Below, piece by piece: positions 1 to 64,000 of a DNA stretch of 64,000 nucleotides (positions are counted from its first letter, which is position 1; every line of letters starts with the position of its first letter). Position numbers and translations under genes: made by a program. The DNA is from Selenomonas ruminantium AC2024 (GTDB lineage: Bacteria > Bacillota > Negativicutes > Selenomonadales > Selenomonadaceae): the NCBI RefSeq assembly GCF_000687995.1, contig NZ_JIAC01000001.1:62001-126000 (forward strand), given 5' to 3'. The notes beneath the pieces are model-generated. The model was not told where the DNA came from and searched no databases. It saw only the letters and a program-made list of their open reading frames with translations.

Positions 1-94
1 GCACCAGACATTTCTTCCCCCTTTTCGTCATTTCATGCGCAAAAACAGCACCACAAAGCCCGGCCCCTACAATCAGGTAATCATACTTCGCCAT
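1..94 (-). CDS. glf: UDP-galactopyranose mutase, N-terminal part (runs off left edge)
   Basis: Only the first 31 codons are in the window. The translation opens with a charged stretch followed by YDYLIVGAGLCGAVFAHEM, the FAD-binding Rossmann start (GxGxxG) in the form typical of UDP-galactopyranose mutase, including the 'GLCGAVFA' segment. The enzyme interconverts UDP-galactopyranose and UDP-galactofuranose in the cytoplasm. The ATG at 94 follows a G-rich ribosome site (GGGGGCAGG) at suitable spacing. It lies 14 bases downstream of the TIM-barrel gene on the same strand and is probably co-transcribed with it. Another FAD-dependent oxidoreductase is possible because so little is visible. Confidence 0.8.
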   Translation of the reverse strand, partial: MAKYDYLIVGAGLCGAVFAHEMTKRGKKCLV

Positions 95-108
95 AAAACC
101 TGCCCCCA

Positions 109-1047
109 TTAACACAAAATCCGCTTCGCAAAATATTTTCCTATTGTTGCGATAAACGTCAGCGATTCCTTTCTTAATCCCTGCGGGAAGGCTGTCAACA
201 CCGGAGCGGTTTCAAAATTCAGCACTCCCCGATAATGAATATTCTGCAGGCCACGGATAAATCCCTGCCAATCCGTCGAGGCCCTGTTCTCCCGTGTCCG
301 GGCAAAGGTGTAGGGAATCTGATGCAAATCCGTTATGCCATCGTTGTCGTGAATATGCAAAACCTTCAGCCGCGACCCCAAAACCGTCACAAACTCTTCC
401 ATATCCACCCCCACCAGATTGGCATGCCCCGTATCAAAGCAGAATCCCAGCACCTCACATCCATACTGCTCATTGATACGGTCGATACGCTCCGCCATCT
501 TACGGGCATTGCAACAAGGCCCTTCAATCATATGCCCCCCCAGCCCATTATACAGATTTTCCACACAAAGGGTTATCCCCAACTCACGCGCCTGCGGTGC
601 CAGATAATGAATAAATTTCTCCGTCTGTGTCCATTCCCTGTCCTCGCTGCCCAACTCACGCGCCAGCTTAAACCCATGCACCACAATATACCGGCAGCCA
701 AAAAAAGCACAGACAGCCAGACTTTTCGGTGCCATCTGATGCCATAGATAGTCATTGAGTTCCGTACTTCCCTGCGGGACATAAATTGGATAGGGCATAT
801 GCATCTGATGAATCCTTATTCCAGCTTTTGCCGCCCCCTCCTTATGCGGGGTAAAAAACTCCTCCAATTCCTGCACGCTGGCATCAAAAAAACGATTTAA
901 ATTGTTTCCATATATATCCAAATTCAACAAATAGGCATTCAGGCTGAAATCCGCACAAGAAAAACCTGCCTGCCGCAGCAGCGAAAAACCTTCTGCCGGA
1001 TTTTCGTCCTGCACGGCTTCTTTTGTCTGTACCCCTAATTCCAGCAT
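109..1047 (-). CDS. Sugar phosphate isomerase/epimerase-like TIM-barrel protein
   Basis: A 312-residue protein of the xylose-isomerase-like TIM-barrel superfamily (AP endonuclease 2 fold). The divalent-metal ligands expected for the family can be seen: E163 in CVEN, D205 and H208 in FDTGH, H231 or H233 in HIHDND, and E279 in NFET. Members isomerise or epimerise sugars and related polyols; the substrate here cannot be read from sequence. The open frame extends 19 codons further upstream, but I choose the ATG at 1047: it follows AGGAAGG and begins one base after the upstream stop codon. The upstream neighbour is a degenerate paralogue, and glf follows, so a role in supplying a sugar precursor for the glycan is likely. 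Confidence 0.8.
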   Translation of the reverse strand: MLELGVQTKEAVQDENPAEGFSLLRQAGFSCADFSLNAYLLNLDIYGNNLNRFFDASVQELEEFFTPHKEGAAKAGIRIHQMHMPYPIYVPQGSTELNDYLWHQMAPKSLAVCAFFGCRYIVVHGFKLARELGSEDREWTQTEKFIHYLAPQARELGITLCVENLYNGLGGHMIEGPCCNARKMAERIDRINEQYGCEVLGFCFDTGHANLVGVDMEEFVTVLGSRLKVLHIHDNDGITDLHQIPYTFARTRENRASTDWQGFIRGLQNIHYRGVLNFETAPVLTAFPQGLRKESLTFIATIGKYFAKRILC

Positions 1048-1048
1048 C

Positions 1049-2287
1049 CTAAAATCCTTCCTCCGGTAAATTCCCGGCATACATCGTGGACAAACATTCA
1101 TCATTGAAAAATTCTATCGGATTCTGCAGCCCCATTTCCCGCAGCTGCGCCTCAATTTCCCGGTAATAGATATTGCAGATAAAGATGGCACAAGCTGCCG
1201 GCAAATCGCGTAAATCCTGTGGATCATGCACCGTCAGGCCGCATACTTCCTGCCCCCAAACCTGCGGATTATTGTCACAGGTAAACAGCGGTGGATATTT
1301 CTCCCCATAACAGCTCATATAATTCCTGCACATATTGCCGGCACCAAACAGTACTCTTTGCTCATATTTTTCCAACGTCTTTTCCATATCAATCTGCCAG
1401 AGAATATACTGCACCACATCCTCTGCCAATCGCATCAACTGTGGCCGCAATAAAGGCGGAAAAGCCGCTGCCGTATCCCGCAGACTCAACACCAAATTCC
1501 CATCAAAAGCAATCTCCCGCAAACTGCGAATCACATTCAGCCAGTCGGTTTCACACGCCCTGTGACTAGCTCCCGTAAAGGGCAGCAGCTGCCGGTCTCC
1601 TGTCGCATCACTGTCGCAGATAATCACCGCCTGCAAGCGGCTGCCCAGCGCCAGCACCAAATCATACACATTCAGACCACAGGGGCCGGCAGCTCCCATA
1701 TTCAGACAAAAGCCAAAAACCTTTCCCCCCGCAGCTTCATTTAGTACATCTACCCAGTGAACTGCCTCTACCGCCTCCGACATTGCCCCCCGTACAAAAT
1801 GTCCGTTGATACTTTTAGCTTGATTCTCCAGTAATATCATAATTTTGTACTTTTGTACCAATGGTAACAAAGACAGATACAACTCCTTATTGACCTGCCA
1901 CAACTCTGTCTTATCCTCTGCTTCCGGCCAGGGACGAATCACCAGCTGTCGGCAGCCCTGCAAACCAGCCTGTCGGATACTTTCCTCTACAAACTCCTGA
2001 TATACAGCCAGGGACGGCCAATCTGCCGCCGCATCCCCCCAATGTGGTGCATATCCCAATGGCAGCCTAACGCCTTGACCGGCAAACTTCCTGCCAAACT
2101 CCTTAACCACCTGCCAGCGTTCTTTACGCCAAACTGTATCGTCCGTCAATTTTCGCAATTTATGCTGGGGAAACATCATGGCCATGTCAAACACAGCTTG
2201 CTTAAACGCAGAACCGGCTATATCCTTTACCCCCTGTCCCGGATACTCCCAATTGGACAGACCATCCGGTGCACATAGTATATCCAT
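1049..2287 (-). CDS. Degenerate TIM-barrel paralogue fused to a C-terminal Rossmann ('FGAG') domain
   Basis: A 412-residue protein. Residues 1 to about 295 align by eye with the neighbouring TIM-barrel enzyme, but the catalytic metal ligands are mostly gone: FDTGH is replaced by LNMGAAG, HIHDND by IICDSD, and NFET by a segment ending RDT; only the first Glu (LLEN) remains. Residues about 308-400 form a separate small nucleotide-binding-like domain beginning QRVLFGAGNMCRNYM and continuing with a CDNN segment after the second strand. This is the same module found in many enzymes of the island. I infer a non-catalytic or binding role for the barrel. The gene lies two bases after the 748-codon gene and is translationally coupled to the next. 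Confidence 0.72.
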   Translation of the reverse strand: MDILCAPDGLSNWEYPGQGVKDIAGSAFKQAVFDMAMMFPQHKLRKLTDDTVWRKERWQVVKEFGRKFAGQGVRLPLGYAPHWGDAAADWPSLAVYQEFVEESIRQAGLQGCRQLVIRPWPEAEDKTELWQVNKELYLSLLPLVQKYKIMILLENQAKSINGHFVRGAMSEAVEAVHWVDVLNEAAGGKVFGFCLNMGAAGPCGLNVYDLVLALGSRLQAVIICDSDATGDRQLLPFTGASHRACETDWLNVIRSLREIAFDGNLVLSLRDTAAAFPPLLRPQLMRLAEDVVQYILWQIDMEKTLEKYEQRVLFGAGNMCRNYMSCYGEKYPPLFTCDNNPQVWGQEVCGLTVHDPQDLRDLPAACAIFICNIYYREIEAQLREMGLQNPIEFFNDECLSTMYAGNLPEEGF

Positions 2288-2289
2288 AC

Positions 2290-4524
2290 TTAGTCCTCTT
2301 TCTTTGCCAACTGCTGATTAATAACCGCCTTAATCTTCGTAGAACTTGTCTGCTCCGTGTACGGGAAAAACACCATAGTGGATCCATGTTTTTCCAAAAA
2401 ATCCTTTTCCGCCAGCCAATACGGGTCATTTTCATAATCACTGCCGGAAAACTGCACATCAAAATGATATAAATCCCAAGCTTCCCGTGTACCGGCATAA
2501 GTAAGGGGTATTTCATTCGCCTCATCTACGTAGCGGCAGGCCCGTACCAGTTCCACTCGCTCAGCAAAAGGAATAAAGGGGTCTACTCCCTTATTCTTGC
2601 GCACACCTTCATCCGACACGACCCCCACAATCAGATAATCACACTGCTCCTTAGCCCGCCGGAACATATTGAGGTGGCCGATATGGTATAAATCAAAGAC
2701 CCCGGCAATATAGCCAATATGATATTTCTTAACCTGCGCACCCGCTTTCTCTCCCCCGCTTATGGTGACATTATTTACCACCACCTGCCGTGGCTTACGC
2801 GGATAACTGCGCTGCGGATCAAAAATACTGTATTCCTCAATCCCCATATTCTTTAGCTGCCATACGACCGACTGATAGCCCTTGATACAAATCAGTACCT
2901 TAAAGCTGCCCGGCTTCCATTGCCGCAATTCTTCCGGGCTTACAATGGAAATTCCCCGCAATTTCGTTCCCCAACGCGACTGCTGATTATCCACCACCAG
3001 CGACACCGGATGTTCATTGCTAAACCCATCCATAAACCGTTGCGCCCACAATCCCGAACCAAAGACCACCAGTTTCTTATCCTCCAAACCGGCAAAAATA
3101 TCCACGAACAGTCGCTGATATTCTTCCTCCGGATAATTGAGCCGCTGACGGTTGGCATAAACCTGTTGCGAATCACGCTGATGCGGCCCATAAATGTCAT
3201 GCAAAGGCCCTAAATTGCGCAATTTAGTCAAAAACTCATTGCTCATTCTATGCCAGCGACCTAAGTATTTCGTAAGACCATATCGTTCATACAACACCTC
3301 CGCCGGTAAGATTTGCTGCATCTTTCTGTCACCACCATAAGTGAGCGATACCAGTCGGGTAAGGATCACATTGGCAGGATAATCAGCAAACGCAAACTCC
3401 TGATCAAAGAAAACAAACTCTCCGTCTACCGCAAAAGAATTCAGTGGCACCATATCCAAGTAACCTTTGCGCAGCAGCACGCCTTCTCCATCACCGGCAT
3501 CTTCCCGCACATGCTCAGATGACCTTAGAATAAGCGCAGCAAAATGATCCATTGCCTGCAAAAACTTTTCCTTATCCTGCCGCAACAACTTGCGCAAGTA
3601 AGAAGTCCCCACTTCTGCTTCCATAAATGGCATCGACAGCTGCCCGTCAGTAAGTTTCGTAGGTACCACTTTGACACCATGTGCCGCCAATTCCTCCATA
3701 TTGTTCTGAACATCCCGCAGCCGTCCTTCACCAGCAGCAGCCAACGGTTTCTTTACCACTACGCCATCTTCGTATATTATCGTATATATACCAAACTCAA
3801 CGCCACGCTCCGCCGAACAGGTCACATGCTGCACATTCGATAAACTGCCATTCAGCGAACATTCCACCAGATATGCATTGGCCAGTGCATGAAACAGCCC
3901 GTTTTCCATCAGGGAAGCATACAGGTTTTCTTCCTCCAAAAAGACTGACTCCGGATGATTGTAAAAAGGAAACAACCGTACCGTCAAATCCTCATTGGGT
4001 AGGAAATCCTCTCTGTAAAAAAATGTGGGATGTTCCAAATCGGGTAATACGGTATAAAACTTCACCCTGGCAAAGCCGGCAGCCTCTAGCCACTGCCGCA
4101 TTCTGCCTTGTCCATACATGCGCCCATGAAAAACATCTTCCCGTTTTCCATAGGCCATACGATAATTCTCTATACCATCAAAAGACTGCTCCGTATAAGG
4201 ATCCCTGTCTCCACAGAAATACCTCAGCCCAAAAGAATTGTTCATAGCCAGCAGTAACCGTCCCTGCATGGTTAAATAATGCGGTAAAGCGGCTATCACT
4301 GCCGCAGGCTCTGCCAACCGCTCAAAACCGCAATCAGCTAAAATTAAATCAAACCCGGCTTCCCGCAAATCCCCCTTTGCCGCCTGCTCCCAGCTGACAC
4401 ATGTAACCGCAATATGCTCCGGCCACACAAAGTCCTGCCCATCCCCCACAAAAAGTAACCTCTTACAAGCAGACATATCATACCACGCATACAAACTGCG
4501 TTGAATTTCATTGTATAATTCCAT
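2290..4524 (-). CDS. Multidomain protein: methyltransferase-like, kinase-like, Rossmann and cytidylyltransferase domains
   Basis: About 744 residues with four recognisable parts. Residues ~15-160 resemble a class I SAM-methyltransferase fold. Residues ~240-440 resemble an aminoglycoside-phosphotransferase/choline-kinase-like fold, with a VVKKPL strand and YLDMVPLNSF...FFDQEF in place of the catalytic HxDxxxxN and D. Residues ~483-575 are the island's small Rossmann module (KLVVFGSG). Residues ~600-744 are a nucleotidyltransferase of the TagD/glycerol-3-phosphate cytidylyltransferase type, with HIGH and a late SSTKIK motif in place of the family's ISTTxI-type segment. It probably makes a CDP-activated polyol or sugar; the first two domains are less certain. 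ATG 4524 follows GGAGGG; an in-frame ATG at 4536 is a weaker alternative. Confidence 0.7.
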   Translation of the reverse strand: MELYNEIQRSLYAWYDMSACKRLLFVGDGQDFVWPEHIAVTCVSWEQAAKGDLREAGFDLILADCGFERLAEPAAVIAALPHYLTMQGRLLLAMNNSFGLRYFCGDRDPYTEQSFDGIENYRMAYGKREDVFHGRMYGQGRMRQWLEAAGFARVKFYTVLPDLEHPTFFYREDFLPNEDLTVRLFPFYNHPESVFLEEENLYASLMENGLFHALANAYLVECSLNGSLSNVQHVTCSAERGVEFGIYTIIYEDGVVVKKPLAAAGEGRLRDVQNNMEELAAHGVKVVPTKLTDGQLSMPFMEAEVGTSYLRKLLRQDKEKFLQAMDHFAALILRSSEHVREDAGDGEGVLLRKGYLDMVPLNSFAVDGEFVFFDQEFAFADYPANVILTRLVSLTYGGDRKMQQILPAEVLYERYGLTKYLGRWHRMSNEFLTKLRNLGPLHDIYGPHQRDSQQVYANRQRLNYPEEEYQRLFVDIFAGLEDKKLVVFGSGLWAQRFMDGFSNEHPVSLVVDNQQSRWGTKLRGISIVSPEELRQWKPGSFKVLICIKGYQSVVWQLKNMGIEEYSIFDPQRSYPRKPRQVVVNNVTISGGEKAGAQVKKYHIGYIAGVFDLYHIGHLNMFRRAKEQCDYLIVGVVSDEGVRKNKGVDPFIPFAERVELVRACRYVDEANEIPLTYAGTREAWDLYHFDVQFSGSDYENDPYWLAEKDFLEKHGSTMVFFPYTEQTSSTKIKAVINQQLAKKED

Positions 4525-4636
4525 AGTTCCCTCCATTGCTCCCTGCTCAAATATCGTTATCCTGCTTTATTTTATTTTACATTTCTTGCCCAAAATCCTG
4601 CCGGAAACGTGCTCGCCAACCTCCCGGAAGAAAAAT

Positions 4637-4663
4637 TAAAGTTTTAGCCAATATATCCGATAT
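4637..4663 (+). promoter_or_regulatory. Sigma-28/sigma-D (FliA) type flagellar promoter
   Basis: The sequence reads TAAAGTTT at 4637-4644, then 11 bases, then TCCGATAT at 4656-4663. Known sigma-28 consensus sequences are TAAAGTTT-N11-GCCGATAA (E. coli) and TAAA-N15-GCCGATAT (Bacillus sigma-D), so spacing is exact and only one or two -10 positions differ. It points at the gene starting at 4709. Confidence 0.85.
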
Positions 4664-4708
4664 ACAAAATAGGATAAATGTACGATTCTAAGGAAGGACG
4701 TGTAAACA

Positions 4709-5230
4709 ATGATGGATATGCGCATCAATGGAACAAGCGGATACCAATCCCCTTATGACCGCTATAGCAGCTATGATAATTACAACAACCAAACTGCCCC
4801 CTACGATACGAACGCACCAGCAGAAGAAAACGAAAGCGAAACCAAAGACGCCAACGGTCGAAAATCCAGCCCTGGCGAATGTGAGACCTGTAAAAACCGC
4901 AAATACCAGGACGGCTCCGACGAAATGGTTTCCTTCAAAGCCGCCGGCCATATCGACCCAAGCAACGCTGCCTCCGTGGTCATGAGCCACGAACAGGAAC
5001 ACGTTTCCAACGCCTACCAAAAAGCAGACGCCGGCAACGGCGAAGTCGTCCGCGCCAGCGTCCGCCTCAAAACCGATGTCTGCCCCGAATGCGGCCGCAC
5101 CTACATCTCCGGCGGTGAAACCACCACCCAAATCCGCTACGTCAACGAAACCAATCCCTACCAAAAAGACCTCAAAGAATCCGATAAGAGCAAATACCAG
5201 GGAGCTAATGTGGATATTGACGCAGGGTAA
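4709..5230 (+). CDS. Small putative metalloprotease-related protein (SprA-related/CJM1_0395-like), flagellar regulon
   Basis: A 173-residue protein. The N-terminal 50 residues are polar and rich in Tyr, Asn, Gln and Glu, and look disordered. A CETC pair (C58, C61) and a CPEC pair (C125, C128) suggest a zinc site. H94-E95-x-x-H98 within SHEQEH is a zincin-type motif followed by VSNAY. The family resemblance is to SprA-related putative metalloproteases, whose function is not established. The start is supported by AAGGAAGGA nine bases upstream; the adjacent second ATG (4712) is equally possible. It stands alone on the plus strand between a sigma-28 promoter and a terminator, so it should be made with late flagellar genes. 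No signal peptide is visible. Confidence 0.75.
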   Translation: MMDMRINGTSGYQSPYDRYSSYDNYNNQTAPYDTNAPAEENESETKDANGRKSSPGECETCKNRKYQDGSDEMVSFKAAGHIDPSNAASVVMSHEQEHVSNAYQKADAGNGEVVRASVRLKTDVCPECGRTYISGGETTTQIRYVNETNPYQKDLKESDKSKYQGANVDIDAG

Positions 5231-5235
5231 AAAAC

Positions 5236-5273
5236 ACCGTCATCCCGTAACTTGAGGGATGGCGGTATTTTTA
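5236..5273 (+). terminator. Rho-independent terminator
   Basis: ACCGTCATCCC, a nine-base loop, and GGGATGGCGGT form an 11-bp near-perfect stem followed by a T-rich run (ATTTTTAT). It lies just after the stop codon of the HEQEH gene. Confidence 0.85.
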
Positions 5274-5303
5274 TATTCTTAACGAAATAATAAGAAAAAT
5301 TCA

Positions 5304-5331
5304 TTGAATATAACAATATATGTGATAAAAT
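5304..5331 (+). promoter_or_regulatory. Sigma-70-type promoter of the nuclease pseudogene
   Basis: TTGAAT (5304-5309), 16 bases, then TAAAAT (5326-5331) preceded by TGA, an extended -10 arrangement. A strong ribosome site, GGAGGAGG (5345-5352), follows before the ATG at 5363. Called by eye only. Confidence 0.5.
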
Positions 5332-5362
5332 ACACGTAGTAGTTGGAGGAGGCGTAAACACC

Positions 5363-6203
5363 ATGGGCATTTATATCAATCCCGGAAACAGCGGCTTTGC
5401 TGAAATAAACGATCAGGACTACGTAGACAAAACCCTGCTGATCGACCTGATTAATAAAACAGTAGAAAAAAAGAATAAACTAACCTGCATCAGCAGGCCT
5501 TTTGAATTACATCAGCAAAGATTATAACGGGCTGACCAAGACCATCGCTGAGTTAATCGGCGGCTTGGAGGTCAAGGTCGACACCATCGGCTTTGCCAAT
5601 GACCTCACCACCTTCCGCGGAAAAAACGACGTCCTCACCTTAATGATTCATCTAGGCTACTTGGCCTATGATTCCGAAAAAAAGACTGTACATATCCCCA
5701 ATGAAGAGATTAAACTTGAATTCCAACGCTCGATTCATGAAGTAAAACACGAAGCCACCCTAAAACGCTTGGCAGAAAGTGAACAGCTTTTTGCCGATAC
5801 CATACGACAAAACGAAGATGCCGTGGCCGCACAAATCGAAAAAGTCCATGCCGAAGAAACTGCCCCACTCCACTACAATAAGGAAGACAGTCTCCGCAGC
5901 GTAATCAAACTTGCCTACTACACCTATCGTGACCACTACTTGCAGTTTGAAGAACTTCCGGCCGGTGAAGGCTACGCCGATATCGTCTATCTGCCCAAAC
6001 ACGATTCAGACTGGCCCATACTGCTTATCGAACTGAAATGGAATCAAAATGCACAGGGAGCCATCGAACAAATCATGCAAAAAAAATATCCTGCTGTACT
6101 GCAGGATACCAAGCGTGAAATCCTGCTGGTCGGTATCAATTACAATAAGGATGCAAAAGCAGGAAATAAAAAACATACATGTAAAATGAGTTTGTCAAGA
6201 TAA
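5363..6203 (+). pseudogene. AAA-ATPase-like/PD-(D/E)XK nuclease (DUF1703-type) pseudogene
   Basis: The ATG at 5363 opens a reading frame starting MGIYINPGNSGF and continuing with YVDKTLLIDL, the characteristic start of the AAA-ATPase-like plus PD-(D/E)XK family (usually over 500 residues). After about 46 codons, at the family's CISRP point just before the Walker A motif, the frame breaks. The sequence resumes from about 5502 in another frame with the C-terminal part: YNGLTKTIAELIGG, then the nuclease core GYADIVYL...LIELKWN. The ATPase centre is therefore deleted. The extreme 3' end (HTCK) is cut by the IS256 element at 6188. Both short copies of catcagca at the junction hint at a slippage or deletion origin. 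Such genes are common, often multicopy and of unknown function. Confidence 0.82.
6180..6187. repeat. Target-site duplication, left copy (TGTAAAAT)
   Basis: The 8 bases TGTAAAAT directly before the left inverted repeat are repeated exactly at 7629-7636, directly after the right inverted repeat. This is the duplication expected for IS256-family insertion. Confidence 0.9.
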
Positions 6204-6223
6204 GTGTGTAAGTTTTTTTGCCA

Positions 6224-6256
6224 TAAGAAAAGCGGTCCGAAAGGGCCGCCTTTTCT
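6224..6256 (-). terminator. Terminator-like hairpin downstream of the IS256 transposase
   Basis: AGAAAAGCGGTCC, loop GAAA, GGGCCGCCTTTTCT forms a long stem with one mismatch; read on the minus strand it ends in TTTTCTTAT. It sits directly after the transposase stop codon inside the element. Confidence 0.7.
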
Positions 6257-6268
6257 ATGGGAAAAAGC

Positions 6269-7516
6269 TTAAAATTGCTCGTACTTTAGCATTCTTTCCT
6301 GAATTTTTCCATCAATAGCTAGTTGGTTCCGTACCATAGACCACCGCATAATGGGATGCCCCTGCCATTTTTTGTATAGCTCCAGAATTCGCAGATAAAG
6401 AATCTTGCGAACAGCATTTTCATGAGGAAAGGCCCCTTTTCTCGTTACTTTGCGAAAGCTGGAATTAACGCTCTCAATGGCGTTGGTAGTATACATCACA
6501 CGGCGTACGGCACTACCATAATTGAAAAGCTGTTCCACATGTATCCAGTTTCTCTCCCATACGGCTACTGCTCCAGGATAATGTTTCCAAGCGTCCTTAA
6601 ATCGGTCAAATTCGGCAATAGCCGCTTTGAGATTAACAGCACCATAAATCTTCTTAAGCTGGGCTGTAAATCCTTTGTAATCCTTGGAGGGTATGTACTT
6701 AATGGAATTGCGGATAAGGTGCACAATGCAGCGTTGTACCACCACCTGTGGAAAAATTGCTTTGGCCCCTTCTTCCAGCCCGGAAACACCGTCCATGCTG
6801 ATGAAAGCCACGTCTTCAACACCGCGTGTCTTAATTTCGTCAAAAATCTGCATCCAGTTATGCTTGCCTTCGGTGTCGCTAATCCATAAGCCTAGGATAT
6901 CCTTGATACCATCCAAATCATAGCCGAGAATTACGTAGATGGCACAGTTTTTCGTCTCGTACTCCTGCCGTATAGGGACGTAAAGACAGTCTACAAATAT
7001 AAAGGGATAAAAGGGCTTGAGGGGCCGATTCTGCCAGACTTCAGCTTCCTCTAGCACACGGTCGGTGATGTTTGAGATACTTTCCGCTGACAGGCTGAAG
7101 CCATAAATGTCTTCAATGGTCGAGGATATATCACGCTGGCTCATACCACGTCCATACATGGACAAGACTTTATCCTCAATACCCGTAATATCCTTTGACC
7201 GTTTAGGAATAGCCTGCGGCTCAAAGGAACCATCCCTGTCGCGAGGAACGCTGACGGGAATTTCACCAAAACTGCTTCGAACGGTCTTGTCGATATAGCC
7301 ATTGCGGCGATTGTCTGTATCCTTGCTGCCGTGGTCGTTAGATGTATAGCCCAGGTGGTTATCCATTTCTCCCTGCAACATAGCTTCCAGCATGGGGCCA
7401 AATACATCTTTTATAGCATCCTGCATTTCCTCCTTATTCTGGGGTTGATATTGCTCCATGATAAGTTTGGCGATAGCCTGTCCTTTTTCATTGCCTCTGT
7501 TTTTTCGTCTTGCCAT
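6269..7516 (-). CDS. IS256-family (Mutator-type) transposase
   Basis: A full-length 415-residue DDE transposase. Visible family marks are the GEMDNHLGYTSND segment, the first catalytic Asp in FIFVDCLYV, the second in ISMDGVSGLEEG, the C-x-x-H (CIVHLIRNS) segment, and the catalytic Glu in TTNAIESVNSSFRK. It carries out cut-and-paste or copy-out transposition of the surrounding element. Length and motifs are complete, so it is probably active. The gene has the whole element to itself, ends at a terminator hairpin and starts about 90 bases inside the right inverted repeat. Confidence 0.96.
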   Translation of the reverse strand: MARRKNRGNEKGQAIAKLIMEQYQPQNKEEMQDAIKDVFGPMLEAMLQGEMDNHLGYTSNDHGSKDTDNRRNGYIDKTVRSSFGEIPVSVPRDRDGSFEPQAIPKRSKDITGIEDKVLSMYGRGMSQRDISSTIEDIYGFSLSAESISNITDRVLEEAEVWQNRPLKPFYPFIFVDCLYVPIRQEYETKNCAIYVILGYDLDGIKDILGLWISDTEGKHNWMQIFDEIKTRGVEDVAFISMDGVSGLEEGAKAIFPQVVVQRCIVHLIRNSIKYIPSKDYKGFTAQLKKIYGAVNLKAAIAEFDRFKDAWKHYPGAVAVWERNWIHVEQLFNYGSAVRRVMYTTNAIESVNSSFRKVTRKGAFPHENAVRKILYLRILELYKKWQGHPIMRWSMVRNQLAIDGKIQERMLKYEQF

Positions 7517-7628
7517 AAGTGCTGTACTCCGTTTCTGTCATTATGATGATACTGTACCGCACTTTCGGATAAAAAGAAAGTGCGTAAGTTTTGTTACCGG
7601 TAACTTACACACTTAATTTTACACTCTC

Positions 7629-7636
7629 TGTAAAAT
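7629..7636. repeat. Target-site duplication, right copy (TGTAAAAT)
   Basis: Exact copy of 6180-6187. Removing the element and one copy rejoins the nuclease reading frame as KKHTCKIV, consistent with the usual C-terminus of that family. Confidence 0.9.
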
Positions 7637-7662
7637 TGTTTCCTTGTCATTCCACTCATTAT

Positions 7663-8601
7663 CTAAAACACGATTTTAAATCCATTCGATTTCATTATTT
7701 CTCGTGCCAGTTCCCTAGCGGATAGCGATATCTTTGGATTCACTTCAAAATCAAAGTCTGTAATCCCCATAATCCTAATGTTGCCGGAAACTCCTTGCGA
7801 AAGGATATTCATCATTTCGTCCTCTGACAGCTCAACATGTTCCCGGAACATATGCTGCACAAGCTTCGGCGTGCTAAATATAATGATTTTTGCCCCTTGA
7901 TTTCCTCGATTGCTTTTTTTCATAGCGGAATCAATTTTACTGGCAGCCCCTTTATCGTCAGTCAACACACACAACTTTCCATCTGCCACTCCCGGCAGGT
8001 TAGATAAGATGTGAACACAGATTGCTATCAATTCTTCTCCTAAATTATCCTCATGCTCTTTATTTCTTCTTACAGCGGAAAAAAATCTTTGATACAGATT
8101 CGAATCCTTCAGTTTTTTTCCTTCACGCACATCCGAATTCAGTTTACTATCTGACTTCAGCGTATCTGCGATTGTACTAACAGGGGAGTATACATTTCGT
8201 ACGGCCCACATAAGATACTCATTTATTCTCTCATTCGTAGAAAAACAATCTGAAAGAATACTGTATGTATATTCTTCATTAAACAATATAACGTTTATGT
8301 TGGCATCACTCAGACTCTTTATGTAATCAATAAATCGTCTTTCCAAGCTATGCCGATCTCCTGACAACTCCATTAATACGCATCTGGTCAGAAAAACCGT
8401 TATCCCTTGTTTCTCAAAGTACTGAATCAGTATATTTCTTTCAGCATCATTCAGACCGGAATGTCTTTGAAAGGAACAGGCATCATAAAAGAATACTTTG
8501 TCAGTCTGGTAGAACGTACGCTTAATTTCATTAATTTCCGTAATAACTAATGTTTCTATTTCAGGCAAATTATCAGGTTTTTCCGTATATGTTGTCGACA
8601 T
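7663..8601 (-). CDS. PIN-domain-like protein (putative RNase)
   Basis: A 312-residue protein whose first two thirds look like a PIN nuclease fold. The acidic residues are spaced as expected: D40 in FFYDACSF after a hydrophobic strand, E79 in VLMELSG, E189/E190 in GEELIAICVHIL, and D215-D216 in VLTDDKGA. PIN proteins are usually metal-dependent RNases and often toxins. The ~90-residue C-terminal extension is unassigned. It is the last gene of a three-gene unit with an ImmA-like peptidase and an XRE regulator; its ATG at 8601 lies two bases beyond the stop of the ImmA gene with GGGAAGTAG as ribosome site. A regulated toxin or defence effector is inferred, not shown. Confidence 0.7.
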   Translation of the reverse strand: MSTTYTEKPDNLPEIETLVITEINEIKRTFYQTDKVFFYDACSFQRHSGLNDAERNILIQYFEKQGITVFLTRCVLMELSGDRHSLERRFIDYIKSLSDANINVILFNEEYTYSILSDCFSTNERINEYLMWAVRNVYSPVSTIADTLKSDSKLNSDVREGKKLKDSNLYQRFFSAVRRNKEHEDNLGEELIAICVHILSNLPGVADGKLCVLTDDKGAASKIDSAMKKSNRGNQGAKIIIFSTPKLVQHMFREHVELSEDEMMNILSQGVSGNIRIMGITDFDFEVNPKISLSARELAREIMKSNGFKIVF

Positions 8602-8603
8602 AT

Positions 8604-9407
8604 CTACTTCCCTTTAATCCTTGTATATAGCTCACGCATGTTCTTTAGCGCTTTATTGACCGTTCTTTCGTTAATGAATTCATCTTCAATGAACTCTTTT
8701 CCAGCTCTTGACACCATAGTCTCCATGTGAGCATAGTCATCTTTCCGAGAAGGGTTCATGATACTTTCATCCAGCCACAAATCATTCATCTTTTGCCTGA
8801 TATAATCTCTTTCAACATTGAACACCTCTTCCTGCACTTCATTTCCGGCAATCATATTCAGTTCTAAACTTCTGATTAATACCGCCATATATGGTACTTG
8901 ATAATATGCCATCAACCGTATGATTGTCTCAGTTTCATTTCCGTTTGATTCTTCCTTGAATTTAGAGAACATCCTTCTAAAACTGACCTCCGGCATCAAT
9001 AGCATACCTGCAAAGAGATTAGCTGCGTATTCCCCTTCATGTTCATAATAGTGATCATCTGCAAATTCAACCTTGGAAACAAATTCATCTGATCCGTAAA
9101 AAACATGATAAATTTCATGAGCTATAGCAAAGTTTACATTTACCCGGGGCAAAGATGTATTCAATACGACATACCCCATCCCATCCCCTTTATAACATAA
9201 TGCTCCGATTTCATCATCAGCAAACGGCATCTCAAAAACAAGATATCCCTTTTTTTTTAAGGATGATCTTGCAATTTGTAAGACATTTAGGAGTGCACTA
9301 TCATATTCAATTCCCGCAAATGAACAGAATCGTTTTACCATAGAATATATATCCTCACGATTCTTATCACTGTAGGCAATGATTGTCCGTAAACGTTCCA
9401 GCTCCAT
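8604..9407 (-). CDS. ImmA/IrrE-family metallopeptidase
   Basis: A 267-residue protein with the gluzincin-type motif H97-E98-I-Y-H101 in NFAIAHEIYHVFYG and a downstream HEGEYAANLFAG segment (probable third ligand E126), which together define the ImmA/IrrE (COG2856) family. Characterised members cleave or inactivate a partner XRE repressor after DNA damage or another signal. Here an XRE gene lies immediately upstream (stop and start three bases apart) and a PIN gene immediately downstream, so the natural prediction is that this protease releases repression of the unit. The ATG at 9407 follows AAGGGGATAGG. The C-terminal ~90 residues are variable and unassigned. Confidence 0.9.
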   Translation of the reverse strand: MELERLRTIIAYSDKNREDIYSMVKRFCSFAGIEYDSALLNVLQIARSSLKKKGYLVFEMPFADDEIGALCYKGDGMGYVVLNTSLPRVNVNFAIAHEIYHVFYGSDEFVSKVEFADDHYYEHEGEYAANLFAGMLLMPEVSFRRMFSKFKEESNGNETETIIRLMAYYQVPYMAVLIRSLELNMIAGNEVQEEVFNVERDYIRQKMNDLWLDESIMNPSRKDDYAHMETMVSRAGKEFIEDEFINERTVNKALKNMRELYTRIKGK

Positions 9408-9410
9408 ATC

Positions 9411-9776
9411 CTATCCCCTTGCCATGTTTTCAAATCGGCTCTTTGCACTCATTACCTCATCGATATTTTCCATTAGCTCCATTAACTGATTCGCAATCTG
9501 TTGCTGCTCTCCGGATGGCTCTCCAGCATAAAAAGCAATCTTATTAGCAGCAGATGTGTCAGCTCGTGGAATAATCATCGTATCAGCCAAGAAAAACTCT
9601 ATATTCTTCCCTAGCCCTTGAGCGATTTTTTCCATATCCGTTCCACTTTCCTCTTGTGCGCCAGTCAACAAACGCGACATCTTATTCTTATCAATGCCTG
9701 TAATCATACTCAGATAAGCTTGTTTGATTTTCATTTTTGACAAGTATATATTTACATTGTTAATAAATTTAGTCAT
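9411..9776 (-). CDS. XRE-family helix-turn-helix regulator
   Basis: A 121-residue protein with an N-terminal helix-turn-helix (about residues 14-60): KIKQAYLSMITGIDKNKMSRLLTG, followed by EKIAQGLG, in the Cro/CI style. Residues 60-121 contain an alanine- and glutamate-rich helical tail that could be the target for cleavage by the adjacent ImmA-like peptidase. It is the first gene of the XRE-ImmA-PIN unit, directly behind a strong promoter and an inverted repeat, and is the likely autorepressor. Confidence 0.85.
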   Translation of the reverse strand: MTKFINNVNIYLSKMKIKQAYLSMITGIDKNKMSRLLTGAQEESGTDMEKIAQGLGKNIEFFLADTMIIPRADTSAANKIAFYAGEPSGEQQQIANQLMELMENIDEVMSAKSRFENMARG

Positions 9777-9826
9777 AGTCTGCCTCCTTTATCTCAGAAT
9801 ATAAGAACAATCACCATCTTATTACT

Positions 9827-9855
9827 ATTATACGCTTCACAAAGAGCACAATCAA
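9827..9855 (-). promoter_or_regulatory. Sigma-70 promoter of the XRE-ImmA-PIN unit
   Basis: Read on the minus strand: TTGATT (9855-9850), exactly 17 bases, TATAAT (9832-9827). The start codon of the XRE gene is at 9776 with AAAGGAGG as ribosome site. The -35 box lies inside the arm of a 13-bp inverted repeat, a good place for repressor binding. Confidence 0.8.
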
Positions 9856-9894
9856 GCATAACATCTCATATCCAGAGACGCTATGCTTGATTGT
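9848..9894. repeat. 13-bp perfect inverted repeat overlapping the -35 box
   Basis: ACAATCAAGCATA (9848-9860) and TATGCTTGATTGT (9882-9894) are perfect inverse complements separated by 21 bases. The left arm covers the -35 box of the promoter for the XRE gene. It may be the operator for that regulator; a cruciform or a remnant of the IS66 insertion point is the alternative. Confidence 0.75.
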
Positions 9895-9935
9895 CAGTAA
9901 GCGATAAACCATCCGGTGTTATCAATGGCTGAAAC

Positions 9936-9972
9936 GAGCCTGACCATCTATACCTTGGTCAGGCTCATCTTT
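9936..9972 (+). terminator. Strong hairpin followed by a T-rich run
   Basis: GAGCCTGACCA, nine-base loop, TGGTCAGGCTC: a perfect 11-bp stem, followed on the plus strand by ATCTTTATTT. It lies between the IS66 left end and the tnpC stop codon. It would block plus-strand read-through into the element; no plus-strand gene precedes it. Confidence 0.65.
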
Positions 9973-10803
9973 ATTTGCAGTTCTGCTGAACTTCTTTGCT
10001 CCAGGGAAGAAAATCTTCCAGCAGTTCAGGATGTATCTTAAAATTTATATTGGGCAGTTTTTCAAGCAGATAGGTCAGATAGCGGAATGGCTCAAGGCCG
10101 TTAGCCTTGCTCGTTTCTACAATGCTATACACGGCAGCGCTGGCGGCTGCCCCTTTGGGCGATGCGCTGAACAACCAGTTCTTGCGGCCAATAGTAAAGT
10201 TACGGATGGCGCGTTCGCAAATATTGTTGGATAAAGCAATATTACCGTCCTGCAGAAATACGCTGAGTCCTTTTCTGTGGTTGAGCGCATAGTTTACAGC
10301 CTTGCCCAGTGCAGATTTTGGCAAAGTCTTGGGCTTGATCCTTTCCAGCCACACGAAGAAAGCCTCCAGCTTGTCTTTTTCAAGCCGCAGACGTTCTGCC
10401 TGACGTTCTTCAGCAGACCTATGGGAAAGGTCCTTATCCAATGCAAATATTTCGTTGAGGTACGCTCATCTTCCGGCAGGGTGATTACGCGTTCTTCATG
10501 CGGCATATCTTTCAGAATCTGCTCCAGATGGCCTTTCTGCTTCTTGCGCCGCTGATGCGCGGGGACTTCTATGACCGGCTCTGGGGCACTACCTTTTGCC
10601 TCGACCTCAGCTTCGTCGAAAAGATTGATCTCTTCGAGCTCGCCAAGAATCTTTTTGGTTTTCTCCGTGCGTGAGCCAAAAGCCATTTTCTTCAATTGAG
10701 CAATCTGTTCCTTGAGACAGTCTATTTCATAGCGGAGGTTTTCCTTCTCCAAGGTCAGTGAATCTATGCGGTTTTGCATTTCTTGTTCGCGGATGTCTGT
10801 CAT
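9971..10803 (-). pseudogene. tnpC: IS66 transposase tnpC, internal deletion and frameshift
   Basis: The ATG at 10803 starts a normal IS66 transposase N-terminus: a coiled-coil ENLRYEIDCLKEQIAQLKK, then MAFGSRTEKTKK and the basic linker HQRRKKQKGH. At PEDERT the sequence jumps out of frame to the C-terminal end, FALDKDLSHRSAEERQAE, then the terminal region ALSNNICERAIRNFTIGRKNW that carries the final catalytic Glu. The zinc-finger and DDE core of roughly 250 residues in between are gone. Intact IS66 transposases are around 500 residues. The C-terminal half survives as an open frame from 10441 but is not expected to function. Confidence 0.9.
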
Positions 10804-11259
10804 GGAAAACCTCTTGATTTTTGCTCCATCCATTATACCACAAAAAGCCCGCGAAGTCAGTACTGACGCGGGCTGAGCTATCCACAGATTTGCCTTAGTT
10901 ATGCACAGTTTGAAATTAGTAAGCAATTCGCTCGATGTTTGCTCATTGACTTCTAAGCTTACAGGACCACAGGCAAGTTTCAGCCTGGAGGGCAGCGTTG
11001 AGGCCTGAACTGTAGTCGTAACGGTAGCAGTTGCCAACGTAGCAAATTCAGGAGCAGGCTCATCCTTTGGGGTGATCTGGAGTGCAGCTGCCGCAAAATC
11101 TTCGCGAATTTTGCGTTGCCAATAGTAAAAGGCATTGTATTTGATATTCTGCTGGCGGCAATATTCTGCGGCAGTAAGCCCGCTGTTCTGTTGGGCAAGA
11201 ATGATCTGTTTCCAGGATGCTAAAGAATGTTGCTGCTTGAGTTGTTGAATTTGAGTCAT
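10804..11259 (-). pseudogene. tnpA: IS66 accessory gene tnpA, fused in frame to the tnpC remnant
   Basis: The frame from ATG 11259 (ribosome site GGGAGG) encodes SWKQIILAQQNSGLTAAEYC followed by NIKYNAFYYWQRKIR, the helix-turn-helix of the IS66 TnpA accessory protein. After about 115 residues it runs without a stop through a short spacer into the tnpC start, and tnpB is absent, so a deletion has joined the two genes. TnpA is a small DNA-binding protein needed for transposition; here it is a relic. Confidence 0.85.
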
Positions 11260-11592
11260 AACAAAAACCTCCCGGACAATTTTTGACTAAAATGGCTTTT
11301 TCAGCTTTTTCGTGTGGCTTATTTTAGTCAATTATCTCATCTAGGAGGAAAAATTTACATACACCGTATTATTTTGCGGTTACAGTTAAGTGTATATATT
11401 TCACTTAACTGGAGGAAATTTTATTTTCAAAAGCCATTTATTTACATATTTCACAATGCCACTGTTAGGTACAATTACGCCTTTTTGCCTGACCCTAGGA
11501 GCTTTTTGTTGATTCGGTCTAGATGCTGTCCCCCACTTATCATGCAATAAGTTTTGCAAACGAAACATCTTGATCGGCACGCACCTCAAAAT
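11260..11592. other. Gene-free stretch between the IS66 remnant and the glycan cluster
   Basis: It holds two perfect inverted repeats: TTGACTAAAAT / ATTTTAGTCAA (11283-11293 and 11321-11331), and CAGTTAAGTG / CACTTAACTG (11383-11411). A minus-strand frame of about 60 codons from a TTG at 11589 has no recognisable similarity and no convincing ribosome site, so I do not call it. The region is probably insertion-element debris. Confidence 0.55.
11383..11411. repeat. Perfect 10-bp inverted repeat
   Basis: CAGTTAAGTG, nine-base A+T loop, CACTTAACTG. There is no T run on the minus strand after it, so it is not a standard terminator for the upstream FkbM gene. It may be an element end or a transcript-stabilising hairpin. 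Confidence 0.6.
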
Positions 11593-12753
11593 TTAGAACG
11601 CATACAAAACGGTGTCCTTGTTCATCAAGGGTGAATGCTGCCGCAAAATCATTCGGTATTCTGGAACAACCTCATGAATGAACAAAGGAATTTCCCACAA
11701 ATCCTCCGGCTTATGGTACACACATACTGCCAATTTGGGCTTATGACTCCTCAGCATATGCTTCATCCCACGCAGGGCATCCATTTCAGCCCCTTCTATA
11801 TCCATCTTGATAAACGTCGCTGGCTTTGCCAGAACCCCTTTCTCCCTAAGTGCGTCTAAGGAACGAAGCTGCGCCACACCATTGGCAATAAGGTTGCCGG
11901 AAAAGCGAATTACATAGGATGAGCCATCGCCCTCAGCCATGGGCGTAAAATCTACCTCGCCATTGCGGTCACTAATGCCGATGGGAAAGATGGAAATTCT
12001 GTCGTCTAGCAATCTCCGATTCGATTCCAACCGCTTAAAAATGGCGGGATCCATTTCAAAGGCATACACCGCTTGGAATATACCCTTGGTCTGTTCTAGG
12101 AAAGCCTCTGTCGTATCGCCAATATAGGCCCCGCAATCGTAAAAAACCTCATCCTGTCTAAAAAGCCCCTTTATTTCACTTGGAAAGTACTGAGGCAACG
12201 ACAAAAGCTCACCTGCCAAATTGTCATCGGACACACGGCACTTGACTGCCCCTACCAGAACCCGCAGGGATTCGTCATCAACCAGCAGTCCTGCAACCTC
12301 CCGAAGTTCCGGCAAATGGGAGGCATACAGCCCTGCATTCCTTGCTCTGTAAAGGAACGAGGCAAAGCCCCTGTGATAAGGATCCTCCTTTAGCGGCGGT
12401 ACGAGACACTCAGCAAATCCCATGTCCGCTATACAGTCTTGGATTTTCCCCACATGGAAAAGCGTAGCATTCATCACAGCAAGCTCGTCAGCCGAAAACG
12501 CTCGCATTCTGTCCGGCGGATAGCAACAAATGCCGGGAACTACCTCCTTTCCCTGCTTTGCCGTGTCATTATCCACGAAGAATATATCCTTGTCAGGAAA
12601 AGCTCCCACTAGGCACTCCGCAACCTTGACCCCCTCTCGTCCCGCACCGAAAAGTGCCAACACGCGTTTGTCTGCGAGGATGGACATATAGCGTTCATAT
12701 TTCTTGTCGTTACTTCGCTCCCCCTGCAGAATCAAATCTTCCATGTCTCTCAT
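11593..12753 (-). CDS. FkbM-family methyltransferase with N-terminal Rossmann ('FGAG') domain
   Basis: A 386-residue protein. The first ~115 residues hold the island's small Rossmann module: KRVLALFGAGREGVKVAE, then IFFVDNDTAKQGK. The C-terminal half is an FkbM-type SAM methyltransferase with the SAM loop YDCGAYIGDTTEAF, the acidic strand end AFEMDP, and the signature KMDIEGAEMDALRG. FkbM enzymes O-methylate sugars or peptides; the target here is probably a sugar hydroxyl. I take the ATG at 12753 because AGAGGT precedes it; the frame also extends to a TTG at 12804 without better support. It is the last gene of the long minus-strand cluster before the mobile-element zone. Confidence 0.82.
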   Translation of the reverse strand: MRDMEDLILQGERSNDKKYERYMSILADKRVLALFGAGREGVKVAECLVGAFPDKDIFFVDNDTAKQGKEVVPGICCYPPDRMRAFSADELAVMNATLFHVGKIQDCIADMGFAECLVPPLKEDPYHRGFASFLYRARNAGLYASHLPELREVAGLLVDDESLRVLVGAVKCRVSDDNLAGELLSLPQYFPSEIKGLFRQDEVFYDCGAYIGDTTEAFLEQTKGIFQAVYAFEMDPAIFKRLESNRRLLDDRISIFPIGISDRNGEVDFTPMAEGDGSSYVIRFSGNLIANGVAQLRSLDALREKGVLAKPATFIKMDIEGAEMDALRGMKHMLRSHKPKLAVCVYHKPEDLWEIPLFIHEVVPEYRMILRQHSPLMNKDTVLYAF

Positions 12754-12850
12754 TCTACCTCTGCCCCCTCCACTGCTCCAAGCATTCCCTGAACTCGCTG
12801 CCAATGGAAATAAAATTTCGTATCACAAAATAAAGTGACATACTATACTT

Positions 12851-13924
12851 TCACTTCACACATACTGCACCAAGCACGAACTGGAACATCTCATCCTCTC
12901 TCTCGAAATCATCCTCCTCGAGATTCTCTTGACATAGCCCGTACAAAAAACACATAGCCGTCTTCATATTCCCGTAGCGTAAGATAGTTATCTTATCCTT
13001 ATCGAATGCTTCCTCCATCAAGCGTCGCAACGACATTTCGGTGAATCTCCAATACTCGCCCCAGTTCCGATAACTGTACATGGCTATCTGGCTGATTCCG
13101 TGCGCAGTTATAAGTGCTGTCCCGCCAGGGCGAAGGAGCTTGTATATATTCTTTACCGCGCTATGAATGTCATATATAAATTGCAATGTCTGCGTGCATA
13201 TGAAGCAATCAACAGTACTGTCCTGAATTCCTTCCCCCGTTTCAAGATTTCCCTTTATGCATCCTTCTCCACCGTTGATATGTAGCTTATAGGCATTGCG
13301 AATGTCACTCCCAAACCGATATGTGTATGTACTCTCCGCCACTTCCATAATATCACCATGGATATGACCGCTGTATAATTTCAAAAACCGCTCTATGTAA
13401 TATCTGTCAATTGGTGTGCCAAATTCACCGCCGAATGCTCTCCCCATCTGGTTCGTAGGCATAGTAGCCAGCCATCTGACATAAGGATTTGTCGCCTCAT
13501 GCAAAAATCGTGTAGCTTCTTTGTACTCATCTTCATTGGCAAAAGGAAAAATTTTGTTTTTGTAGACGATTGCCAGCCGACTCTCAAATGGGCGAATGAT
13601 AGCTCCTGATTGCAGCGATAATTTTTCCGTCAAGTTATGAGCGGGTTTCTCATTAAATCCAAACAAAATGTACTCCACTGAAACATTCAGTGAACGCAAC
13701 TGAAAATACATACCAATAAATGCCGGTCTATCTGCCATTATCATAATTGAAACTTTCGGGAGCTCTGATAAATCGCCTGGTCGGCGGACTGGTATGTCAT
13801 CCATAGGTGACAAGTTTTCCGCATTGTTATCAAGATAGCCTACTATCCGGTACTTTTCCTGAAGTGCATTTTTCTTGCTTTTATAATATCTCCCACATCC
13901 GAAAACGATAATATCCTTTTTCAT
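12851..13924 (-). CDS. SAM-dependent methyltransferase with N-terminal Rossmann domain
   Basis: A 357-residue protein. Residues 1-95 are the small Rossmann module (KDIIVFGCGRYYKSK, then GYLDNN and PVRRPGDL). From about residue 150 there is a class I methyltransferase of the type often found in polysaccharide loci, with GDIMEVAES in the SAM-binding position, DCFICTQTLQFIYD as motif IV, and the LRPGGTALIT strand. The conserved Arg-rich start PIDRYYIERFL is typical of this group. It follows the GT2 gene by ten bases and has ribosome site GAGAGGG. The likely role is methylation of a sugar during glycan synthesis; the acceptor is unknown. Confidence 0.8.
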   Translation of the reverse strand: MKKDIIVFGCGRYYKSKKNALQEKYRIVGYLDNNAENLSPMDDIPVRRPGDLSELPKVSIMIMADRPAFIGMYFQLRSLNVSVEYILFGFNEKPAHNLTEKLSLQSGAIIRPFESRLAIVYKNKIFPFANEDEYKEATRFLHEATNPYVRWLATMPTNQMGRAFGGEFGTPIDRYYIERFLKLYSGHIHGDIMEVAESTYTYRFGSDIRNAYKLHINGGEGCIKGNLETGEGIQDSTVDCFICTQTLQFIYDIHSAVKNIYKLLRPGGTALITAHGISQIAMYSYRNWGEYWRFTEMSLRRLMEEAFDKDKITILRYGNMKTAMCFLYGLCQENLEEDDFEREDEMFQFVLGAVCVK

Positions 13925-13934
13925 AGACGCCCTC

Positions 13935-15257
13935 TCACCTCTCTTTCATCTGCAATGCTCTATACAACTCCTCGTCCATCACAAGCACAAATTTAACTCC
14001 CTCGTCATGGAGTCGCGATGCTATCGCTGCCTGAGCTTTTCCCCACACAGCTACCACAACAGTATCCTTTTCCGTGTCAATTTCGGCAGAAGAAAACTTC
14101 CTTACTTCGATTCCACAAACAAACGGTGGATTACCTTCCGTTGAAGTCACAAGAATCCCAACGATATCAATCTTCCTTTTTTGCAAAATTCCAATCGTAC
14201 CCTTGCTTATTTTTCCTGCACCATAAATGTAAACTCTCCCAGCTTTCTCTATCTCAGATAAAAATCCAATTGTTTGAAGCTGCTTCCGCTGCACATCCAA
14301 ATATGCGTTGCAAAAAAATTGTTCCCTGTAGCGCATCATATCTTTCATCTCGCACCATGACTCAAAATCCCAATTTTTCTCGTTCAAATATCCCCTTGAT
14401 TCAAGTTCAGCAAATTCATCCATAAAACGCGACAAAAAGTCTATCTTGAAGTCCAGTGCTACACGCAGGTAATCTGCTTTATAGAGGCAATACATCGTAT
14501 ACGGTATGAGGCAACATGTTTTTTCCAGTATCTTAGGACGATGTTCTAAGAATTGCCATACACTGGCAATTTCGTCCGCCTTGCAATAAACCTTTCCAAT
14601 CGACTTAACGGAAGCAGATTCGTTATCGACCCGGTAATGAAGATAAGCCTCCCGCAGCAGCACCATCCTTTGAGAACATGAGAGAACTTTAAGCGTGAAT
14701 CCTACATCCTGATAGGACGCACCGGGCGTCACGTTGAAGCCTATCTTGTTGACATCGAGGAAATCCTTTCTGTAAATCGATGTCCATAAAAAAGTGTCTT
14801 CCCACAACTTTCCAGGCACTTCATGAGGGATAATTACATCTTCGTAAGGGCACCCCTGGAGCATTTCTCTAAACTCATCGTTGCCATTTCCCCTGTGAAT
14901 CCAAAAATTAGACCTTACTACCTCAGCCTTGTTTGACTCGGCCACATCATAAAGTCTTTCAAACATCTCCGCATCGGCAAAGTCGTCGCTCTCGACTATA
15001 CCGATGTATTTTCCCTGCGCTACACTAAGCCCCAAGTTCATCGAATGTCCATAGCCTGTATTTTCCTTGTCAATTATCTTCACGCGTGAATCTTTCATCT
15101 CGTATTCGCGCAAAATAGAGAGCGAATCATCAGTTGATCCATCGTTTATGCATATAATCTCGATATTACGCAGCGTCTGATTTATCACGCTGTCCATGCA
15201 TTGACGGATGTATTTCTCTACGTTGTACACCGGAACAAGTATGCTTACCTTAACCAT
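13935..15257 (-). CDS. GT2 glycosyltransferase with C-terminal Rossmann domain
   Basis: A 440-residue protein. The N-terminal ~230 residues are a GT-A family 2 glycosyltransferase: VKVSILVPVYNVEKYI, CINDGSTDDS, and the DxD-equivalent ESDDFAD. Residues 339-440 form the island's Rossmann module, here at the C-terminus: VYIYGAGKISKGTIG, then VGILVTS. The start is ATG 15257, which overlaps the stop of the epimerase gene by eight bases and follows GAGGAG; a longer frame runs through the upstream gene and is rejected. It transfers a sugar from a nucleotide donor; donor and acceptor are unknown. Adjacent epimerase and dehydrogenase genes suggest a HexNAc or its uronate as donor. Confidence 0.87.
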   Translation of the reverse strand: MVKVSILVPVYNVEKYIRQCMDSVINQTLRNIEIICINDGSTDDSLSILREYEMKDSRVKIIDKENTGYGHSMNLGLSVAQGKYIGIVESDDFADAEMFERLYDVAESNKAEVVRSNFWIHRGNGNDEFREMLQGCPYEDVIIPHEVPGKLWEDTFLWTSIYRKDFLDVNKIGFNVTPGASYQDVGFTLKVLSCSQRMVLLREAYLHYRVDNESASVKSIGKVYCKADEIASVWQFLEHRPKILEKTCCLIPYTMYCLYKADYLRVALDFKIDFLSRFMDEFAELESRGYLNEKNWDFESWCEMKDMMRYREQFFCNAYLDVQRKQLQTIGFLSEIEKAGRVYIYGAGKISKGTIGILQKRKIDIVGILVTSTEGNPPFVCGIEVRKFSSAEIDTEKDTVVVAVWGKAQAAIASRLHDEGVKFVLVMDEELYRALQMKER

Positions 15258-16227
15258 GTGTGCACATCTCCTCAAAATGGCTCTTGTACCAGTCAATCGA
15301 ACGCGAAAGCCCCTCCTTGAAATCGTATCTCGGTGAATACCCAATAACCTTTCGAGCCTTGGTTATATCGGCATTTGAGTCCCGTATATCCCCTGGGCGC
15401 GGCGCATCAAACTTGGGCTCAATACTCACATGTAAGATATCACAAATCTCACGATACACATCAATGAGATATTCACGCCCGCCAGCCCCTATGTTGAACG
15501 ATTGCCCTGCTCCTGAAGATGACATGCAGGCTGCCAGATTACCATAAACGACATTATCAACATATGTAAAGTCTCTGGACTGCCTTCCATCTCCGTGTAT
15601 TACAGGCCTTTCACCTTTCAACAATAAATTTATGAACTTGGGTATGACAGCAGCATATGAGCCATGGGGATCCTGTCTCCTGCCGAACACGTTAAAGTAC
15701 CGCAGCCCATAAGTGTTAAGACCATAAAGCTCATAATAAAGTCTTCCGTATTCCTCGGTCGTGCGCTTGGTCAATGCATAAGGAGAGAGGCATATGCCCT
15801 CTTCTCCTTCTTTTTTCGGCAATTGCGTCGAATCTCCGTAAACTGACGAGCTTGATGCATAGATAAATTTTTTGACTCCGTTCTCTCGTGCTGCATCCAT
15901 CATGTTAAGCGTTCCACGTATATTAATTTCCTCATACAACAGGGGGTATTCTATACTCCTTGGCACACTCCCCCATGCCGCCTCATGTAGCACATATTCC
16001 ACCTGTCTCGTCGCAGTCCTGCAGACCTCGATATCTCGAATATCGCCACGTATAAAGGTAAATCTTTTGTTACTCATGAATGGTTCTATGTTCTCTATAT
16101 GCCCCGTAGAGAGATTATCCAAGCACCTTACATAAAAGCCTTTATCCAGAAGTGTTTCACAAAGATTTGATCCGATGAATCCTGCGCCTCCGGTCACGAG
16201 AAACACGCTGTCCTGTGGCAAATCCAT
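15250..16227 (-). CDS. tviC: UDP-N-acetylglucosamine 4-epimerase-like SDR protein (TviC/WbpP type)
   Basis: A 325-residue extended short-chain dehydrogenase. It shows the NAD-binding TGGAGFIGSNL motif, the catalytic YALTK preceded by SSSVYG, and the family segments RYFNVFGRRQDPHG, HGDGRQSRDFTYV and FNIGAGGRE. These match TviC/WbpP-type UDP-GlcNAc/UDP-GalNAc (or UDP-GlcNAcA) 4-epimerases. The ATG at 16227 follows TTGGAG at good spacing; a TTG twelve bases upstream is weaker. Directly upstream is a TviB-like dehydrogenase, the usual partner, so together they should make a UDP-HexNAc uronic acid. A simple UDP-galactose 4-epimerase is less likely. Confidence 0.85.
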   Translation of the reverse strand: MDLPQDSVFLVTGGAGFIGSNLCETLLDKGFYVRCLDNLSTGHIENIEPFMSNKRFTFIRGDIRDIEVCRTATRQVEYVLHEAAWGSVPRSIEYPLLYEEINIRGTLNMMDAARENGVKKFIYASSSSVYGDSTQLPKKEGEEGICLSPYALTKRTTEEYGRLYYELYGLNTYGLRYFNVFGRRQDPHGSYAAVIPKFINLLLKGERPVIHGDGRQSRDFTYVDNVVYGNLAACMSSSGAGQSFNIGAGGREYLIDVYREICDILHVSIEPKFDAPRPGDIRDSNADITKARKVIGYSPRYDFKEGLSRSIDWYKSHFEEMCTHG

Positions 16228-16244
16228 TATATTCTCCAATTAAT

Positions 16245-17561
16245 TCACATCCTCCAATAATCATATTCAGGTGTACTATATTCCTTTTTATCGTAAATTG
16301 CTTTCAGGTCAAAAAGTATTTTTGACCTTTTTGTGCGATACAATGATGAAATTCTCTCTCTACCATAAGAAATGAATTCCTGATGCGCGACGGCAATAAC
16401 CACAGCATCCATATCGTGTATATCATCCACGATTTTAAGCCGCAGACCATACAATCGCTCCGCCTCACCCATATCGGCTATGGGGTCTGCAACGATTGGG
16501 CATATACCATACTCCATAAGTTCATGATATATGTCCATGACCTTCGTATTTCGTACATCAGGACAGTTTTCCTTAAACGTCAGTCCGAGTATTCCTACTC
16601 TCGCTCCCTTAACTGGTATCCCTTGCATAATCAGCCGCTTAACCAAGCTTGTAGCCACATATACCCCCATCCCGTCGTTTATGCGTCGTCCTGATAATAT
16701 GATCTGCGAATGATAACCCAACATTTCAGCCTTATAGGTCAGGTAGTAAGGATCTACCCCTATGCAATGCCCCCCCACAAGACCAGGAGTAAATCTTAAA
16801 AAATTCCACTTCGTGCCTGCTGCCTCCAACACGTCATGAGTATCAATTCCCATACGATGGAAAATAAGTGACAATTCGTTCATGAAAGCAATGTTGATGT
16901 CCCTTTGGCTGTTCTCAATAACTTTTGCTGCCTCTGCCACTTTAATGGATGGTGCACGGTGTATGCCCGCCAATGCAACCATGCTGTAAACTTTCGCCAC
17001 AATGTCAAGGGTTTCTCCATCCATGCCGGAAACTACTTTCACTATATTCTCTAGCCTGTGTTCCTTATCGCCGGGATTGATTCTCTCAGGAGAATATCCT
17101 ACCTTAAAATCCTTGCCGCATTTTAGCCCGGATTCCTGCTCCAATATTGGAACACATACCTCCTCCGTAACCCCGGGGTATACGGTTGACTCATAAACTA
17201 TAACAGCTCCTCTCACAAGATTCTGGCCAAGTGTCCTGCTTGCACTTACAAGTGGAGATAGATCTGGCGTATGGTCATTCTTCACCGGTGTCGGCACTGC
17301 TATAATATGAAACCGCGCTTCTCTGAGCCGTAATGGACTATCCGTAAACTCGATTTGTGACTGTTTCACGGCATCATCACCCACCTCGTCAGTTGGGTCA
17401 ACACCTAATTGATAAAGATCAATTTTTTTCGAATTTGAATCGTAGCCTATAATAGATGCTCGTTTTCCAAAGGCTACAGCCAACGGCAATCCTACATACC
17501 CGAGACCTATGACAGAAAGTTTAGTTTTTCGATTTTTTAAAGACTCATAGATATCTAGCAT
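16245..17561 (-). CDS. tviB: Nucleotide-sugar dehydrogenase (TviB/WbpO-like UDP-HexNAc 6-dehydrogenase)
   Basis: A 438-residue, full-length UDP-glucose/UDP-HexNAc dehydrogenase. It shows the N-terminal NAD motif VIGLGYVGLPLAVAFGK, VPTPVKNDHTPDL, the YESTVYPGVTEE segment, VGYSPERINPGDK, the central helix AAKVIENSQRDINIAFMNE, and the catalytic Cys in GLVGGHCIGVDPYYL. The pattern fits the TviB/VipA group that oxidises UDP-GlcNAc or UDP-GalNAc at C6 to the uronate in two NAD-dependent steps. It is followed 17 bases later by the TviC-like epimerase. The ATG follows GGGAAGTGAG. This pair makes an acidic HexNAcA sugar a probable component of the glycan. Confidence 0.93.
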   Translation of the reverse strand: MLDIYESLKNRKTKLSVIGLGYVGLPLAVAFGKRASIIGYDSNSKKIDLYQLGVDPTDEVGDDAVKQSQIEFTDSPLRLREARFHIIAVPTPVKNDHTPDLSPLVSASRTLGQNLVRGAVIVYESTVYPGVTEEVCVPILEQESGLKCGKDFKVGYSPERINPGDKEHRLENIVKVVSGMDGETLDIVAKVYSMVALAGIHRAPSIKVAEAAKVIENSQRDINIAFMNELSLIFHRMGIDTHDVLEAAGTKWNFLRFTPGLVGGHCIGVDPYYLTYKAEMLGYHSQIILSGRRINDGMGVYVATSLVKRLIMQGIPVKGARVGILGLTFKENCPDVRNTKVMDIYHELMEYGICPIVADPIADMGEAERLYGLRLKIVDDIHDMDAVVIAVAHQEFISYGRERISSLYRTKRSKILFDLKAIYDKKEYSTPEYDYWRM

Positions 17562-17581
17562 TTCTTCTCACTTCCCAGTAT

Positions 17582-18799
17582 TCATGATCCGTAAAAATAC
17601 CATTTTTCTTCTAGTGCTCTGGCAAAATCATCCAAGGAATAATCCGGCTGTCCGTTCCTCGGTATTTCGTAACACGGCGTTTCTTTCGTCACTACCCCGG
17701 GACAAGTAGCAGCAGCTCTTATATATCCTACGCTTTTCAACATATTTATCGTCTCCGCTGTATATGTGTCCCTTTGTCCAAAAGGATAAGAAAAGACCGT
17801 CACTGGCCTTCCGATGATTTTTTCAATCTTCAACTTTGAATCAGTTATTTCCCATTTCTGCATTTCAGAAGATTCTCCAGCCAATGCGCCATGTGATACC
17901 GTATGCCCCCCAATGGTTATATACTCAGAATCAGCCAGCCGCTTCAATTCCTCCTCATTCATGGCCCTTCCTTCTTCAGAAGGGGCGTTCTCCGGTGTGC
18001 AAAAACGTTTCTCAATTTTGTCCAGTTCATATCCACGCTCATCCGGCTCCATAAATTTCAATTTGTCACGTACTGTCCTTAGTTCATCCGTTGGAATAAG
18101 GCGTGTCAATCTATCCCACCAAAACTCACGGGTCAAACCAATGTTTTCCGATGACACAAAGATTGTGGCCGGTATCTGGTATTTTTCAAGAATTGGCAAC
18201 GCATTCCAGTAGTTATCTGCATATCCGTCGTCCAATGTAACCACGATAGATTTTTCCCTAACTTCTGACCAATCTTCATCGAAACGCATTAAGCGATAGT
18301 TTTCTTTAATATGCCTCATGTACTCATCGAATAAATCAGGAGAAACTGCCATTCTCCACGGATTATGTTCCAGTTTTATAACCCGATGAAACATCAATAC
18401 TTGAATAAAGCCATCCTGCTTAACGGATGCAAGGTGGGACCAATCGTTTTCCTTGCACAGTGTATTCATAAGCTCACACGACAAAATACGATAATTTGCT
18501 ATGCCACGCTGTGCAAGGGTATCACGAATAGCTTTATGATTATTTTCCGACACACAAACCAAATACGATGCATCTATCTGATTAGAAATTTCATTCACGT
18601 CCATAATCGGTATGCCACGAAACTTAGTATCATTACCTGAAAGATCCGAAACAACAAATCCAGTAGGATTAATGGAATTTTGCCGCAAAAAAGCCGCCAT
18701 GCGTTTCCCATGATTGCCAGCTCCATATATATATATCCTGCTAGATAAACTACAATATTCCAGTATTTCGGACAAATTATATAACGTTTCCACTTCCAC
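17582..18799 (-). CDS. Polysaccharide deacetylase (NodB fold) with N-terminal Rossmann domain
   Basis: A 405-residue protein. Residues ~15-115 are the Rossmann module: RIYIYGAGNHGKRMAAFL, then TGFVVSD and IPIMDV. Residues ~135-390 are a carbohydrate esterase 4/NodB domain with TLDDGYADNY (metal Asp), HTVSH (metal His pair) and FSYPFGQRD. No signal peptide or membrane segment is visible, so it acts inside the cell, probably removing an acetyl group from a HexNAc unit or precursor. GTG at 18799 is preceded by TAGGAGAT. It lies between a GT4 gene and the TviB-like gene on one strand. Confidence 0.86.
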   Translation of the reverse strand: MEVETLYNLSEILEYCSLSSRIYIYGAGNHGKRMAAFLRQNSINPTGFVVSDLSGNDTKFRGIPIMDVNEISNQIDASYLVCVSENNHKAIRDTLAQRGIANYRILSCELMNTLCKENDWSHLASVKQDGFIQVLMFHRVIKLEHNPWRMAVSPDLFDEYMRHIKENYRLMRFDEDWSEVREKSIVVTLDDGYADNYWNALPILEKYQIPATIFVSSENIGLTREFWWDRLTRLIPTDELRTVRDKLKFMEPDERGYELDKIEKRFCTPENAPSEEGRAMNEEELKRLADSEYITIGGHTVSHGALAGESSEMQKWEITDSKLKIEKIIGRPVTVFSYPFGQRDTYTAETINMLKSVGYIRAAATCPGVVTKETPCYEIPRNGQPDYSLDDFARALEEKWYFYGS

Positions 18800-18805
18800 T
18801 ATCTC

Positions 18806-20479
18806 CTAATTATTTTCCCAATCGCAAAGCTCACGAAGAAGCGTCGGCATTAAACCAGTGTCTTGATTCATATTCTGCCCGCCTCCATTTTCAAGCATAT
18901 CTTTCCATAACTCATCTATATTCCAATGCTCAAATTCTCGTATATTTTCCAATGCCTCAAGGGATAACCTTTTGCGAACATCTTCATCACATAATACTTT
19001 CGTAAGTGCTTCGGCAGCTCCGCAGATATCTCCCTGCTTGACGGATATTACACCTCGGCCCGAACGAACCAGTTCGAGATAAGGCAGGTCATACATAACA
19101 ATAGGTAATGCATGCTGCATTGCTTCCGCTACAACCATAGGGAATCCTTCACCCGGAGATGTAAAAAGCATAACATCAGCAAAACTATAAAAGCTCCCTA
19201 CATCTTTCTGCCAACCACAAATTTCGATATGAGATTCTATTTTTTCTCTCTGTAACAGTGAGAAAAAACGTGCGTCATCAGCATCATTTACTTTATCGCC
19301 GACAATCAGCAGTTTGGCATCAGGTATTTTTTTCAATACCTCACGCATAATAAGGACCGTGTCGCAAATTCTTTTATACTTCTGATTACGTCTTCCAATC
19401 CAGATAATTGTTCTACCGTTCTTTTTCGAGTGGCAAGAATTTGAGGACGGCAGTGCAGGACAAGGATTAGGAATATAACGAGTCCTACATCCAAACACAC
19501 TCCAAAATAATTCATCCATTCGCGATAGAACAACGAGACCATCGAGAATGCGATACATCCTATCATGCCCCCGTAGCCCTCCACGTTGACGCACAAAATT
19601 TATGCAACTTGTATGGTTCTCCCCTATCACACGCAGACCGCACAATTTAGCTAAAAGAGCAGTAAAAAAGAAAACCTCGCCTTCATAAGGAAGATGTAAG
19701 CACAATGCATCTAAATGGTAAGATGAAAAAATATCTTGCCACTGCCTAAAATATTTCTCTGGCTCATCTTTCATTTGATTTGAAAGAGTTATACGCTGTA
19801 CATCATTCAACAACGAATATTCATTCAATTCATTTTGAATTTGTGTAATAAGAATTACACGATAACCGATAGAAGTAAATCTAGGAATCAGCAAAGAGAC
19901 AACGCGTTCTGCCCCACCACCTCCATAGGCATAAACATAAAGACCAACAGTTTTAATATTTCTATGTTCAGGAGCAGGAATAACATTATGTTCAATAATG
20001 GGCATTACTTTTCCAATATTTCCTTGATATATCTGATAAAGACACGTGAGAACATCCACCACATCATGCGTACGACAAAGATTATGCAGTCCATCCCATC
20101 CTTCGTCAGAGCATTCCCACGCAAGAAGTGACGTCACCAGCTCAGTTCCTTTCAGATATTTTCGGTACATCCTGCTAAGATAATCCTGATATGTAATAAT
20201 ATCATTTCCGTAAACTAAATTCTTATCCGATTGAAGTTCTTTTACTACTCGCTCACCATCTCCCAGTGCAATTATATATAGAAAATTTCTCTCATGCCAA
20301 TCTATGTTATCATCGGACATTACTGGCTTATCATGAAATATAGTCCCATGTACCCTCGGATCGTGATCCACAAAACATAAAATACACGATAGCCACTCTT
20401 TATCTAGTGCGTTCATTTGCCTAATAAGACGCTCCGCACAGATACCCGTACCGCGAATAACAATATTAGAATGTATCAC
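18806..20479 (-). CDS. GT4 glycosyltransferase with N-terminal Rossmann-like domain
   Basis: About 557 residues. Residues ~1-110 appear to be a divergent copy of the Rossmann module (NIVIRGTGICAERLI, then FVDHDPRVHG). Residues ~175-540 are a GT-B family 4 transferase: YAYGGGGAERVV at the N-lobe acceptor loop, IIWIGRRNQKYKR, and the C-lobe EGFPMVVAEAMQHALP with the E-x7-E pattern. I choose GTG 20479, which overlaps the previous stop as GTGA and follows GGGGAGAA. The alternative TTG at 20494 has no site. It retains nucleotide-sugar-dependent transferase motifs; substrates are unknown. Confidence 0.84.
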   Translation of the reverse strand: MIHSNIVIRGTGICAERLIRQMNALDKEWLSCILCFVDHDPRVHGTIFHDKPVMSDDNIDWHERNFLYIIALGDGERVVKELQSDKNLVYGNDIITYQDYLSRMYRKYLKGTELVTSLLAWECSDEGWDGLHNLCRTHDVVDVLTCLYQIYQGNIGKVMPIIEHNVIPAPEHRNIKTVGLYVYAYGGGGAERVVSLLIPRFTSIGYRVILITQIQNELNEYSLLNDVQRITLSNQMKDEPEKYFRQWQDIFSSYHLDALCLHLPYEGEVFFFTALLAKLCGLRVIGENHTSCINFVRQRGGLRGHDRMYRILDGLVVLSRMDELFWSVFGCRTRYIPNPCPALPSSNSCHSKKNGRTIIWIGRRNQKYKRICDTVLIMREVLKKIPDAKLLIVGDKVNDADDARFFSLLQREKIESHIEICGWQKDVGSFYSFADVMLFTSPGEGFPMVVAEAMQHALPIVMYDLPYLELVRSGRGVISVKQGDICGAAEALTKVLCDEDVRKRLSLEALENIREFEHWNIDELWKDMLENGGGQNMNQDTGLMPTLLRELCDWENN

Positions 20480-21765
20480 TTTACTTCTCCCCAAATTGAT
20501 TTATTCAAATTAGTACCTGCACGCTCTGTAATTTGAGAATATATTTTTAATATTATATTCTTTATCCTAACCTTATCATGTCTCTGCAACGCCGACTTGA
20601 CCGCTTCTTTAGAAATAGACTTTGCCAACTCCTTGTCGGTAAAAATTCTATCAATATAACCTGCCAATAGAGAATAATCACTCGCTGGATAATAATAGCC
20701 ATCCACTCCGTGTCTTATGACTCCTATATTCCCTCCAACATACGATGCAATAGTCGGAGTGCCCAGCATCATGGCTTCACATATCGAGTTAGCTCTATTT
20801 TCTATAACTGATGATGAAACGAAAACATTGGCATTAAGATATTCCTGAACCATTTCATCAGCCGAAAGTAGGCCTATATAAGAAACGTTATTTTGAAGAT
20901 CGTACGCATCAATAAGATTCTTAATAAAAACCTTATATCCATATCCATATTTCACATCAAAAAGATTATTTCCAGCAATTCTAATCTCTATGTCAGAATA
21001 TTTCTTTTTGAGAATTTCAGCAGCTTTCAATAAAAAATGTAACCCTTTGATAGAATAGTGTGCCTCTGAAACAAATATTATATGTTTTGTGCATCTCAAA
21101 AAATTCCATTTCCCACAGTTTTTATAAAATGATTCGCGGAGAATATTGTCAAACTTTTCAACCCATATATGCGGATTTATTTGCTTGATATAAAATTCTC
21201 CCCAATCGCTTCGTTCACAAATGCAAGCTGCATGGCTCCATATTATATACTCATTATTTGCGATTTTTCTGAATTTTTTCACCTCATCATAAATACTGGT
21301 AACTCCATCGGACTTCAATGGATAATATTTTCTTGGAACGCCTACCGTGTAATATGTAGCACATGCCGAGATGATACCCTGCACACGTACAGCAACTCGA
21401 TTGTCAATACCTAGATCAGAACACGCTTCTACTACAGCACGTGAGTGGTTCCGCTCTGTTCCCCAAATATGTACAACATCTGGTTGAAAATCTTTTAAGA
21501 TATATTGAAATTCTTTCTTATACTTTCTACAGTAGCTGCCATGATCCATTATCGCATGATATGAATAGTACTTATATCCGTTATAAACAGAATTTTTCAT
21601 ACGCCATTCATCAATGATGGGAAAACACATTCCAATTTCTAAATATTTATCAGTTTTCAATTCATTCCACAATCCCTCAATCCAACCTTCAAAAGGCTTC
21701 TTACGTAGATGAAATTCTTCAGTAAATTCATTTAGGATTGTATTGCATATCCATAAAACCCGCAT
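20476..21765 (-). CDS. GT4 glycosyltransferase
   Basis: A 429-residue GT-B transferase. It opens MRVLWICNTILNEF, has VVHIWGTERNHS in the N-lobe, and in the C-lobe HIIFVSEAHYSIKGLHFLL, SYIGLLSADEMVQEYL and ANSICEAMMLGTPTIASYVGG, which is the family 4 nucleotide-binding region. It lacks the Rossmann module present in its neighbours. Base composition is clearly more A+T-rich than in the first 15 kb. It is coupled to the following GT4 gene through a GTGA overlap. Donor and acceptor are unknown. Confidence 0.86.
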   Translation of the reverse strand: MRVLWICNTILNEFTEEFHLRKKPFEGWIEGLWNELKTDKYLEIGMCFPIIDEWRMKNSVYNGYKYYSYHAIMDHGSYCRKYKKEFQYILKDFQPDVVHIWGTERNHSRAVVEACSDLGIDNRVAVRVQGIISACATYYTVGVPRKYYPLKSDGVTSIYDEVKKFRKIANNEYIIWSHAACICERSDWGEFYIKQINPHIWVEKFDNILRESFYKNCGKWNFLRCTKHIIFVSEAHYSIKGLHFLLKAAEILKKKYSDIEIRIAGNNLFDVKYGYGYKVFIKNLIDAYDLQNNVSYIGLLSADEMVQEYLNANVFVSSSVIENRANSICEAMMLGTPTIASYVGGNIGVIRHGVDGYYYPASDYSLLAGYIDRIFTDKELAKSISKEAVKSALQRHDKVRIKNIILKIYSQITERAGTNLNKSIWGEVK

Positions 21766-21813
21766 TTTACAAGCACTTCCTTATCCATCATATGTAAAAA
21801 ATAGCTACATAAA

Positions 21814-23328
21814 TCATCCCTTTTTATACGCAAACATCATTTTGTCTACCGCAGACTTTACTTCCTGTACAGTAATAGTTCCTATACAATGATAGGGTTT
21901 ATGACATACTTTCTTACAACCTTCTATTCCATAATGAGCCATGCAAACTATAAGTGATACACCATACGCGCCTGTCCATGATGGCGACCCATCCCAAAAT
22001 TTAGGTGCATCTGGTAAGCCAAAACTAATCTCAATTACTGGCTTATTTAATGCCGCCGACATATGCATAAGCCCTGTATCAGATCCTAAATAAAAGTCAC
22101 ACCTATCTATAACTGCAGCCAGTTCCAGCAGATTTGTTCTTTCTACAAAATCAATTACTCCTGGAAGTTCTCTCAAAGCATCTGCATATTCCATAGCACG
22201 ACTATCGTTGCCAAGTATGACAAAGCGTAATTCGTTATATTGACAATATAATATATCAAACAACTCTTTATACTTATCTACAGGCCAGTTTTGAGCATCC
22301 GTGCTTCCCGTCAGCCCAACAGCTACCAATCTCATATGTTCATCAATATTATTCTTTTTCAATTCACTTTCTACCCATCTCCTTTCCTTTTGACCATACC
22401 ATAATTCCAAATTTTTATCTTGAATAGTTCCTCCAAATTCTTCCAATATTTTCAACATATATTCTACATCATGCATTCCCTCACTAATAAAATAAAAATC
22501 AGAGAATTGCGGAACGAGATACTTCTTTACCACAGAATATTTTTCATTCATTCCCATCATTTCAGCTTCTCCAAAAGTCCATCCGATTTTTCTACATCCT
22601 ACTGCCATACTCATTAATAGTAATTCATCGCTGGCTCCTCGCCCATACACGAAGCCCTGCGCTCTAGGTAAAATAATAATATCTACTGTATCCAAATACT
22701 GTTTCACTAAAGCTTTCTTTTCTTTCATGGAGGATTTTGGGTCATATCCAATAGCTGTATCAACATACGGGCAATATTTGAATAAATCTACCATTGGAGG
22801 TCGGACAATAACCGTAATCCTTGCATCTTGCCACGTCCTCTTCGTTTCCCTAATCAAAGGAAGTGTCATCAAGATATCTCCAAGATTATCTAATCTGATA
22901 AATGCAATTTTTTTATGCTTTTTGTTATATTCTATATGTCTTTCCGGTTTTATTTGTTTTATAAAAAATAATGATTTATAAAACATAATTTGAACGTCAA
23001 CATCAGAAAATATTTTTTTCCCTACGTTATATGATTTTAACCGGTTCAATATCTCGTTATGATATTTTGTAGAAGCACCTATAATAACTCCTGTGTTCTG
23101 ATTAAAAAAAGGAGTAATTTCGTTAATCGAGAAAACCTTTAATCTTTTCTCAACCATATCAGACTTTACACTCACAACGAATCCATTTAACTGTATACCT
23201 ATATTTTGACAAATATAATAGTACATTTCTCCGATAGCGCCTGCTCCATATATATATATTTTATTATACTTATTTGCAAAATTTATCAAGTTGCTAAGCC
23301 CATCTTCTGTTTCATCAACATACATCAT
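21814..23328 (-). CDS. GT9 (heptosyltransferase-like) glycosyltransferase with N-terminal Rossmann domain
   Basis: About 504 residues. Residues ~20-115 are the Rossmann module (NKIYIYGAGAIGEMYYYI, then GFVVSVKSD). The rest is a family 9 transferase: KIAFIRLDNLGDILMTLPLI, VAVGLTGSTDAQNWPVDKY and the donor-site segment DFYLGSDTGLMHMSAALNKP. GT9 enzymes usually move heptose from ADP-heptose to LPS. The C-terminus carries clustered cysteines (EGCKKVCHKPYHCIGTI), a pattern shared with other GT9 proteins here. ATG 23328 lies eight bases after AGGA; an in-frame ATG at 23337 is too close to the site. The 459-base gap upstream makes this a possible operon start. Confidence 0.85.
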   Translation of the reverse strand: MMYVDETEDGLSNLINFANKYNKIYIYGAGAIGEMYYYICQNIGIQLNGFVVSVKSDMVEKRLKVFSINEITPFFNQNTGVIIGASTKYHNEILNRLKSYNVGKKIFSDVDVQIMFYKSLFFIKQIKPERHIEYNKKHKKIAFIRLDNLGDILMTLPLIRETKRTWQDARITVIVRPPMVDLFKYCPYVDTAIGYDPKSSMKEKKALVKQYLDTVDIIILPRAQGFVYGRGASDELLLMSMAVGCRKIGWTFGEAEMMGMNEKYSVVKKYLVPQFSDFYFISEGMHDVEYMLKILEEFGGTIQDKNLELWYGQKERRWVESELKKNNIDEHMRLVAVGLTGSTDAQNWPVDKYKELFDILYCQYNELRFVILGNDSRAMEYADALRELPGVIDFVERTNLLELAAVIDRCDFYLGSDTGLMHMSAALNKPVIEISFGLPDAPKFWDGSPSWTGAYGVSLIVCMAHYGIEGCKKVCHKPYHCIGTITVQEVKSAVDKMMFAYKKG

Positions 23329-23337
23329 CTCAGTCAT

Positions 23338-23796
23338 CCTAACTTTTTATAAATGTTCACACACCACTATTGCGTATCACATTACCAAAATATTTTATTC
23401 TACAAACCTTAGTCCGTAACAAACATGTGTACATATTCCTATCTAAAACTATACAACAGTTACATCAAAACACATCCTATACATATGTCACTGCATCACG
23501 TTCTAGGTGATGTAGCCATTGATAAAGTAACAATGACTGGAAATGAATAATTCTATCCATTGAGTGTTTCAAAAAGACATATTTCGCTTTACAAAAGTGT
23601 CTAAAAACCACACAAAAACATGCCATTTAAACGTTTAAATTTCCTATAGTAGTGTGCTTACTTTATGTACAATTAAAGCAACTATTGTGACGTTCTCATT
23701 CCAAAAGCCTCACTCATCAAGTATGTATAGAATTGTTAGACATTCTTCTCTACCAATATCGGTTTTATACTAATAAAAATGTGAATGATGTATATA
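23338..23796. other. Gene-free A+T-rich stretch
   Basis: No coding frame is supported on either strand. It contains a perfect 16-bp palindrome ATTTAAACGTTTAAAT (23625-23640) and a small hairpin GCATCAC / GTGATGT near 23490. On the minus strand a weak promoter-like pair TTGTAC-N18-TATAGG lies near 23640-23670. It may hold the promoter region of the downstream GT9-GT4-GT4-deacetylase genes. Confidence 0.5.
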
Positions 23797-25242
23797 TTAT
23801 TTTAGGGTATTAATATTAGACTTTACATCTAAAGAATTTAAATACCCTTCTACTTTTTTCAGTACTATAGATGGTGTTATCGACCACATACACTCTGGAC
23901 GTTCCATTTCTCTTGCACATTGATATACATTGTCATATAGACAAAAACAGCCACTACATTTTGAAAATGAAATATTTATATTATTTCTATATCCAAAGAA
24001 TTCTTCTGATGTAGGTCCAAATAAAACAACGCATTTTGTTCCAATTTGTGAAGCCAAATGAACAAGTCCACCTTCAATATCCAAGTGAAAAATAGCACCC
24101 TTTAGTATATATTTTACTAGTTCAAGGCTCTTACCCAAAACATACTTATCTACCCCACGAACTTTTTCGGCAGTTTGATCGCCTAATTGTACAACAATAA
24201 TATTCGGATATTTTTTTTTAAATTTTATTACAAATTCTTCAAATTTCTCTTTTGGCCATTGCTTACTTACACTTTGTTTATTACCCTTGCTAGATATCCC
24301 ATTTCCATAGTTCAATGTAATATAGCTTATTAAATCCATATTTTTATACTCTTTCTTATAACTATCCCTGAATGGAATAACAACTCTCCAATCCGTGATT
24401 TGAAAGACATTTGTATAATTATAAATCGAATAGCAATTCATCTTATAATATTTACCACGAGAAAAATGTATCCAATTTTGATGAGATGGATAGTTAGATA
24501 AATTATACATTTTATGTCTTTCCTGATGCGTTTTCATTTTCTTAAAAAAATGAGGGGACTCAGATATCGATTCATCATTTATATAATCTATTATTATCAT
24601 ATAAAATACTGTCATTGCTATCCCATATTTGGATTGTTGCGCCGCATAAATTGCCCCTCCATCTTCAATAACGCAATTCAATTGCGGAAAATCCGAATAA
24701 ATAGACTGAATTCTCTCTTTTCCAGACGGGGTATAAATATCTATTAGCATTTTGGGCTCCATCAAGGATAATGATAGTAGGAGCTTTTTTTTGATAATAA
24801 TATCTCCTAATGCAGAACCCATTTTGATTGCAACTGATATTTTAGATTTACAAAAAGCGAATTCCTGATTAACAAGCATATCAACTGATTCACAATAATT
24901 ATCAAAAATTGGTATTTCCGCTCGTGCTTCTTGAAAAATAATTTTACTCGTTTTTATGCCCTGTTTTGTTAAGTTATAAGTAACGTCTTCGGCTGTAGTC
25001 CGAGTTTTGAATGCTAAAACTATGTAATCGAACGGAATATCGGCGATTTTATCAGGTAAATAGATCGGAAAACTCATCGATTGTTTATTATCTCGACGAT
25101 CTACAAATCCTAACACTTGACAATAACCTGTCATAAGCATTTGTTTCAGATATTCCTTACCTACATCACCTGCACCATAAATTAATATTTTGGATTTAAA
25201 AGGTATACTTTCAAACGGGAATAAATATGTGTATTTGTCCAT
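23797..25242 (-). CDS. GT9-like glycosyltransferase with N-terminal Rossmann domain
   Basis: A 481-residue protein. Residues ~15-110 are the Rossmann module (SKILIYGAGDVGKEYLKQM, then GFVDRRDN and FPIYLPDKI). The C-terminal half resembles a diverged ADP-heptose:LPS heptosyltransferase: VVQLGDQTAEKVRG, then the donor-site segment FHLDIEGGLVHLASQIGT and VLFGPTSEEFFG. It ends in a cysteine-rich tail (CSGCFCLYDNVYQC...C). The classic N-terminal GDxxxTTP-type loop is replaced by GSALGDIIIKK. Strongly A+T-rich. The exact sugar is not predictable. It is separated from neighbours by 79 and 459 bases. Confidence 0.75.
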   Translation of the reverse strand: MDKYTYLFPFESIPFKSKILIYGAGDVGKEYLKQMLMTGYCQVLGFVDRRDNKQSMSFPIYLPDKIADIPFDYIVLAFKTRTTAEDVTYNLTKQGIKTSKIIFQEARAEIPIFDNYCESVDMLVNQEFAFCKSKISVAIKMGSALGDIIIKKKLLLSLSLMEPKMLIDIYTPSGKERIQSIYSDFPQLNCVIEDGGAIYAAQQSKYGIAMTVFYMIIIDYINDESISESPHFFKKMKTHQERHKMYNLSNYPSHQNWIHFSRGKYYKMNCYSIYNYTNVFQITDWRVVIPFRDSYKKEYKNMDLISYITLNYGNGISSKGNKQSVSKQWPKEKFEEFVIKFKKKYPNIIVVQLGDQTAEKVRGVDKYVLGKSLELVKYILKGAIFHLDIEGGLVHLASQIGTKCVVLFGPTSEEFFGYRNNINISFSKCSGCFCLYDNVYQCAREMERPECMWSITPSIVLKKVEGYLNSLDVKSNINTLK

Positions 25243-25321
25243 ATATTTATCATCTACCTATTCATTACAGCTGATATATCATTGCTAATCCCAGACTTAA
25301 AATAATGCAATTTTTTTCACC

Positions 25322-26512
25322 TCAATTGCTCTTGACCATAGCAAATAAACATTTCTTACACAAAATATTTTCATCATCATATCCTGAGATTCCACGAAAA
25401 ACTCTTTTCATTTCACTTCCCTTTCTAATATTGTCATAATTATCCTCCAATAGATTACCTAAAACATGTTGCATTCCATAATCCATATTACACAATAATA
25501 ATGTTCCATCCGGCAAAACAACATGATTATTTAACTTTGGGCCACTAAAGCAACACGTAATTTTTTCATTTGTTAAGATTTGCTCTCTTTTAGCAAGCTT
25601 ATCATCTAAAAGATTACCAGCTCTATCCTGTAAAGATATCAAAACTTCATACTTATTTTCAAGAATTTCAACCAATTCTGAGACTGGCTCAGCCTGTGCA
25701 CTGATATCGTTTATAAAATTTTCTCCATTCACTTTCCTTGAATTGACCAGTTTCTCCACATTTTTTATATACTGCTCATCTACTGTAATCTTTGCACATC
25801 CTTCCCTATCTGCAACATGTAGTCCAAAAAACTGTAATGGCAAACTTATGATACCATCAATATCATCTTCCTTTGCCCCTTCTAATGTTGTGTACAAAGA
25901 CACATTTCGTCCTGTATTACATGCGATTTTCAACATAGCCAAACACTCTGGATTCAAAAAAGGTTCTGCCATCCCCGCAAACATAAAATCACAATTATCC
26001 GGTGTATTTTGAACGATTTTTTTAAAATTATCCAGTGACATAATACTTAGCCTTTTTTTATTGCAACTAAAATACTTCTTCAGCAGCAAAGATTGAGGGC
26101 AATATTTGCATTGAACACGACAACCTAAAACAGTCGTAATCTCTACTGTAGGATTGTTTTGCAGCTCTTTAGAACCACGATCCTGTGATATATATTTTCC
26201 TCCATCTACAATTCTTTCAGATGGTATACTATTTTCAGCCAAATATTTCATTACTTCCGTTGTGTATACATCGCCCAATCCCACAATAATCCCGACATCA
26301 TCAAATATAATATTTTTCGCTTGATGTACCGGTCTACCAAGCACTTGAGTAAGTTTATCTACTTTCGTAACAATAAATCCATCAATTAAAATTCCATTTC
26401 GAAAGAGAATATGATATAGCTCTTTACCTCGCAAACCTGCACCATAAACATAAATTTTTTTAGTTGATTTCTTAAGTTGAAGCACTTCATCTATAAAAGA
26501 TCCGTAATACAT
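25322..26512 (-). CDS. Radical SAM/SPASM-like enzyme with N-terminal Rossmann domain
   Basis: A 396-residue protein. Residues ~17-110 are the Rossmann module (KKIYVYGAGLRGKELYHIL, then GFIVTKVD and LGRPVHQA). Cysteines C131, C135 and C138 (CRVQCKYC) form the CxxxCxxC motif that binds the 4Fe-4S cluster and SAM. AGMAEPFLNPE is the GGE-like SAM contact. Further C-terminal cysteines (CCFSG, LLCNMD, ILCKKC) fit a SPASM-type auxiliary cluster site. Chemistry could be epimerisation, dehydration or another radical modification of a sugar or peptide. A second protein of the same architecture is encoded at 27647-28777. ATG 26512 follows AAGGTGGG. Confidence 0.82.
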   Translation of the reverse strand: MYYGSFIDEVLQLKKSTKKIYVYGAGLRGKELYHILFRNGILIDGFIVTKVDKLTQVLGRPVHQAKNIIFDDVGIIVGLGDVYTTEVMKYLAENSIPSERIVDGGKYISQDRGSKELQNNPTVEITTVLGCRVQCKYCPQSLLLKKYFSCNKKRLSIMSLDNFKKIVQNTPDNCDFMFAGMAEPFLNPECLAMLKIACNTGRNVSLYTTLEGAKEDDIDGIISLPLQFFGLHVADREGCAKITVDEQYIKNVEKLVNSRKVNGENFINDISAQAEPVSELVEILENKYEVLISLQDRAGNLLDDKLAKREQILTNEKITCCFSGPKLNNHVVLPDGTLLLCNMDYGMQHVLGNLLEDNYDNIRKGSEMKRVFRGISGYDDENILCKKCLFAMVKSN

Positions 26513-26756
26513 ATTTTATTCCCACCTTTACTCAAATATCTCAATTCTCCAAATAGCGTCCCTAACATCATTCACCAAATCAAAATCACTGTATCATCAC
26601 TTCAAATAAGGATGCGAATTTAACGCCTACGCGGTATTATACGGATTCTGCATAGGACAGGATTGATAACACCATCAATGCTGGTATCCTCCATCGGCTA
26701 GATGCTATTTTCATTCACCTGTTACTTTGAATAAAACAATCCCCGCAATAACTATG

Positions 26757-27650
26757 TCAATTTTCTATCAATTGACACCGTCTCAATGCATTACTTAGTT
26801 CCTTACAAATATATACTAATGAAGAAACAATTTCCGACGGAACATCCTTACTTCCCGTTCCATGTACAAGATAATTTCGATATTTTCTCAACGCATCAAC
26901 TTCTCCAAGGATACCTCCTAACTCTCCATGATACATACCTATAATTTCTATCCTTTTTGCTAAGTTCATTGGTTGCTTATATACATGCAGATTATGTTCT
27001 TTTTCCAATTTTTTACTTGCCTCTATAATCATTTTTTCTAATTCAACAAATTGTTGCATAAAATCCGTATATGTTTCTTTAGCACTACTATTTACATATG
27101 ATTTATCATCATTCATCCGATAATCAATCCCGTCATGTTTTTTATTAAATTCAATGTCCCTCCTTTTTTCATCGCTTATTTTTTTAATTATTTCTGGATC
27201 TGTCGCCATTAAAACAAATCTCACTACTAACAGTAAGGAAAATATAAAAAACAATATACTATTATTGAAGCAAAAATTACTTATAAATCGAACAATAAAT
27301 CCATTCATATTCCATGATATAATACTTATAATACATAACAATACATCACTTAAAATAATTGGTGTTAAAACGAATAGATTACTATGAAATTTTTTCTTTG
27401 TTTCCTCTATACTCTCCTTAAAAGTTTCATCATGTTCTATCTTTCTAGAAAGTTGAGCTTCATAGTATTGATATCCTGCTAATAACAAGCCCATGACTGT
27501 TGCTACCACTTGTGCAATCGTTGAAGCTGTATACAACCATTGATTCTCATCAAGAACGATACGTGGATTCATACTTTCTAAAAGTACAAAAATTTCTGCA
27601 AATGTAAAGCCACATATGTATCTCTTTTTCACTAATCTTTCTGTTTTCAC
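26757..27650 (-). CDS. Membrane protein with C-terminal HEPN-type Rx4H motif
   Basis: A 297-residue protein of no recognised family. Three hydrophobic segments are visible at about residues 41-62, 92-113 and 128-149, then a soluble helical C-terminal domain. Within it RKYRNYLVHG gives R258-N259-x3-H263, the RNxxxH form of the HEPN RNase motif, followed by a last amphipathic helix. HEPN domains are helical and often act as toxins or antiviral RNases; catalytic activity here is inference from one motif. The GTG start at 27650 overlaps the preceding stop as GTGA, so it is translationally coupled to the radical SAM gene, an odd partner for a sugar enzyme. Confidence 0.65.
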   Translation of the reverse strand: MKTERLVKKRYICGFTFAEIFVLLESMNPRIVLDENQWLYTASTIAQVVATVMGLLLAGYQYYEAQLSRKIEHDETFKESIEETKKKFHSNLFVLTPIILSDVLLCIISIISWNMNGFIVRFISNFCFNNSILFFIFSLLLVVRFVLMATDPEIIKKISDEKRRDIEFNKKHDGIDYRMNDDKSYVNSSAKETYTDFMQQFVELEKMIIEASKKLEKEHNLHVYKQPMNLAKRIEIIGMYHGELGGILGEVDALRKYRNYLVHGTGSKDVPSEIVSSLVYICKELSNALRRCQLIEN

Positions 27651-28777
27651 GGCAACTGTCTTCCTGTTTCAACAAATTTTGTATTATCTTTCCCACATCC
27701 ACCGCAAATCCTGCAAAAACTACTTGTTCCTCTACTCAATTCTACAATCTTGCGGCATGCCACTTTATCCTTTGAATCAATATCCGCCAATGCAATCGAG
27801 TCATCAGGCAGTAATCTAAATCGTCCGCTCTGCTCCGCACACCAAGACACATTGCAATAATAGAATCGTCCTCCATGTAAGGCATTCCAATTAGGACGAC
27901 AGCTCTTTAAATGATTTTCTAACTCCTCCGGTGTGCGTTTTAAGGGATGATTTGGAAAACCGAAATCTGTCCACACGATAGATGCGTTTCGAGAAAAGTC
28001 TATTCCATACTCTTCTGCCCGTCTAACTAATTCATTCATTTTGCTGCCGTAGGGGACAACGTTCGTGTAATCACTGATGCTTAAATACATCTCATATTTC
28101 TTGATAATATTCAACAAAGAATCCGACGGTCTTACAGTTCCATTAGTCACAATAGTAATTCTTCCTATTTTATTCTTATAATTCTCTCCAAGATATTCAA
28201 TACACTGTTCTAGCTCTGGGTGAAGAAAGGTTTCTCCACCAATCAAACCAAAATAAGTTACAAAGTCTATTCTTTCAAAAAACAAATCAATGCTATGTTT
28301 CAATTCTTCAAAAGAGAAATTTACATGTGTTTTATGATAGGGAATGAATAAATTACAATGCCGACAATTCAATGTGCATTTTGTCGTAATGGTCATATCT
28401 ACATGAAACACACAATTCATCCTCTTCGCATCCCATAACCACTCTGACATAAAATGCCCAACATTGCAGAAATCTTCAAATTCTACAAAACCATACGCAT
28501 TCAAATATCTAGTAATTTTTCCATAAGCATCATGTCCTGCCATCACAACAATCTTTTGAGTTCCTAGTTGTGGTTTTGCCTCTTCAAAGGAAATTATTGG
28601 TCTCCCCCTCCATTTCTTCCCTTGTTTCGTCTTGTCATTATCGATAACAAAAGGAATGGTCAAGTCCACTTGTTCAAACAAGGTTTTACAAATATTACCA
28701 ACAATTCCTGCACCATAAGGAACTATACTCGTAATTCCCTTCCAATCATCCGTCAGCTTTCCCAAATCCGTCCGCAT
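27647..28777 (-). CDS. Radical SAM enzyme with N-terminal Rossmann domain
   Basis: About 376 residues. Residues ~15-105 are the Rossmann module (TSIVPYGAGIVGNICKTL, then FVIDNDKTKQGK and RPIISFEEA). The radical SAM core has C134, C138 and C141 in TTKCTLNCRHCNLF, the GLIGGETFLHPE SAM contact, and TIVTNGT. More cysteines (CRPNW, YCNVSWC) and a final CRICGGCGK cluster suggest extra iron-sulphur binding. The substrate is unknown; a sugar or the carrier of the glycan is plausible. ATG 28777 follows GGTGG; the frame also opens at a TTG fifteen bases upstream. The 3' end overlaps the HEPN-like membrane gene. Confidence 0.84.
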   Translation of the reverse strand: MRTDLGKLTDDWKGITSIVPYGAGIVGNICKTLFEQVDLTIPFVIDNDKTKQGKKWRGRPIISFEEAKPQLGTQKIVVMAGHDAYGKITRYLNAYGFVEFEDFCNVGHFMSEWLWDAKRMNCVFHVDMTITTKCTLNCRHCNLFIPYHKTHVNFSFEELKHSIDLFFERIDFVTYFGLIGGETFLHPELEQCIEYLGENYKNKIGRITIVTNGTVRPSDSLLNIIKKYEMYLSISDYTNVVPYGSKMNELVRRAEEYGIDFSRNASIVWTDFGFPNHPLKRTPEELENHLKSCRPNWNALHGGRFYYCNVSWCAEQSGRFRLLPDDSIALADIDSKDKVACRKIVELSRGTSSFCRICGGCGKDNTKFVETGRQLP

Positions 28778-28795
28778 ATCATTCACCACCAATCA

Positions 28796-30886
28796 TTAGC
28801 AAAATAAATTTGCTTCCATTCTATGCATCATGGCATTGTCATTATAAAAACTTTTCTTAACTAAATCACTAAACTCCAAATTACCCTCAAAACATGTCCG
28901 ATAAAATTCATCCACTAAGTCTTTGCCTTGCTTCATTCCTATATCATTAACGTGTGCCATGACATCACGAATATAAGTTTTGACTCCTTCATTAATTTTT
29001 TCTTTTGCATAAAAATTAATTTGATTTTGTCGTTTTTCTTTACATACCAAACTGCCATCTTCCGCAATATCCTTGACCATCCCATAAGGAGCTGTCAAAA
29101 AGCTTTCTAGAAAAATCTGATATTTTAAGACACCACTATCCTTTCCTGTAATATCCGTCACAGCCTGAAAACAAGGTTTCATAACTTGATGACATATGTT
29201 ATCATTTTCCTGCGATAAATTCGCATTAAAGTAATAACCTTTCATATTCGTATTTGAAATTTTGTTGAGATACCTTTGATTATTACCATAGTAGCCTATA
29301 TCCACAATAGCATCCATTTCTGTGAAATGATAGCTATCCACATATTTCCTATACCGCTTGCGTACTCCATTCACATATGCCATTATTTCAGGAATATATT
29401 TTTTGATATCTTCTCGTGTTTCAATTAACGCATCATGAATTTCAAATCTATCCTCCAATAATTCTGCCCATGTTCCTGTATAGGGCATATCCACTAGTCG
29501 CCATAAATCAGCCTCATTCTCCACTGCCGCCGTCATAACCAACTGACGTGAAATACCGATATAACAAGTTTCGATTTGTTCCCCAGAGTAAGCAATATAC
29601 TCTTCAAAGTCCTCTTTCAGAAAATATCCATCTCTCGACATAAAAACTAATCGATGAATTCCATCTTTTCTTATCTGTTGCATTATCCAAGAGAAAAATG
29701 TCAGTAAAACCGGAGCAAAAACACAGTATCCCATCTCGAAGCATGACTCTATCCTTACAATCCCTTTTGTAGAATTCAATGCGAATGGATTTTGAAACAT
29801 CTTGCTAAACACACTTCCCATAAGCAAAGAATCACATCCGTTGCAAATCCGATTTTTCATATTTCTTAGTGTTGACATAGTGAGTAGCTTCCATGCATTT
29901 GCAACATAATATGTATCTATCCCCTGTATTCTTGCTTGCTCAATATCCGCAATAAGATGATCGCCAACATGAACTGCTATTCTAGAGCCTATCATCTCTT
30001 TGTAGTATATCCACAACGTTCCATCTGCCTTATTTTTCTTCAAAGCTCCCGATACAAGAATATGTTCTTTCTTAAAATGAATACCTTGCTTTTTCAAAGC
30101 CTGTTCAAAGAAACTTTCCGGCAAATACATATCCGTAATAACATACACATTTTTGCCTTGTATAATAGCTTGTTTCATACATTCCAAGACAGGATTACGT
30201 GGTATAAGCAACTCACTTTCTAAATTAATTTCTAATTGCTTTATAAATTCCGTAATTTCTGTCGGAATTTTACTAAGTCTCGCTATTTCGTCATATAATT
30301 CATCCAGGCAATAATTAGAAGAAATATTTTGTAATGCTTTATTTCTAAGCTCTATCCATGAAAACGTATATTGAGGAAATCGCCTTTTCAGTTTTTCCTC
30401 TAGCAGTATAAGTACATCTTTTGGATTACATACTCTTCTTGAAAACAATGTATCGAAGAAATCAAAGGAAATCACATCTGCACCTAAAATCTTTTCTCTA
30501 AAATCCTTAAAAGATGTGTTCCAATATGGAAATTCTTCTACACAAATTTGTTCATTTTTTGCTTTTTCACCATTCCGATAATATACAGGAACCCCAAGAT
30601 CTTTAATTCTTTGATAAATCAATTTCCAATATGTTCCAGCGGTATTGATAATGATTGCATCTGCATTTTCTTTTGTTTCTATATCTGCTAGTATCGGAAG
30701 TCCAAAATATATCTTCCCAATATTTGACGGATCCCTATCCATAAGACCAATAATATTGAAGCCTTCCACCCCATCTAACAAAGTCGCCGTATATCTGCCA
30801 ATACCATAAAGAACAAGTCTCTTTTCCTTCCAGTCAGCAAAATTCTTATAAAATTCTTGTATTTCCTGTTCATATTTTGGATTCAT
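28796..30886 (-). CDS. HAD-superfamily protein (COG5610-like) with N-terminal Rossmann domain
   Basis: A 696-residue protein. Residues ~17-115 are the Rossmann module (KRLVLYGIGRYTATLLDGV, then GLMDRDPSNIGK and LPILADIE). Residues ~130-340 are a HAD hydrolase domain with the nucleophile pair in SFDFFDTLFSRR, motif II in VYVITDMYLPES, and motif IV in AVHVGDHLIADIEQA. The remaining ~350 residues, including LVFMSRDGYFLKEDF and AIVDIGYYGNNQRYL, are typical of the large HAD proteins found beside glycosyltransferases; their function is not established. It may dephosphorylate a sugar-phosphate intermediate. The stop overlaps nothing, but the start lies inside the end of the upstream TagF-like gene. 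Confidence 0.83.
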   Translation of the reverse strand: MNPKYEQEIQEFYKNFADWKEKRLVLYGIGRYTATLLDGVEGFNIIGLMDRDPSNIGKIYFGLPILADIETKENADAIIINTAGTYWKLIYQRIKDLGVPVYYRNGEKAKNEQICVEEFPYWNTSFKDFREKILGADVISFDFFDTLFSRRVCNPKDVLILLEEKLKRRFPQYTFSWIELRNKALQNISSNYCLDELYDEIARLSKIPTEITEFIKQLEINLESELLIPRNPVLECMKQAIIQGKNVYVITDMYLPESFFEQALKKQGIHFKKEHILVSGALKKNKADGTLWIYYKEMIGSRIAVHVGDHLIADIEQARIQGIDTYYVANAWKLLTMSTLRNMKNRICNGCDSLLMGSVFSKMFQNPFALNSTKGIVRIESCFEMGYCVFAPVLLTFFSWIMQQIRKDGIHRLVFMSRDGYFLKEDFEEYIAYSGEQIETCYIGISRQLVMTAAVENEADLWRLVDMPYTGTWAELLEDRFEIHDALIETREDIKKYIPEIMAYVNGVRKRYRKYVDSYHFTEMDAIVDIGYYGNNQRYLNKISNTNMKGYYFNANLSQENDNICHQVMKPCFQAVTDITGKDSGVLKYQIFLESFLTAPYGMVKDIAEDGSLVCKEKRQNQINFYAKEKINEGVKTYIRDVMAHVNDIGMKQGKDLVDEFYRTCFEGNLEFSDLVKKSFYNDNAMMHRMEANLFC

Positions 30887-32066
30887 TACTCAAGCCTCTG
30901 ATTTCATCGCATACATTATTTGCTGCTTGCCCATTTTCTATCATACTAGTTTGCAGAAACAAAACTTCCAATGATTTTATGTATTTATCTTCATCAAAAG
31001 ATAAAATCATTCTTTCTAATTCCACATAATCCGTAGCAAGCAAAAACGGCATTTTTTTTAAATCCCATAGTAATTTTCCCCGTTCCATCTCATATTTCTC
31101 ATAGTCATCTGCATAGAGAAAGATTGGTATACGCATCACTGCCGCATCAAATGCTGCACTGGAATAATCTGTCATAAATGCATCACATCCAGCCAGCAAT
31201 TCATACATATCATCGACTTTACTCACATCAATAAATCGTCCAGCTTTATTGCTTGCAATATGCCTTGCCGTTAATTGCGGATGCAATCTCAAGAAAACAA
31301 TCCAATCTCCGTCAAAACGCTTTTTTAAGGCCTTCAACAAAACGTCAAAATCTGGTGCATGGTCTCCTTTTTCAATTGTACGTTTTATACCTTGGCTTCC
31401 TCCTCGAAAGGTTGGAGCATACATTATAATTTTCGTATCCAGGGAAAGGTTATAACTCTTCCTCACCTTCTGCCTTGCTTGCTCCTTACCATTTACAAGG
31501 ATATCGCACCTAGGTGAACCTGTGCGAAGTACTTTTCCATTGTATAGCATCCCAGTTGGCAGTGTCTTATCGTACCAATCAGAATTGGATAACACATAAT
31601 CTATCATGTCGGAATCATGCTTGCTTACTAGATAAGCAATTTGAGAAAACGAAGCTCCTCTATCCAAACAGGTCGGTTTGAATCCCAGCTTAGCATGCCA
31701 TGTCTGTATATATATTTGCCCTTTACGCTTTCTAACCTCTAATTGCTTACGGCTATTGTCAATCCAAAACTTTGCCGTTGTTAAATGATAGGCACGATTC
31801 CATAATGTATTATGAACTTTCTTTATTTCCTTAGGAAATTTCTTGTTCATATCATTGACTAGCCATACTAACTCATAGCCTTCATTTCTCTTTATAAGCT
31901 CTTCTGCAATGTATTTTGGGTTACAACTGTAACCAGTCGTTCCTTCAATACTGGTAAATACGATTTTCTTAGGTTTGATGGAAAATACGCGGAACAAGTA
32001 GAACGGAATACTCTGCAACCATGCTTTGCATAATCTTTTTCGGATATACCATGCTTCTCCATCCAT
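30870..32066 (-). CDS. CDP-glycerol:polyglycerophosphate glycerophosphotransferase-like (TagF/TagB type)
   Basis: A 398-residue protein of the CDP-glycerol glycerophosphotransferase family. Visible marks are FTSIEGTTGYSCNPKYIAEEL, the conserved QTWHAKLGFK segment with its catalytic His, APTFRGG, IVFLRLHPQ, and the substrate-binding MTDYSSAAFDAA. Such enzymes transfer glycerol phosphate or ribitol phosphate from CDP-polyols onto a glycan or chain. An N-terminal amphipathic stretch (SIPFYLFRVFSI) may contact the membrane. ATG 32066 follows GAGGAA; a TTG at 32072 is rejected. With the nearby cytidylyltransferases it forms a teichoic-acid-like module. Confidence 0.9.
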   Translation of the reverse strand: MDGEAWYIRKRLCKAWLQSIPFYLFRVFSIKPKKIVFTSIEGTTGYSCNPKYIAEELIKRNEGYELVWLVNDMNKKFPKEIKKVHNTLWNRAYHLTTAKFWIDNSRKQLEVRKRKGQIYIQTWHAKLGFKPTCLDRGASFSQIAYLVSKHDSDMIDYVLSNSDWYDKTLPTGMLYNGKVLRTGSPRCDILVNGKEQARQKVRKSYNLSLDTKIIMYAPTFRGGSQGIKRTIEKGDHAPDFDVLLKALKKRFDGDWIVFLRLHPQLTARHIASNKAGRFIDVSKVDDMYELLAGCDAFMTDYSSAAFDAAVMRIPIFLYADDYEKYEMERGKLLWDLKKMPFLLATDYVELERMILSFDEDKYIKSLEVLFLQTSMIENGQAANNVCDEIRGLSNESKI

Positions 32067-32068
32067 GC

Positions 32069-33109
32069 TCAATTCCTCTGCAGAAATGATTCCAGTGTGT
32101 AACGGAATGCATCGTTCAAATTTACCCTAGACTCCCAGCCTAATGCTTTAATCTTATCCACATTCATAATGGCTAAATGGAAGGGCAGGTATTGCAGTTT
32201 TCCATGTTCTGACTGTGCATATCTTACTTGAACCTTTTGTTTCGGATCCAATCCCGCAATCAGTTTTGCCAAATCACGAATACTGATAAGATTATCCAAA
32301 GCTGCAATATTGTAATATTCCTTGTTCTTTCCTTTCGTAAAAGCAAGCAACATTGCACCTACCGCATCAGCCACATAAGTATAGGTACGCATAGCGCTAC
32401 CATCGGATTGGAGAATAATGTCTTTCCCCTCTACAACATCCCTTAAAAATTCAGAAAAGGCCCTGCCATCCTCCAGCGAGATTCCTGGGCCAAAAGTATG
32501 GCAAAGGCGTGCACCTACATACTCTATACCATACTGTGCCTCGTATGATGCCAGCATCGTTTCACAGAGACGCTTGGCCTCTGGATAACAAGCCCGTGCC
32601 TTATTGCACTCCATAGGTCCCATATCGGATTCTTTTATTCTTTCCTCACTTTGCCAATCACCATAAATTTCTACCGTAGATACGTAGAATACTCTTTTAC
32701 TCTTTTTTTGGCGAGCTAATTCCATTACCTGATGGGTTCCGGCCACATGCCCCCATAACGTATCCACCGGTGTATGGGTAAAATCCATAGGGCTTGCCAT
32801 TCCTGCGGTATGGAATATATAATCTACTTCACCATCCCACGCAATCGGATCAATGATATCCTGTACACAAATATGAACATTGGGAAAATCTAAGGTACTG
32901 CCAAATACTTTTTCCAGCTTCTTACGACTCCTAGCCAACAGGACGATGTTCATATTCAGATTCCATTCCAAATCCGCCTTGCAGAATGCCTCTGCAAAAT
33001 ACATTCCCAAGCGACCTGTTGCCCCTGTTATTAATACTGTCTTATCACGAAAATATTCCCAATCAATTGGATTTTCCAAAATGATGTTAATATCTCTTTG
33101 TGCTACCAT
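32069..33109 (-). CDS. NAD-dependent epimerase/dehydratase
   Basis: A 346-residue extended SDR protein. It has VLITGATGRLGMYFAEAF (NAD-binding), STVEIYGD, the catalytic-type YPEAKRLCE (YxxxK), ARLCHTFGPGI, and SDGSAMRTYTYVADAVGAML. Members of this branch act on nucleotide sugars as epimerases, dehydratases or decarboxylases. It is followed after two bases by the TagF-like gene and preceded by an IspD/TarI-like cytidylyltransferase, so a CDP-linked substrate is possible, but that is inference from position. ATG 33109 follows AGAGGTG. Confidence 0.82.
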   Translation of the reverse strand: MVAQRDINIILENPIDWEYFRDKTVLITGATGRLGMYFAEAFCKADLEWNLNMNIVLLARSRKKLEKVFGSTLDFPNVHICVQDIIDPIAWDGEVDYIFHTAGMASPMDFTHTPVDTLWGHVAGTHQVMELARQKKSKRVFYVSTVEIYGDWQSEERIKESDMGPMECNKARACYPEAKRLCETMLASYEAQYGIEYVGARLCHTFGPGISLEDGRAFSEFLRDVVEGKDIILQSDGSAMRTYTYVADAVGAMLLAFTKGKNKEYYNIAALDNLISIRDLAKLIAGLDPKQKVQVRYAQSEHGKLQYLPFHLAIMNVDKIKALGWESRVNLNDAFRYTLESFLQRN

Positions 33110-33120
33110 ATATTACACCT

Positions 33121-33852
33121 CTATATACCAAAGATTGACTTATTTTCTTCCAACTCAATCATTGCTTTCAAATAGTAAAAATCCTCTGGTGTTGTGATCT
33201 TGATATTTTTATTCTGCTCTTTAACCAAATGGACACTTCCCCCCTGGCTGGCATAAAGCATTCCCGCATCCAACAACGGCATTCCATTATATTCTTCCGG
33301 CGAATCTGTCTTATAAGATTTCCATATATTTCCCAGCAAAAAACTTTGTGGAGCAGTCAATGAATAGGTACTTTTCCTTTTCTTAAAATCATCAATTCCA
33401 GCTTGTTCTGAATCTGTAATCACAACTGTTTCAATTGATGGATGAACTGTAATGGCACATCCATAAGTCTTCGCTACTCGAATATTTTCACGAATTGTTG
33501 CAGAAGATACCATAGGACGAACGCCATCATGAATGATAATAACATCATCATCCTGCGCACCAGACGCACGAATAGCTTCCAAACCTTTCCACAAACTGCT
33601 TTGGCGCTCGTCTCCGCCGATAAGCAGGCATGATACCTTTTGAACATGATAATCCTGAAGCAATTGCTTCATATAATCTAAATAGCCCTCCCGGCATACG
33701 ATAACAATATTGTCAATATCTGGATGTTTGGCAAATTTTTCTAGCGTGTAAATAATGATTGGTTTGCCGAACAGCTTTAAAAACTGCTTTGGGAGTCCCG
33801 CATTTCTCATTCTCTGCCCGACACCAGCAGCTAGTATAAGTGCTGTATTCAT
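33121..33852 (-). CDS. IspD/TarI-like cytidylyltransferase
   Basis: A 243-residue protein with the signature ALILAAGVGQRMRNAGLPKQF (CTP-binding loop), IIIHDGVRPMVS, and LLDAGMLYASQGGSVHLV. The family includes IspD (MEP cytidylyltransferase) and TarI/Bcs1 (ribitol-5-phosphate cytidylyltransferase). Context with TagF-like transferases and an SDR favours a polyol-phosphate or sugar-phosphate cytidylyltransferase for the glycan rather than isoprenoid synthesis. ATG 33852 follows GAGGCGA; the frame also opens at GTG 33867 inside the upstream gene. Confidence 0.85.
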   Translation of the reverse strand: MNTALILAAGVGQRMRNAGLPKQFLKLFGKPIIIYTLEKFAKHPDIDNIVIVCREGYLDYMKQLLQDYHVQKVSCLLIGGDERQSSLWKGLEAIRASGAQDDDVIIIHDGVRPMVSSATIRENIRVAKTYGCAITVHPSIETVVITDSEQAGIDDFKKRKSTYSLTAPQSFLLGNIWKSYKTDSPEEYNGMPLLDAGMLYASQGGSVHLVKEQNKNIKITTPEDFYYLKAMIELEENKSIFGI

Positions 33853-33863
33853 TCCGCATCGCC

Positions 33864-34601
33864 TCACATCTCACTTGCCACTCTTCGCCCATTATCCGGA
33901 CAATCCGTAATCATGGCATCCACATCCATCGTTAAGATTTCCTTCATTCGCTGAGGATTATCAACCGTCCACGTATTGACTTTTACTCCCCATTCATGCC
34001 ATTTTTTTACTCTTTCTGCCGTTACCAACTGCTCCCACGGATGGATGGCTATGGCTTGCAGAACCTCGACATCTTCCTGCAGGACAAAGTCTGTGCTGCA
34101 GAGGATGGCGATTTGCGCGTCCTTGTCACACTTCCGGAGTTTTTTTAGGGAGGCATAGCCAAATGATGAGTAGATTACCCGGTCATTGAGGCCGTATTCC
34201 TTAACCAGTTTGCTTGCAGCTTCTTCCAAGCCCGGGTAGTCGTAGTTGCTGGTCTTTAGCTCGATATTCAGCTGGAAGTCTTTTTCTTGCATAAATTCCA
34301 GCACTTCCCGCAAGGTGGGGCTTTCCACAAAGCCGAATTCCGGGTGGACGCTGCAGAAGTTGAATTGCTTCAGTTCCTTTAGCGTGTATGCGCGGACGGC
34401 GCCAACGCCGTTGCTAGTTCTATCGATGGTTTCATCATGGCAGATGACGATTTCGCCGTCTTTGGAGAACTGTACATCCAGTTCAATGCCATCCGCGCCC
34501 ATTTCGATGGCCTTTTCAAAGGCCGGCATGGTGTTTTCCGGGGCGTACTGCTTATCCCAGCCGCCGGCACCTCTATGTGCCCATACTTTTACATCAGCCA
34601 A
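33864..34601 (-). CDS. Glycerophosphodiester phosphodiesterase (GlpQ/UgpQ-like)
   Basis: A 245-residue GDPD-family TIM barrel. It shows the catalytic WAHRGAGG and PENTMPAFEKA, the metal residues in GIELDVQFSKDGEIVICHDE, NIELKTSNYDYPG, and VNTWTVDNPQRM. It hydrolyses glycerophosphodiesters to glycerol-3-phosphate and an alcohol. There is no signal peptide, so a cytoplasmic enzyme is expected. It sits between cytidylyltransferase genes, where it could supply glycerol phosphate or trim glycerol-phosphate units. The start is TTG 34601 after GGAGGG, overlapping the previous gene by eight bases. Confidence 0.92.
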   Translation of the reverse strand: MADVKVWAHRGAGGWDKQYAPENTMPAFEKAIEMGADGIELDVQFSKDGEIVICHDETIDRTSNGVGAVRAYTLKELKQFNFCSVHPEFGFVESPTLREVLEFMQEKDFQLNIELKTSNYDYPGLEEAASKLVKEYGLNDRVIYSSFGYASLKKLRKCDKDAQIAILCSTDFVLQEDVEVLQAIAIHPWEQLVTAERVKKWHEWGVKVNTWTVDNPQRMKEILTMDVDAMITDCPDNGRRVASEM

Positions 34602-35964
34602 TGACCACGCCCTCCTTTATCGGTGTGCTGTTGCGCCAGGCGAGGAATTTCTCCATGATATCCGCACAGGCGATGGACTCGGTGCGGGTCAGCTTGAAAT
34701 CGCCACGGGGATTGCCGTTGATAGCGGAGATGAAGTCGCTCAACTCATAGCGCAGACCATCTCCAAGGTATTTGGTAAATACCTTCTCATTCTGCGTAAA
34801 GTCTTCATAGCAGATTTCAAATTCCGTGGTTTTCCACCAGGGAGCCGTCACCATGATGTAGCCTTTGGTGCCAGAAATCAGCAAGTGGCCGTCCGATTTG
34901 ACCTTAAGGCCGGTCTTGGCCGTGGCCATGCTGTGCTCATAGTCGAAGTAAACCTTGGTGTATAAATCAATACCATTTGTCGCCTTAAAGCATTCAAAGC
35001 GGATATTTTTATAATTGCCGCCCAATAGTTTGACTATAGGCAGCAGCGTATAGCTGCCATATTCCGTAAAACTGCCGCCATGTTCTGCATCGGTCAGTTC
35101 ACGGGAGGAGTCATTAGGAAAAATCCGGGTAAAGCAGGACTCGACATCGCGGATTTCCCCAATCACGCCGCTTTGCACCATGGACAGCAGCCGGATAAAG
35201 CCCGGCGTATAGGCGGTCTTGATGGCCTCCATCAGAATCAGGCCTTTTTCCTTGGCCAAATCAAAAAGTTCTTCTGCCTCAGCTTTTTTGAGGGCTATGG
35301 GCTTTTCGCACAGAACATGCTTGCCATGTTCCAAGGCGCGTTTGGCGTACTCGTAATGATATTGATGAGGCGTGCAGATATCCACCGCATCCACATGCTG
35401 ATAGAATTCTTCCTCATCATCGGTGAAGAATTCCAAATCCTGCTCATGAGCGAATTTTTCCGCACTGGCCCTGCGCGGGTTATAGACCCCGGTCAGTTCC
35501 ATGCCGCTGACGAAGTGGGATTCGGGAATGAATCGTTTGGCTATGCGCCCGTTGCCGATAAGGCCAATGCGGACAATCTTGTGGCTGCTGGCCCGCTTCA
35601 TGGTGGAGGATATGCCCCTTGTCCGTTCGAGGTAGCGTACCTCGCAGAAGTCCTTGAGATAGTCAAATTTGCCTTCCCAATCTGATCCTAGGACAAAGAT
35701 ATCCACACCGTATTTCTGTATATCCTCCACTTTTTGTCCGATATGGTCTTCCACGATAACTTCATCGGCAAAGCCAGTTTTTTTGACGTTTTCGATACGA
35801 GTCATCAAAGCATCCACCACATTCAGCTTGCCTCTGGCCTGGTCAAAACTTTCCGTAGTTACCCCCACAATCAGGTAGTCGCCTAAGGCTTTAGCACGTT
35901 TTAACAAGCGATAATGCCCTTCATGAAAGAGGTCGAAGGTACCATATGTGATTACTTTTTTCAT
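34594..35964 (-). CDS. Fusion: TagD-like cytidylyltransferase + Gfo/Idh/MocA oxidoreductase
   Basis: A 456-residue fusion. Residues 1-~130 are a glycerol-3-phosphate cytidylyltransferase-type domain: VITYGTFDLFHEGHYRLLKRA (HxGH), DYLIVGVTTESFD, FVLGSDWEGKFDYL and RTRGISST. Residues ~148-440 are a Gfo/Idh/MocA oxidoreductase: RIGLIGNGRIAKRFIPES (NAD loop), the canonical LCEKPIALKKAEAEE with catalytic Lys, and GGSFTEYGSYTLL. The first domain should activate a polyol phosphate with CTP; the second oxidises or reduces a sugar or polyol, possibly the same metabolite. ATG 35964 follows GGGAAGGGG. The fusion is uninterrupted and both parts look complete. Confidence 0.88.
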   Translation of the reverse strand: MKKVITYGTFDLFHEGHYRLLKRAKALGDYLIVGVTTESFDQARGKLNVVDALMTRIENVKKTGFADEVIVEDHIGQKVEDIQKYGVDIFVLGSDWEGKFDYLKDFCEVRYLERTRGISSTMKRASSHKIVRIGLIGNGRIAKRFIPESHFVSGMELTGVYNPRRASAEKFAHEQDLEFFTDDEEEFYQHVDAVDICTPHQYHYEYAKRALEHGKHVLCEKPIALKKAEAEELFDLAKEKGLILMEAIKTAYTPGFIRLLSMVQSGVIGEIRDVESCFTRIFPNDSSRELTDAEHGGSFTEYGSYTLLPIVKLLGGNYKNIRFECFKATNGIDLYTKVYFDYEHSMATAKTGLKVKSDGHLLISGTKGYIMVTAPWWKTTEFEICYEDFTQNEKVFTKYLGDGLRYELSDFISAINGNPRGDFKLTRTESIACADIMEKFLAWRNSTPIKEGVVIG

Positions 35965-35988
35965 CTCTCTTCCCCTTCCCTGTTAGCC

Positions 35989-38541
35989 TTACTTTTCTGC
36001 TATTTTCTCCATTATGAAGCGATGAATCGCGATACCGGCGTCCCCCTCAATATGAGCAGCAATCTCAGAGAAGGCCTTCATTTGCTCATCTTCTTGGAAA
36101 CGATTACCATATACTTGCCCAGCCAAAAATCCTGCTAACGTATTCCGCGTATCTTCCTGGCATGCGTAACGCATCCATTCCGACTGCCGGGCGAATCCTT
36201 TATCCAACTGCTTTTGACTATCAGCAACAATGACCAGTTCTTGCTTGTTAAACTGATTCGTCTCCGGATAAAACTTATACAAACTTCGGTCTGGAGCATA
36301 GAAAAATAATTTATCACCAGCGGAATCTTGCCTCTGAAAATCGCCACAGCGATCGCTGGCGAAGTAACAATTTTCACTCCGGCAGGTTGCCTTGAAGGGT
36401 ACCTCCCATGGCATGAATGTCCCGGTCTTTTTGTCTAGTTTTAAAAACTGGTTGCCCCACCAGGGTGGCAGATAGACTATATCTTCTGTCACCAGAGGAG
36501 TACCCCAGGGCAGTAAATCACAATCAAAACGCAAAGGAACGTGTACGCAGCTATAATCTTCCGGCACCTGTTCGTATACGTTTAACTCACCCGTCTGCGG
36601 CTTCCAGCAACGGAGTTTAAAGCCTTTGCGCGGCAACAGCCAAATCTCATTACCATACGGGATAAGACTCAGACAGCCACCTTGATCGTCACGATCAAGC
36701 AGCAGTTGCTGAGTTGCCAAGGTGTTGACATCCACGACCAATATATTTCCATCAGCCGGAGAAGCTAGTAAAAGTTTATCCTGCCACAGGCAATAACCAC
36801 CAGATAGCCAGCGGCCATCCAGCTCACCTGCCAGCAGTTGACTGTAACCTTCCACATAGTCAACCTTACATGTTTGTATATCATAACGGACAATAGCCGG
36901 ATAACGAACGGGAATCAGGAAAATATACCGTCCATGCCGACAGGCATCTGCAAACCTTGGTGGTGCTGCACTCAAATCTCGCAGGGGTATTCTTCTTACC
37001 AGTTTTTTGTCCTGCAAGATCAGTATATCCTGTCCGTTCAAGGGGCAGACAATTACCTGATCATCCTGCACAAATACCGAGCCATAATACTGTCCACCAA
37101 CATAATCTGATAATCTCGCATAGAACGCATAGTGCCCATCAGCTTTTGGCGACCAAAGCAAGTCATTATATTCCGTTGCCAGCCAGCTGCTGCCAACTTG
37201 CTGCCACAGCGGATAAAAAATTCTCTGTTCATCCTCAGCAGCTGGCAACCGATTAATATAGTTATCAAAGAGAAATATTGGTTTCCCTGCAACTCCAAAA
37301 AGTGCTGTCACACTGGTTCCGCTATCGCCAATATAAACATCCGACCACGCAATAGCAGTCTCAATATCCGGCGTATCATCATAAATACCAATATGTTCAT
37401 CCAGAAACTGCTGTTTTAGCTGCAAAAAATATGGCAAGAAATCCTTTCGCATAGAACGATACGTTGATTCTAACAATGGGTGCGGCCGCCACAGCAAACA
37501 CGTCTCTGGATGCTCACGAAACGTCTGAAACACATAGTTCATTTTTTTTAGGAACGCCCATGGCTCATTGAGCATTCCTGCAAGACTCGTATTATAAAAG
37601 TAAACCTTCTTGCCATCTAGATAGGGATGCCAATCCTCAGGAATCTCCGGACGGTTCTTACAAAGCCTGATTACTCGGTCAAATTTTGGTGACCCTAGAG
37701 GAATAATTTTCTGTCGATCCACTGACTTATCGTAGAATTCTATCAGGGATTCCGCCTGAACAATAATATAGTCCACCCGATCATAGGAGTAGCACCAACG
37801 CTGTCCATCCCCCATGCCCCCCGCAGTCGTGAAATAAGGTATATATACCAAATTATCTGTATACTGATTGAGTTGGTTGGCATAATAATCCGGTGCAATG
37901 CTTGTTGCCAGATTTCCTTCATCATAGGGGTTATGGATATAAATAGCATCAGGATGCATAGTTTTCAAGGACACACTACGATAGTCAATGATGGGAACAT
38001 AGTCCGGAAACATATCTCCCTCATAATGCATCGTACCAAGGGTATAATCCGTCTTACGCTCATAATAGGGAATGGGTATCACGTAGGCCTCACAGTTTTC
38101 ATCAGCGTCTGCGGCCATCCAGACGCTTTCCAGGCTGTCCCACATGGCCGCCTTATAAGGCAGAAAAACAATTATCCTGCGTCCCGGTTCCTGCTGTAGG
38201 GCCACAATCACACTACCCAAAATGTCCTGCAATAGTACACTGGCTTCCTGCCGTTCCTCCAGCTTCATCTGCTGCCAATCACGTTGCAGAGCCTCTTCAA
38301 GCCCATGAAAAATCTCATGGTAATGTGTTGCCCGTTGGGCACTTAACTGCAACTGGCAGGCAGTATCTATCTGCCTAAGGACTTCAATAAGCTCAGCTTG
38401 TGGTTGTTTTCCCTGACGGCGTAGCATTCCCACTTGCGTCACAGCTTTTTTCAAATTCTGAACCAATTGCTTGCGCTGCTTCCACCCCAGCATAGCTCCA
38501 TCCCCTTCCAGATAACTGCCCTTCTCTAATTCATTCAACAC
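35989..38541 (-). CDS. CDP-glycerol glycerophosphotransferase-like protein with C-terminal repeat (propeller-like) region
   Basis: About 850 residues. Residues ~1-110 are helical and Gln/Leu-rich. Residues ~120-450 resemble the TagF/CDP-glycerol glycerophosphotransferase GT-B fold: IIPLGSPKFDRVI, LLWRPHPLLESTY, and DVYIGDSGTSVTALFGVAGKP in place of the TDYSS segment. Residues ~460-770 contain repeating short strands with aromatic and DxxG-like turns (YIFLIPVRYPAIVRYDIQT, ILVVDVNTLATQQ, FKLRCWKPQTGEL), consistent with a beta-propeller. No signal peptide is seen. The start is uncertain: GTG 38541 with AGAAGGAA twelve bases upstream, or ATG 38493. A terminator lies just upstream, so this gene likely begins its own transcript. 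Confidence 0.72.
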   Translation of the reverse strand: MLNELEKGSYLEGDGAMLGWKQRKQLVQNLKKAVTQVGMLRRQGKQPQAELIEVLRQIDTACQLQLSAQRATHYHEIFHGLEEALQRDWQQMKLEERQEASVLLQDILGSVIVALQQEPGRRIIVFLPYKAAMWDSLESVWMAADADENCEAYVIPIPYYERKTDYTLGTMHYEGDMFPDYVPIIDYRSVSLKTMHPDAIYIHNPYDEGNLATSIAPDYYANQLNQYTDNLVYIPYFTTAGGMGDGQRWCYSYDRVDYIIVQAESLIEFYDKSVDRQKIIPLGSPKFDRVIRLCKNRPEIPEDWHPYLDGKKVYFYNTSLAGMLNEPWAFLKKMNYVFQTFREHPETCLLWRPHPLLESTYRSMRKDFLPYFLQLKQQFLDEHIGIYDDTPDIETAIAWSDVYIGDSGTSVTALFGVAGKPIFLFDNYINRLPAAEDEQRIFYPLWQQVGSSWLATEYNDLLWSPKADGHYAFYARLSDYVGGQYYGSVFVQDDQVIVCPLNGQDILILQDKKLVRRIPLRDLSAAPPRFADACRHGRYIFLIPVRYPAIVRYDIQTCKVDYVEGYSQLLAGELDGRWLSGGYCLWQDKLLLASPADGNILVVDVNTLATQQLLLDRDDQGGCLSLIPYGNEIWLLPRKGFKLRCWKPQTGELNVYEQVPEDYSCVHVPLRFDCDLLPWGTPLVTEDIVYLPPWWGNQFLKLDKKTGTFMPWEVPFKATCRSENCYFASDRCGDFQRQDSAGDKLFFYAPDRSLYKFYPETNQFNKQELVIVADSQKQLDKGFARQSEWMRYACQEDTRNTLAGFLAGQVYGNRFQEDEQMKAFSEIAAHIEGDAGIAIHRFIMEKIAEK

Positions 38542-38601
38542 TTGCCGTTAAAATTCCTTCTTATTTAGACGTATCTGCAATTACTTTCCACATCTACCAA
38601 C

Positions 38602-38638
38602 AAAAAAGACCGCTGAAAGGCTGTACCTATCTGCGGTC
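38602..38638 (-). terminator. Rho-independent terminator ending the 38.6-64 kb run
   Basis: Read on the minus strand: GACCGC, a 19-base interior, GCGGTC, then TTTTTT. It lies nine bases after the stop codon at 38647 and before the 850-residue gene. Confidence 0.8.
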
Positions 38639-38646
38639 AACACTAT

Positions 38647-39621
38647 TCATTGTTGCAACTCTTTCAATAAAAGCTCCCCCAATAACTTCACTTTTTCTGC
38701 ATTTCCCCATCCCAACCGATAATCCAGTAGTGCTCTTTTCCATTCATTCACAAGGTATTTTACTTCCAGGCTGGGCAGGGAGGCGTAAATCAACAAAATA
38801 TACTGCTCAACATCCTCAGCAGCCTGCAAAAAATTATCCAAATCAGCCGTATTGGCGGGTAGTGCTTCCTGTACCAACGTAATACGATTCACAGACTCCT
38901 GCAATATATTCGCTACGGCCCCCTCTAAGGTATCCGCGTCCATAGTGGTTCGCACCTCTGCAGTTATTATACTATGCCCTATCCGCCAATCAGCACCTAG
39001 TTCATACGTATTAGCCTGCTCCAATGTAAACGATTCTATTATAGCCTTTCTTTGCGACAGGACAATCATTTCGCCTTGCGAATGCAGAGACAGTCCTATG
39101 GTATTTTTCATTGCAGATATCAGTGACTCATCGGTATCATCCAGCAATACAACGTCAAAACTATCTCGTGGCAGCAATAGTTCTGCAAACGGCATTTTTA
39201 TCTCCGTACAAAAATCACAGGGAACATTATCCTGCTGTGTAAGCCAGTACAGCTTACTATCTGGGTGAAAACTATGCAATAACTGACAGAACACGCCCAG
39301 CCATTTCCACGGTTTACCTCCAACATATAAAATCTTCAACAGCTTATACTTACGCAGACAATATGCTACCATCAACAAAACAGCTGCTCTATAGCCATTG
39401 CTAAGTGGCAATCTTCTGCATTCGTTTTGTATTAAAGCCAAAAGTTTTTTTACTTCTCGATCAAGAACAAAATCAATATCGTCTTCCGTTTCACCGACTA
39501 CATGCATCGGTATAGCGCTATGATTATTGTAAAAATCCAAGGTATCTAGCAACAGGCCCTCTCTGCCATCTGTCAGCTGTTCATAGTACTGAAAATATTT
39601 TCTCGCATCTTGTGCCATCAT
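38647..39621 (-). CDS. Methyltransferase-fold protein of unknown function
   Basis: About 324 residues. The central part (~85-200) has a Rossmann-like pattern: LLKILYVGGKPWKWLGVF in the SAM-loop position, LYWLTQQD, FDVVLLDDTDES, and SQGEMIVLSQRK, which fits a diverged class I methyltransferase. The flanks are helical; the C-terminal third resembles no domain I know. The canonical GxGxG loop is altered (GGKPWK), so SAM binding is doubtful. ATG 39621 overlaps the previous stop as ATGA and follows AGAGGTGAG. It is the last gene before the terminator at 38.6 kb. Confidence 0.55.
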   Translation of the reverse strand: MMAQDARKYFQYYEQLTDGREGLLLDTLDFYNNHSAIPMHVVGETEDDIDFVLDREVKKLLALIQNECRRLPLSNGYRAAVLLMVAYCLRKYKLLKILYVGGKPWKWLGVFCQLLHSFHPDSKLYWLTQQDNVPCDFCTEIKMPFAELLLPRDSFDVVLLDDTDESLISAMKNTIGLSLHSQGEMIVLSQRKAIIESFTLEQANTYELGADWRIGHSIITAEVRTTMDADTLEGAVANILQESVNRITLVQEALPANTADLDNFLQAAEDVEQYILLIYASLPSLEVKYLVNEWKRALLDYRLGWGNAEKVKLLGELLLKELQQ

Positions 39622-40736
39622 CTCACCTCTTTGAACAGCAGCCAATACAAGCGCTTGATAATCTTTTCAAAATCATACTCTTCCTGAGCATAACGAACAG
39701 CCCGTCTGCCACCGCTATGCAACAGTTCTTCATCTCTACATGCATTCTTCATAATATTTGCCAAAGCATCTACATTTCCCCGCTCATACTTCTGTCCACA
39801 ACTGCCTTCATCTATCACATCATCAGCCGCATCTATATCCGATGTGAGCATATAACAGCCGCTGTATAGGGCCTCAGCCACAACATTAGGCGTGCCGCCT
39901 TCATATACCGATGTCAAGGCAAAAATTTTCGCTCGCTTATATTCACACAGCAATTCTTTTTTTTCAAAAATAGGCCCCACCAGCACAATCTGACGGCTGA
40001 TTCGCGGATGAAGCAGGCAAAAATCCTTAAACCAGCGTTCAAAGTCCGGCTCAATCTTGCCCACCAGCCGAACTGTCCAATCAGGCAATTGCCGATAAAC
40101 TTTGGCAAACGCCTCCAGCAGTTCTTCATTGCGCTTCTGTGCTGAGCCAATTCGCCCTACCGTCAAAATAATATTTTCTTTTCGGGTAAAATCTACCTGC
40201 ATATCCAAATGATCGAAGTTATAAAAGCCATTGGGCAAATACTCCACCACGCAGGGCCATTTCTGTCCCAAGCATTTTTGCATACGATAACAACTGGCAC
40301 CAATAACATCACATTCCTGCAAAAAACGCAAAAAAGCCGGATGCGTCCACGCTAAAGTATCTTCATAGTAAGCATTGGGATCCAGTTCCAAATAGACCTT
40401 ACCATCAGGCCGTAGTTCACGATAATGATGCAGAATTGGGAAATAAAAAGGAAATAAGCCATGCAATACCAACACATCCATATCCTGATAATGCGTATTG
40501 AGATATAAACACTCGGACTCCCAGGAAGCATCAGGCAAAAAGTCCATTTCCATTCCTTTTACATATCGTTCCAAAGACGGGTATTCTGGCTGCAACCTCG
40601 TCCCTGCCATTACCGCCCGATAACCATAATTTTTATAGAACAAATACGGGACTATTCCACAGTTTTTCGTTAACTGTTGGTCGTTCCAACCATGATTAGG
40701 TGCAATGCTGTAAATTCCTTGTCGTCTTTTTCCCAT
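39618..40736 (-). CDS. GT4-like glycosyltransferase
   Basis: A 372-residue GT-B protein. The C-lobe is clear: NIILTVGRIGSAQKRNEELL, TVRLVGKIEPDFERWF, and TSVYEGGTPNVVAEALYSGCY with the EGG..N..AEA pattern of family 4. The N-lobe opens with GIYSIAPNHGWNDQQLTK and includes DVLVLHGLFPFY. Substrates are unknown. It precedes the methyltransferase-fold gene with an ATGA overlap, so the two are probably made together. The ribosome site GAGGAA lies about ten bases upstream of ATG 40736. Confidence 0.85.
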   Translation of the reverse strand: MGKRRQGIYSIAPNHGWNDQQLTKNCGIVPYLFYKNYGYRAVMAGTRLQPEYPSLERYVKGMEMDFLPDASWESECLYLNTHYQDMDVLVLHGLFPFYFPILHHYRELRPDGKVYLELDPNAYYEDTLAWTHPAFLRFLQECDVIGASCYRMQKCLGQKWPCVVEYLPNGFYNFDHLDMQVDFTRKENIILTVGRIGSAQKRNEELLEAFAKVYRQLPDWTVRLVGKIEPDFERWFKDFCLLHPRISRQIVLVGPIFEKKELLCEYKRAKIFALTSVYEGGTPNVVAEALYSGCYMLTSDIDAADDVIDEGSCGQKYERGNVDALANIMKNACRDEELLHSGGRRAVRYAQEEYDFEKIIKRLYWLLFKEVR

Positions 40737-40782
40737 ATACTTTAATTCCTCAAATAGTAGTTTAGGACAAATTCTTCATGAT

Positions 40783-42042
40783 TCACTGAAGCAATATTTC
40801 CACAGCGTTTACTATCTCTTCTGGCTTTACCTGACAGATACAATGACTGTACGACTCTTTGCAGCCACCGTATCCATACCAGCTTGCACAATCGCCCAGA
40901 CGATTATCTGGGCAGCATATCACATAATTTGTCTGCCAAGGAGCAAATCTTTGATTTTCACTCAAAATCCCCGCAAGTCTGCCACCAAAATTATCTTCTT
41001 CCCGTGAAACCATAACTACCGGAATAGCTTCCGCGGCAGCCATATGCATAACACCTGTGTCATTACCCAAATAGATGTTCGTCATAGATAAAACCGCCGC
41101 TGTTTCCAACACCGTTGTTTTGCCAGCTAAATTACATACCGAGTCTGCTGGTAACTGTGATTGTAAGTACAGAGCATCCTGCTGTTCACTATTTCCTCCC
41201 AAGATGACAAAATATGCATCTATCTTATGGAATAAGGCTCTACATACATCTGCATACTGCTTAACCGGATATTTTCGACTATCACCGCCAGCTCCTAAGC
41301 CCACAGCAATTAACACATGTCCCTCACCTACTGCATCAGCCAATATTTTTTCAGCTGCAATTTTATCTCGTTTCCCGAGCCAAATTTCCATACGCCGATC
41401 TTCCACTGTCATTCCCAAAAGTTCCAGCAAATAAAACGCTCGTTCAGCCTCATGAACAATCTCAGCAGGAATAATATATACATCCGTCATTAACGCCTTT
41501 TCCTGCGTATCATCTACTAAGGGCCACCCATATACAAAAGCAATATTACAGCTATACCCCACACGCCGCACTGCGCCACTCATGTATGCTACCACCTGCG
41601 TTACCGTCTTATCATCGCCCCATTGCGGACAGATACTCATATCATAACGTTCGTTCCAAAATTTCTCCGTACAAAGCTGCAATAATTCGGCAAAGAATTT
41701 TTGCTTATCGTTATAAAATGCTCTTACATCTAATACCAAAACTTGATTAACATATGGGCATTTATATACTAATGGATAAATCGCCGAACTGACCAACAAC
41801 GTTATATAATCATTAGGATTATTACGCCGCACCTCTCGGACAAAACCTGTGGCCAGAACCATATCCCCCATAGCATTAAGCATCAGTAACAAAAGGTGAT
41901 GTTGTCCATCTGAACATTTTTCACGAAATCCATTTTGCTGAAATATCGGTTCAAACATATTTACCAACGACTGACAATCCCAATTGATAAAATCTGTATT
42001 TCTCATGTATTGCTCAACGTAATACTTCCCATTTTCATTCAT
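40783..42042 (-). CDS. GT9 (heptosyltransferase-like) glycosyltransferase
   Basis: A 419-residue family 9 transferase: LLLMLNAMGDMVLATGFVREV, NDYITLLVSSAIYPLVYKC, AVGLGAGGDSRKYPVKQY, and IYLGNDTGVMHMAAAEAIP. It is a paralogue of the proteins at 55428 and 56701, sharing the CP-Q/W-G segment (DMSICPQWGDD) and a cysteine-rich C-terminus, CASWYGYGGCKESYSHCICQV. GT9 enzymes usually use ADP-heptose; in this island the acceptor could be another sugar or a protein. ATG 42042 follows GAAGGGA. The N-terminal ~50 residues before the Rossmann start are shared with its paralogues. Confidence 0.88.
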   Translation of the reverse strand: MNENGKYYVEQYMRNTDFINWDCQSLVNMFEPIFQQNGFREKCSDGQHHLLLLMLNAMGDMVLATGFVREVRRNNPNDYITLLVSSAIYPLVYKCPYVNQVLVLDVRAFYNDKQKFFAELLQLCTEKFWNERYDMSICPQWGDDKTVTQVVAYMSGAVRRVGYSCNIAFVYGWPLVDDTQEKALMTDVYIIPAEIVHEAERAFYLLELLGMTVEDRRMEIWLGKRDKIAAEKILADAVGEGHVLIAVGLGAGGDSRKYPVKQYADVCRALFHKIDAYFVILGGNSEQQDALYLQSQLPADSVCNLAGKTTVLETAAVLSMTNIYLGNDTGVMHMAAAEAIPVVMVSREEDNFGGRLAGILSENQRFAPWQTNYVICCPDNRLGDCASWYGYGGCKESYSHCICQVKPEEIVNAVEILLQ

Positions 42043-42869
42043 TATAGTCCCTTCATTTTCCCCAATACATAATCTTGGCGATATGGATCATTGGGTTGAT
42101 CTAATTCTCGTGGAAGCATAACTACAGCTTCTGTATCCACAGACACAAGATTTTTATTTACAAAAGTAACTTCTAATACATCTGGAATAAGTCTCTCCGC
42201 CAAAGTAATAGCACCACTATTATTATTACCATGAACATGTACCATATAATGTGTCTGATTTAATTTATGTAAAACACTTAAAATCTGCATTCTTTTTTGA
42301 TCCGTATGAGCCTTAATCAAATCATGTATTTCCAACACGATTTGATCGAACTGCATGAGCAACACTGGATTCACTTGTTCAAGAGCCCCCCATTCAGCAC
42401 CTTCCACATCCATCTTTAGTAACATATGTTCTTCATGCATGTGCTCATTTTTCCATAAATACCACTCCAGAAACTGTAGTGTTGGTTCTTGTCCCATCTT
42501 ATCAGCCAGACCATTCTTGAACCAATGAAACTCTTTCCTCTCATAAGGTAAGGCATCAATCGTATGGTCATACATATATACATCATAACCTCGATTAGCA
42601 ACATCTTCATCCCAAGAAACATCATTATTGATGCCAAACGAATACGCAACATTTCCTTGAAAATCATCCAGCATAAGATAACCGCCATCATTCTCCCTGC
42701 CTATACGGCAGAATGATTTACCTATCGGATTAACCACTTGTAGTTCTTGCAATAGCAGCCGATAAAAATCCACCGATATATCCAAATCAACTTCTGTTGG
42801 CACCAGCACTAGATGCATATCAGGACCACCAATTCTAATATACTGGCTTTGCATAAAACGAATATTCAT
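42042..42869 (-). CDS. FkbM-like methyltransferase
   Basis: A 275-residue protein. CRIGRENDGGYLMLDD and AYSFGINNDVSWDEDVANRG occupy the SAM-binding region, and HMLLKMDVEGAEWGALEQV is the FkbM/Methyltransf_21 signature. VLEIHDL and MVHVHGNNNS follow, as in a subgroup of these enzymes common in glycosylation loci. It probably O-methylates a sugar. ATG 42869 follows AAGGAG at good spacing; a TTG at 42890 within the upstream gene is rejected. The 3' end touches the GT9 start. Confidence 0.8.
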   Translation of the reverse strand: MNIRFMQSQYIRIGGPDMHLVLVPTEVDLDISVDFYRLLLQELQVVNPIGKSFCRIGRENDGGYLMLDDFQGNVAYSFGINNDVSWDEDVANRGYDVYMYDHTIDALPYERKEFHWFKNGLADKMGQEPTLQFLEWYLWKNEHMHEEHMLLKMDVEGAEWGALEQVNPVLLMQFDQIVLEIHDLIKAHTDQKRMQILSVLHKLNQTHYMVHVHGNNNSGAITLAERLIPDVLEVTFVNKNLVSVDTEAVVMLPRELDQPNDPYRQDYVLGKMKGL

Positions 42870-42882
42870 AAACAAGCTCCTT

Positions 42883-44460
42883 TTAATCAAATTTCTGCAA
42901 AATATTTTGATACATTCTTTCTAAAGAACCCATATAAGCCTCACTATCCATCAATGGCGACGCCTGCATAATTCGCCGCATGTTTTTACGCAATAATTCC
43001 AAAAGGTTAGTATCACTTGCCAGCTTTACGGCAATATCAATGTAATCATTCACACTCTCGGCCACAAGTTCTTCTAGGCCAAGATTAGCCAAAAAACTAT
43101 AACCAAATCTTGCCCCATGTCGGTTGCCTTTAAGTGTCACAACCGGCACGCCCATATAAAGTGCTTCACAGGTCGTAAGTCCACCGGGATACGGGCTTGT
43201 ATCCAACGCGATATCCATATCATGATATTGCGCTAAATAATCCTTGGACAGGCCACGAAACTCAATGCGCGTCAGTGGCATTCCCAGTTTTTTCAGGCGC
43301 TGTACTGTGTATTCCCGACCTTCTTCCGTTCCCAGTAAAGAATGCTTTAACAATAAACGAGAATTCGGCACAGCCTCCAAAATTTTCTTCCATACCATCA
43401 GCATTCCATCATTCACCTTGGCAAAATTATTGAAACAGCCAAAAGTCACATAGCCATTTTTACGGCACGGAGACTGTCCGACCTCAGGAAAATTTCCCAA
43501 AGGCCTATAACAAAAATGACTTTTAGGCAAACGCAGGAGCCTTTCCGTAAAATATGGTGAAGTTTCATCATCAGAACAATATACATCAGACAAGAACCAC
43601 TGCATTTCATCCATACCAGTGCTGTTAAAATACCCAATACCCGAAAGCTGTATCATTGCTGGACGCCATGCAAATACTGGGAGGGCATTTTCTGCTGAAT
43701 GACCAGCTAAATCCACCAAAATGTCTATTTCATCATCCCTTATCTGCCTTGCTATTTCTTGCCAATTTTCACCGGAAACTTCACGCCAAATCGCGCCTTT
43801 TTGCTGTAATGCCGCAGTCACCCAATCTGGACGTTTCGTTAGCGCGTAAGCATAGACGGAAAAACGCTCTTTATCATACTGGCAAAATAGTGGCCAGACA
43901 AATTGCGCAACAGCATGGTCACGCAAATCTGGCGAAACGTATCCGACCCGAATCTTTTGATGGTTCCACTTTCTTGTTGGATAAGGCGTTATAGAAAGGT
44001 TTCGCAACAAATTACGGTATAGTGCATATAGAGACTGCATATAATCAGCAGTTACGCCATCAATAGCATTAGCTGAAAACAATGCATTACTGCAATCCAC
44101 TAGCTTTTGCTCACTGTCTGGCTCTAATTCTACTGACTTTTTGAACGCCTCCACAGACAACTGACTATCACCCAATCGGCGTAATACCGAGCCCAGCATA
44201 CTCCACGCATCAGCTAGCAACTTATACTCGCCAGAGTCCGCAAACCTTTCAAAAAGTTCCTCTAACACCTTAACTTCTGATATGTACCGTTTCTGGTCAC
44301 GCATGATATAGGCCATAAGCAGCATGCCTTGCAAAGATTTCATACCACTAGCATGCCAAAAATCCTGCAATATCTGCGCTGCTTCTGATAATTTTTTTTT
44401 ACACCACAAGTCATACGCTGTTCTATACACCAGCATGATGCGCTGACGTTCTTTTACCAT
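42883..44460 (-). CDS. O-GlcNAc-transferase-like (GT41/SPINDLY-type) glycosyltransferase with TPR-like N-terminus
   Basis: About 525 residues. Residues ~1-150 form paired helices with a TPR-like unit (AWSMLGSVLRRLGDSQLSVEAFKKSVELEPD). Residues ~165-525 match the catalytic region of O-GlcNAc transferase and related bacterial enzymes: IRVGYVSPDLRDHAVAQF, DILVDLAGHSAENALP, IQLSGIGYFNSTGMDEM, TFGCFNNFAKVND and DIALDTSPYPGGLTTCEALY. Relatives add a sugar to Ser/Thr of proteins, although some act on other acceptors. ATG 44460 follows GGAG nine bases upstream; ATG 44475 has no site. Its presence beside TibC-like enzymes favours a protein acceptor. Confidence 0.9.
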   Translation of the reverse strand: MVKERQRIMLVYRTAYDLWCKKKLSEAAQILQDFWHASGMKSLQGMLLMAYIMRDQKRYISEVKVLEELFERFADSGEYKLLADAWSMLGSVLRRLGDSQLSVEAFKKSVELEPDSEQKLVDCSNALFSANAIDGVTADYMQSLYALYRNLLRNLSITPYPTRKWNHQKIRVGYVSPDLRDHAVAQFVWPLFCQYDKERFSVYAYALTKRPDWVTAALQQKGAIWREVSGENWQEIARQIRDDEIDILVDLAGHSAENALPVFAWRPAMIQLSGIGYFNSTGMDEMQWFLSDVYCSDDETSPYFTERLLRLPKSHFCYRPLGNFPEVGQSPCRKNGYVTFGCFNNFAKVNDGMLMVWKKILEAVPNSRLLLKHSLLGTEEGREYTVQRLKKLGMPLTRIEFRGLSKDYLAQYHDMDIALDTSPYPGGLTTCEALYMGVPVVTLKGNRHGARFGYSFLANLGLEELVAESVNDYIDIAVKLASDTNLLELLRKNMRRIMQASPLMDSEAYMGSLERMYQNILQKFD

Positions 44461-44502
44461 ACTCCCACGCTCCATGTTTATCGCTGGCCCAATACTAACA
44501 TC

Positions 44503-45639
44503 TCAATAACAATACAATACCATCTCACATCCTGTTGGAATTTTATTACCTAAATTGTATTCTGTGAGTAAGGACTTTTCATACTCTCCCAACCAATAAT
44601 CTGTAACATCAATTGGATAATGACGAAACTCGAATCGATAACTAGGACAAATAGATGAAATATATTCTCGCAACATCCACAAATCTTCCGTTTTATGATA
44701 GGCACTTAATGCCATCTTTGGTTTCCATTTTATAATTGACGATGCTGCTCCCTGCAAAACATCCAGCTCAGCACCTTCTACATCCAGCTTAATATAATCA
44801 ACTCGAGGAAGGTCTTTTCGCTCCACATAAGTATCTATGGATATAAAATGTGCTGTTTCATTTCCATTTTCTTGCTTAGAACTAGCTGTCCCTATACTTT
44901 TATAATGCTCCTCTCCTTCTCTATCAGACAGTCCCATATTTTCTACCACCACATCATGGAGCTTGGCCCTTTCACAACAAAGATTATAATTATACTTATC
45001 CATTTCAAAAGCGAAAACTTTTGCTCCTAATGAAGCAAACAGCTTTGCCGTTCCTCCATCATAAGCACCTCCATCAATAGCAATATCTCCTTGCTTTGGT
45101 AAAAAACCTTCCAACATATACTGCGGTTCCGGCGCAAAATGATAATCATGAATCCGGTTGGAAATTTTCCCAAGGATAACAGCCAAATATGCTTTTCTAG
45201 ATTCTTCTTGCTCAAAACATGAATACGTTTCATATAGCCTTGGTAAATTTTCAGTCAGGATATTTTTTTTATCTATTGCATCCTGCATATCACAAAGTGA
45301 AATCGTATCAACCCCCACCTTGCTTATCTGCTTATCTAATACCGTCAACCACAAAAGAGGATGTAAGAACATTATTTTCACATCACGTGGATTAGACAAA
45401 AATTCTCTTATCCCTCTAACATGACATGATTCATGGTTAAGATTTTCTACATTTTTATCCCAAGTACATATAGTATCTAGCCTTATTCCCCAATCAATAA
45501 GTCCATCAACAATACCACTATCCAAAGTTGTATCCGGATTAAAATATGCACAAGAAATCTGTTGCGACTTAATTGCCTCCATACTGTACTCATAATTACG
45601 ATGATAAGTTCTACTAACCATTTTTAAAAAATCTTTCAT
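44503..45639 (-). CDS. FkbM-family methyltransferase
   Basis: A 378-residue protein. The C-terminal half is the FkbM domain: DIAIDGGAYDGGTAKLFASL as SAM loop, VFAFEMDKYN, and YIKLDVEGAELDVLQGAA, then ALSAYHKTEDLW. The N-terminal ~150 residues include ISCAYFNPDTTLDSG and VKIMFLHPLLWL and may be an additional Rossmann-like domain without the GAG motif. Closest in style to the FkbM protein at 11593 (shared 'YHK-EDLW' segment). ATG 45639 follows GAGAGGG; the frame extends to a TTG at 45654. The target is probably a sugar hydroxyl. Confidence 0.85.
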   Translation of the reverse strand: MKDFLKMVSRTYHRNYEYSMEAIKSQQISCAYFNPDTTLDSGIVDGLIDWGIRLDTICTWDKNVENLNHESCHVRGIREFLSNPRDVKIMFLHPLLWLTVLDKQISKVGVDTISLCDMQDAIDKKNILTENLPRLYETYSCFEQEESRKAYLAVILGKISNRIHDYHFAPEPQYMLEGFLPKQGDIAIDGGAYDGGTAKLFASLGAKVFAFEMDKYNYNLCCERAKLHDVVVENMGLSDREGEEHYKSIGTASSKQENGNETAHFISIDTYVERKDLPRVDYIKLDVEGAELDVLQGAASSIIKWKPKMALSAYHKTEDLWMLREYISSICPSYRFEFRHYPIDVTDYWLGEYEKSLLTEYNLGNKIPTGCEMVLYCY

Positions 45640-45674
45640 TTTCGACCCTCTCAATTATTTCTAGTATTTTATCT

Positions 45675-46883
45675 TCACAACTTGTCACAAATTAATCGCT
45701 CAATAGTTTCCAGAACCATTCTTGGTGTTATCTTTTTCGAACATTCCAATTCACGATTTGTTCCCTTATGATATGGACATTTATCATCACGCCAATCCAC
45801 ACGCAAATCATTGTAGCAGCCATGACATACCTGACGATTTTGAATGCGATACGGCGTAGCAAATTCCGAATGAGGGAGCGTTATACCACTAATCAGTACC
45901 ACCGGACAGCCCACCGCATGTGCAAGCCATGAAAGACCGCTTGCCCCCCCGATAAAGAAATCGGCATAAGCTAACATATTAATGCGATCCATTAGCGTAT
46001 AATTTCCTGACCTATCCTCTGCTCGATCCGGCATCTCAATACGCATACCATCTGTTTCCGTCACTCGGTCACGGTCTATACAAATCACACGATAACCTCG
46101 CTGCTGCAAATAATCCGCCACCTGTTCCCACCCTTTGGGGTAAAGCCAGCATTTGCGCGCTCCTGATGCTTGCACAGCAATGCAAACATATGGCTCTACT
46201 ATTTCTCGCGGCTTGGTTGGATGATAACGAACCTCTGGAGCAACAGTATGCAACCCCAAAAGTTCTTGACCCACATAGTCCACCGCCAAGTTGCGGCTAT
46301 CATCAGCTATAAGAAACGGCGGCGTTTGAAAGGCTCCAATATGATAGGTTGCATATGTATCCTCTGGAATCTCCGTTACAATCTGCAGTTCTGGGTAATA
46401 ATTTGTCAATATCTCCCGAAAAGCAGGGTCGTCTAAAATCACACCTCGGCACTGCCATTTTTGTACAAAAGCACGTATATACGGGAGAAGCATGATTTTA
46501 TCTCCTAGCACATTGCCTTCAAGAATAAAACACACCGTCTGGTCAGCTGCATCGTAAATATGGGAAAAGACCATGGTTTCATCATTATATACGTCGACTT
46601 GCCAACGAATAAAATACTGCTCCATGGATATTAGTACTTTCTCCGCTACCCTATCATCGAAAAAAATCTGACCACTATTCGCATCCGTGATTTTGATATG
46701 CCAGTCTCCAGCTGGAACAGCTACACGTATACCAGCATTAAAATCAATTTTCAGTCCTTCAATGCCTGTATCGCCTTTCACAGCTCCTGCCAATTCGTCG
46801 TAACGAACAAACATACCGCTATCAGCAGCAGTAAAATCCTTAATACCTGAATAAAAATATAATACCGGCCATGCGTGCATCAT
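45675..46883 (-). CDS. TibC/Aah-like O-heptosyltransferase (copy 1)
   Basis: About 402 residues. It resembles the autotransporter O-heptosyltransferase family (TibC, Aah). The N-terminal part is a beta-rich domain with VKGDTGIEGLKIDFNAGIRV, followed by a GT9-like GT-B core with LEGNVLGDKIMLLPYIRAF, VQASGARKCWLYPKGWEQV, and FIGGASGLSWLAHAVGCPV. The C-terminus has the four-cysteine pattern CHGC...KCPYHKG...LEC, the iron-finger-type site of TibC. Known members attach heptose from ADP-heptose to Ser of autotransporters. ATG 46883 follows GAGGGGGCGG. It is one of three paralogues in the window. Confidence 0.83.
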   Translation of the reverse strand: MMHAWPVLYFYSGIKDFTAADSGMFVRYDELAGAVKGDTGIEGLKIDFNAGIRVAVPAGDWHIKITDANSGQIFFDDRVAEKVLISMEQYFIRWQVDVYNDETMVFSHIYDAADQTVCFILEGNVLGDKIMLLPYIRAFVQKWQCRGVILDDPAFREILTNYYPELQIVTEIPEDTYATYHIGAFQTPPFLIADDSRNLAVDYVGQELLGLHTVAPEVRYHPTKPREIVEPYVCIAVQASGARKCWLYPKGWEQVADYLQQRGYRVICIDRDRVTETDGMRIEMPDRAEDRSGNYTLMDRINMLAYADFFIGGASGLSWLAHAVGCPVVLISGITLPHSEFATPYRIQNRQVCHGCYNDLRVDWRDDKCPYHKGTNRELECSKKITPRMVLETIERLICDKL

Positions 46884-46893
46884 ACCGCCCCCT

Positions 46894-48483
46894 CTAAAGC
46901 TGACTGTGCATCTCCACCAACGGTTCTGGTATAGCACCAATAACCACGTCTTTTAAAACCGCCTGCCATATATCCTGCCAAGACAGGTGCCTTTTTTGTA
47001 TATGCAGTCTAAAAAAACTCAGACGTTCCATCTGGGAACGACGAAATAGCGGTGATGACAGGCCACCACTAAGCAACACATTATTTTTACGAAGGTAATC
47101 GCGATAGATATTTCCATCACCTATGGCAAAACCATCTGGAAGCTGTAAATCAACTATATTCCCTTTATCCTTTTCCCGTTGCAAAACAGGATGATTCTGA
47201 CTATTCGTCAAGATCAAATCTATATTTTCATGACGCACCAACGTTGTGACCATGTGCTGTAACCTGTGTTTTACCACTAAATCCCCTGGGAAAATCCATT
47301 GAATAAATTCACCATCAGCAGACGCAGCTATATCCTTCCAAAGTTCCTCCCCATGTTCCTGAAGGTATATTATCTCTTTTTCGGTATCTGTAGTCATCTG
47401 CTGCAAGAAGTTCAACACCCACGTATCTTCTTCCTTTGCAGCTAACGAAAAGACAATCATATTCACATAGGGATACTCTTCCTGTAAGGCCGCTGCAAAT
47501 GACTCCTTAAATGGCGTTCGTTGGCCGAAATACGGTAGGATGACCGACACCTTGTGTTGCTCAATACGAGCTTTCTCCTCACTATAATCATTGGCCAATT
47601 GTTGTGCTGCCAAAAGGACATTACGCAACAAAACATTAACTTTATTAGAGCAAACTGTGTATCTAAGCAATATATTCTGACAGTTCGAGTGAATAACAGC
47701 CTTATGTCCCTGCTTTAATTTCGGACGAACAGGCATTTTTCCTTCCAACAGATTATAAAATACATGCCGCCAATGATTAGCAAGATTCGTCTGTTTTGAA
47801 TACTTTGCCACATTAGCCAGCCAACCCACAGCCGCCTTTGAGGCCGCCTGTTCACAACTACGCCAGGAAAAATGGGCTAAATGAATTCCTTGTAATGGTA
47901 AAGCTGTAAGTCTCTGCAATCCAGAATCTTTCTTAATTAAAGCATGATGATTCCCCTGACTGAGAAAAAAATGGGTCTTTTCAAAGGCCAACCGCCCCAC
48001 CAATAATTTTCCCAAGGATTCTGGCTGTTCTTCACGATAACAATCTTCCGCCAAAATAAACTTTTTTCCTACATATTCATCTGCGGTCTGATAGGTTACC
48101 CATGGCAGCTGATAAATCTTATCTGGTGTACAAACAGTAAACAAGGCTTTACTGCACCATTTCATATCATACGCTCCATCCGGCAATAGGAACTCATCGG
48201 CATCCAAGGGCAAGACAAAGTCATAACGTTCGGCAAAAGCCTTTTGCATAAGATCGGTCATAATCTCCGATTGAGCCTGTTCAGCTCCGATATAATCCTC
48301 AACATCTAGAGACAGCCCCTCCTGTACAAGATCATCTAATATTTTCCTTGTTCCATCAGTACTGTTATGATTAACGATATAGATTTTATCAGCAAACGCT
48401 GTCGCATGTCGTACAAAACTTTCAATGATATCCGCCTCGTTGCGCACCATTGATATGACCGCTATACGCAAACTAATCACCAA
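46894..48483 (-). CDS. GT2-type glycosyltransferase with second GT-A-like half
   Basis: About 529 residues. The N-terminal half is a Glyco_tranf_2_4-type domain: RIAVISMVRNEADIIESFVR, IVNHNSTDGT, and LDADEFLLPDGA containing DxD. The C-terminal half (from ~315) begins HKVSVILPYFGQRTPFKESF and includes FIQWIFPGDLV, like a second, degenerate GT2 unit. The whole protein is paralogous to the C-terminal two thirds of the 1003-residue protein at 60178. The start is uncertain: TTG 48483, GTG 48480 or TTG 48471 (MRIAVIS..., with AAGGTTGGTGA upstream) all fit. Donor and acceptor are unknown. Confidence 0.8.
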   Translation of the reverse strand: MVISLRIAVISMVRNEADIIESFVRHATAFADKIYIVNHNSTDGTRKILDDLVQEGLSLDVEDYIGAEQAQSEIMTDLMQKAFAERYDFVLPLDADEFLLPDGAYDMKWCSKALFTVCTPDKIYQLPWVTYQTADEYVGKKFILAEDCYREEQPESLGKLLVGRLAFEKTHFFLSQGNHHALIKKDSGLQRLTALPLQGIHLAHFSWRSCEQAASKAAVGWLANVAKYSKQTNLANHWRHVFYNLLEGKMPVRPKLKQGHKAVIHSNCQNILLRYTVCSNKVNVLLRNVLLAAQQLANDYSEEKARIEQHKVSVILPYFGQRTPFKESFAAALQEEYPYVNMIVFSLAAKEEDTWVLNFLQQMTTDTEKEIIYLQEHGEELWKDIAASADGEFIQWIFPGDLVVKHRLQHMVTTLVRHENIDLILTNSQNHPVLQREKDKGNIVDLQLPDGFAIGDGNIYRDYLRKNNVLLSGGLSSPLFRRSQMERLSFFRLHIQKRHLSWQDIWQAVLKDVVIGAIPEPLVEMHSQL

Positions 48484-48498
48484 CCTTAATAAGAAATT

Positions 48499-49725
48499 TT
48501 ACAGGTTACGAATCAATTCCGGCCTAAGAAATAGATGTCCACCACACTCTGTTGGCAACAAACTCCAGCCATCCACAAAGTCCAATCCCTCTTGCCATCC
48601 GGCAGCGGTCAATGCCTGACTAACATCTTCGTAACGTTGCAGAAACAATATGTACAACCGATTTCCCTTAGGACTTACCCGTTCATATTGCAACAGACGA
48701 CCAGTCCAATCCTGATTTCCTTGAATTGCCAAGTATTTATCATCACCATCAAAGTCAAATAATTCCTTAATCGCCGCTTTTGAAGCCTCATTTGCACAAA
48801 ATATTCGTTGACGCCTGCTACCCATAGCAAAAACTTGCCGTGCCAAGTGCAAATCATGTTTGTGTTGCGCCTCCAACTGTGCAAAAAAACGATACAAGAA
48901 ATCAGCGTCACACCAAGGAGTCTGAGCGAATACAGTATAGAACAGTCTATCGTAAACATCATCTTCTCGTATTCCCAAGCTGCCTGCCTCGTAATGATAA
49001 ATGGCCGAAGTCAACTGCTGAACACCACGCATCTGCAATATTGGAACATAGGCATTATAAGCAATATCCAAATGCAAATAATCCTTGGAATAGAAAAGAT
49101 TAAGAATATCCTGATCATAAAACGCAAAACCTGGAATCTCTTTTAGCTTACAGACTCCATCCTGCAAGATATTCCCCACTGCCAAGAATTTCTGTCGATC
49201 CACCAACAGAACTCCAGAACTAAAGTAATCGCGCCCGTCTACCCAGCCGACCAACACCAGCGGATTTTCCGCTTGGTGGCCGGTATTATCAGAATCAGAT
49301 ACCGCCGCCATAGTATGTCCATCTAATGAAACTTTCCATAAAAACGCAATATCCATATTGACCACAGTATCTGCATCAAGATAAATAAACCTTGTCACTT
49401 CTTCTGGCAGAAATTTTGCCGCAAACAAACGGTAAAAAGCACCGTATGTATATCGTGACAATCCGACTTGAGGCAACGCCTGATACAAAAAAACAAGATC
49501 TGACGTTGCCAACCTTTTCATGTTATAAAAAGAAATTTTTTGTTGAAAGGACACAACAACCTGCTGAAATCGTCGTCGTTCTTGTTCAGTCAATGTCTCA
49601 TCATGCAGTAAATGAATATGTAAATCTTTTTCCATATGGTGCATAAATATTGACCAAAGCGATGTCCCTAAAAATTTACTATATGTTCCCTGTATATCCG
49701 TTAATGCATAGCATATATGAATCAT
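48499..49725 (-). CDS. GT8-family glycosyltransferase
   Basis: A 408-residue protein. The N-terminal ~270 residues are a family 8 retaining GT-A transferase: HICYALTDIQGTYSKFLGTS, YGAFYRLFAAKFLP, the DxD motif in RFIYLDADTVVNMD, FSSGVLLVDRQKF, and YDQDILNLFY. Family members transfer glucose or galactose to LPS or proteins. The C-terminal ~130 residues are unassigned and end in a short tail. ATG 49725 follows GGAGGAAATA, an excellent ribosome site. It sits fifteen bases before the following GT2 gene. Confidence 0.92.
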   Translation of the reverse strand: MIHICYALTDIQGTYSKFLGTSLWSIFMHHMEKDLHIHLLHDETLTEQERRRFQQVVVSFQQKISFYNMKRLATSDLVFLYQALPQVGLSRYTYGAFYRLFAAKFLPEEVTRFIYLDADTVVNMDIAFLWKVSLDGHTMAAVSDSDNTGHQAENPLVLVGWVDGRDYFSSGVLLVDRQKFLAVGNILQDGVCKLKEIPGFAFYDQDILNLFYSKDYLHLDIAYNAYVPILQMRGVQQLTSAIYHYEAGSLGIREDDVYDRLFYTVFAQTPWCDADFLYRFFAQLEAQHKHDLHLARQVFAMGSRRQRIFCANEASKAAIKELFDFDGDDKYLAIQGNQDWTGRLLQYERVSPKGNRLYILFLQRYEDVSQALTAAGWQEGLDFVDGWSLLPTECGGHLFLRPELIRNL

Positions 49726-49761
49726 TATTTCCTCCATAATAAAAACGCATCTTACCTAGCA

Positions 49762-50928
49762 TCAACAATTAGATCCATATAAAATTGTTATCGCACACAT
49801 AATATCCTCTGCACGATTACGCCAACAATGGCGCTTTTCTGCAATTTTGCGCGCACTTTTGGCAATTGATAATCGCCAACTTTCGTCAGCCAGCAATTTA
49901 TGAATTACTTTTATTTGCTCATCACCATTCTGCCAATCATAAAGAAATATTTCCTGACCGCAAACAAATTCTTCCTCCAAATAACTACTGTATTCACTAA
50001 CCACCACAGCCCCATTCAACATAGCAGTAAATACTCGATCATGTGCCCCATGATTAAATTCTGCTTGATCTTGAAAAACTATTTTTGCCTGTGAAAATAC
50101 TTTAACATTATCTTCATAAGGTATAGGACCATGTAATATCAATTTATTTACAAAAGGTACGCTTTCCCAATTTGCACCAAACACATCTACACGAATATCA
50201 TTTCGCACCAACATTTCTAATGCGCGATACCGACGTTGCATCTTTATGTATTGCAAAACTTGCCAAAAGTAAGGCAATAATCTTTCCAAATAAATAACAT
50301 CTACCAAGCCATGTATTTTTAATACTTCCCTAACTGCATCTACTGTTGTTACTGGATATACTTCCATATAATCTGCTACTTCATCCAACAGATATGTTAT
50401 TTGCCTATTTACCGTTCCATCATGCCACATCCTTATCGCTGGCCCATCTTGCCAACGAGACGCTGAAAAAACGACGTCATACTTTCTATCCGCCCCCTCC
50501 ACCAATCCATCATATTGTGTTCCGGCTAAAGGCATAAACATTTTATTCATATTTTTCGATGGATAGGCTATATCTAATATTTCGCCTGCCCTTTTATCCA
50601 AATAAGTTACCAGATGCTTACGACAAGGAAAGTCATATCCACCAACATACCTATTATAGGGTACATCCAACATAACCGATACATGAGGAATATCTATTTC
50701 ACTCTGCCTAGGACTTGCAGTTAATCCTATACCATTAAACCCTACACTAAACCATATCAATTCAGGATGCTGTAGCAATTCATCCACAGCTTCAACAGAT
50801 TTATAATCATCCATATCACATACAATGACATCTACACCGCACTCCCTGAATCCTTGGATAAAGCTTTTCATATTTTCCCAGATAACGGTCCCATAACTTT
50901 TCCTAATATAACAAAGTATATTCTTCAT
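49762..50928 (-). CDS. CgeB-like glycosyltransferase
   Basis: A 388-residue protein resembling the CgeB/DUF3880 type of GT-B transferase. It has KNILCYIRKSYGTVIWENM at the N-terminus, VSVMLDVPYNRY, IAYPSKNMNKMFMPLAG, RVDVFGANWESVP, and in the C-lobe AHDRVFTAMLNGAVVVSEYSS. Proteins of this group modify surface polysaccharides, spore coats or flagellin-associated glycans. ATG 50928 follows GAGAAGTGAGAG; the frame extends eleven codons upstream without better support. The substrate is unknown. Confidence 0.78.
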   Translation of the reverse strand: MKNILCYIRKSYGTVIWENMKSFIQGFRECGVDVIVCDMDDYKSVEAVDELLQHPELIWFSVGFNGIGLTASPRQSEIDIPHVSVMLDVPYNRYVGGYDFPCRKHLVTYLDKRAGEILDIAYPSKNMNKMFMPLAGTQYDGLVEGADRKYDVVFSASRWQDGPAIRMWHDGTVNRQITYLLDEVADYMEVYPVTTVDAVREVLKIHGLVDVIYLERLLPYFWQVLQYIKMQRRYRALEMLVRNDIRVDVFGANWESVPFVNKLILHGPIPYEDNVKVFSQAKIVFQDQAEFNHGAHDRVFTAMLNGAVVVSEYSSYLEEEFVCGQEIFLYDWQNGDEQIKVIHKLLADESWRLSIAKSARKIAEKRHCWRNRAEDIMCAITILYGSNC

Positions 50929-50982
50929 TTCTCTCACTTCTCTTATTATATAAAAAAACATTTTAAACCATCATATATGCAC

Positions 50983-52116
50983 CTATTTAATCAAAAAGAT
51001 ATCTGACTGAAAATCCTTACTGCTTTGACGAAATATCTGTAACGAATCCAACGGATATACAGTTTTATTTCCTTTCATATACTCTTGAATAAGAATATAT
51101 CCCTTATATTCACATTCCCGTAAACATATTAAAACATCATCAAAAAAACCATATTCCCCCCATAAATATGGATTCAACTCCATATAAAGGGGTATTTCAT
51201 TGTTTTTTAATATATTTTTTGCCCCACTTACTACTAGAGGTTCAAATCCCTCTGTATCAATCCAAATATACTTTATTTTGCCAGTTTCTAAATTGTTACC
51301 GAAAAAATAATCATCCAACGAAATAAGCGATACCTCCACTGCATGACCACCGCTGTTCTTAAGCAAGCTGCTACCTCCAGGATTCTCTTCATCATAGTAT
51401 AATACTTTTCTTTCACTACGATTAGATAATCCATAGGATTCAATGCGTGATTCATCCGCAAGTTCATTTATCTCTATATTGATTTTTAGGAGACGATTGT
51501 TGCGTACCGCTGGTTCAAAGGCAATAATTTTTATATTTTCATCTAATTTCTTGCGAAAATAAATACTGGTAGTACCAATATTTGCGCCCAAATCTAAAAA
51601 ATATCCCTCCTCATCATCTCGCAATATGTAAAACTCGTGAGCAAGTTTATAAAATAACTTCATCTCATCTGTCGACCAAGTTTGACCATCCCGATACATA
51701 TAAGGCATAATAACACAATCCGTTACCGATGCTACAAATGTAATATCATCCACCTTGCATGTGCAATATTCCTTCCAAGCACACTCTTGTCGCCATAAAA
51801 GTAATCTGCGCATACTTCCTACATTATCCCTCAATAGGAACATAGCCTGATCAAAATTTTCATACCAACTCTCAATTGAATATATAAAAACTACTCTATC
51901 CTTGAAAAATCCAACTTTCTCTAGCATTTTTTGCAAATCAAAATCTCTTATTCTTTTGGAAATAAGCAACAAATCAATTTCATCATCAATCAACCGAACA
52001 TTCTTTTCATAGGGAGGGATAATCTGTACAATCTCCAAACGATCAAGATGCATATTTTCATTTATCCATTTCTTTCCATACCCATCTATATCCCAGATAA
52101 CCACACGTGCTTTCAT
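50983..52116 (-). CDS. FkbM-family methyltransferase
   Basis: A 377-residue protein. The C-terminal half is an FkbM domain: GYFLDLGANIGTTSIYFRKK, KIIAFEPAVRNN, YGLSNRSERKVL, and KYIWIDTEGFEPLVVSGAKN, where the usual KxDVEG is WIDTEG. The N-terminal ~100 residues (RVVIWDIDGYGKKWINEN) could be a divergent copy of the island's Rossmann module, with GYG in place of GAG. ATG 52116 follows GGAG nine bases upstream; a GTG at 52143 is less likely. An 8-bp inverted repeat (AAAGATGC / GCATCTTT) lies in the 108-base gap upstream. Confidence 0.82.
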   Translation of the reverse strand: MKARVVIWDIDGYGKKWINENMHLDRLEIVQIIPPYEKNVRLIDDEIDLLLISKRIRDFDLQKMLEKVGFFKDRVVFIYSIESWYENFDQAMFLLRDNVGSMRRLLLWRQECAWKEYCTCKVDDITFVASVTDCVIMPYMYRDGQTWSTDEMKLFYKLAHEFYILRDDEEGYFLDLGANIGTTSIYFRKKLDENIKIIAFEPAVRNNRLLKINIEINELADESRIESYGLSNRSERKVLYYDEENPGGSSLLKNSGGHAVEVSLISLDDYFFGNNLETGKIKYIWIDTEGFEPLVVSGAKNILKNNEIPLYMELNPYLWGEYGFFDDVLICLRECEYKGYILIQEYMKGNKTVYPLDSLQIFRQSSKDFQSDIFLIK

Positions 52117-52251
52117 ACCATATACTCCATGTAAAAATTTCACCGTACAATTGTTTGCATGTCATAAAAGATGCTCCTGATTTATACACAATAAACCAAT
52201 TCGACCATTAATGCATCTTTCGCACAAAATTTCGAATCCAATAAACTATTC

Positions 52252-53388
52252 CTATTCTCGTTTCTCACAAAATACACACCGGCCTTCACCATAAAATAAT
52301 TTTCCCTTGCTATGCAACCGATGTCGTAGTTTTGCCAACACAGCCTCTCGATTAGGAATATCCAACGAATCCCCCAAGATAAGTATAATATCCTGTCGTG
52401 CTGGAATACCTGCTGTTATCTTCTCCCAATCAGAAACATAGCGAATTGGAAAATCCCTGACAGCCAGTCTTGCTTCCGTCTCATTAAATACAATACCTGA
52501 CAGACGCATTTGTGGATATTTACGATGTAAATAACAAAGATCCAGTCCCACACTGCAACGAATCAGCAATACCTGCTTTTTGGCATCCTCCGATTGCAAA
52601 ACTCCTGTCATTCCATGAAAAACTTTATAATCATATTTTACCTGCCACTTATTAAGGAATTTTTCCTTATTTTCCTGCAATATGCCAGCAAAGAGTTCCT
52701 GTTTAACCCTTGCTTTCTCTGGGTCACTCTCATCCTTAAACGAGGCGCTACCATAGTGATGAATAAAAGTATCTGTGCACAGCAACAATCTCCAGCCAGC
52801 CTGCCGAATGGCAAATGAATAGTCATCATCTTCATAATTTCCTGGACTGTAACGTTCATCAAGGCCACCGAGTTTCTCGTATACTTCATACTTCAACAAA
52901 AAGCAAAATCCTACCAATGTTGGCCAAGTATACCACTTCTGTGTATCCGAATGGTTATAGTCTTCAGAAAAAGCTATCAAATCTTCCATAGTCTGATAAG
53001 AAACATCGATTGCTTGTTGATTAGAACAGTTATTTGTGACGCAGCTTACTGCTCCCACCTTGTCAGCGCTATATAAAGCCCTATGCAAATTATCCAGCCA
53101 TCGTGGAGTCACGATGGTATCACTATTGAGCAATAATAAATCATTGCCAAATGTGGCTGCCTGCATTCCTTGATTACAACCTGCCGGAAACCCCACATTC
53201 TCACGATTTTCCAGCAGTTTTACGTCCTTTTGCTGACGCAACCAGTCTACCGATCCATCTTCTGAAGCATTATCTACCACAATTATTTCATATTTTTTTT
53301 TAGACGTATACGCCCTAATACTCTCAATGCATAAACGCGTATATTCTTGCGTATTATAGCTTACTATTATAATGCTCGTTTTCCTCAT
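52252..53388 (-). CDS. GT2 (rhamnosyltransferase-like) glycosyltransferase
   Basis: A 378-residue protein. Residues 1-~245 are a family 2 transferase: TSIIIVSYNTQEYTRLCIES, IIVVDNASEDGSV, ENVGFPAGCNQGM, LLLLNSDTIVTP and NYEDDDYSFAIRQAGWRL. This pattern is typical of rhamnosyltransferase-type GT2 enzymes. Residues ~275-378 (VLLIRCSVGLDLCYLHRKYP, DIILILGDSLDIPN) look like a shortened methyltransferase-like Rossmann fold without a glycine-rich loop. The start overlaps the previous FkbM stop by four bases (ATGA type). Confidence 0.87.
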   Translation of the reverse strand: MRKTSIIIVSYNTQEYTRLCIESIRAYTSKKKYEIIVVDNASEDGSVDWLRQQKDVKLLENRENVGFPAGCNQGMQAATFGNDLLLLNSDTIVTPRWLDNLHRALYSADKVGAVSCVTNNCSNQQAIDVSYQTMEDLIAFSEDYNHSDTQKWYTWPTLVGFCFLLKYEVYEKLGGLDERYSPGNYEDDDYSFAIRQAGWRLLLCTDTFIHHYGSASFKDESDPEKARVKQELFAGILQENKEKFLNKWQVKYDYKVFHGMTGVLQSEDAKKQVLLIRCSVGLDLCYLHRKYPQMRLSGIVFNETEARLAVRDFPIRYVSDWEKITAGIPARQDIILILGDSLDIPNREAVLAKLRHRLHSKGKLFYGEGRCVFCEKRE

Positions 53389-54191
53389 AATTCCCTAGCT
53401 CCATTGATTTGAATAGGCGATTCTTTTGGCAGGCAGATGACATTTATCGAGGCAATAGATATATTAGCCACAGTTTCCTCATCCACAGGAATTGTCGCTA
53501 TAAATACATTTTCTGGATTATGAAAGAAATTATCTTCATTGTAAAGTGGCGCATTGTGGTCAAAAATACGATATCCCAAAGATTTCGTATATGCTAGCAA
53601 CTTCTCTCTTTTCTGCGGTCTATCAGCTTCCATATAGATAACCGGACGATATTTCTCAATCGTTTTCCGCGCTCCTTGCAGAACGTTTTGCTCCATACCT
53701 TCCACATCAATCTTCATAAAATCACAACGCGGTAACTCCAACGAATCCAACGTTATTACTTGCACTGGCTCTCCAGCCTGACTGTGTTCCAGAGACAATC
53801 CTCCCCAGTTCACTATATCATCAACATCCAACACTGGCACCAAGATTGTACCCGATTTATCGCTGACACATTGTTGCTGACAAAAAACATTAGTTATCCC
53901 ATTTATGGCCATATTTCCTGCCAGCAACTGGAAAACCAATCTTTGCGGTTCAAATGCCCACACCACACCGCTATCTCCTACCAGCTGCGCTAGATGTACT
54001 GTATGTGAACCTATATTAGCTCCAACCTCTACCACTGTATCTCCCGGCTTAATGAAAAATTCAAAAATACGAGCTTCCGACTCAGAATACTCACCATATA
54101 ACTCTAATGATTTCCCAATATATTGATCCCTAGTATTATATATAATCTTCCCATAGCGAAAATCTATACATTTATTCATGCTTTTTCTCAT
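53385..54191 (-). CDS. FkbM-family methyltransferase
   Basis: A 268-residue protein with a compact FkbM fold. It shows FFIKPGDTVVEVGANIGSHT (SAM loop), VVWAFEPQRLVFQLL, and CDFMKIDVEGMEQNVLQGAR, then RPVIYMEADRP. It is full length for a stand-alone member and lacks an extra domain. It probably O-methylates a sugar residue of the glycan. It is coupled to the GT2 gene downstream and follows a TibC-like gene by ten bases. Confidence 0.9.
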   Translation of the reverse strand: MRKSMNKCIDFRYGKIIYNTRDQYIGKSLELYGEYSESEARIFEFFIKPGDTVVEVGANIGSHTVHLAQLVGDSGVVWAFEPQRLVFQLLAGNMAINGITNVFCQQQCVSDKSGTILVPVLDVDDIVNWGGLSLEHSQAGEPVQVITLDSLELPRCDFMKIDVEGMEQNVLQGARKTIEKYRPVIYMEADRPQKREKLLAYTKSLGYRIFDHNAPLYNEDNFFHNPENVFIATIPVDEETVANISIASINVICLPKESPIQINGAREL

Positions 54192-54201
54192 AACTTTTAC
54201 C

Positions 54202-55395
54202 TCATTCCTGCAAACACCGTTGTACCTGCTTCCATACCTGCTCTACCGTAATTTCCCTTGAACACTCTAATTCACGTTCCGTCCCTTGATGATAAGGACA
54301 TAAACTGTTTTTGTCACTCACACGCAAGTCATTATGACAGCCATGACATACCTGATAATTAATGACCCGATAAGGCGTAAAGAATTCATTACTCGGCAAT
54401 GTAAAACCGCTGATCAACACTACTGGCGTTCCAGCAGCATAAGCCAACCAGGAAAGGCCACTGGATACACCAATGAAACAAGCTGCTCCGGCCAGCAATT
54501 CCAAACGTTCTATCAAAGGCCGGTAACCTGTAAAATCTTCTGCTCCTTGCGGAATTCCAGCAACATATCTGCCTTCTCGTAATTCTTGATTACCATCAAT
54601 ACATAGTACCCGATAGCCAGACTCCTGCAATTTTGCTGTAAGAATCTCCCATCCGTGCGGATAGTGCCAACATTTTTTTATTCCTGTGGCCTGAGTAGCT
54701 ATACACACATACGGAAATTTGTCAGCAGTCACAGCGTTTCTGTCCACCAGCCGCAATTTTGGAGGTATTATCGGCATATGCAATATAATACTTCCCATCT
54801 GCGGCAATGGTATCAGACGTGCATCTACTGGCGACAATATCGGTGTATCCTGAAATATTCCCAACACAAAAGCGGCATAGCAGTCCACAGGAAAATCTTT
54901 AACCATTGTTAACTGAGGAAAACATTTGCCAAGCAGCGATGAAAAATTTTCCTGCCACTGACAGACAATCCTACAATTATACCGCTTCTGAAAAGCCAAT
55001 ACATAGGGCATAATGGCCAACATATCCCCCAATGCATTTCCTAAATGCATATATACCAGTTGCCCTGTCACATCCAACTGATGGACAAAAACCAGTTCTC
55101 CATCCTTCATGACTTCTACCTGCCAGGGAATATAATATTTCTCCATAGAAATCAAACACTGCGCGGCAAGTTTTCCGGCAAAATATTCTTGTCCGCTTTC
55201 GCCATCTCTAATGCGGATAAAGAAATCACCGTCAGGCACTTCTAGACGCAGACCAAAATTAAAGTCTAGTTTTAAGCCTGTGATACCTGTATCCCCCTTG
55301 ACTTCACCAGCTAACTTATTCAGTTTTATCAACAATGCTTGCTGATAGGCTGTCATCTCATTCTGCGCTGCGCTAAAAACGACAATCGGTTTCAT
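54202..55395 (-). CDS. TibC/Aah-like O-heptosyltransferase (copy 2)
   Basis: About 397 residues and clearly paralogous to the products at 45675 and 57994: VKGDTGITGLKLDFNFGLRL in the N-terminal beta domain, LGNALGDMLAIMPYVLAF, ATQATGIKKCWHYPHGWEIL, FIGVSSGLSWLAYAAGTPV, and the C-terminal cysteines CHGC...LCPYHQG...LEC. Known relatives transfer heptose to Ser of adhesin autotransporters and need the metal-binding cysteines. I prefer ATG 55395 (MKPIVVF...), which matches the paralogues' N-termini; the frame extends to TTG 55440 within the upstream gene. Confidence 0.83.
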   Translation of the reverse strand: MKPIVVFSAAQNEMTAYQQALLIKLNKLAGEVKGDTGITGLKLDFNFGLRLEVPDGDFFIRIRDGESGQEYFAGKLAAQCLISMEKYYIPWQVEVMKDGELVFVHQLDVTGQLVYMHLGNALGDMLAIMPYVLAFQKRYNCRIVCQWQENFSSLLGKCFPQLTMVKDFPVDCYAAFVLGIFQDTPILSPVDARLIPLPQMGSIILHMPIIPPKLRLVDRNAVTADKFPYVCIATQATGIKKCWHYPHGWEILTAKLQESGYRVLCIDGNQELREGRYVAGIPQGAEDFTGYRPLIERLELLAGAACFIGVSSGLSWLAYAAGTPVVLISGFTLPSNEFFTPYRVINYQVCHGCHNDLRVSDKNSLCPYHQGTERELECSREITVEQVWKQVQRCLQE

Positions 55396-55427
55396 CTCTT
55401 TATCCACCAACTCTATAATATTTCCGT

Positions 55428-56696
55428 CTATTTCACCCAACTACATATTGCTAATGATACAGCTTCCAAAATTTCATCAGGATCAATACCAGCAATACAA
55501 TGGGAAAATTTTTCTTTGCAACCGCCATAAATCAAAACATCTTTGCAATTTCCCGCCGACTTATCCGGCCGTAACATTATCGCCTGCTCTGACCAGGGAA
55601 CAAATCTTGCGCATTCACTATAATACCCCAGCTGTGGATATTCCTTATCCATAGCCTCCCGGTAGCAAGCCACTACGGGCGTCTTCACCGCTGTGGCTAG
55701 ATGCATCATCCCACTGTCATTACCTAGAAATAAATCTGCTTCAGCCAGCACAGCCGCCGCCTCACGCAGCGATGTTTTACCTGTAAGATCAATGATCATA
55801 GCTGAAGCGCAGTTTTCTTGCAAATACCTGCCATCCCCTTTATCCTCAGGCCCTCCCAGCAATACAAAACAAACGTCAATTTTTTTTATTAGCTTTTCTA
55901 TAACTGTATGCCATTGATTAATCGGATATTTATGCGTATCATCACTAGCGCCGATTCCCATGGCGATAATGAGTTTTCCTTGTACCCGTGCAGGGTTCAA
56001 CCACGCTTCAGCTCGAAAACCATCCTCCGATGAATACCAGGCTTCCAGTCGGTCATCAGTAACAGTCCCTCCCACAGCTTGCAACAAGTACAAATAACGC
56101 TCTGTCTCAGCCACAATTTCCGGTGGATTGTAAATGGCCTGCGTCAGCAATGCATGTTCTACCGTCAAATCCAATTCATCATCAAGATACAATAAAGGCA
56201 CGCCACTGCTATAAGCATATCGTCTATAACTGCCACTCATGTAGGCAATAAGCATGGTATCAAATTTTCCACCGCCCCACTGTGGACAAAGGCATAAATC
56301 ATAATAATGTTGCCAAAGATGTACCTTGCAAAACTCTAGCAGGCTCTTCCACCAAACTGGAAAATCAGCCAGAAAATCCGTTGTTTCAAAGCAAAGCACT
56401 TCATTGACATAAGGACAATATTCCAAAAGCGATTTGGTTAACGGACGACAAACCACTGTGATAAATGCATGTGGATAATTGCGTCGCACTTCTCGAATAA
56501 ACGCACTTGTTAAGACCATATCACCAATGGCATCAAAACGTAACAGTAAAATCTTTTTTACTTCACCATCTACACGATAACCTGCTTGTTCAAACGCAGG
56601 TTCCATTATTTTTTGCAGCGCTACGATATCTCCAATATTAACTTGTTCCTTTTCTTCCAACCATCCCTTAGCCAATGCCATCAATTCTTGCTGCAC
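55428..56696 (-). CDS. GT9 (heptosyltransferase-like) glycosyltransferase
   Basis: A 422-residue family 9 transferase. It shows ILLLRFDAIGDMVLTSAFIREV, AFITVVCRPLTKSLLEYC, AMGIGASDDTHKYPINQW, and LFLGNDSGMMHLATAVKTP. The C-terminus has CKDVLIYGGCKEKFSHCIAGI, the same cysteine pattern as the other GT9 copies. The open frame runs 44 codons further upstream, but that part is antisense-like shadow of the previous gene's end. GTG 56696 follows AGAGGT and lies four bases after the upstream stop. It is a tandem paralogue of the next gene upstream. Confidence 0.87.
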   Translation of the reverse strand: MQQELMALAKGWLEEKEQVNIGDIVALQKIMEPAFEQAGYRVDGEVKKILLLRFDAIGDMVLTSAFIREVRRNYPHAFITVVCRPLTKSLLEYCPYVNEVLCFETTDFLADFPVWWKSLLEFCKVHLWQHYYDLCLCPQWGGGKFDTMLIAYMSGSYRRYAYSSGVPLLYLDDELDLTVEHALLTQAIYNPPEIVAETERYLYLLQAVGGTVTDDRLEAWYSSEDGFRAEAWLNPARVQGKLIIAMGIGASDDTHKYPINQWHTVIEKLIKKIDVCFVLLGGPEDKGDGRYLQENCASAMIIDLTGKTSLREAAAVLAEADLFLGNDSGMMHLATAVKTPVVACYREAMDKEYPQLGYYSECARFVPWSEQAIMLRPDKSAGNCKDVLIYGGCKEKFSHCIAGIDPDEILEAVSLAICSWVK

Positions 56697-56700
56697 GATT

Positions 56701-57990
56701 TTACCTCTCCCTTGTCTTTTCCCATAAAGCAATAAAAGCCGCAAGTACCTTTTCTGGCGGAATAGTAGCAATACAATGTGCCGACTTAGCAAAACAACCA
56801 CCATAAATAATTTCATCACGACATGCATCTAATGCTTTTTCCGGCCTTAATGCAACAAAGGGGACCTGCCATGGCGTGAACCGATGATAACCACTAAAGA
56901 CACCTGGTAGAAAATCATCCTTATCCAATGGATCACGGAAAAAAGCCAATACCGGCTTATGCAGAGCTGCTGCCATGTGCAATGTTCCCGTATCATTACC
57001 GATATATAACTGACATGCATCCAGAGCTGCCCCAGTCTCGCGCAGGGATGTCATTCCCACAATATTGACTACTGCATCCTTGGGAAGTTTTTGAATTAAT
57101 TCTGCCGCAACCTGTTTTTCTCCTTGACCGCCTAATATAACAAAACAAAGCTCCGGATACTGTTCCAATATAAGACGCAAAGCCGCTGCCAATAATTGAG
57201 GTGGATATTTACGATTAGGTGTGCCGGCACCAAGACCAACCGCCACACAAGTCTGATGCCGTGAAAATGGCTGTTGTAGTAATTTTACAATCTTCTGACG
57301 ATCTTCTTTACCATACCAAAGTTCCATACTAGTGTCCTGTGGCTTATGCCCTAATGCCTCCAAGACATAAAAAATACGCGCTGCTTCATGAATGTATTCT
57401 GCCGGACTCACCAAAGCTTGTGTTAACAATTCTTCAGCAAAATTAGGCTTTGCTTGAAAATCACCATATACATTAAATACCGTACTACTAAAATCCACAC
57501 GTTCCTTGGCACCGCTTATATATTCCACCAAACGGATTTCATTGCGTAATTGTGCCCACCCCCACAACTTAGATATGCACATATCAAAATGTCGGGGCCA
57601 TAAATACTTTTCAGCGAGATTCAGCAACTCACACCATGCCATTTGTTGGTCAATCTTGAAACTTCGTTCGTCATAAAGAATGTATTCATTTATGTAAGGA
57701 CAATATTTCCAAAGAGCAGCAACCCCAGGCCGTACCAACACGGCAATATACGCCTGTTGATACGCTCGACGCAATTCCCGCATAAATCCAGTGGTGAGCA
57801 CTGTATCCCCCACTGCATCAAACAACAGCACCAAAATCGTTTGCACTGCTCCATTCTTTGATTGGCGTAACCCAGCCTGACGAAAAGCAGGCTCCATAAT
57901 GGCCTGCAGTTTTACCACTGATAATTGGTTAACATCCATTTTCTGTGCCAGAAGCTGCTGACCAGCAAAGTGAAGTGCTTCCATTCCCAT
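56701..57990 (-). CDS. GT9 (heptosyltransferase-like) glycosyltransferase
   Basis: A 429-residue family 9 transferase, tandem paralogue of the 55428 product. Visible motifs are ILVLLFDAVGDTVLTTGFMREL, AYIAVLVRPGVAALWKYC, AVGLGAGTPNRKYPPQL, LYIGNDTGTLHMAAALHKP, and the C-terminal CRDEIIYGGCFAKSAHCIATI. ATG 57990 follows GGAGGCAATAGG. In this segment GT9 and TibC-like genes alternate, which suggests that they act on the same glycan or share the ADP-heptose donor. The donor identity is inference from the family. Confidence 0.87.
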   Translation of the reverse strand: MGMEALHFAGQQLLAQKMDVNQLSVVKLQAIMEPAFRQAGLRQSKNGAVQTILVLLFDAVGDTVLTTGFMRELRRAYQQAYIAVLVRPGVAALWKYCPYINEYILYDERSFKIDQQMAWCELLNLAEKYLWPRHFDMCISKLWGWAQLRNEIRLVEYISGAKERVDFSSTVFNVYGDFQAKPNFAEELLTQALVSPAEYIHEAARIFYVLEALGHKPQDTSMELWYGKEDRQKIVKLLQQPFSRHQTCVAVGLGAGTPNRKYPPQLLAAALRLILEQYPELCFVILGGQGEKQVAAELIQKLPKDAVVNIVGMTSLRETGAALDACQLYIGNDTGTLHMAAALHKPVLAFFRDPLDKDDFLPGVFSGYHRFTPWQVPFVALRPEKALDACRDEIIYGGCFAKSAHCIATIPPEKVLAAFIALWEKTRER

Positions 57991-57993
57991 ATC

Positions 57994-59226
57994 CTATTGC
58001 CTCCCGTGGTCATGTATGCAGCGCTCAATTGCCCGTTTAACCATTGTTGGTGGTATCATGCGCTGACATTCCAGATAATGCTCACTATCTTTTTCATATC
58101 GCTGACAAGCTCTGTCGATATAGTGAATCTTCTCGTCATGAAAACAAAAATGGCATACTCTGGGATTCATAACACGATAACTCTCGGGGAATTCATACCA
58201 AGGTGCTGTAAAACCAGCAATCAAGACAGCGGGACAACCTGCCATCCATGCCAGCCAGGAAAGCCCACTGCTAAGGCCAATGAAAAAGTCCGCATAAGCC
58301 AGCATATCTGCACGTTCGGCCAAAGGATGATTTCCCGTAAAATCTTCTGCCCCAGCAGGTATTTTTACTGTAATGCCGTATTCTGATTGTTCCCGGTCTC
58401 TATCTATACACAGCACTCGATATCCTAAGTTCTTCAAATATGCTACAATTTCTTCCCAACCACCAGGCCAAAGCCATGATTTCGCCACCCCCGAAGCCTG
58501 TACGGCGATGCATACATACGGTTCCTTGATACATCGTGGCTTATGTGGTTGCCATGGGACTCGTGGTGGCAATTGCTCCAGCCCCATAATTTGTTGCACG
58601 GCTGCACGTAAAGGCATCATTTGTCCATTAATGGGCATAAAATGCGGATCCCCCAAACCAGCCGCCAGATAGAATACTGCATAGACATCTTCAGGTACAT
58701 ATTGACATAAAACAAACTGAGGATATGCCTCACGGACAAAATCACGCAAGTTCTCACCAACATCCATAGATATTTGAACATTATGAGACTCTGCATACAT
58801 GGCCACACCTGGCAGGATAGCTAAAACATCGCCCAAACACCTGCTCACAACCATAATATGCACATGCTGCCCTTCCGTGTCAAACTGATGTTCAAAAACC
58901 TTTTGCCCGGCAAAAAAAATCTCCACCAGCCAAGGGATGTAATACTTTTCCTCCGATGCCAATATAACTTCTGATACATCTTCATCAAACAGAATTATCC
59001 CTGTTTCTGCATCCGACAACCTAACATGATAATCCCCTGCCGGAATTTGCAGCCTAAGACCATTGCGAAAATCCAGTTTTACTCCTTCTATACCTGTATC
59101 TCCTGCTACGCCCCCCACATGTATATGCATTTCATTGAAAAATGCATTATTTATTTTTTCGATTCTTTCTTCTTCCTGTTCCGTATAATCATGGCAGGAA
59201 AAATAGTAAAAAGGATATGGAAACAT
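57994..59226 (-). CDS. TibC/Aah-like O-heptosyltransferase (copy 3)
   Basis: About 410 residues. Family segments are VAGDTGIEGVKLDFRNGLRL, VSRCLGDVLAILPGVAMY, VQASGVAKSWLWPGGWEEIV, FIGLSSGLSWLAWMAGCPA, and the C-terminal cysteines CHFC...ACQRYEK...LEC. The CPYH-type turn of the other two copies is altered here but all four cysteines remain. ATG 59226 (MFPYPFYYF) matches the paralogues; GGGGGA lies about twelve bases upstream, which is long. An upstream frame to 59274 is possible. It ends three bases before the GT9 start. Confidence 0.8.
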   Translation of the reverse strand: MFPYPFYYFSCHDYTEQEEERIEKINNAFFNEMHIHVGGVAGDTGIEGVKLDFRNGLRLQIPAGDYHVRLSDAETGIILFDEDVSEVILASEEKYYIPWLVEIFFAGQKVFEHQFDTEGQHVHIMVVSRCLGDVLAILPGVAMYAESHNVQISMDVGENLRDFVREAYPQFVLCQYVPEDVYAVFYLAAGLGDPHFMPINGQMMPLRAAVQQIMGLEQLPPRVPWQPHKPRCIKEPYVCIAVQASGVAKSWLWPGGWEEIVAYLKNLGYRVLCIDRDREQSEYGITVKIPAGAEDFTGNHPLAERADMLAYADFFIGLSSGLSWLAWMAGCPAVLIAGFTAPWYEFPESYRVMNPRVCHFCFHDEKIHYIDRACQRYEKDSEHYLECQRMIPPTMVKRAIERCIHDHGRQ

Positions 59227-59234
59227 AACTGCAT

Positions 59235-60161
59235 CTATTCCCCCTTTTTGGCATTCATGAAATTTATGCACCAATCCACCAACAGTAGAACATAGGCATA
59301 ATTATCACCAAACTCCTGCTGCAAAACAGGCTTTATCCGTTGATTTATCTCTTCCAAAGGATATTGTGCTGCTACGGGAGCAAAATGCCCCCAAAATGAC
59401 AACTTCACTAAAAATGCTAATATCATTTGACGAGAATTCCTGTCGTCAGCTAATTCTGGAATCATCGCCATATAAGTATCCATCTGTCTTACTGCCCTAA
59501 TAACAGAATCCATATATGCCGGAACTTTCTCCAACAGATTCCCTCTGGTTATGGATTTGGGTGTATGTACCAACTCATATAATACTCCCGGAACCATTAC
59601 CACTCTTGATGCTACGAATAAATTCTCCAACGAAAACAAGACATCTTCCAAAAAAACATGCTGATGAAAACGAATCCCACTTTTCATGATTAAATCCCGT
59701 GAAAATAGCTTTTGAACCGCTGAGGTCATAAAATCAAAATTATATACATGTTCCACTCGTTTCTGAAGCAATGACTCCATCAACACTGGTTCTGCTATTT
59801 TATCGCCTGCTTCTGCTGCGATATCAGCCTTATTGATTATTGCCGCCTGATATAGATGCTTCAAATAGTCGGCATGCAAAATATCATCAGCATCCACGAA
59901 TGCCAAAAATCGTCCTTTAGCCCTCTCTATTCCCGCATTTCTTGTTAAACCGGCCCCCATATTTCTCACATTCTGCCACAACTTTACCTGCGGCAATCCA
60001 CAGTAAAGACGCTGACACAATTCATAGCTCCCATCCGTTGACTGGTCATCAATCAGTAAAATCTCTATATTGTTTAATGTTTGCCCCAAAATACTATCTA
60101 TGGTTTTCTGCAAATATTGTACTTTATTGTAAACTGGCACAATTACCGATACGCTGACCAT
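59235..60161 (-). CDS. GT2 glycosyltransferase
   Basis: A 308-residue family 2 transferase: VSVSVIVPVYNKVQYLQKTI, LLIDDQSTDGSYELC, RNAGIERAKGRFLAFVDADD with the DxD motif, and FLEDVLFSLENLFVASR. It is full length for simple GT2 enzymes. There is no membrane segment. ATG 60161 follows AAGGGGGATAGGG. It lies sixteen bases after the 1003-residue gene and its 3' end abuts the third TibC-like gene. Donor and acceptor are unknown. Confidence 0.9.
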   Translation of the reverse strand: MVSVSVIVPVYNKVQYLQKTIDSILGQTLNNIEILLIDDQSTDGSYELCQRLYCGLPQVKLWQNVRNMGAGLTRNAGIERAKGRFLAFVDADDILHADYLKHLYQAAIINKADIAAEAGDKIAEPVLMESLLQKRVEHVYNFDFMTSAVQKLFSRDLIMKSGIRFHQHVFLEDVLFSLENLFVASRVVMVPGVLYELVHTPKSITRGNLLEKVPAYMDSVIRAVRQMDTYMAMIPELADDRNSRQMILAFLVKLSFWGHFAPVAAQYPLEEINQRIKPVLQQEFGDNYAYVLLLVDWCINFMNAKKGE

Positions 60162-60177
60162 TCCCTATCCCCCTTAT

Positions 60178-63100
60178 TTAAAACATATTGCTACTCTGCA
60201 GTAATACTTGTTGATACCGTTGCCATAGAGATGTTGTCGTATTGCATCCAGAAGCCAATGCCCTTGTCAATATCTTCTCGCCGTTTCGACAGAATAGTTG
60301 CACGGTCTCACGTAAATCCTTGCTCTTCCAAGTCGTCTTCTCCAGTTGCAGTAATTCCCACCATTCCAACTGATGAATAACCAAATTCTCCAAAGACATG
60401 ACCTTACTTTCTGGACAGGCATAACAATCGGATATCACGCCAACCAAGCCATCCCCCACAGCTGACAGTAGTACTTTCCAAGCAGTAAAAGGCAGCCGCT
60501 TTCCTTCTGGCAACAGAAATGAATTACAAAGCCAACCACAGTTATCCATCGCTTCTCTGGTAATCAATGCTGCTGTGATATCGCCAGCAGGATATTTACC
60601 AATTTCCAGCAGACGCTGCCAAAACGCATTCCCTAGTGCCACTTGAGTGTTATCCAAGGGATGAATCATAATATAGGGATACTCATTACTATAATCTTCC
60701 CTAGCATCCGAAACCACCACTTGCAATGGCACAATTTGTTCCATACCAGCACTTACCATACGCTTCAAAAAATTATTAGCGACCTCTGTCCCTGGCAACT
60801 GCCAATGAACAAATTTTCCCTTGGCTTTTGCTGATAACTGAGAAAACACATTCTGTATTTCATCATATCCAAACACATCCCAATCATATTTTCCCTGTAT
60901 TTTTTTCTGACAGATTTCATTAATCTGATGTAATGCTATTTCTCCTGTCTGCTGCAAACAAGGAATGAGCAATTGCTGCCAGAGATAGTCCTGTTCAACG
61001 GCCTGTTGCAAGCGTTGTGTAAAATCCTCCATTTGTCCCATATAGGGAACTACCGTGGTAACCAATATCTTTTGCACCAGCATTTGCTGTTCTGCAACAC
61101 GTTCCGCCAACAGGACACTAGCCTTCATCAGATTGCCCATTGGCTGTGGTGTTGTTTCTTGGCTATAACGCAATATTTGTGGCTCGACAAAGGGACGTAA
61201 ATCCATTAAACTGCCTTGCTTCAGAAACTCCAGAGGACTTATCATTTCCCCTTTTATCATCCGCTGGTGATAATTGCGATAACCACCACCTGCAACAGAT
61301 GCCAACGAGTATCTAGCCACGATATTGGGCCACCCCACAGCAATCTTTGTCTGAAATTGTTCCTGACTACGCCAATAGAAATGCGCCAGTTCCATTGACT
61401 GGCACCTCTGCATTTCCACATCAATTTGCTGACCATTCTGCTCATAATACACACAATGATTACCTTGGACAAGTTTCAGTTTATACCGCATCACCGAACG
61501 TGCACCAACGATACATTTTTGTCCGGAATCACGATAAACATCACCGATTACAGGCCGTGACAAAATGAATTCATCCCTATGCAAATGCGGTTGATATAGT
61601 ATATAACGACGCCATGGCAATTCATATACTATGCTATCATCCAGTTCTTCCAACCATTCCCGTACATTTTTTCCTGCTGCCGTACCTACCAGAAATTCAT
61701 CTGTATCCAATGGAATGACAATATCCGCTCCATGATCATTTATTGCCTCATACATGAGTTCTGTGGTCAATTCCGCCTGCGCATACTCCACTCTGCTAAC
61801 CTTTTGCACACTAAGCGACAGCCCCTCCTGTTGTAACGCTGTAAGAATTGCGCTAGTCTTATCTGAACTATAATGATCCAGTATCAATAATTCATCAGCA
61901 AAGCTCAGCGTATGCCTCACGAAACTTTCAATGATGTCCATCTCATTGCGAACCATCGCAATGGCTACAATATGATGTTTTTTCACACTTGCCGGTGCAG
62001 ATTTTGCATAGGATGCTCTACTCTCCCATTCCTGCCAGCGAATATTTTCTACCGCTCTACACAGTTCCTCCGTTGCCAAAGTTTTTACTTCCTGTATCTG
62101 GGGCAATATGCTTTCCAACAGCCATGGCAGGTGTTCCTGCCAGCTGCCAGTCTGCAAAGTACGCAAAATAGCTTCAGCCAGCACATGTTCCAAACGCTCC
62201 AGCTCTATTTTGGCCTCCGGATGTTCCAATCGTTCTTGCCGGCAGCATCGCCATAGATATTGCAGTTCTTCACCTAAGCCCTCCCATTTTTTGTCTCCAG
62301 CAGGATAGCACTCCAGCCACCCCAACAACTGAATGGTCATTGACGTATATCTATGCTTACGTAAAGCTCCCCAAAGTCGTACGAAATCTATATATCGACG
62401 TTTTTGCCAGTAAGTCCGCAAATCATCACACCTGCGATTAGTCCCTGCCAGACGCTCCTCAGTCGACAGGTCATACCCCAACGCCTCAATTTGCTCGCGC
62501 CAAAATGACGCATTCGTGACATCCCAGCCATGACAGCCAAACGGTTTAAGCGTACCTGCTGCTATCCGGCGATAGCAGTTCTGCACCTCTTCCTGTACAG
62601 AAAATTGTAGAGCAACCTGTAAAGGCGCACATTGGAATTCAACATCCTTTTGCACACCACACCAGCCCCAAAAAGAATCTTCCACACGCAAAAAAACATC
62701 CTGAAAAATCTGCTGTCGTTCCCTGGGCATATTTTCCCATTGTCTCAGTGCTTTTCGTGCTGCCACAATTCGTCGCAATGACAAACCACCATTACCTACT
62801 CTTGCCCCTATTGCATGCCAAATAGGATTGTAGGGAGCAATAGGAGCCCCAATATAATCGTACCCTAGTTCACAAAATTCCTGTAACCGATCTGCAAAAA
62901 CAAAGGCATCCAACTGGTAAATAAGCAGATAATCATATTTTGCAAAGCGCGCATAATAGGTCTCATTCAACAACAACCGGCTATAACTGGTAATACTGGT
63001 AAACCACTGGTCTGGGAAACGCTCCACTGCAATACCATTTTCCAAGCCCTCATATGCAAACTTCAAGGATTCTGGTGCAACAAACACACAAGGGTAATTT

Positions 63101-63189
63101 CCCAGCACACGACGTAGTTGTTGCAATGACACTTTTTCCGTTATAGTCAAATTTTCCCGATATATTGGAATTGTAATCACAACGCTCAT
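60178..63189 (-). CDS. Large bifunctional glycosyltransferase: DUF5672 domain + GT2 unit
   Basis: A 1003-residue protein. Residues 1-~260 are a DUF5672 domain (VVITIPIYRENLTITEKVSL, YDYLLIYQLDAFVFADRL, YDYIGAPIAPYNP, RVGNGGLSLRR), thought to be glycosyltransferase-related. Residues ~270-400 are helical. Residues ~405 to the end align with the 529-residue protein at 46894: IVAIAMVRNEMDIIESFVRH, LILDHYSSDKTS, PLDTDEFLVGTA with DxD, and a second GT-A-like half starting near TTVVPYMGQMEDF. It may carry out two successive sugar transfers. ATG 63189 overlaps the previous stop (ATGA). Confidence 0.85.
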   Translation of the reverse strand: MSVVITIPIYRENLTITEKVSLQQLRRVLGNYPCVFVAPESLKFAYEGLENGIAVERFPDQWFTSITSYSRLLLNETYYARFAKYDYLLIYQLDAFVFADRLQEFCELGYDYIGAPIAPYNPIWHAIGARVGNGGLSLRRIVAARKALRQWENMPRERQQIFQDVFLRVEDSFWGWCGVQKDVEFQCAPLQVALQFSVQEEVQNCYRRIAAGTLKPFGCHGWDVTNASFWREQIEALGYDLSTEERLAGTNRRCDDLRTYWQKRRYIDFVRLWGALRKHRYTSMTIQLLGWLECYPAGDKKWEGLGEELQYLWRCCRQERLEHPEAKIELERLEHVLAEAILRTLQTGSWQEHLPWLLESILPQIQEVKTLATEELCRAVENIRWQEWESRASYAKSAPASVKKHHIVAIAMVRNEMDIIESFVRHTLSFADELLILDHYSSDKTSAILTALQQEGLSLSVQKVSRVEYAQAELTTELMYEAINDHGADIVIPLDTDEFLVGTAAGKNVREWLEELDDSIVYELPWRRYILYQPHLHRDEFILSRPVIGDVYRDSGQKCIVGARSVMRYKLKLVQGNHCVYYEQNGQQIDVEMQRCQSMELAHFYWRSQEQFQTKIAVGWPNIVARYSLASVAGGGYRNYHQRMIKGEMISPLEFLKQGSLMDLRPFVEPQILRYSQETTPQPMGNLMKASVLLAERVAEQQMLVQKILVTTVVPYMGQMEDFTQRLQQAVEQDYLWQQLLIPCLQQTGEIALHQINEICQKKIQGKYDWDVFGYDEIQNVFSQLSAKAKGKFVHWQLPGTEVANNFLKRMVSAGMEQIVPLQVVVSDAREDYSNEYPYIMIHPLDNTQVALGNAFWQRLLEIGKYPAGDITAALITREAMDNCGWLCNSFLLPEGKRLPFTAWKVLLSAVGDGLVGVISDCYACPESKVMSLENLVIHQLEWWELLQLEKTTWKSKDLRETVQLFCRNGEKILTRALASGCNTTTSLWQRYQQVLLQSSNMF

Positions 63190-64000
63190 TTTTTACCACA
63201 TCCTTGAATCTCCAAAAAATGACGATATAAGAACTGTACCAACCAGGCTTTACCGCCAAAGTCCTGTTCCAAAGCCTCACGAATGCTCTCTTTCACCAGC
63301 TGCTGATGCTCCAGCGGCGTGGGAACAAATCCCCATCGGCACGGCATTACGAGCATATAGCCGGTAATACGTTCCATAACCTGCTCTTTTATCTCCGGGT
63401 GTTCCGAAAAATATGTTATTTCGCCAAGATTCCGCCATAAAATCTCTGCCAGCCTAAAAGTATCCTGTACATGTTTTTCCAAATTGTCCAACGTCTTTGC
63501 CTCACGCAGGATAGAATCTCCTGACAAACGATATACATAATACAGTTGATTGGTTACCATATATTTCTTTGCCCTGCATAGACAAAGGAGATTAAATAGA
63601 GCATCCTCATTTGTTGATATGGCTTCAAATTTCAGTTTATTCTGCTCCAGAAACTCTCGGCGATACACTCGATTCCAAACAGACCATACCCAACCATTAT
63701 ACTGAAAAAACAGATTTAGCCTCTTCCCTAGATCAACATCCAACGACTCGACTGCCTTGGATCTCATACCACAATCAATCTCTGGTATAAGCGTCTGTCC
63801 CTCAGCATCTTCATAATAACGTCCTGGTGACCATACTACATCCGCCTGCCCCGCTAACGCTATTTTCATCATGTGCGCCAGCCCATCAGGCAAAAGATAA
63901 TCATCACTATCCACAAAGGTTACATACTTGCCGCCTGCCGCCTGCAACCCAATATTACGCGCTGCACTTACCCCTTGATTGTGCGGCTGCTCTAACAGCT
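63186..64000 (-). CDS. GT2 glycosyltransferase, C-terminal part (runs off right edge)
   Basis: The frame is open to the right edge of the window. Upstream of the first in-frame TTG (63947) it reads LLEQPHNQGVSAARNIGLQA, which is the internal N.G.S.ARN segment of GT2 enzymes, followed by GGKYVTFVDSDDYLLPDGL with the DxD-type motif. So the first ~90 residues lie outside. The C-terminal part includes WNRVYRREFLEQN and STNEDALFNLLCLC, typical of capsular GT2 transferases. It overlaps the next gene by four bases. Confidence 0.88.
   Translation of the reverse strand, partial: LLEQPHNQGVSAARNIGLQAAGGKYVTFVDSDDYLLPDGLAHMMKIALAGQADVVWSPGRYYEDAEGQTLIPEIDCGMRSKAVESLDVDLGKRLNLFFQYNGWVWSVWNRVYRREFLEQNKLKFEAISTNEDALFNLLCLCRAKKYMVTNQLYYVYRLSGDSILREAKTLDNLEKHVQDTFRLAEILWRNLGEITYFSEHPEIKEQVMERITGYMLVMPCRWGFVPTPLEHQQLVKESIREALEQDFGGKAWLVQFLYRHFLEIQGCGKK

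What the first reader, a model, noticed from the sequence alone, without database searches (positions are those of the whole stretch)
45675..59226. Three TibC/Aah-like O-heptosyltransferase paralogues in 14 kb
Products at 45675, 54202 and 57994 share the VxGDTGIxGxKxDF beta domain, a GT9-like core and a C-terminal CxxC...C...LEC metal site. Known relatives hyperglycosylate autotransporter adhesins, usually with one enzyme per target. Three divergent copies suggest either different acceptors or different sugars, and indicate that proteins are glycosylated by this island.
Basis: partly seen in the sequence, partly recalled or inferred. Interest (0 to 1): 0.67.

Follow-up and report, generated by a model that had tools for sequence, protein, structure and literature searches.

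The report
Three TibC-like heptosyltransferases beside flagellin
A rumen-type Selenomonas carries three intact relatives of the E. coli enzymes that sugar-coat adhesins, but they lie in a gene train that starts at the flagellin gene, so they most likely decorate the flagellum rather than the adhesins the family is named for.

Summary
The products at 45675-46940, 54202-55440 and 57994-59274 (B1-B3, minus strand) are full-length members of the TibC/Aah heptosyltransferase family (TIGR04414 351/346/330 bits, cut-off 200). All three keep the catalytic and sugar-binding residues and the four metal cysteines. B1's predicted fold matches TibC. The genome has no strand-loop-strand (TIGR04415) or AIDA-stalk (PF16168) acceptor. 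The three genes lie 19-32 kb downstream of fliC, in an unbroken co-directional gene train (largest gap 108 bp) behind flgK-flgL-fliW-flaG-fliD-fliS-fliC. Gene order is conserved in other Selenomonas species, each enzyme with its own orthologue set. In Selenomonadaceae, high-scoring 'classical' homologues go with AIDA-type autotransporters (6 of 6 genomes tested). Genomes holding only the derived type have none (0 of 19), and five lack autotransporters altogether. The best explanation is a derived subfamily moved into flagellin O-glycosylation, heptosylating flagellin or its glycan in the cytoplasm from ADP-heptose. Donor and acceptor are inferred, not shown. This is a new variant of a known kind; automatic naming as 'autotransporter' enzymes is probably wrong here.

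The parts
45675..46940 (-). B1: TibC/Aah-like heptosyltransferase (421 aa from TTG; an internal ATG about 20 codons in matches the orthologues' length)
   Evidence: orthologues 76-78% identical in G002, G012 and G019
54202..55440 (-). B2: TibC/Aah-like heptosyltransferase (412 aa from TTG)
   Evidence: orthologues 69-72% identical in G002, G008, G012 and G019
57994..59226 (-). B3: TibC/Aah-like heptosyltransferase (from ATG; longest ORF to TTG at 59274)
   Evidence: orthologues 64-65% identical in G002, G008, G012 and G019
55428..57990 (-). two GT9-family (heptosyltransferase-like) genes between B2 and B3; the downstream one probably starts later than its longest ORF
   Evidence: Pfam and NCBIfam
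40783..42042 (-). third GT9-family gene of the train
42883..44475 (-). TPR + GT41 glycosyltransferase
46894..53388 (-). GT2, GT8, CgeB-like GT, FkbM methyltransferase and GT2 genes between B1 and B2
   Evidence: GT8 and GT2 orthologues in order in relatives
53385..54191 (-). FkbM-like methyltransferase next to B2; a 62% homologue sits next to a derived BAHT beside flagellin in G188
   Evidence: sequence
59235..63947 (-). GT2, DUF5672-GT2 and GT2 genes linking B3 to the fliC side (train continues beyond the window)
28796..40736 (-). downstream half of the same co-directional train: TagF-, IspD-, SDR-, GDPD- and TagD-like genes and glycosyltransferases
   Evidence: gaps at most 105 bp; families

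Best explanation
B1, B2 and B3 are three specialised cytoplasmic heptosyltransferases of a derived branch of the TibC/Aah family, working in the flagellin O-glycosylation pathway. Most likely they take heptose from ADP-heptose made by the housekeeping LPS pathway and put it on Ser/Thr of the surface-exposed part of flagellin, or on the first sugars already there, before export through the flagellar type III apparatus. The neighbouring GT41, GT2, GT8 and GT9 enzymes and FkbM methyltransferases would then extend and methylate the glycan. Three copies, each with its own conserved orthologue set, would act on different sites or steps. Shown here: family membership, conserved active and metal sites, fold, co-directional linkage to fliC, conserved synteny, and absence of the usual acceptor. 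Inferred: the donor sugar, flagellin as acceptor, and division of labour.
For: (1) TibC numbering: the catalytic base D110, K230, R286, W305 and cysteines 339/342/358/370 are present in all three (functional roles from PMC4358343). B1's model (pLDDT 88) superposes on TibC 4rap with TM up to 0.91, next best being WaaF/WaaC-type enzymes. (2) fliC to B1 is 32 kb of genes on one strand with no gap over 108 bp, directly behind flgK-flgL-fliW-flaG-fliD-fliS-fliC. (3) The order fliC - GT2TPR x2 - GT41x2 - GT41 - TPR - GT4 - DUF5672 - B3 - B2 - GT8 - GT2 - B1 is kept in G012 and G019 and, with a truncated B1, in G008; G002 has the same glycosyltransferase order up to a contig end. One derived copy sits 5-27 kb from fliC or fliS in G003, G006, G023, G024, G066, G067, G178, G192 and G209. 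Counted by hand, a derived BAHT and fliS share a contig within 64 kb in 14 of 27 genomes, against 0 of 15 for classical BAHTs (Fisher p 4.6e-4). (4) AIDA stalk is found in 6 of 6 genomes with classical copies and 0 of 19 with derived copies only (P 5.6e-6). TIGR04415 is absent from the genome. (5) G008, G019, G024, G198 and G202 carry derived copies but no PF03797 autotransporter; G066 and G209 carry them but no TPS domain. (6) HldE-type kinase and adenylyltransferase, RfaD/HldD and GmhB are encoded at about 674-682 kb. (7) S. sputigena flagellin is heavily O-glycosylated according to PMC7142665 and PMC13339959. Flagellin O-glycosylation elsewhere is cytoplasmic and precedes export (PMC7591256).
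Against: No biochemistry. Gene neighbourhood shows pathway, not acceptor. The published summary of S. sputigena glycans names rhamnose, not heptose, and it is not known here whether that species has these enzymes. Several flagellated Selenomonas of the same genus have no BAHT, so heptosylation is not needed for flagella. In about half of the genomes the derived BAHT and fliS lie on different contigs, many of the assemblies being fragmented; in G181 they share one contig but lie 181 kb apart. A nested branch (genus g13) sits beside giant RTX-like proteins instead, so acceptors may have shifted within the subfamily. Genomes are related, so the Fisher values overstate independence.
Confidence: 0.62

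Rival explanations
1. They glycosylate autotransporters, as the family name says: the divergent autotransporters at about 750-764 kb of this genome, whose passengers lack recognisable AIDA repeats.
For: Family precedent (PMC4358343). The genome encodes at least three, probably four, PF03797-type autotransporters with beta-helix-like, Ser/Thr- and Gly-rich passengers.
Against: They lie about 640 kb away. No TIGR04415 or PF16168 match in the genome. S. montiformis (G008), ND2010 (G019), G024, G198 and G202 keep derived copies without any PF03797 hit.
Confidence: 0.08
2. They extend an existing flagellin glycan (acceptor is a sugar, for example GlcNAc put on by the adjacent GT41 enzymes), not the protein itself.
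For: GT41 genes lie just behind fliC. Three GT9-family genes also occur in the train. Three conserved paralogues fit successive sugar positions. Sequential monosaccharide transfer to flagellin is the known mode (PMC7591256).
Against: The only tested relatives, TibC and AAH, modify Ser of protein and even free peptide (PMC4358343). The N-terminal TibC_1st domain, important for TibC activity, is retained.
Confidence: 0.3
3. They modify the two-partner-secreted giant protein (2786 aa) encoded with its transporter just upstream of flgK, or another surface protein such as an RTX-type adhesin.
For: TpsB homologue adjacent to flgK in G003, G006, G008, G012 and G019. HMW1C precedent for exoprotein glycosylation (general knowledge). 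Genus g13 suggests that BAHTs can pair with giant RTX-like proteins.
Against: G066 and G209 have derived BAHTs in the flagellin island and no TPS domain found anywhere. G023 has no TpsB hit in the 4.7 kb before flgK.
Confidence: 0.1
4. They use a different donor (another nucleotide sugar), so that 'heptosyltransferase' is wrong although the fold is right.
For: T226 of TibC is Ser in B1, B3 and nearly all derived copies; three derived copies elsewhere have Glu at the catalytic-base position. The island encodes many other sugar-modifying enzymes.
Against: K230, R286 and W305, which bind the sugar in TibC, are kept in nearly all copies. The ADP-heptose pathway is present. Ser at 226 also occurs in some classical copies.
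Confidence: 0.2

Closest known systems
TibC (ETEC) and AAH (DAEC), the BAHT family / NCBIfam TIGR04414
   Same: Full-length homology (35-36% identity), TibC_1st + GT9-fold domains, catalytic base, sugar-binding residues, four-cysteine metal site, predicted fold (TM up to 0.91)
   Different: No AIDA or strand-loop-strand acceptor in the genome; linked to flagellin instead of an adjacent autotransporter; three paralogues; hydrophobic F265-V266 thumb pair not kept as such (aligned GM, RY, GI)
Classical BAHTs of Selenomonadaceae (e.g. G013, G067, G068, G181, G184, G192)
   Same: Same family and host family, same active site
   Different: 450-580 bits to TIGR04414 against 300-390; in genomes with AIDA-repeat autotransporters, often right beside them; separate from the derived clade (100/100 support)
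Flagellin glycosylation islands with cytoplasmic O-glycosyltransferases (Maf, FlmG; Geobacillus and Caulobacter)
   Same: Dense train of sugar genes directly at fliC; TPR-containing GT-B enzymes; modification expected before export
   Different: No described island uses TibC/Aah-type heptosyltransferases, as far as the searched literature shows
LPS heptosyltransferases WaaC and WaaF (GT9)
   Same: GT-B core; next-best structural matches (TM about 0.5)
   Different: No TibC_1st domain or four-cysteine finger; lipid acceptor

Membership tests
TibC/Aah heptosyltransferase family (TIGR04414, BAHT) | Full-length match above the curated cut-off (200 bits) | tested here: met
   350.9, 346.2 and 330 bits
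TibC/Aah heptosyltransferase family (TIGR04414, BAHT) | N-terminal TibC_1st beta domain plus GT9 core | tested here: met
   PF21129 and PF01075 above cut-off in all three; B1 model matches TibC
TibC/Aah heptosyltransferase family (TIGR04414, BAHT) | Catalytic Asp110 and sugar-binding Lys230, Arg286, Trp305 (TibC numbering) | tested here: met
   present in B1, B2 and B3; Thr226 is S/T/S
TibC/Aah heptosyltransferase family (TIGR04414, BAHT) | Four metal cysteines 339, 342, 358, 370 | tested here: met
TibC/Aah heptosyltransferase family (TIGR04414, BAHT) | Beta-hairpin thumb with two successive hydrophobic residues (F265, V266), needed for the TibC dodecamer | tested here: inconclusive
   aligned residues are GM, RY and GI; but most classical Selenomonadaceae copies also lack the pair
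TibC/Aah heptosyltransferase family (TIGR04414, BAHT) | Partner autotransporter with strand-loop-strand / AIDA repeats | tested here: not met
   no TIGR04415 and no PF16168 in the single-contig genome
TibC/Aah heptosyltransferase family (TIGR04414, BAHT) | Transfer of heptose from ADP-heptose to serine | not testable with these tools
   needs enzyme assay; ADP-heptose genes present
Flagellin glycosylation island | Sugar genes contiguous and co-directional with fliC, conserved across species | tested here: met
Flagellin glycosylation island | Flagellin carries the glycan and loses it in mutants | not testable with these tools
   flagellin of S. sputigena reported O-glycosylated in papers read here; this strain not examined

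The most novel reading that the evidence does not exclude
A derived branch of the autotransporter heptosyltransferases has been recruited in Selenomonadaceae to heptosylate flagellin, with a further shift to giant RTX-type adhesins in one genus. The family would then be a general cytoplasmic protein-heptosylation system whose acceptor changes with its genomic partner, and flagellin would carry O-heptose, which the searched literature does not report.
Probability: 0.4. Interest if true: 0.7.

Novelty: new variant of a known kind. Interest (0 to 1): 0.52.

Why it matters
These enzymes are named 'autotransporter strand-loop-strand O-heptosyltransferase' by the standard NCBI model, yet here and in many relatives the named acceptor is missing and the gene sits at flagellin. 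If flagellin is the acceptor, a well-studied protein heptosylation system has changed its target, the basis of acceptor choice can be studied by comparing sister clades, and a new flagellar modification is predicted in common rumen and gut bacteria (ADP-heptose and related heptose metabolites are innate immune signals, from general knowledge).

Tried and rejected
Autotransporter target: rejected as the main reading because genomes without PF03797 keep the enzymes and the AIDA stalk sorts perfectly with the classical type. Recent tandem duplication: rejected, 40-43% identity and separate orthologue sets. Pseudogenes: rejected for B1-B3 (intact, active-site complete). The beta-hairpin thumb as a mark of the derived clade: dropped, because classical relatives vary there too. 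A phylum-wide search for BAHTs outside the family gave only one further genome (G483), with a classical-type score; its neighbourhood was not examined. Papers on S. ruminantium and S. sputigena flagellin glycans are not held.
Full report
Observation. Each matches TibC_1st and Glyco_transf_9 in Pfam and the NCBI equivalog TIGR04414 far above its cut-off (351, 346 and 330 bits against 200). B1 matches the TibC crystal sequence at E 2.8e-65. Mapped on TibC, the catalytic base D110, the sugar-binding K230, R286 and W305 and all four metal cysteines are present in all three (functions from PMC4358343). The AlphaFold2 model of B1 (pLDDT 88.1) has TibC chains as its 21 best PDB matches (TM 0.77-0.91), then WaaF and WaaC. 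They are the only copies in the genome.

Host. The window is bases 62001-126000 of a single-contig 2.83 Mb genome. Its nearest named relatives for B3 are Selenomonas sp. ND2010, S. montiformis and S. ruminantium.

The usual acceptor is missing. TIGR04415 (the heptosylation-target repeat) and PF16168 (AIDA stalk) have no match in the genome. The genome does encode PF03797-type autotransporters at about 750-764 kb, with other beta-helix-like passengers, and TPS exoproteins.

The neighbourhood is flagellar. Just past the window come GT2, GT4, TPR, GT41, double-GT41 and two GT2-TPR genes, then fliC, fliS, fliD, flaG, fliW, flgL and flgK (the flagellar names other than fliC are my reading of the sequences, with FliS confirmed by PF02561). 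From fliC to B1 there are 32 kb of genes on one strand; the largest gap is 108 bp and many genes overlap. Promoters and terminators inside the train were not examined, so one transcript is not claimed.

Conservation. G008 (S. montiformis) has it too, with B1 reduced to a 189-residue frame. G002 has the same order of glycosyltransferases, but its contig ends at the gene that adjoins fliC elsewhere. Orthologues of B1, B2 and B3 form three separate sets, each with bootstrap support of 100, which predate the split of these species. One derived BAHT lies 5-27 kb from fliC or fliS in nine further genomes of the family.

Two kinds of BAHT in one family. Of 189 Selenomonadaceae genomes 91 have at least one. 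They split into high-scoring classical copies and a derived clade (54 of 83 rows, 100/100, branch 0.93). In several genomes classical copies lie beside AIDA or SLS autotransporters. Of 25 genomes tested for the AIDA stalk, it was present in all 6 that have classical copies and in none of the 19 with derived copies only (P = 5.6e-6 for random labels; relatedness is not corrected for). Derived copies and fliS share a contig within 64 kb in 14 of 27 genomes by hand count, classical ones in 0 of 15 (test). Five genomes with derived copies have no PF03797 autotransporter (G008, G019, G024, G198, G202), and two have no TPS domain (G066, G209). Of the acceptor classes tested, only flagellin is not excluded by such a case.

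A second shift. In genus g13, a nested clade of BAHTs forms tandem runs of up to five or six genes beside giant, partly RTX-like ORFs of 3600-3800 residues. The RTX matches of the largest ORFs are weak; the clear one is the 1014-residue neighbour in G128 (66 bits). This is consistent with acceptor choice following the genomic partner.

Mechanism. TibC and AAH act on Ser of protein and free peptide with ADP-heptose (PMC4358343). Flagellin O-glycosylation elsewhere takes place in the cytoplasm before export (PMC7591256). The ADP-heptose genes are present. The flagellin has a 209-residue middle region with 26% Ser+Thr, which permits but does not prove modification. Direct heptosylation of flagellin and extension of a GT41-started glycan cannot be separated from sequence, and donor choice is inferred.

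Literature. Searches for O-heptosyltransferase with flagell*, for heptose with flagellin glycosylation islands, and for heptosyltransferase, Aah and flagellin glycosylation showed no paper that, by its title, abstract or the passages read, links this enzyme family to flagella. The library is open-access only, so this is not proof of novelty. The two papers on Selenomonas flagellin glycans were not held; later papers that cite them report heavy O-glycosylation in S. sputigena.

Verdict. A real and well-supported derived subfamily.

Noticed in passing
window 30870-35964: TagF-, IspD/TarI-, SDR-, GDPD- and TagD-like genes (teichoic-acid-type glycerol- or ribitol-phosphate chemistry) lie in the same co-directional train in an outer-membrane bacterium; the TagD-like fusion is 84-85% identical in G002, G008, G019 and G024.
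   Followed up: partly
L137 (G125:C18:124-131 kb), L140, L143, L145, L147: Tandem runs of 3-5 or more BAHT genes, some next to giant partly RTX-like ORFs, in genus g13 of Selenomonadaceae; C39-peptidase ABC exporters lie about 30 kb away in G127.
   Followed up: partly
G002, G008, G012, G019 orthologues of B3, B2 and B1: B3 is 97-98% identical between four species while B1 is 82-91%: parts of the island look homogenised by recent exchange.
   Followed up: no
L079 14464-15033 (G008): The B1 orthologue of S. montiformis is a 189-residue internally deleted frame.
   Followed up: no
L052 5455-15491: A 2786-residue two-partner exoprotein and its transporter sit in the flagellar gene cluster next to flgK, also in several relatives.
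   Followed up: partly
window 6269-7516 and 9971-11259: IS256-like and IS66-like transposase genes near the far end of the island (named by eye).
   Followed up: no
window 25322-26512 and 27647-28792: Radical-SAM-like genes fused to a nucleotide-sugar-type N-terminal domain, in the glycan island (named by eye).
   Followed up: no
G192:C6 54428-62474: A classical BAHT lies between an AIDA autotransporter and a flagellin-like gene, the only place seen where both partner types flank one copy.
   Followed up: no
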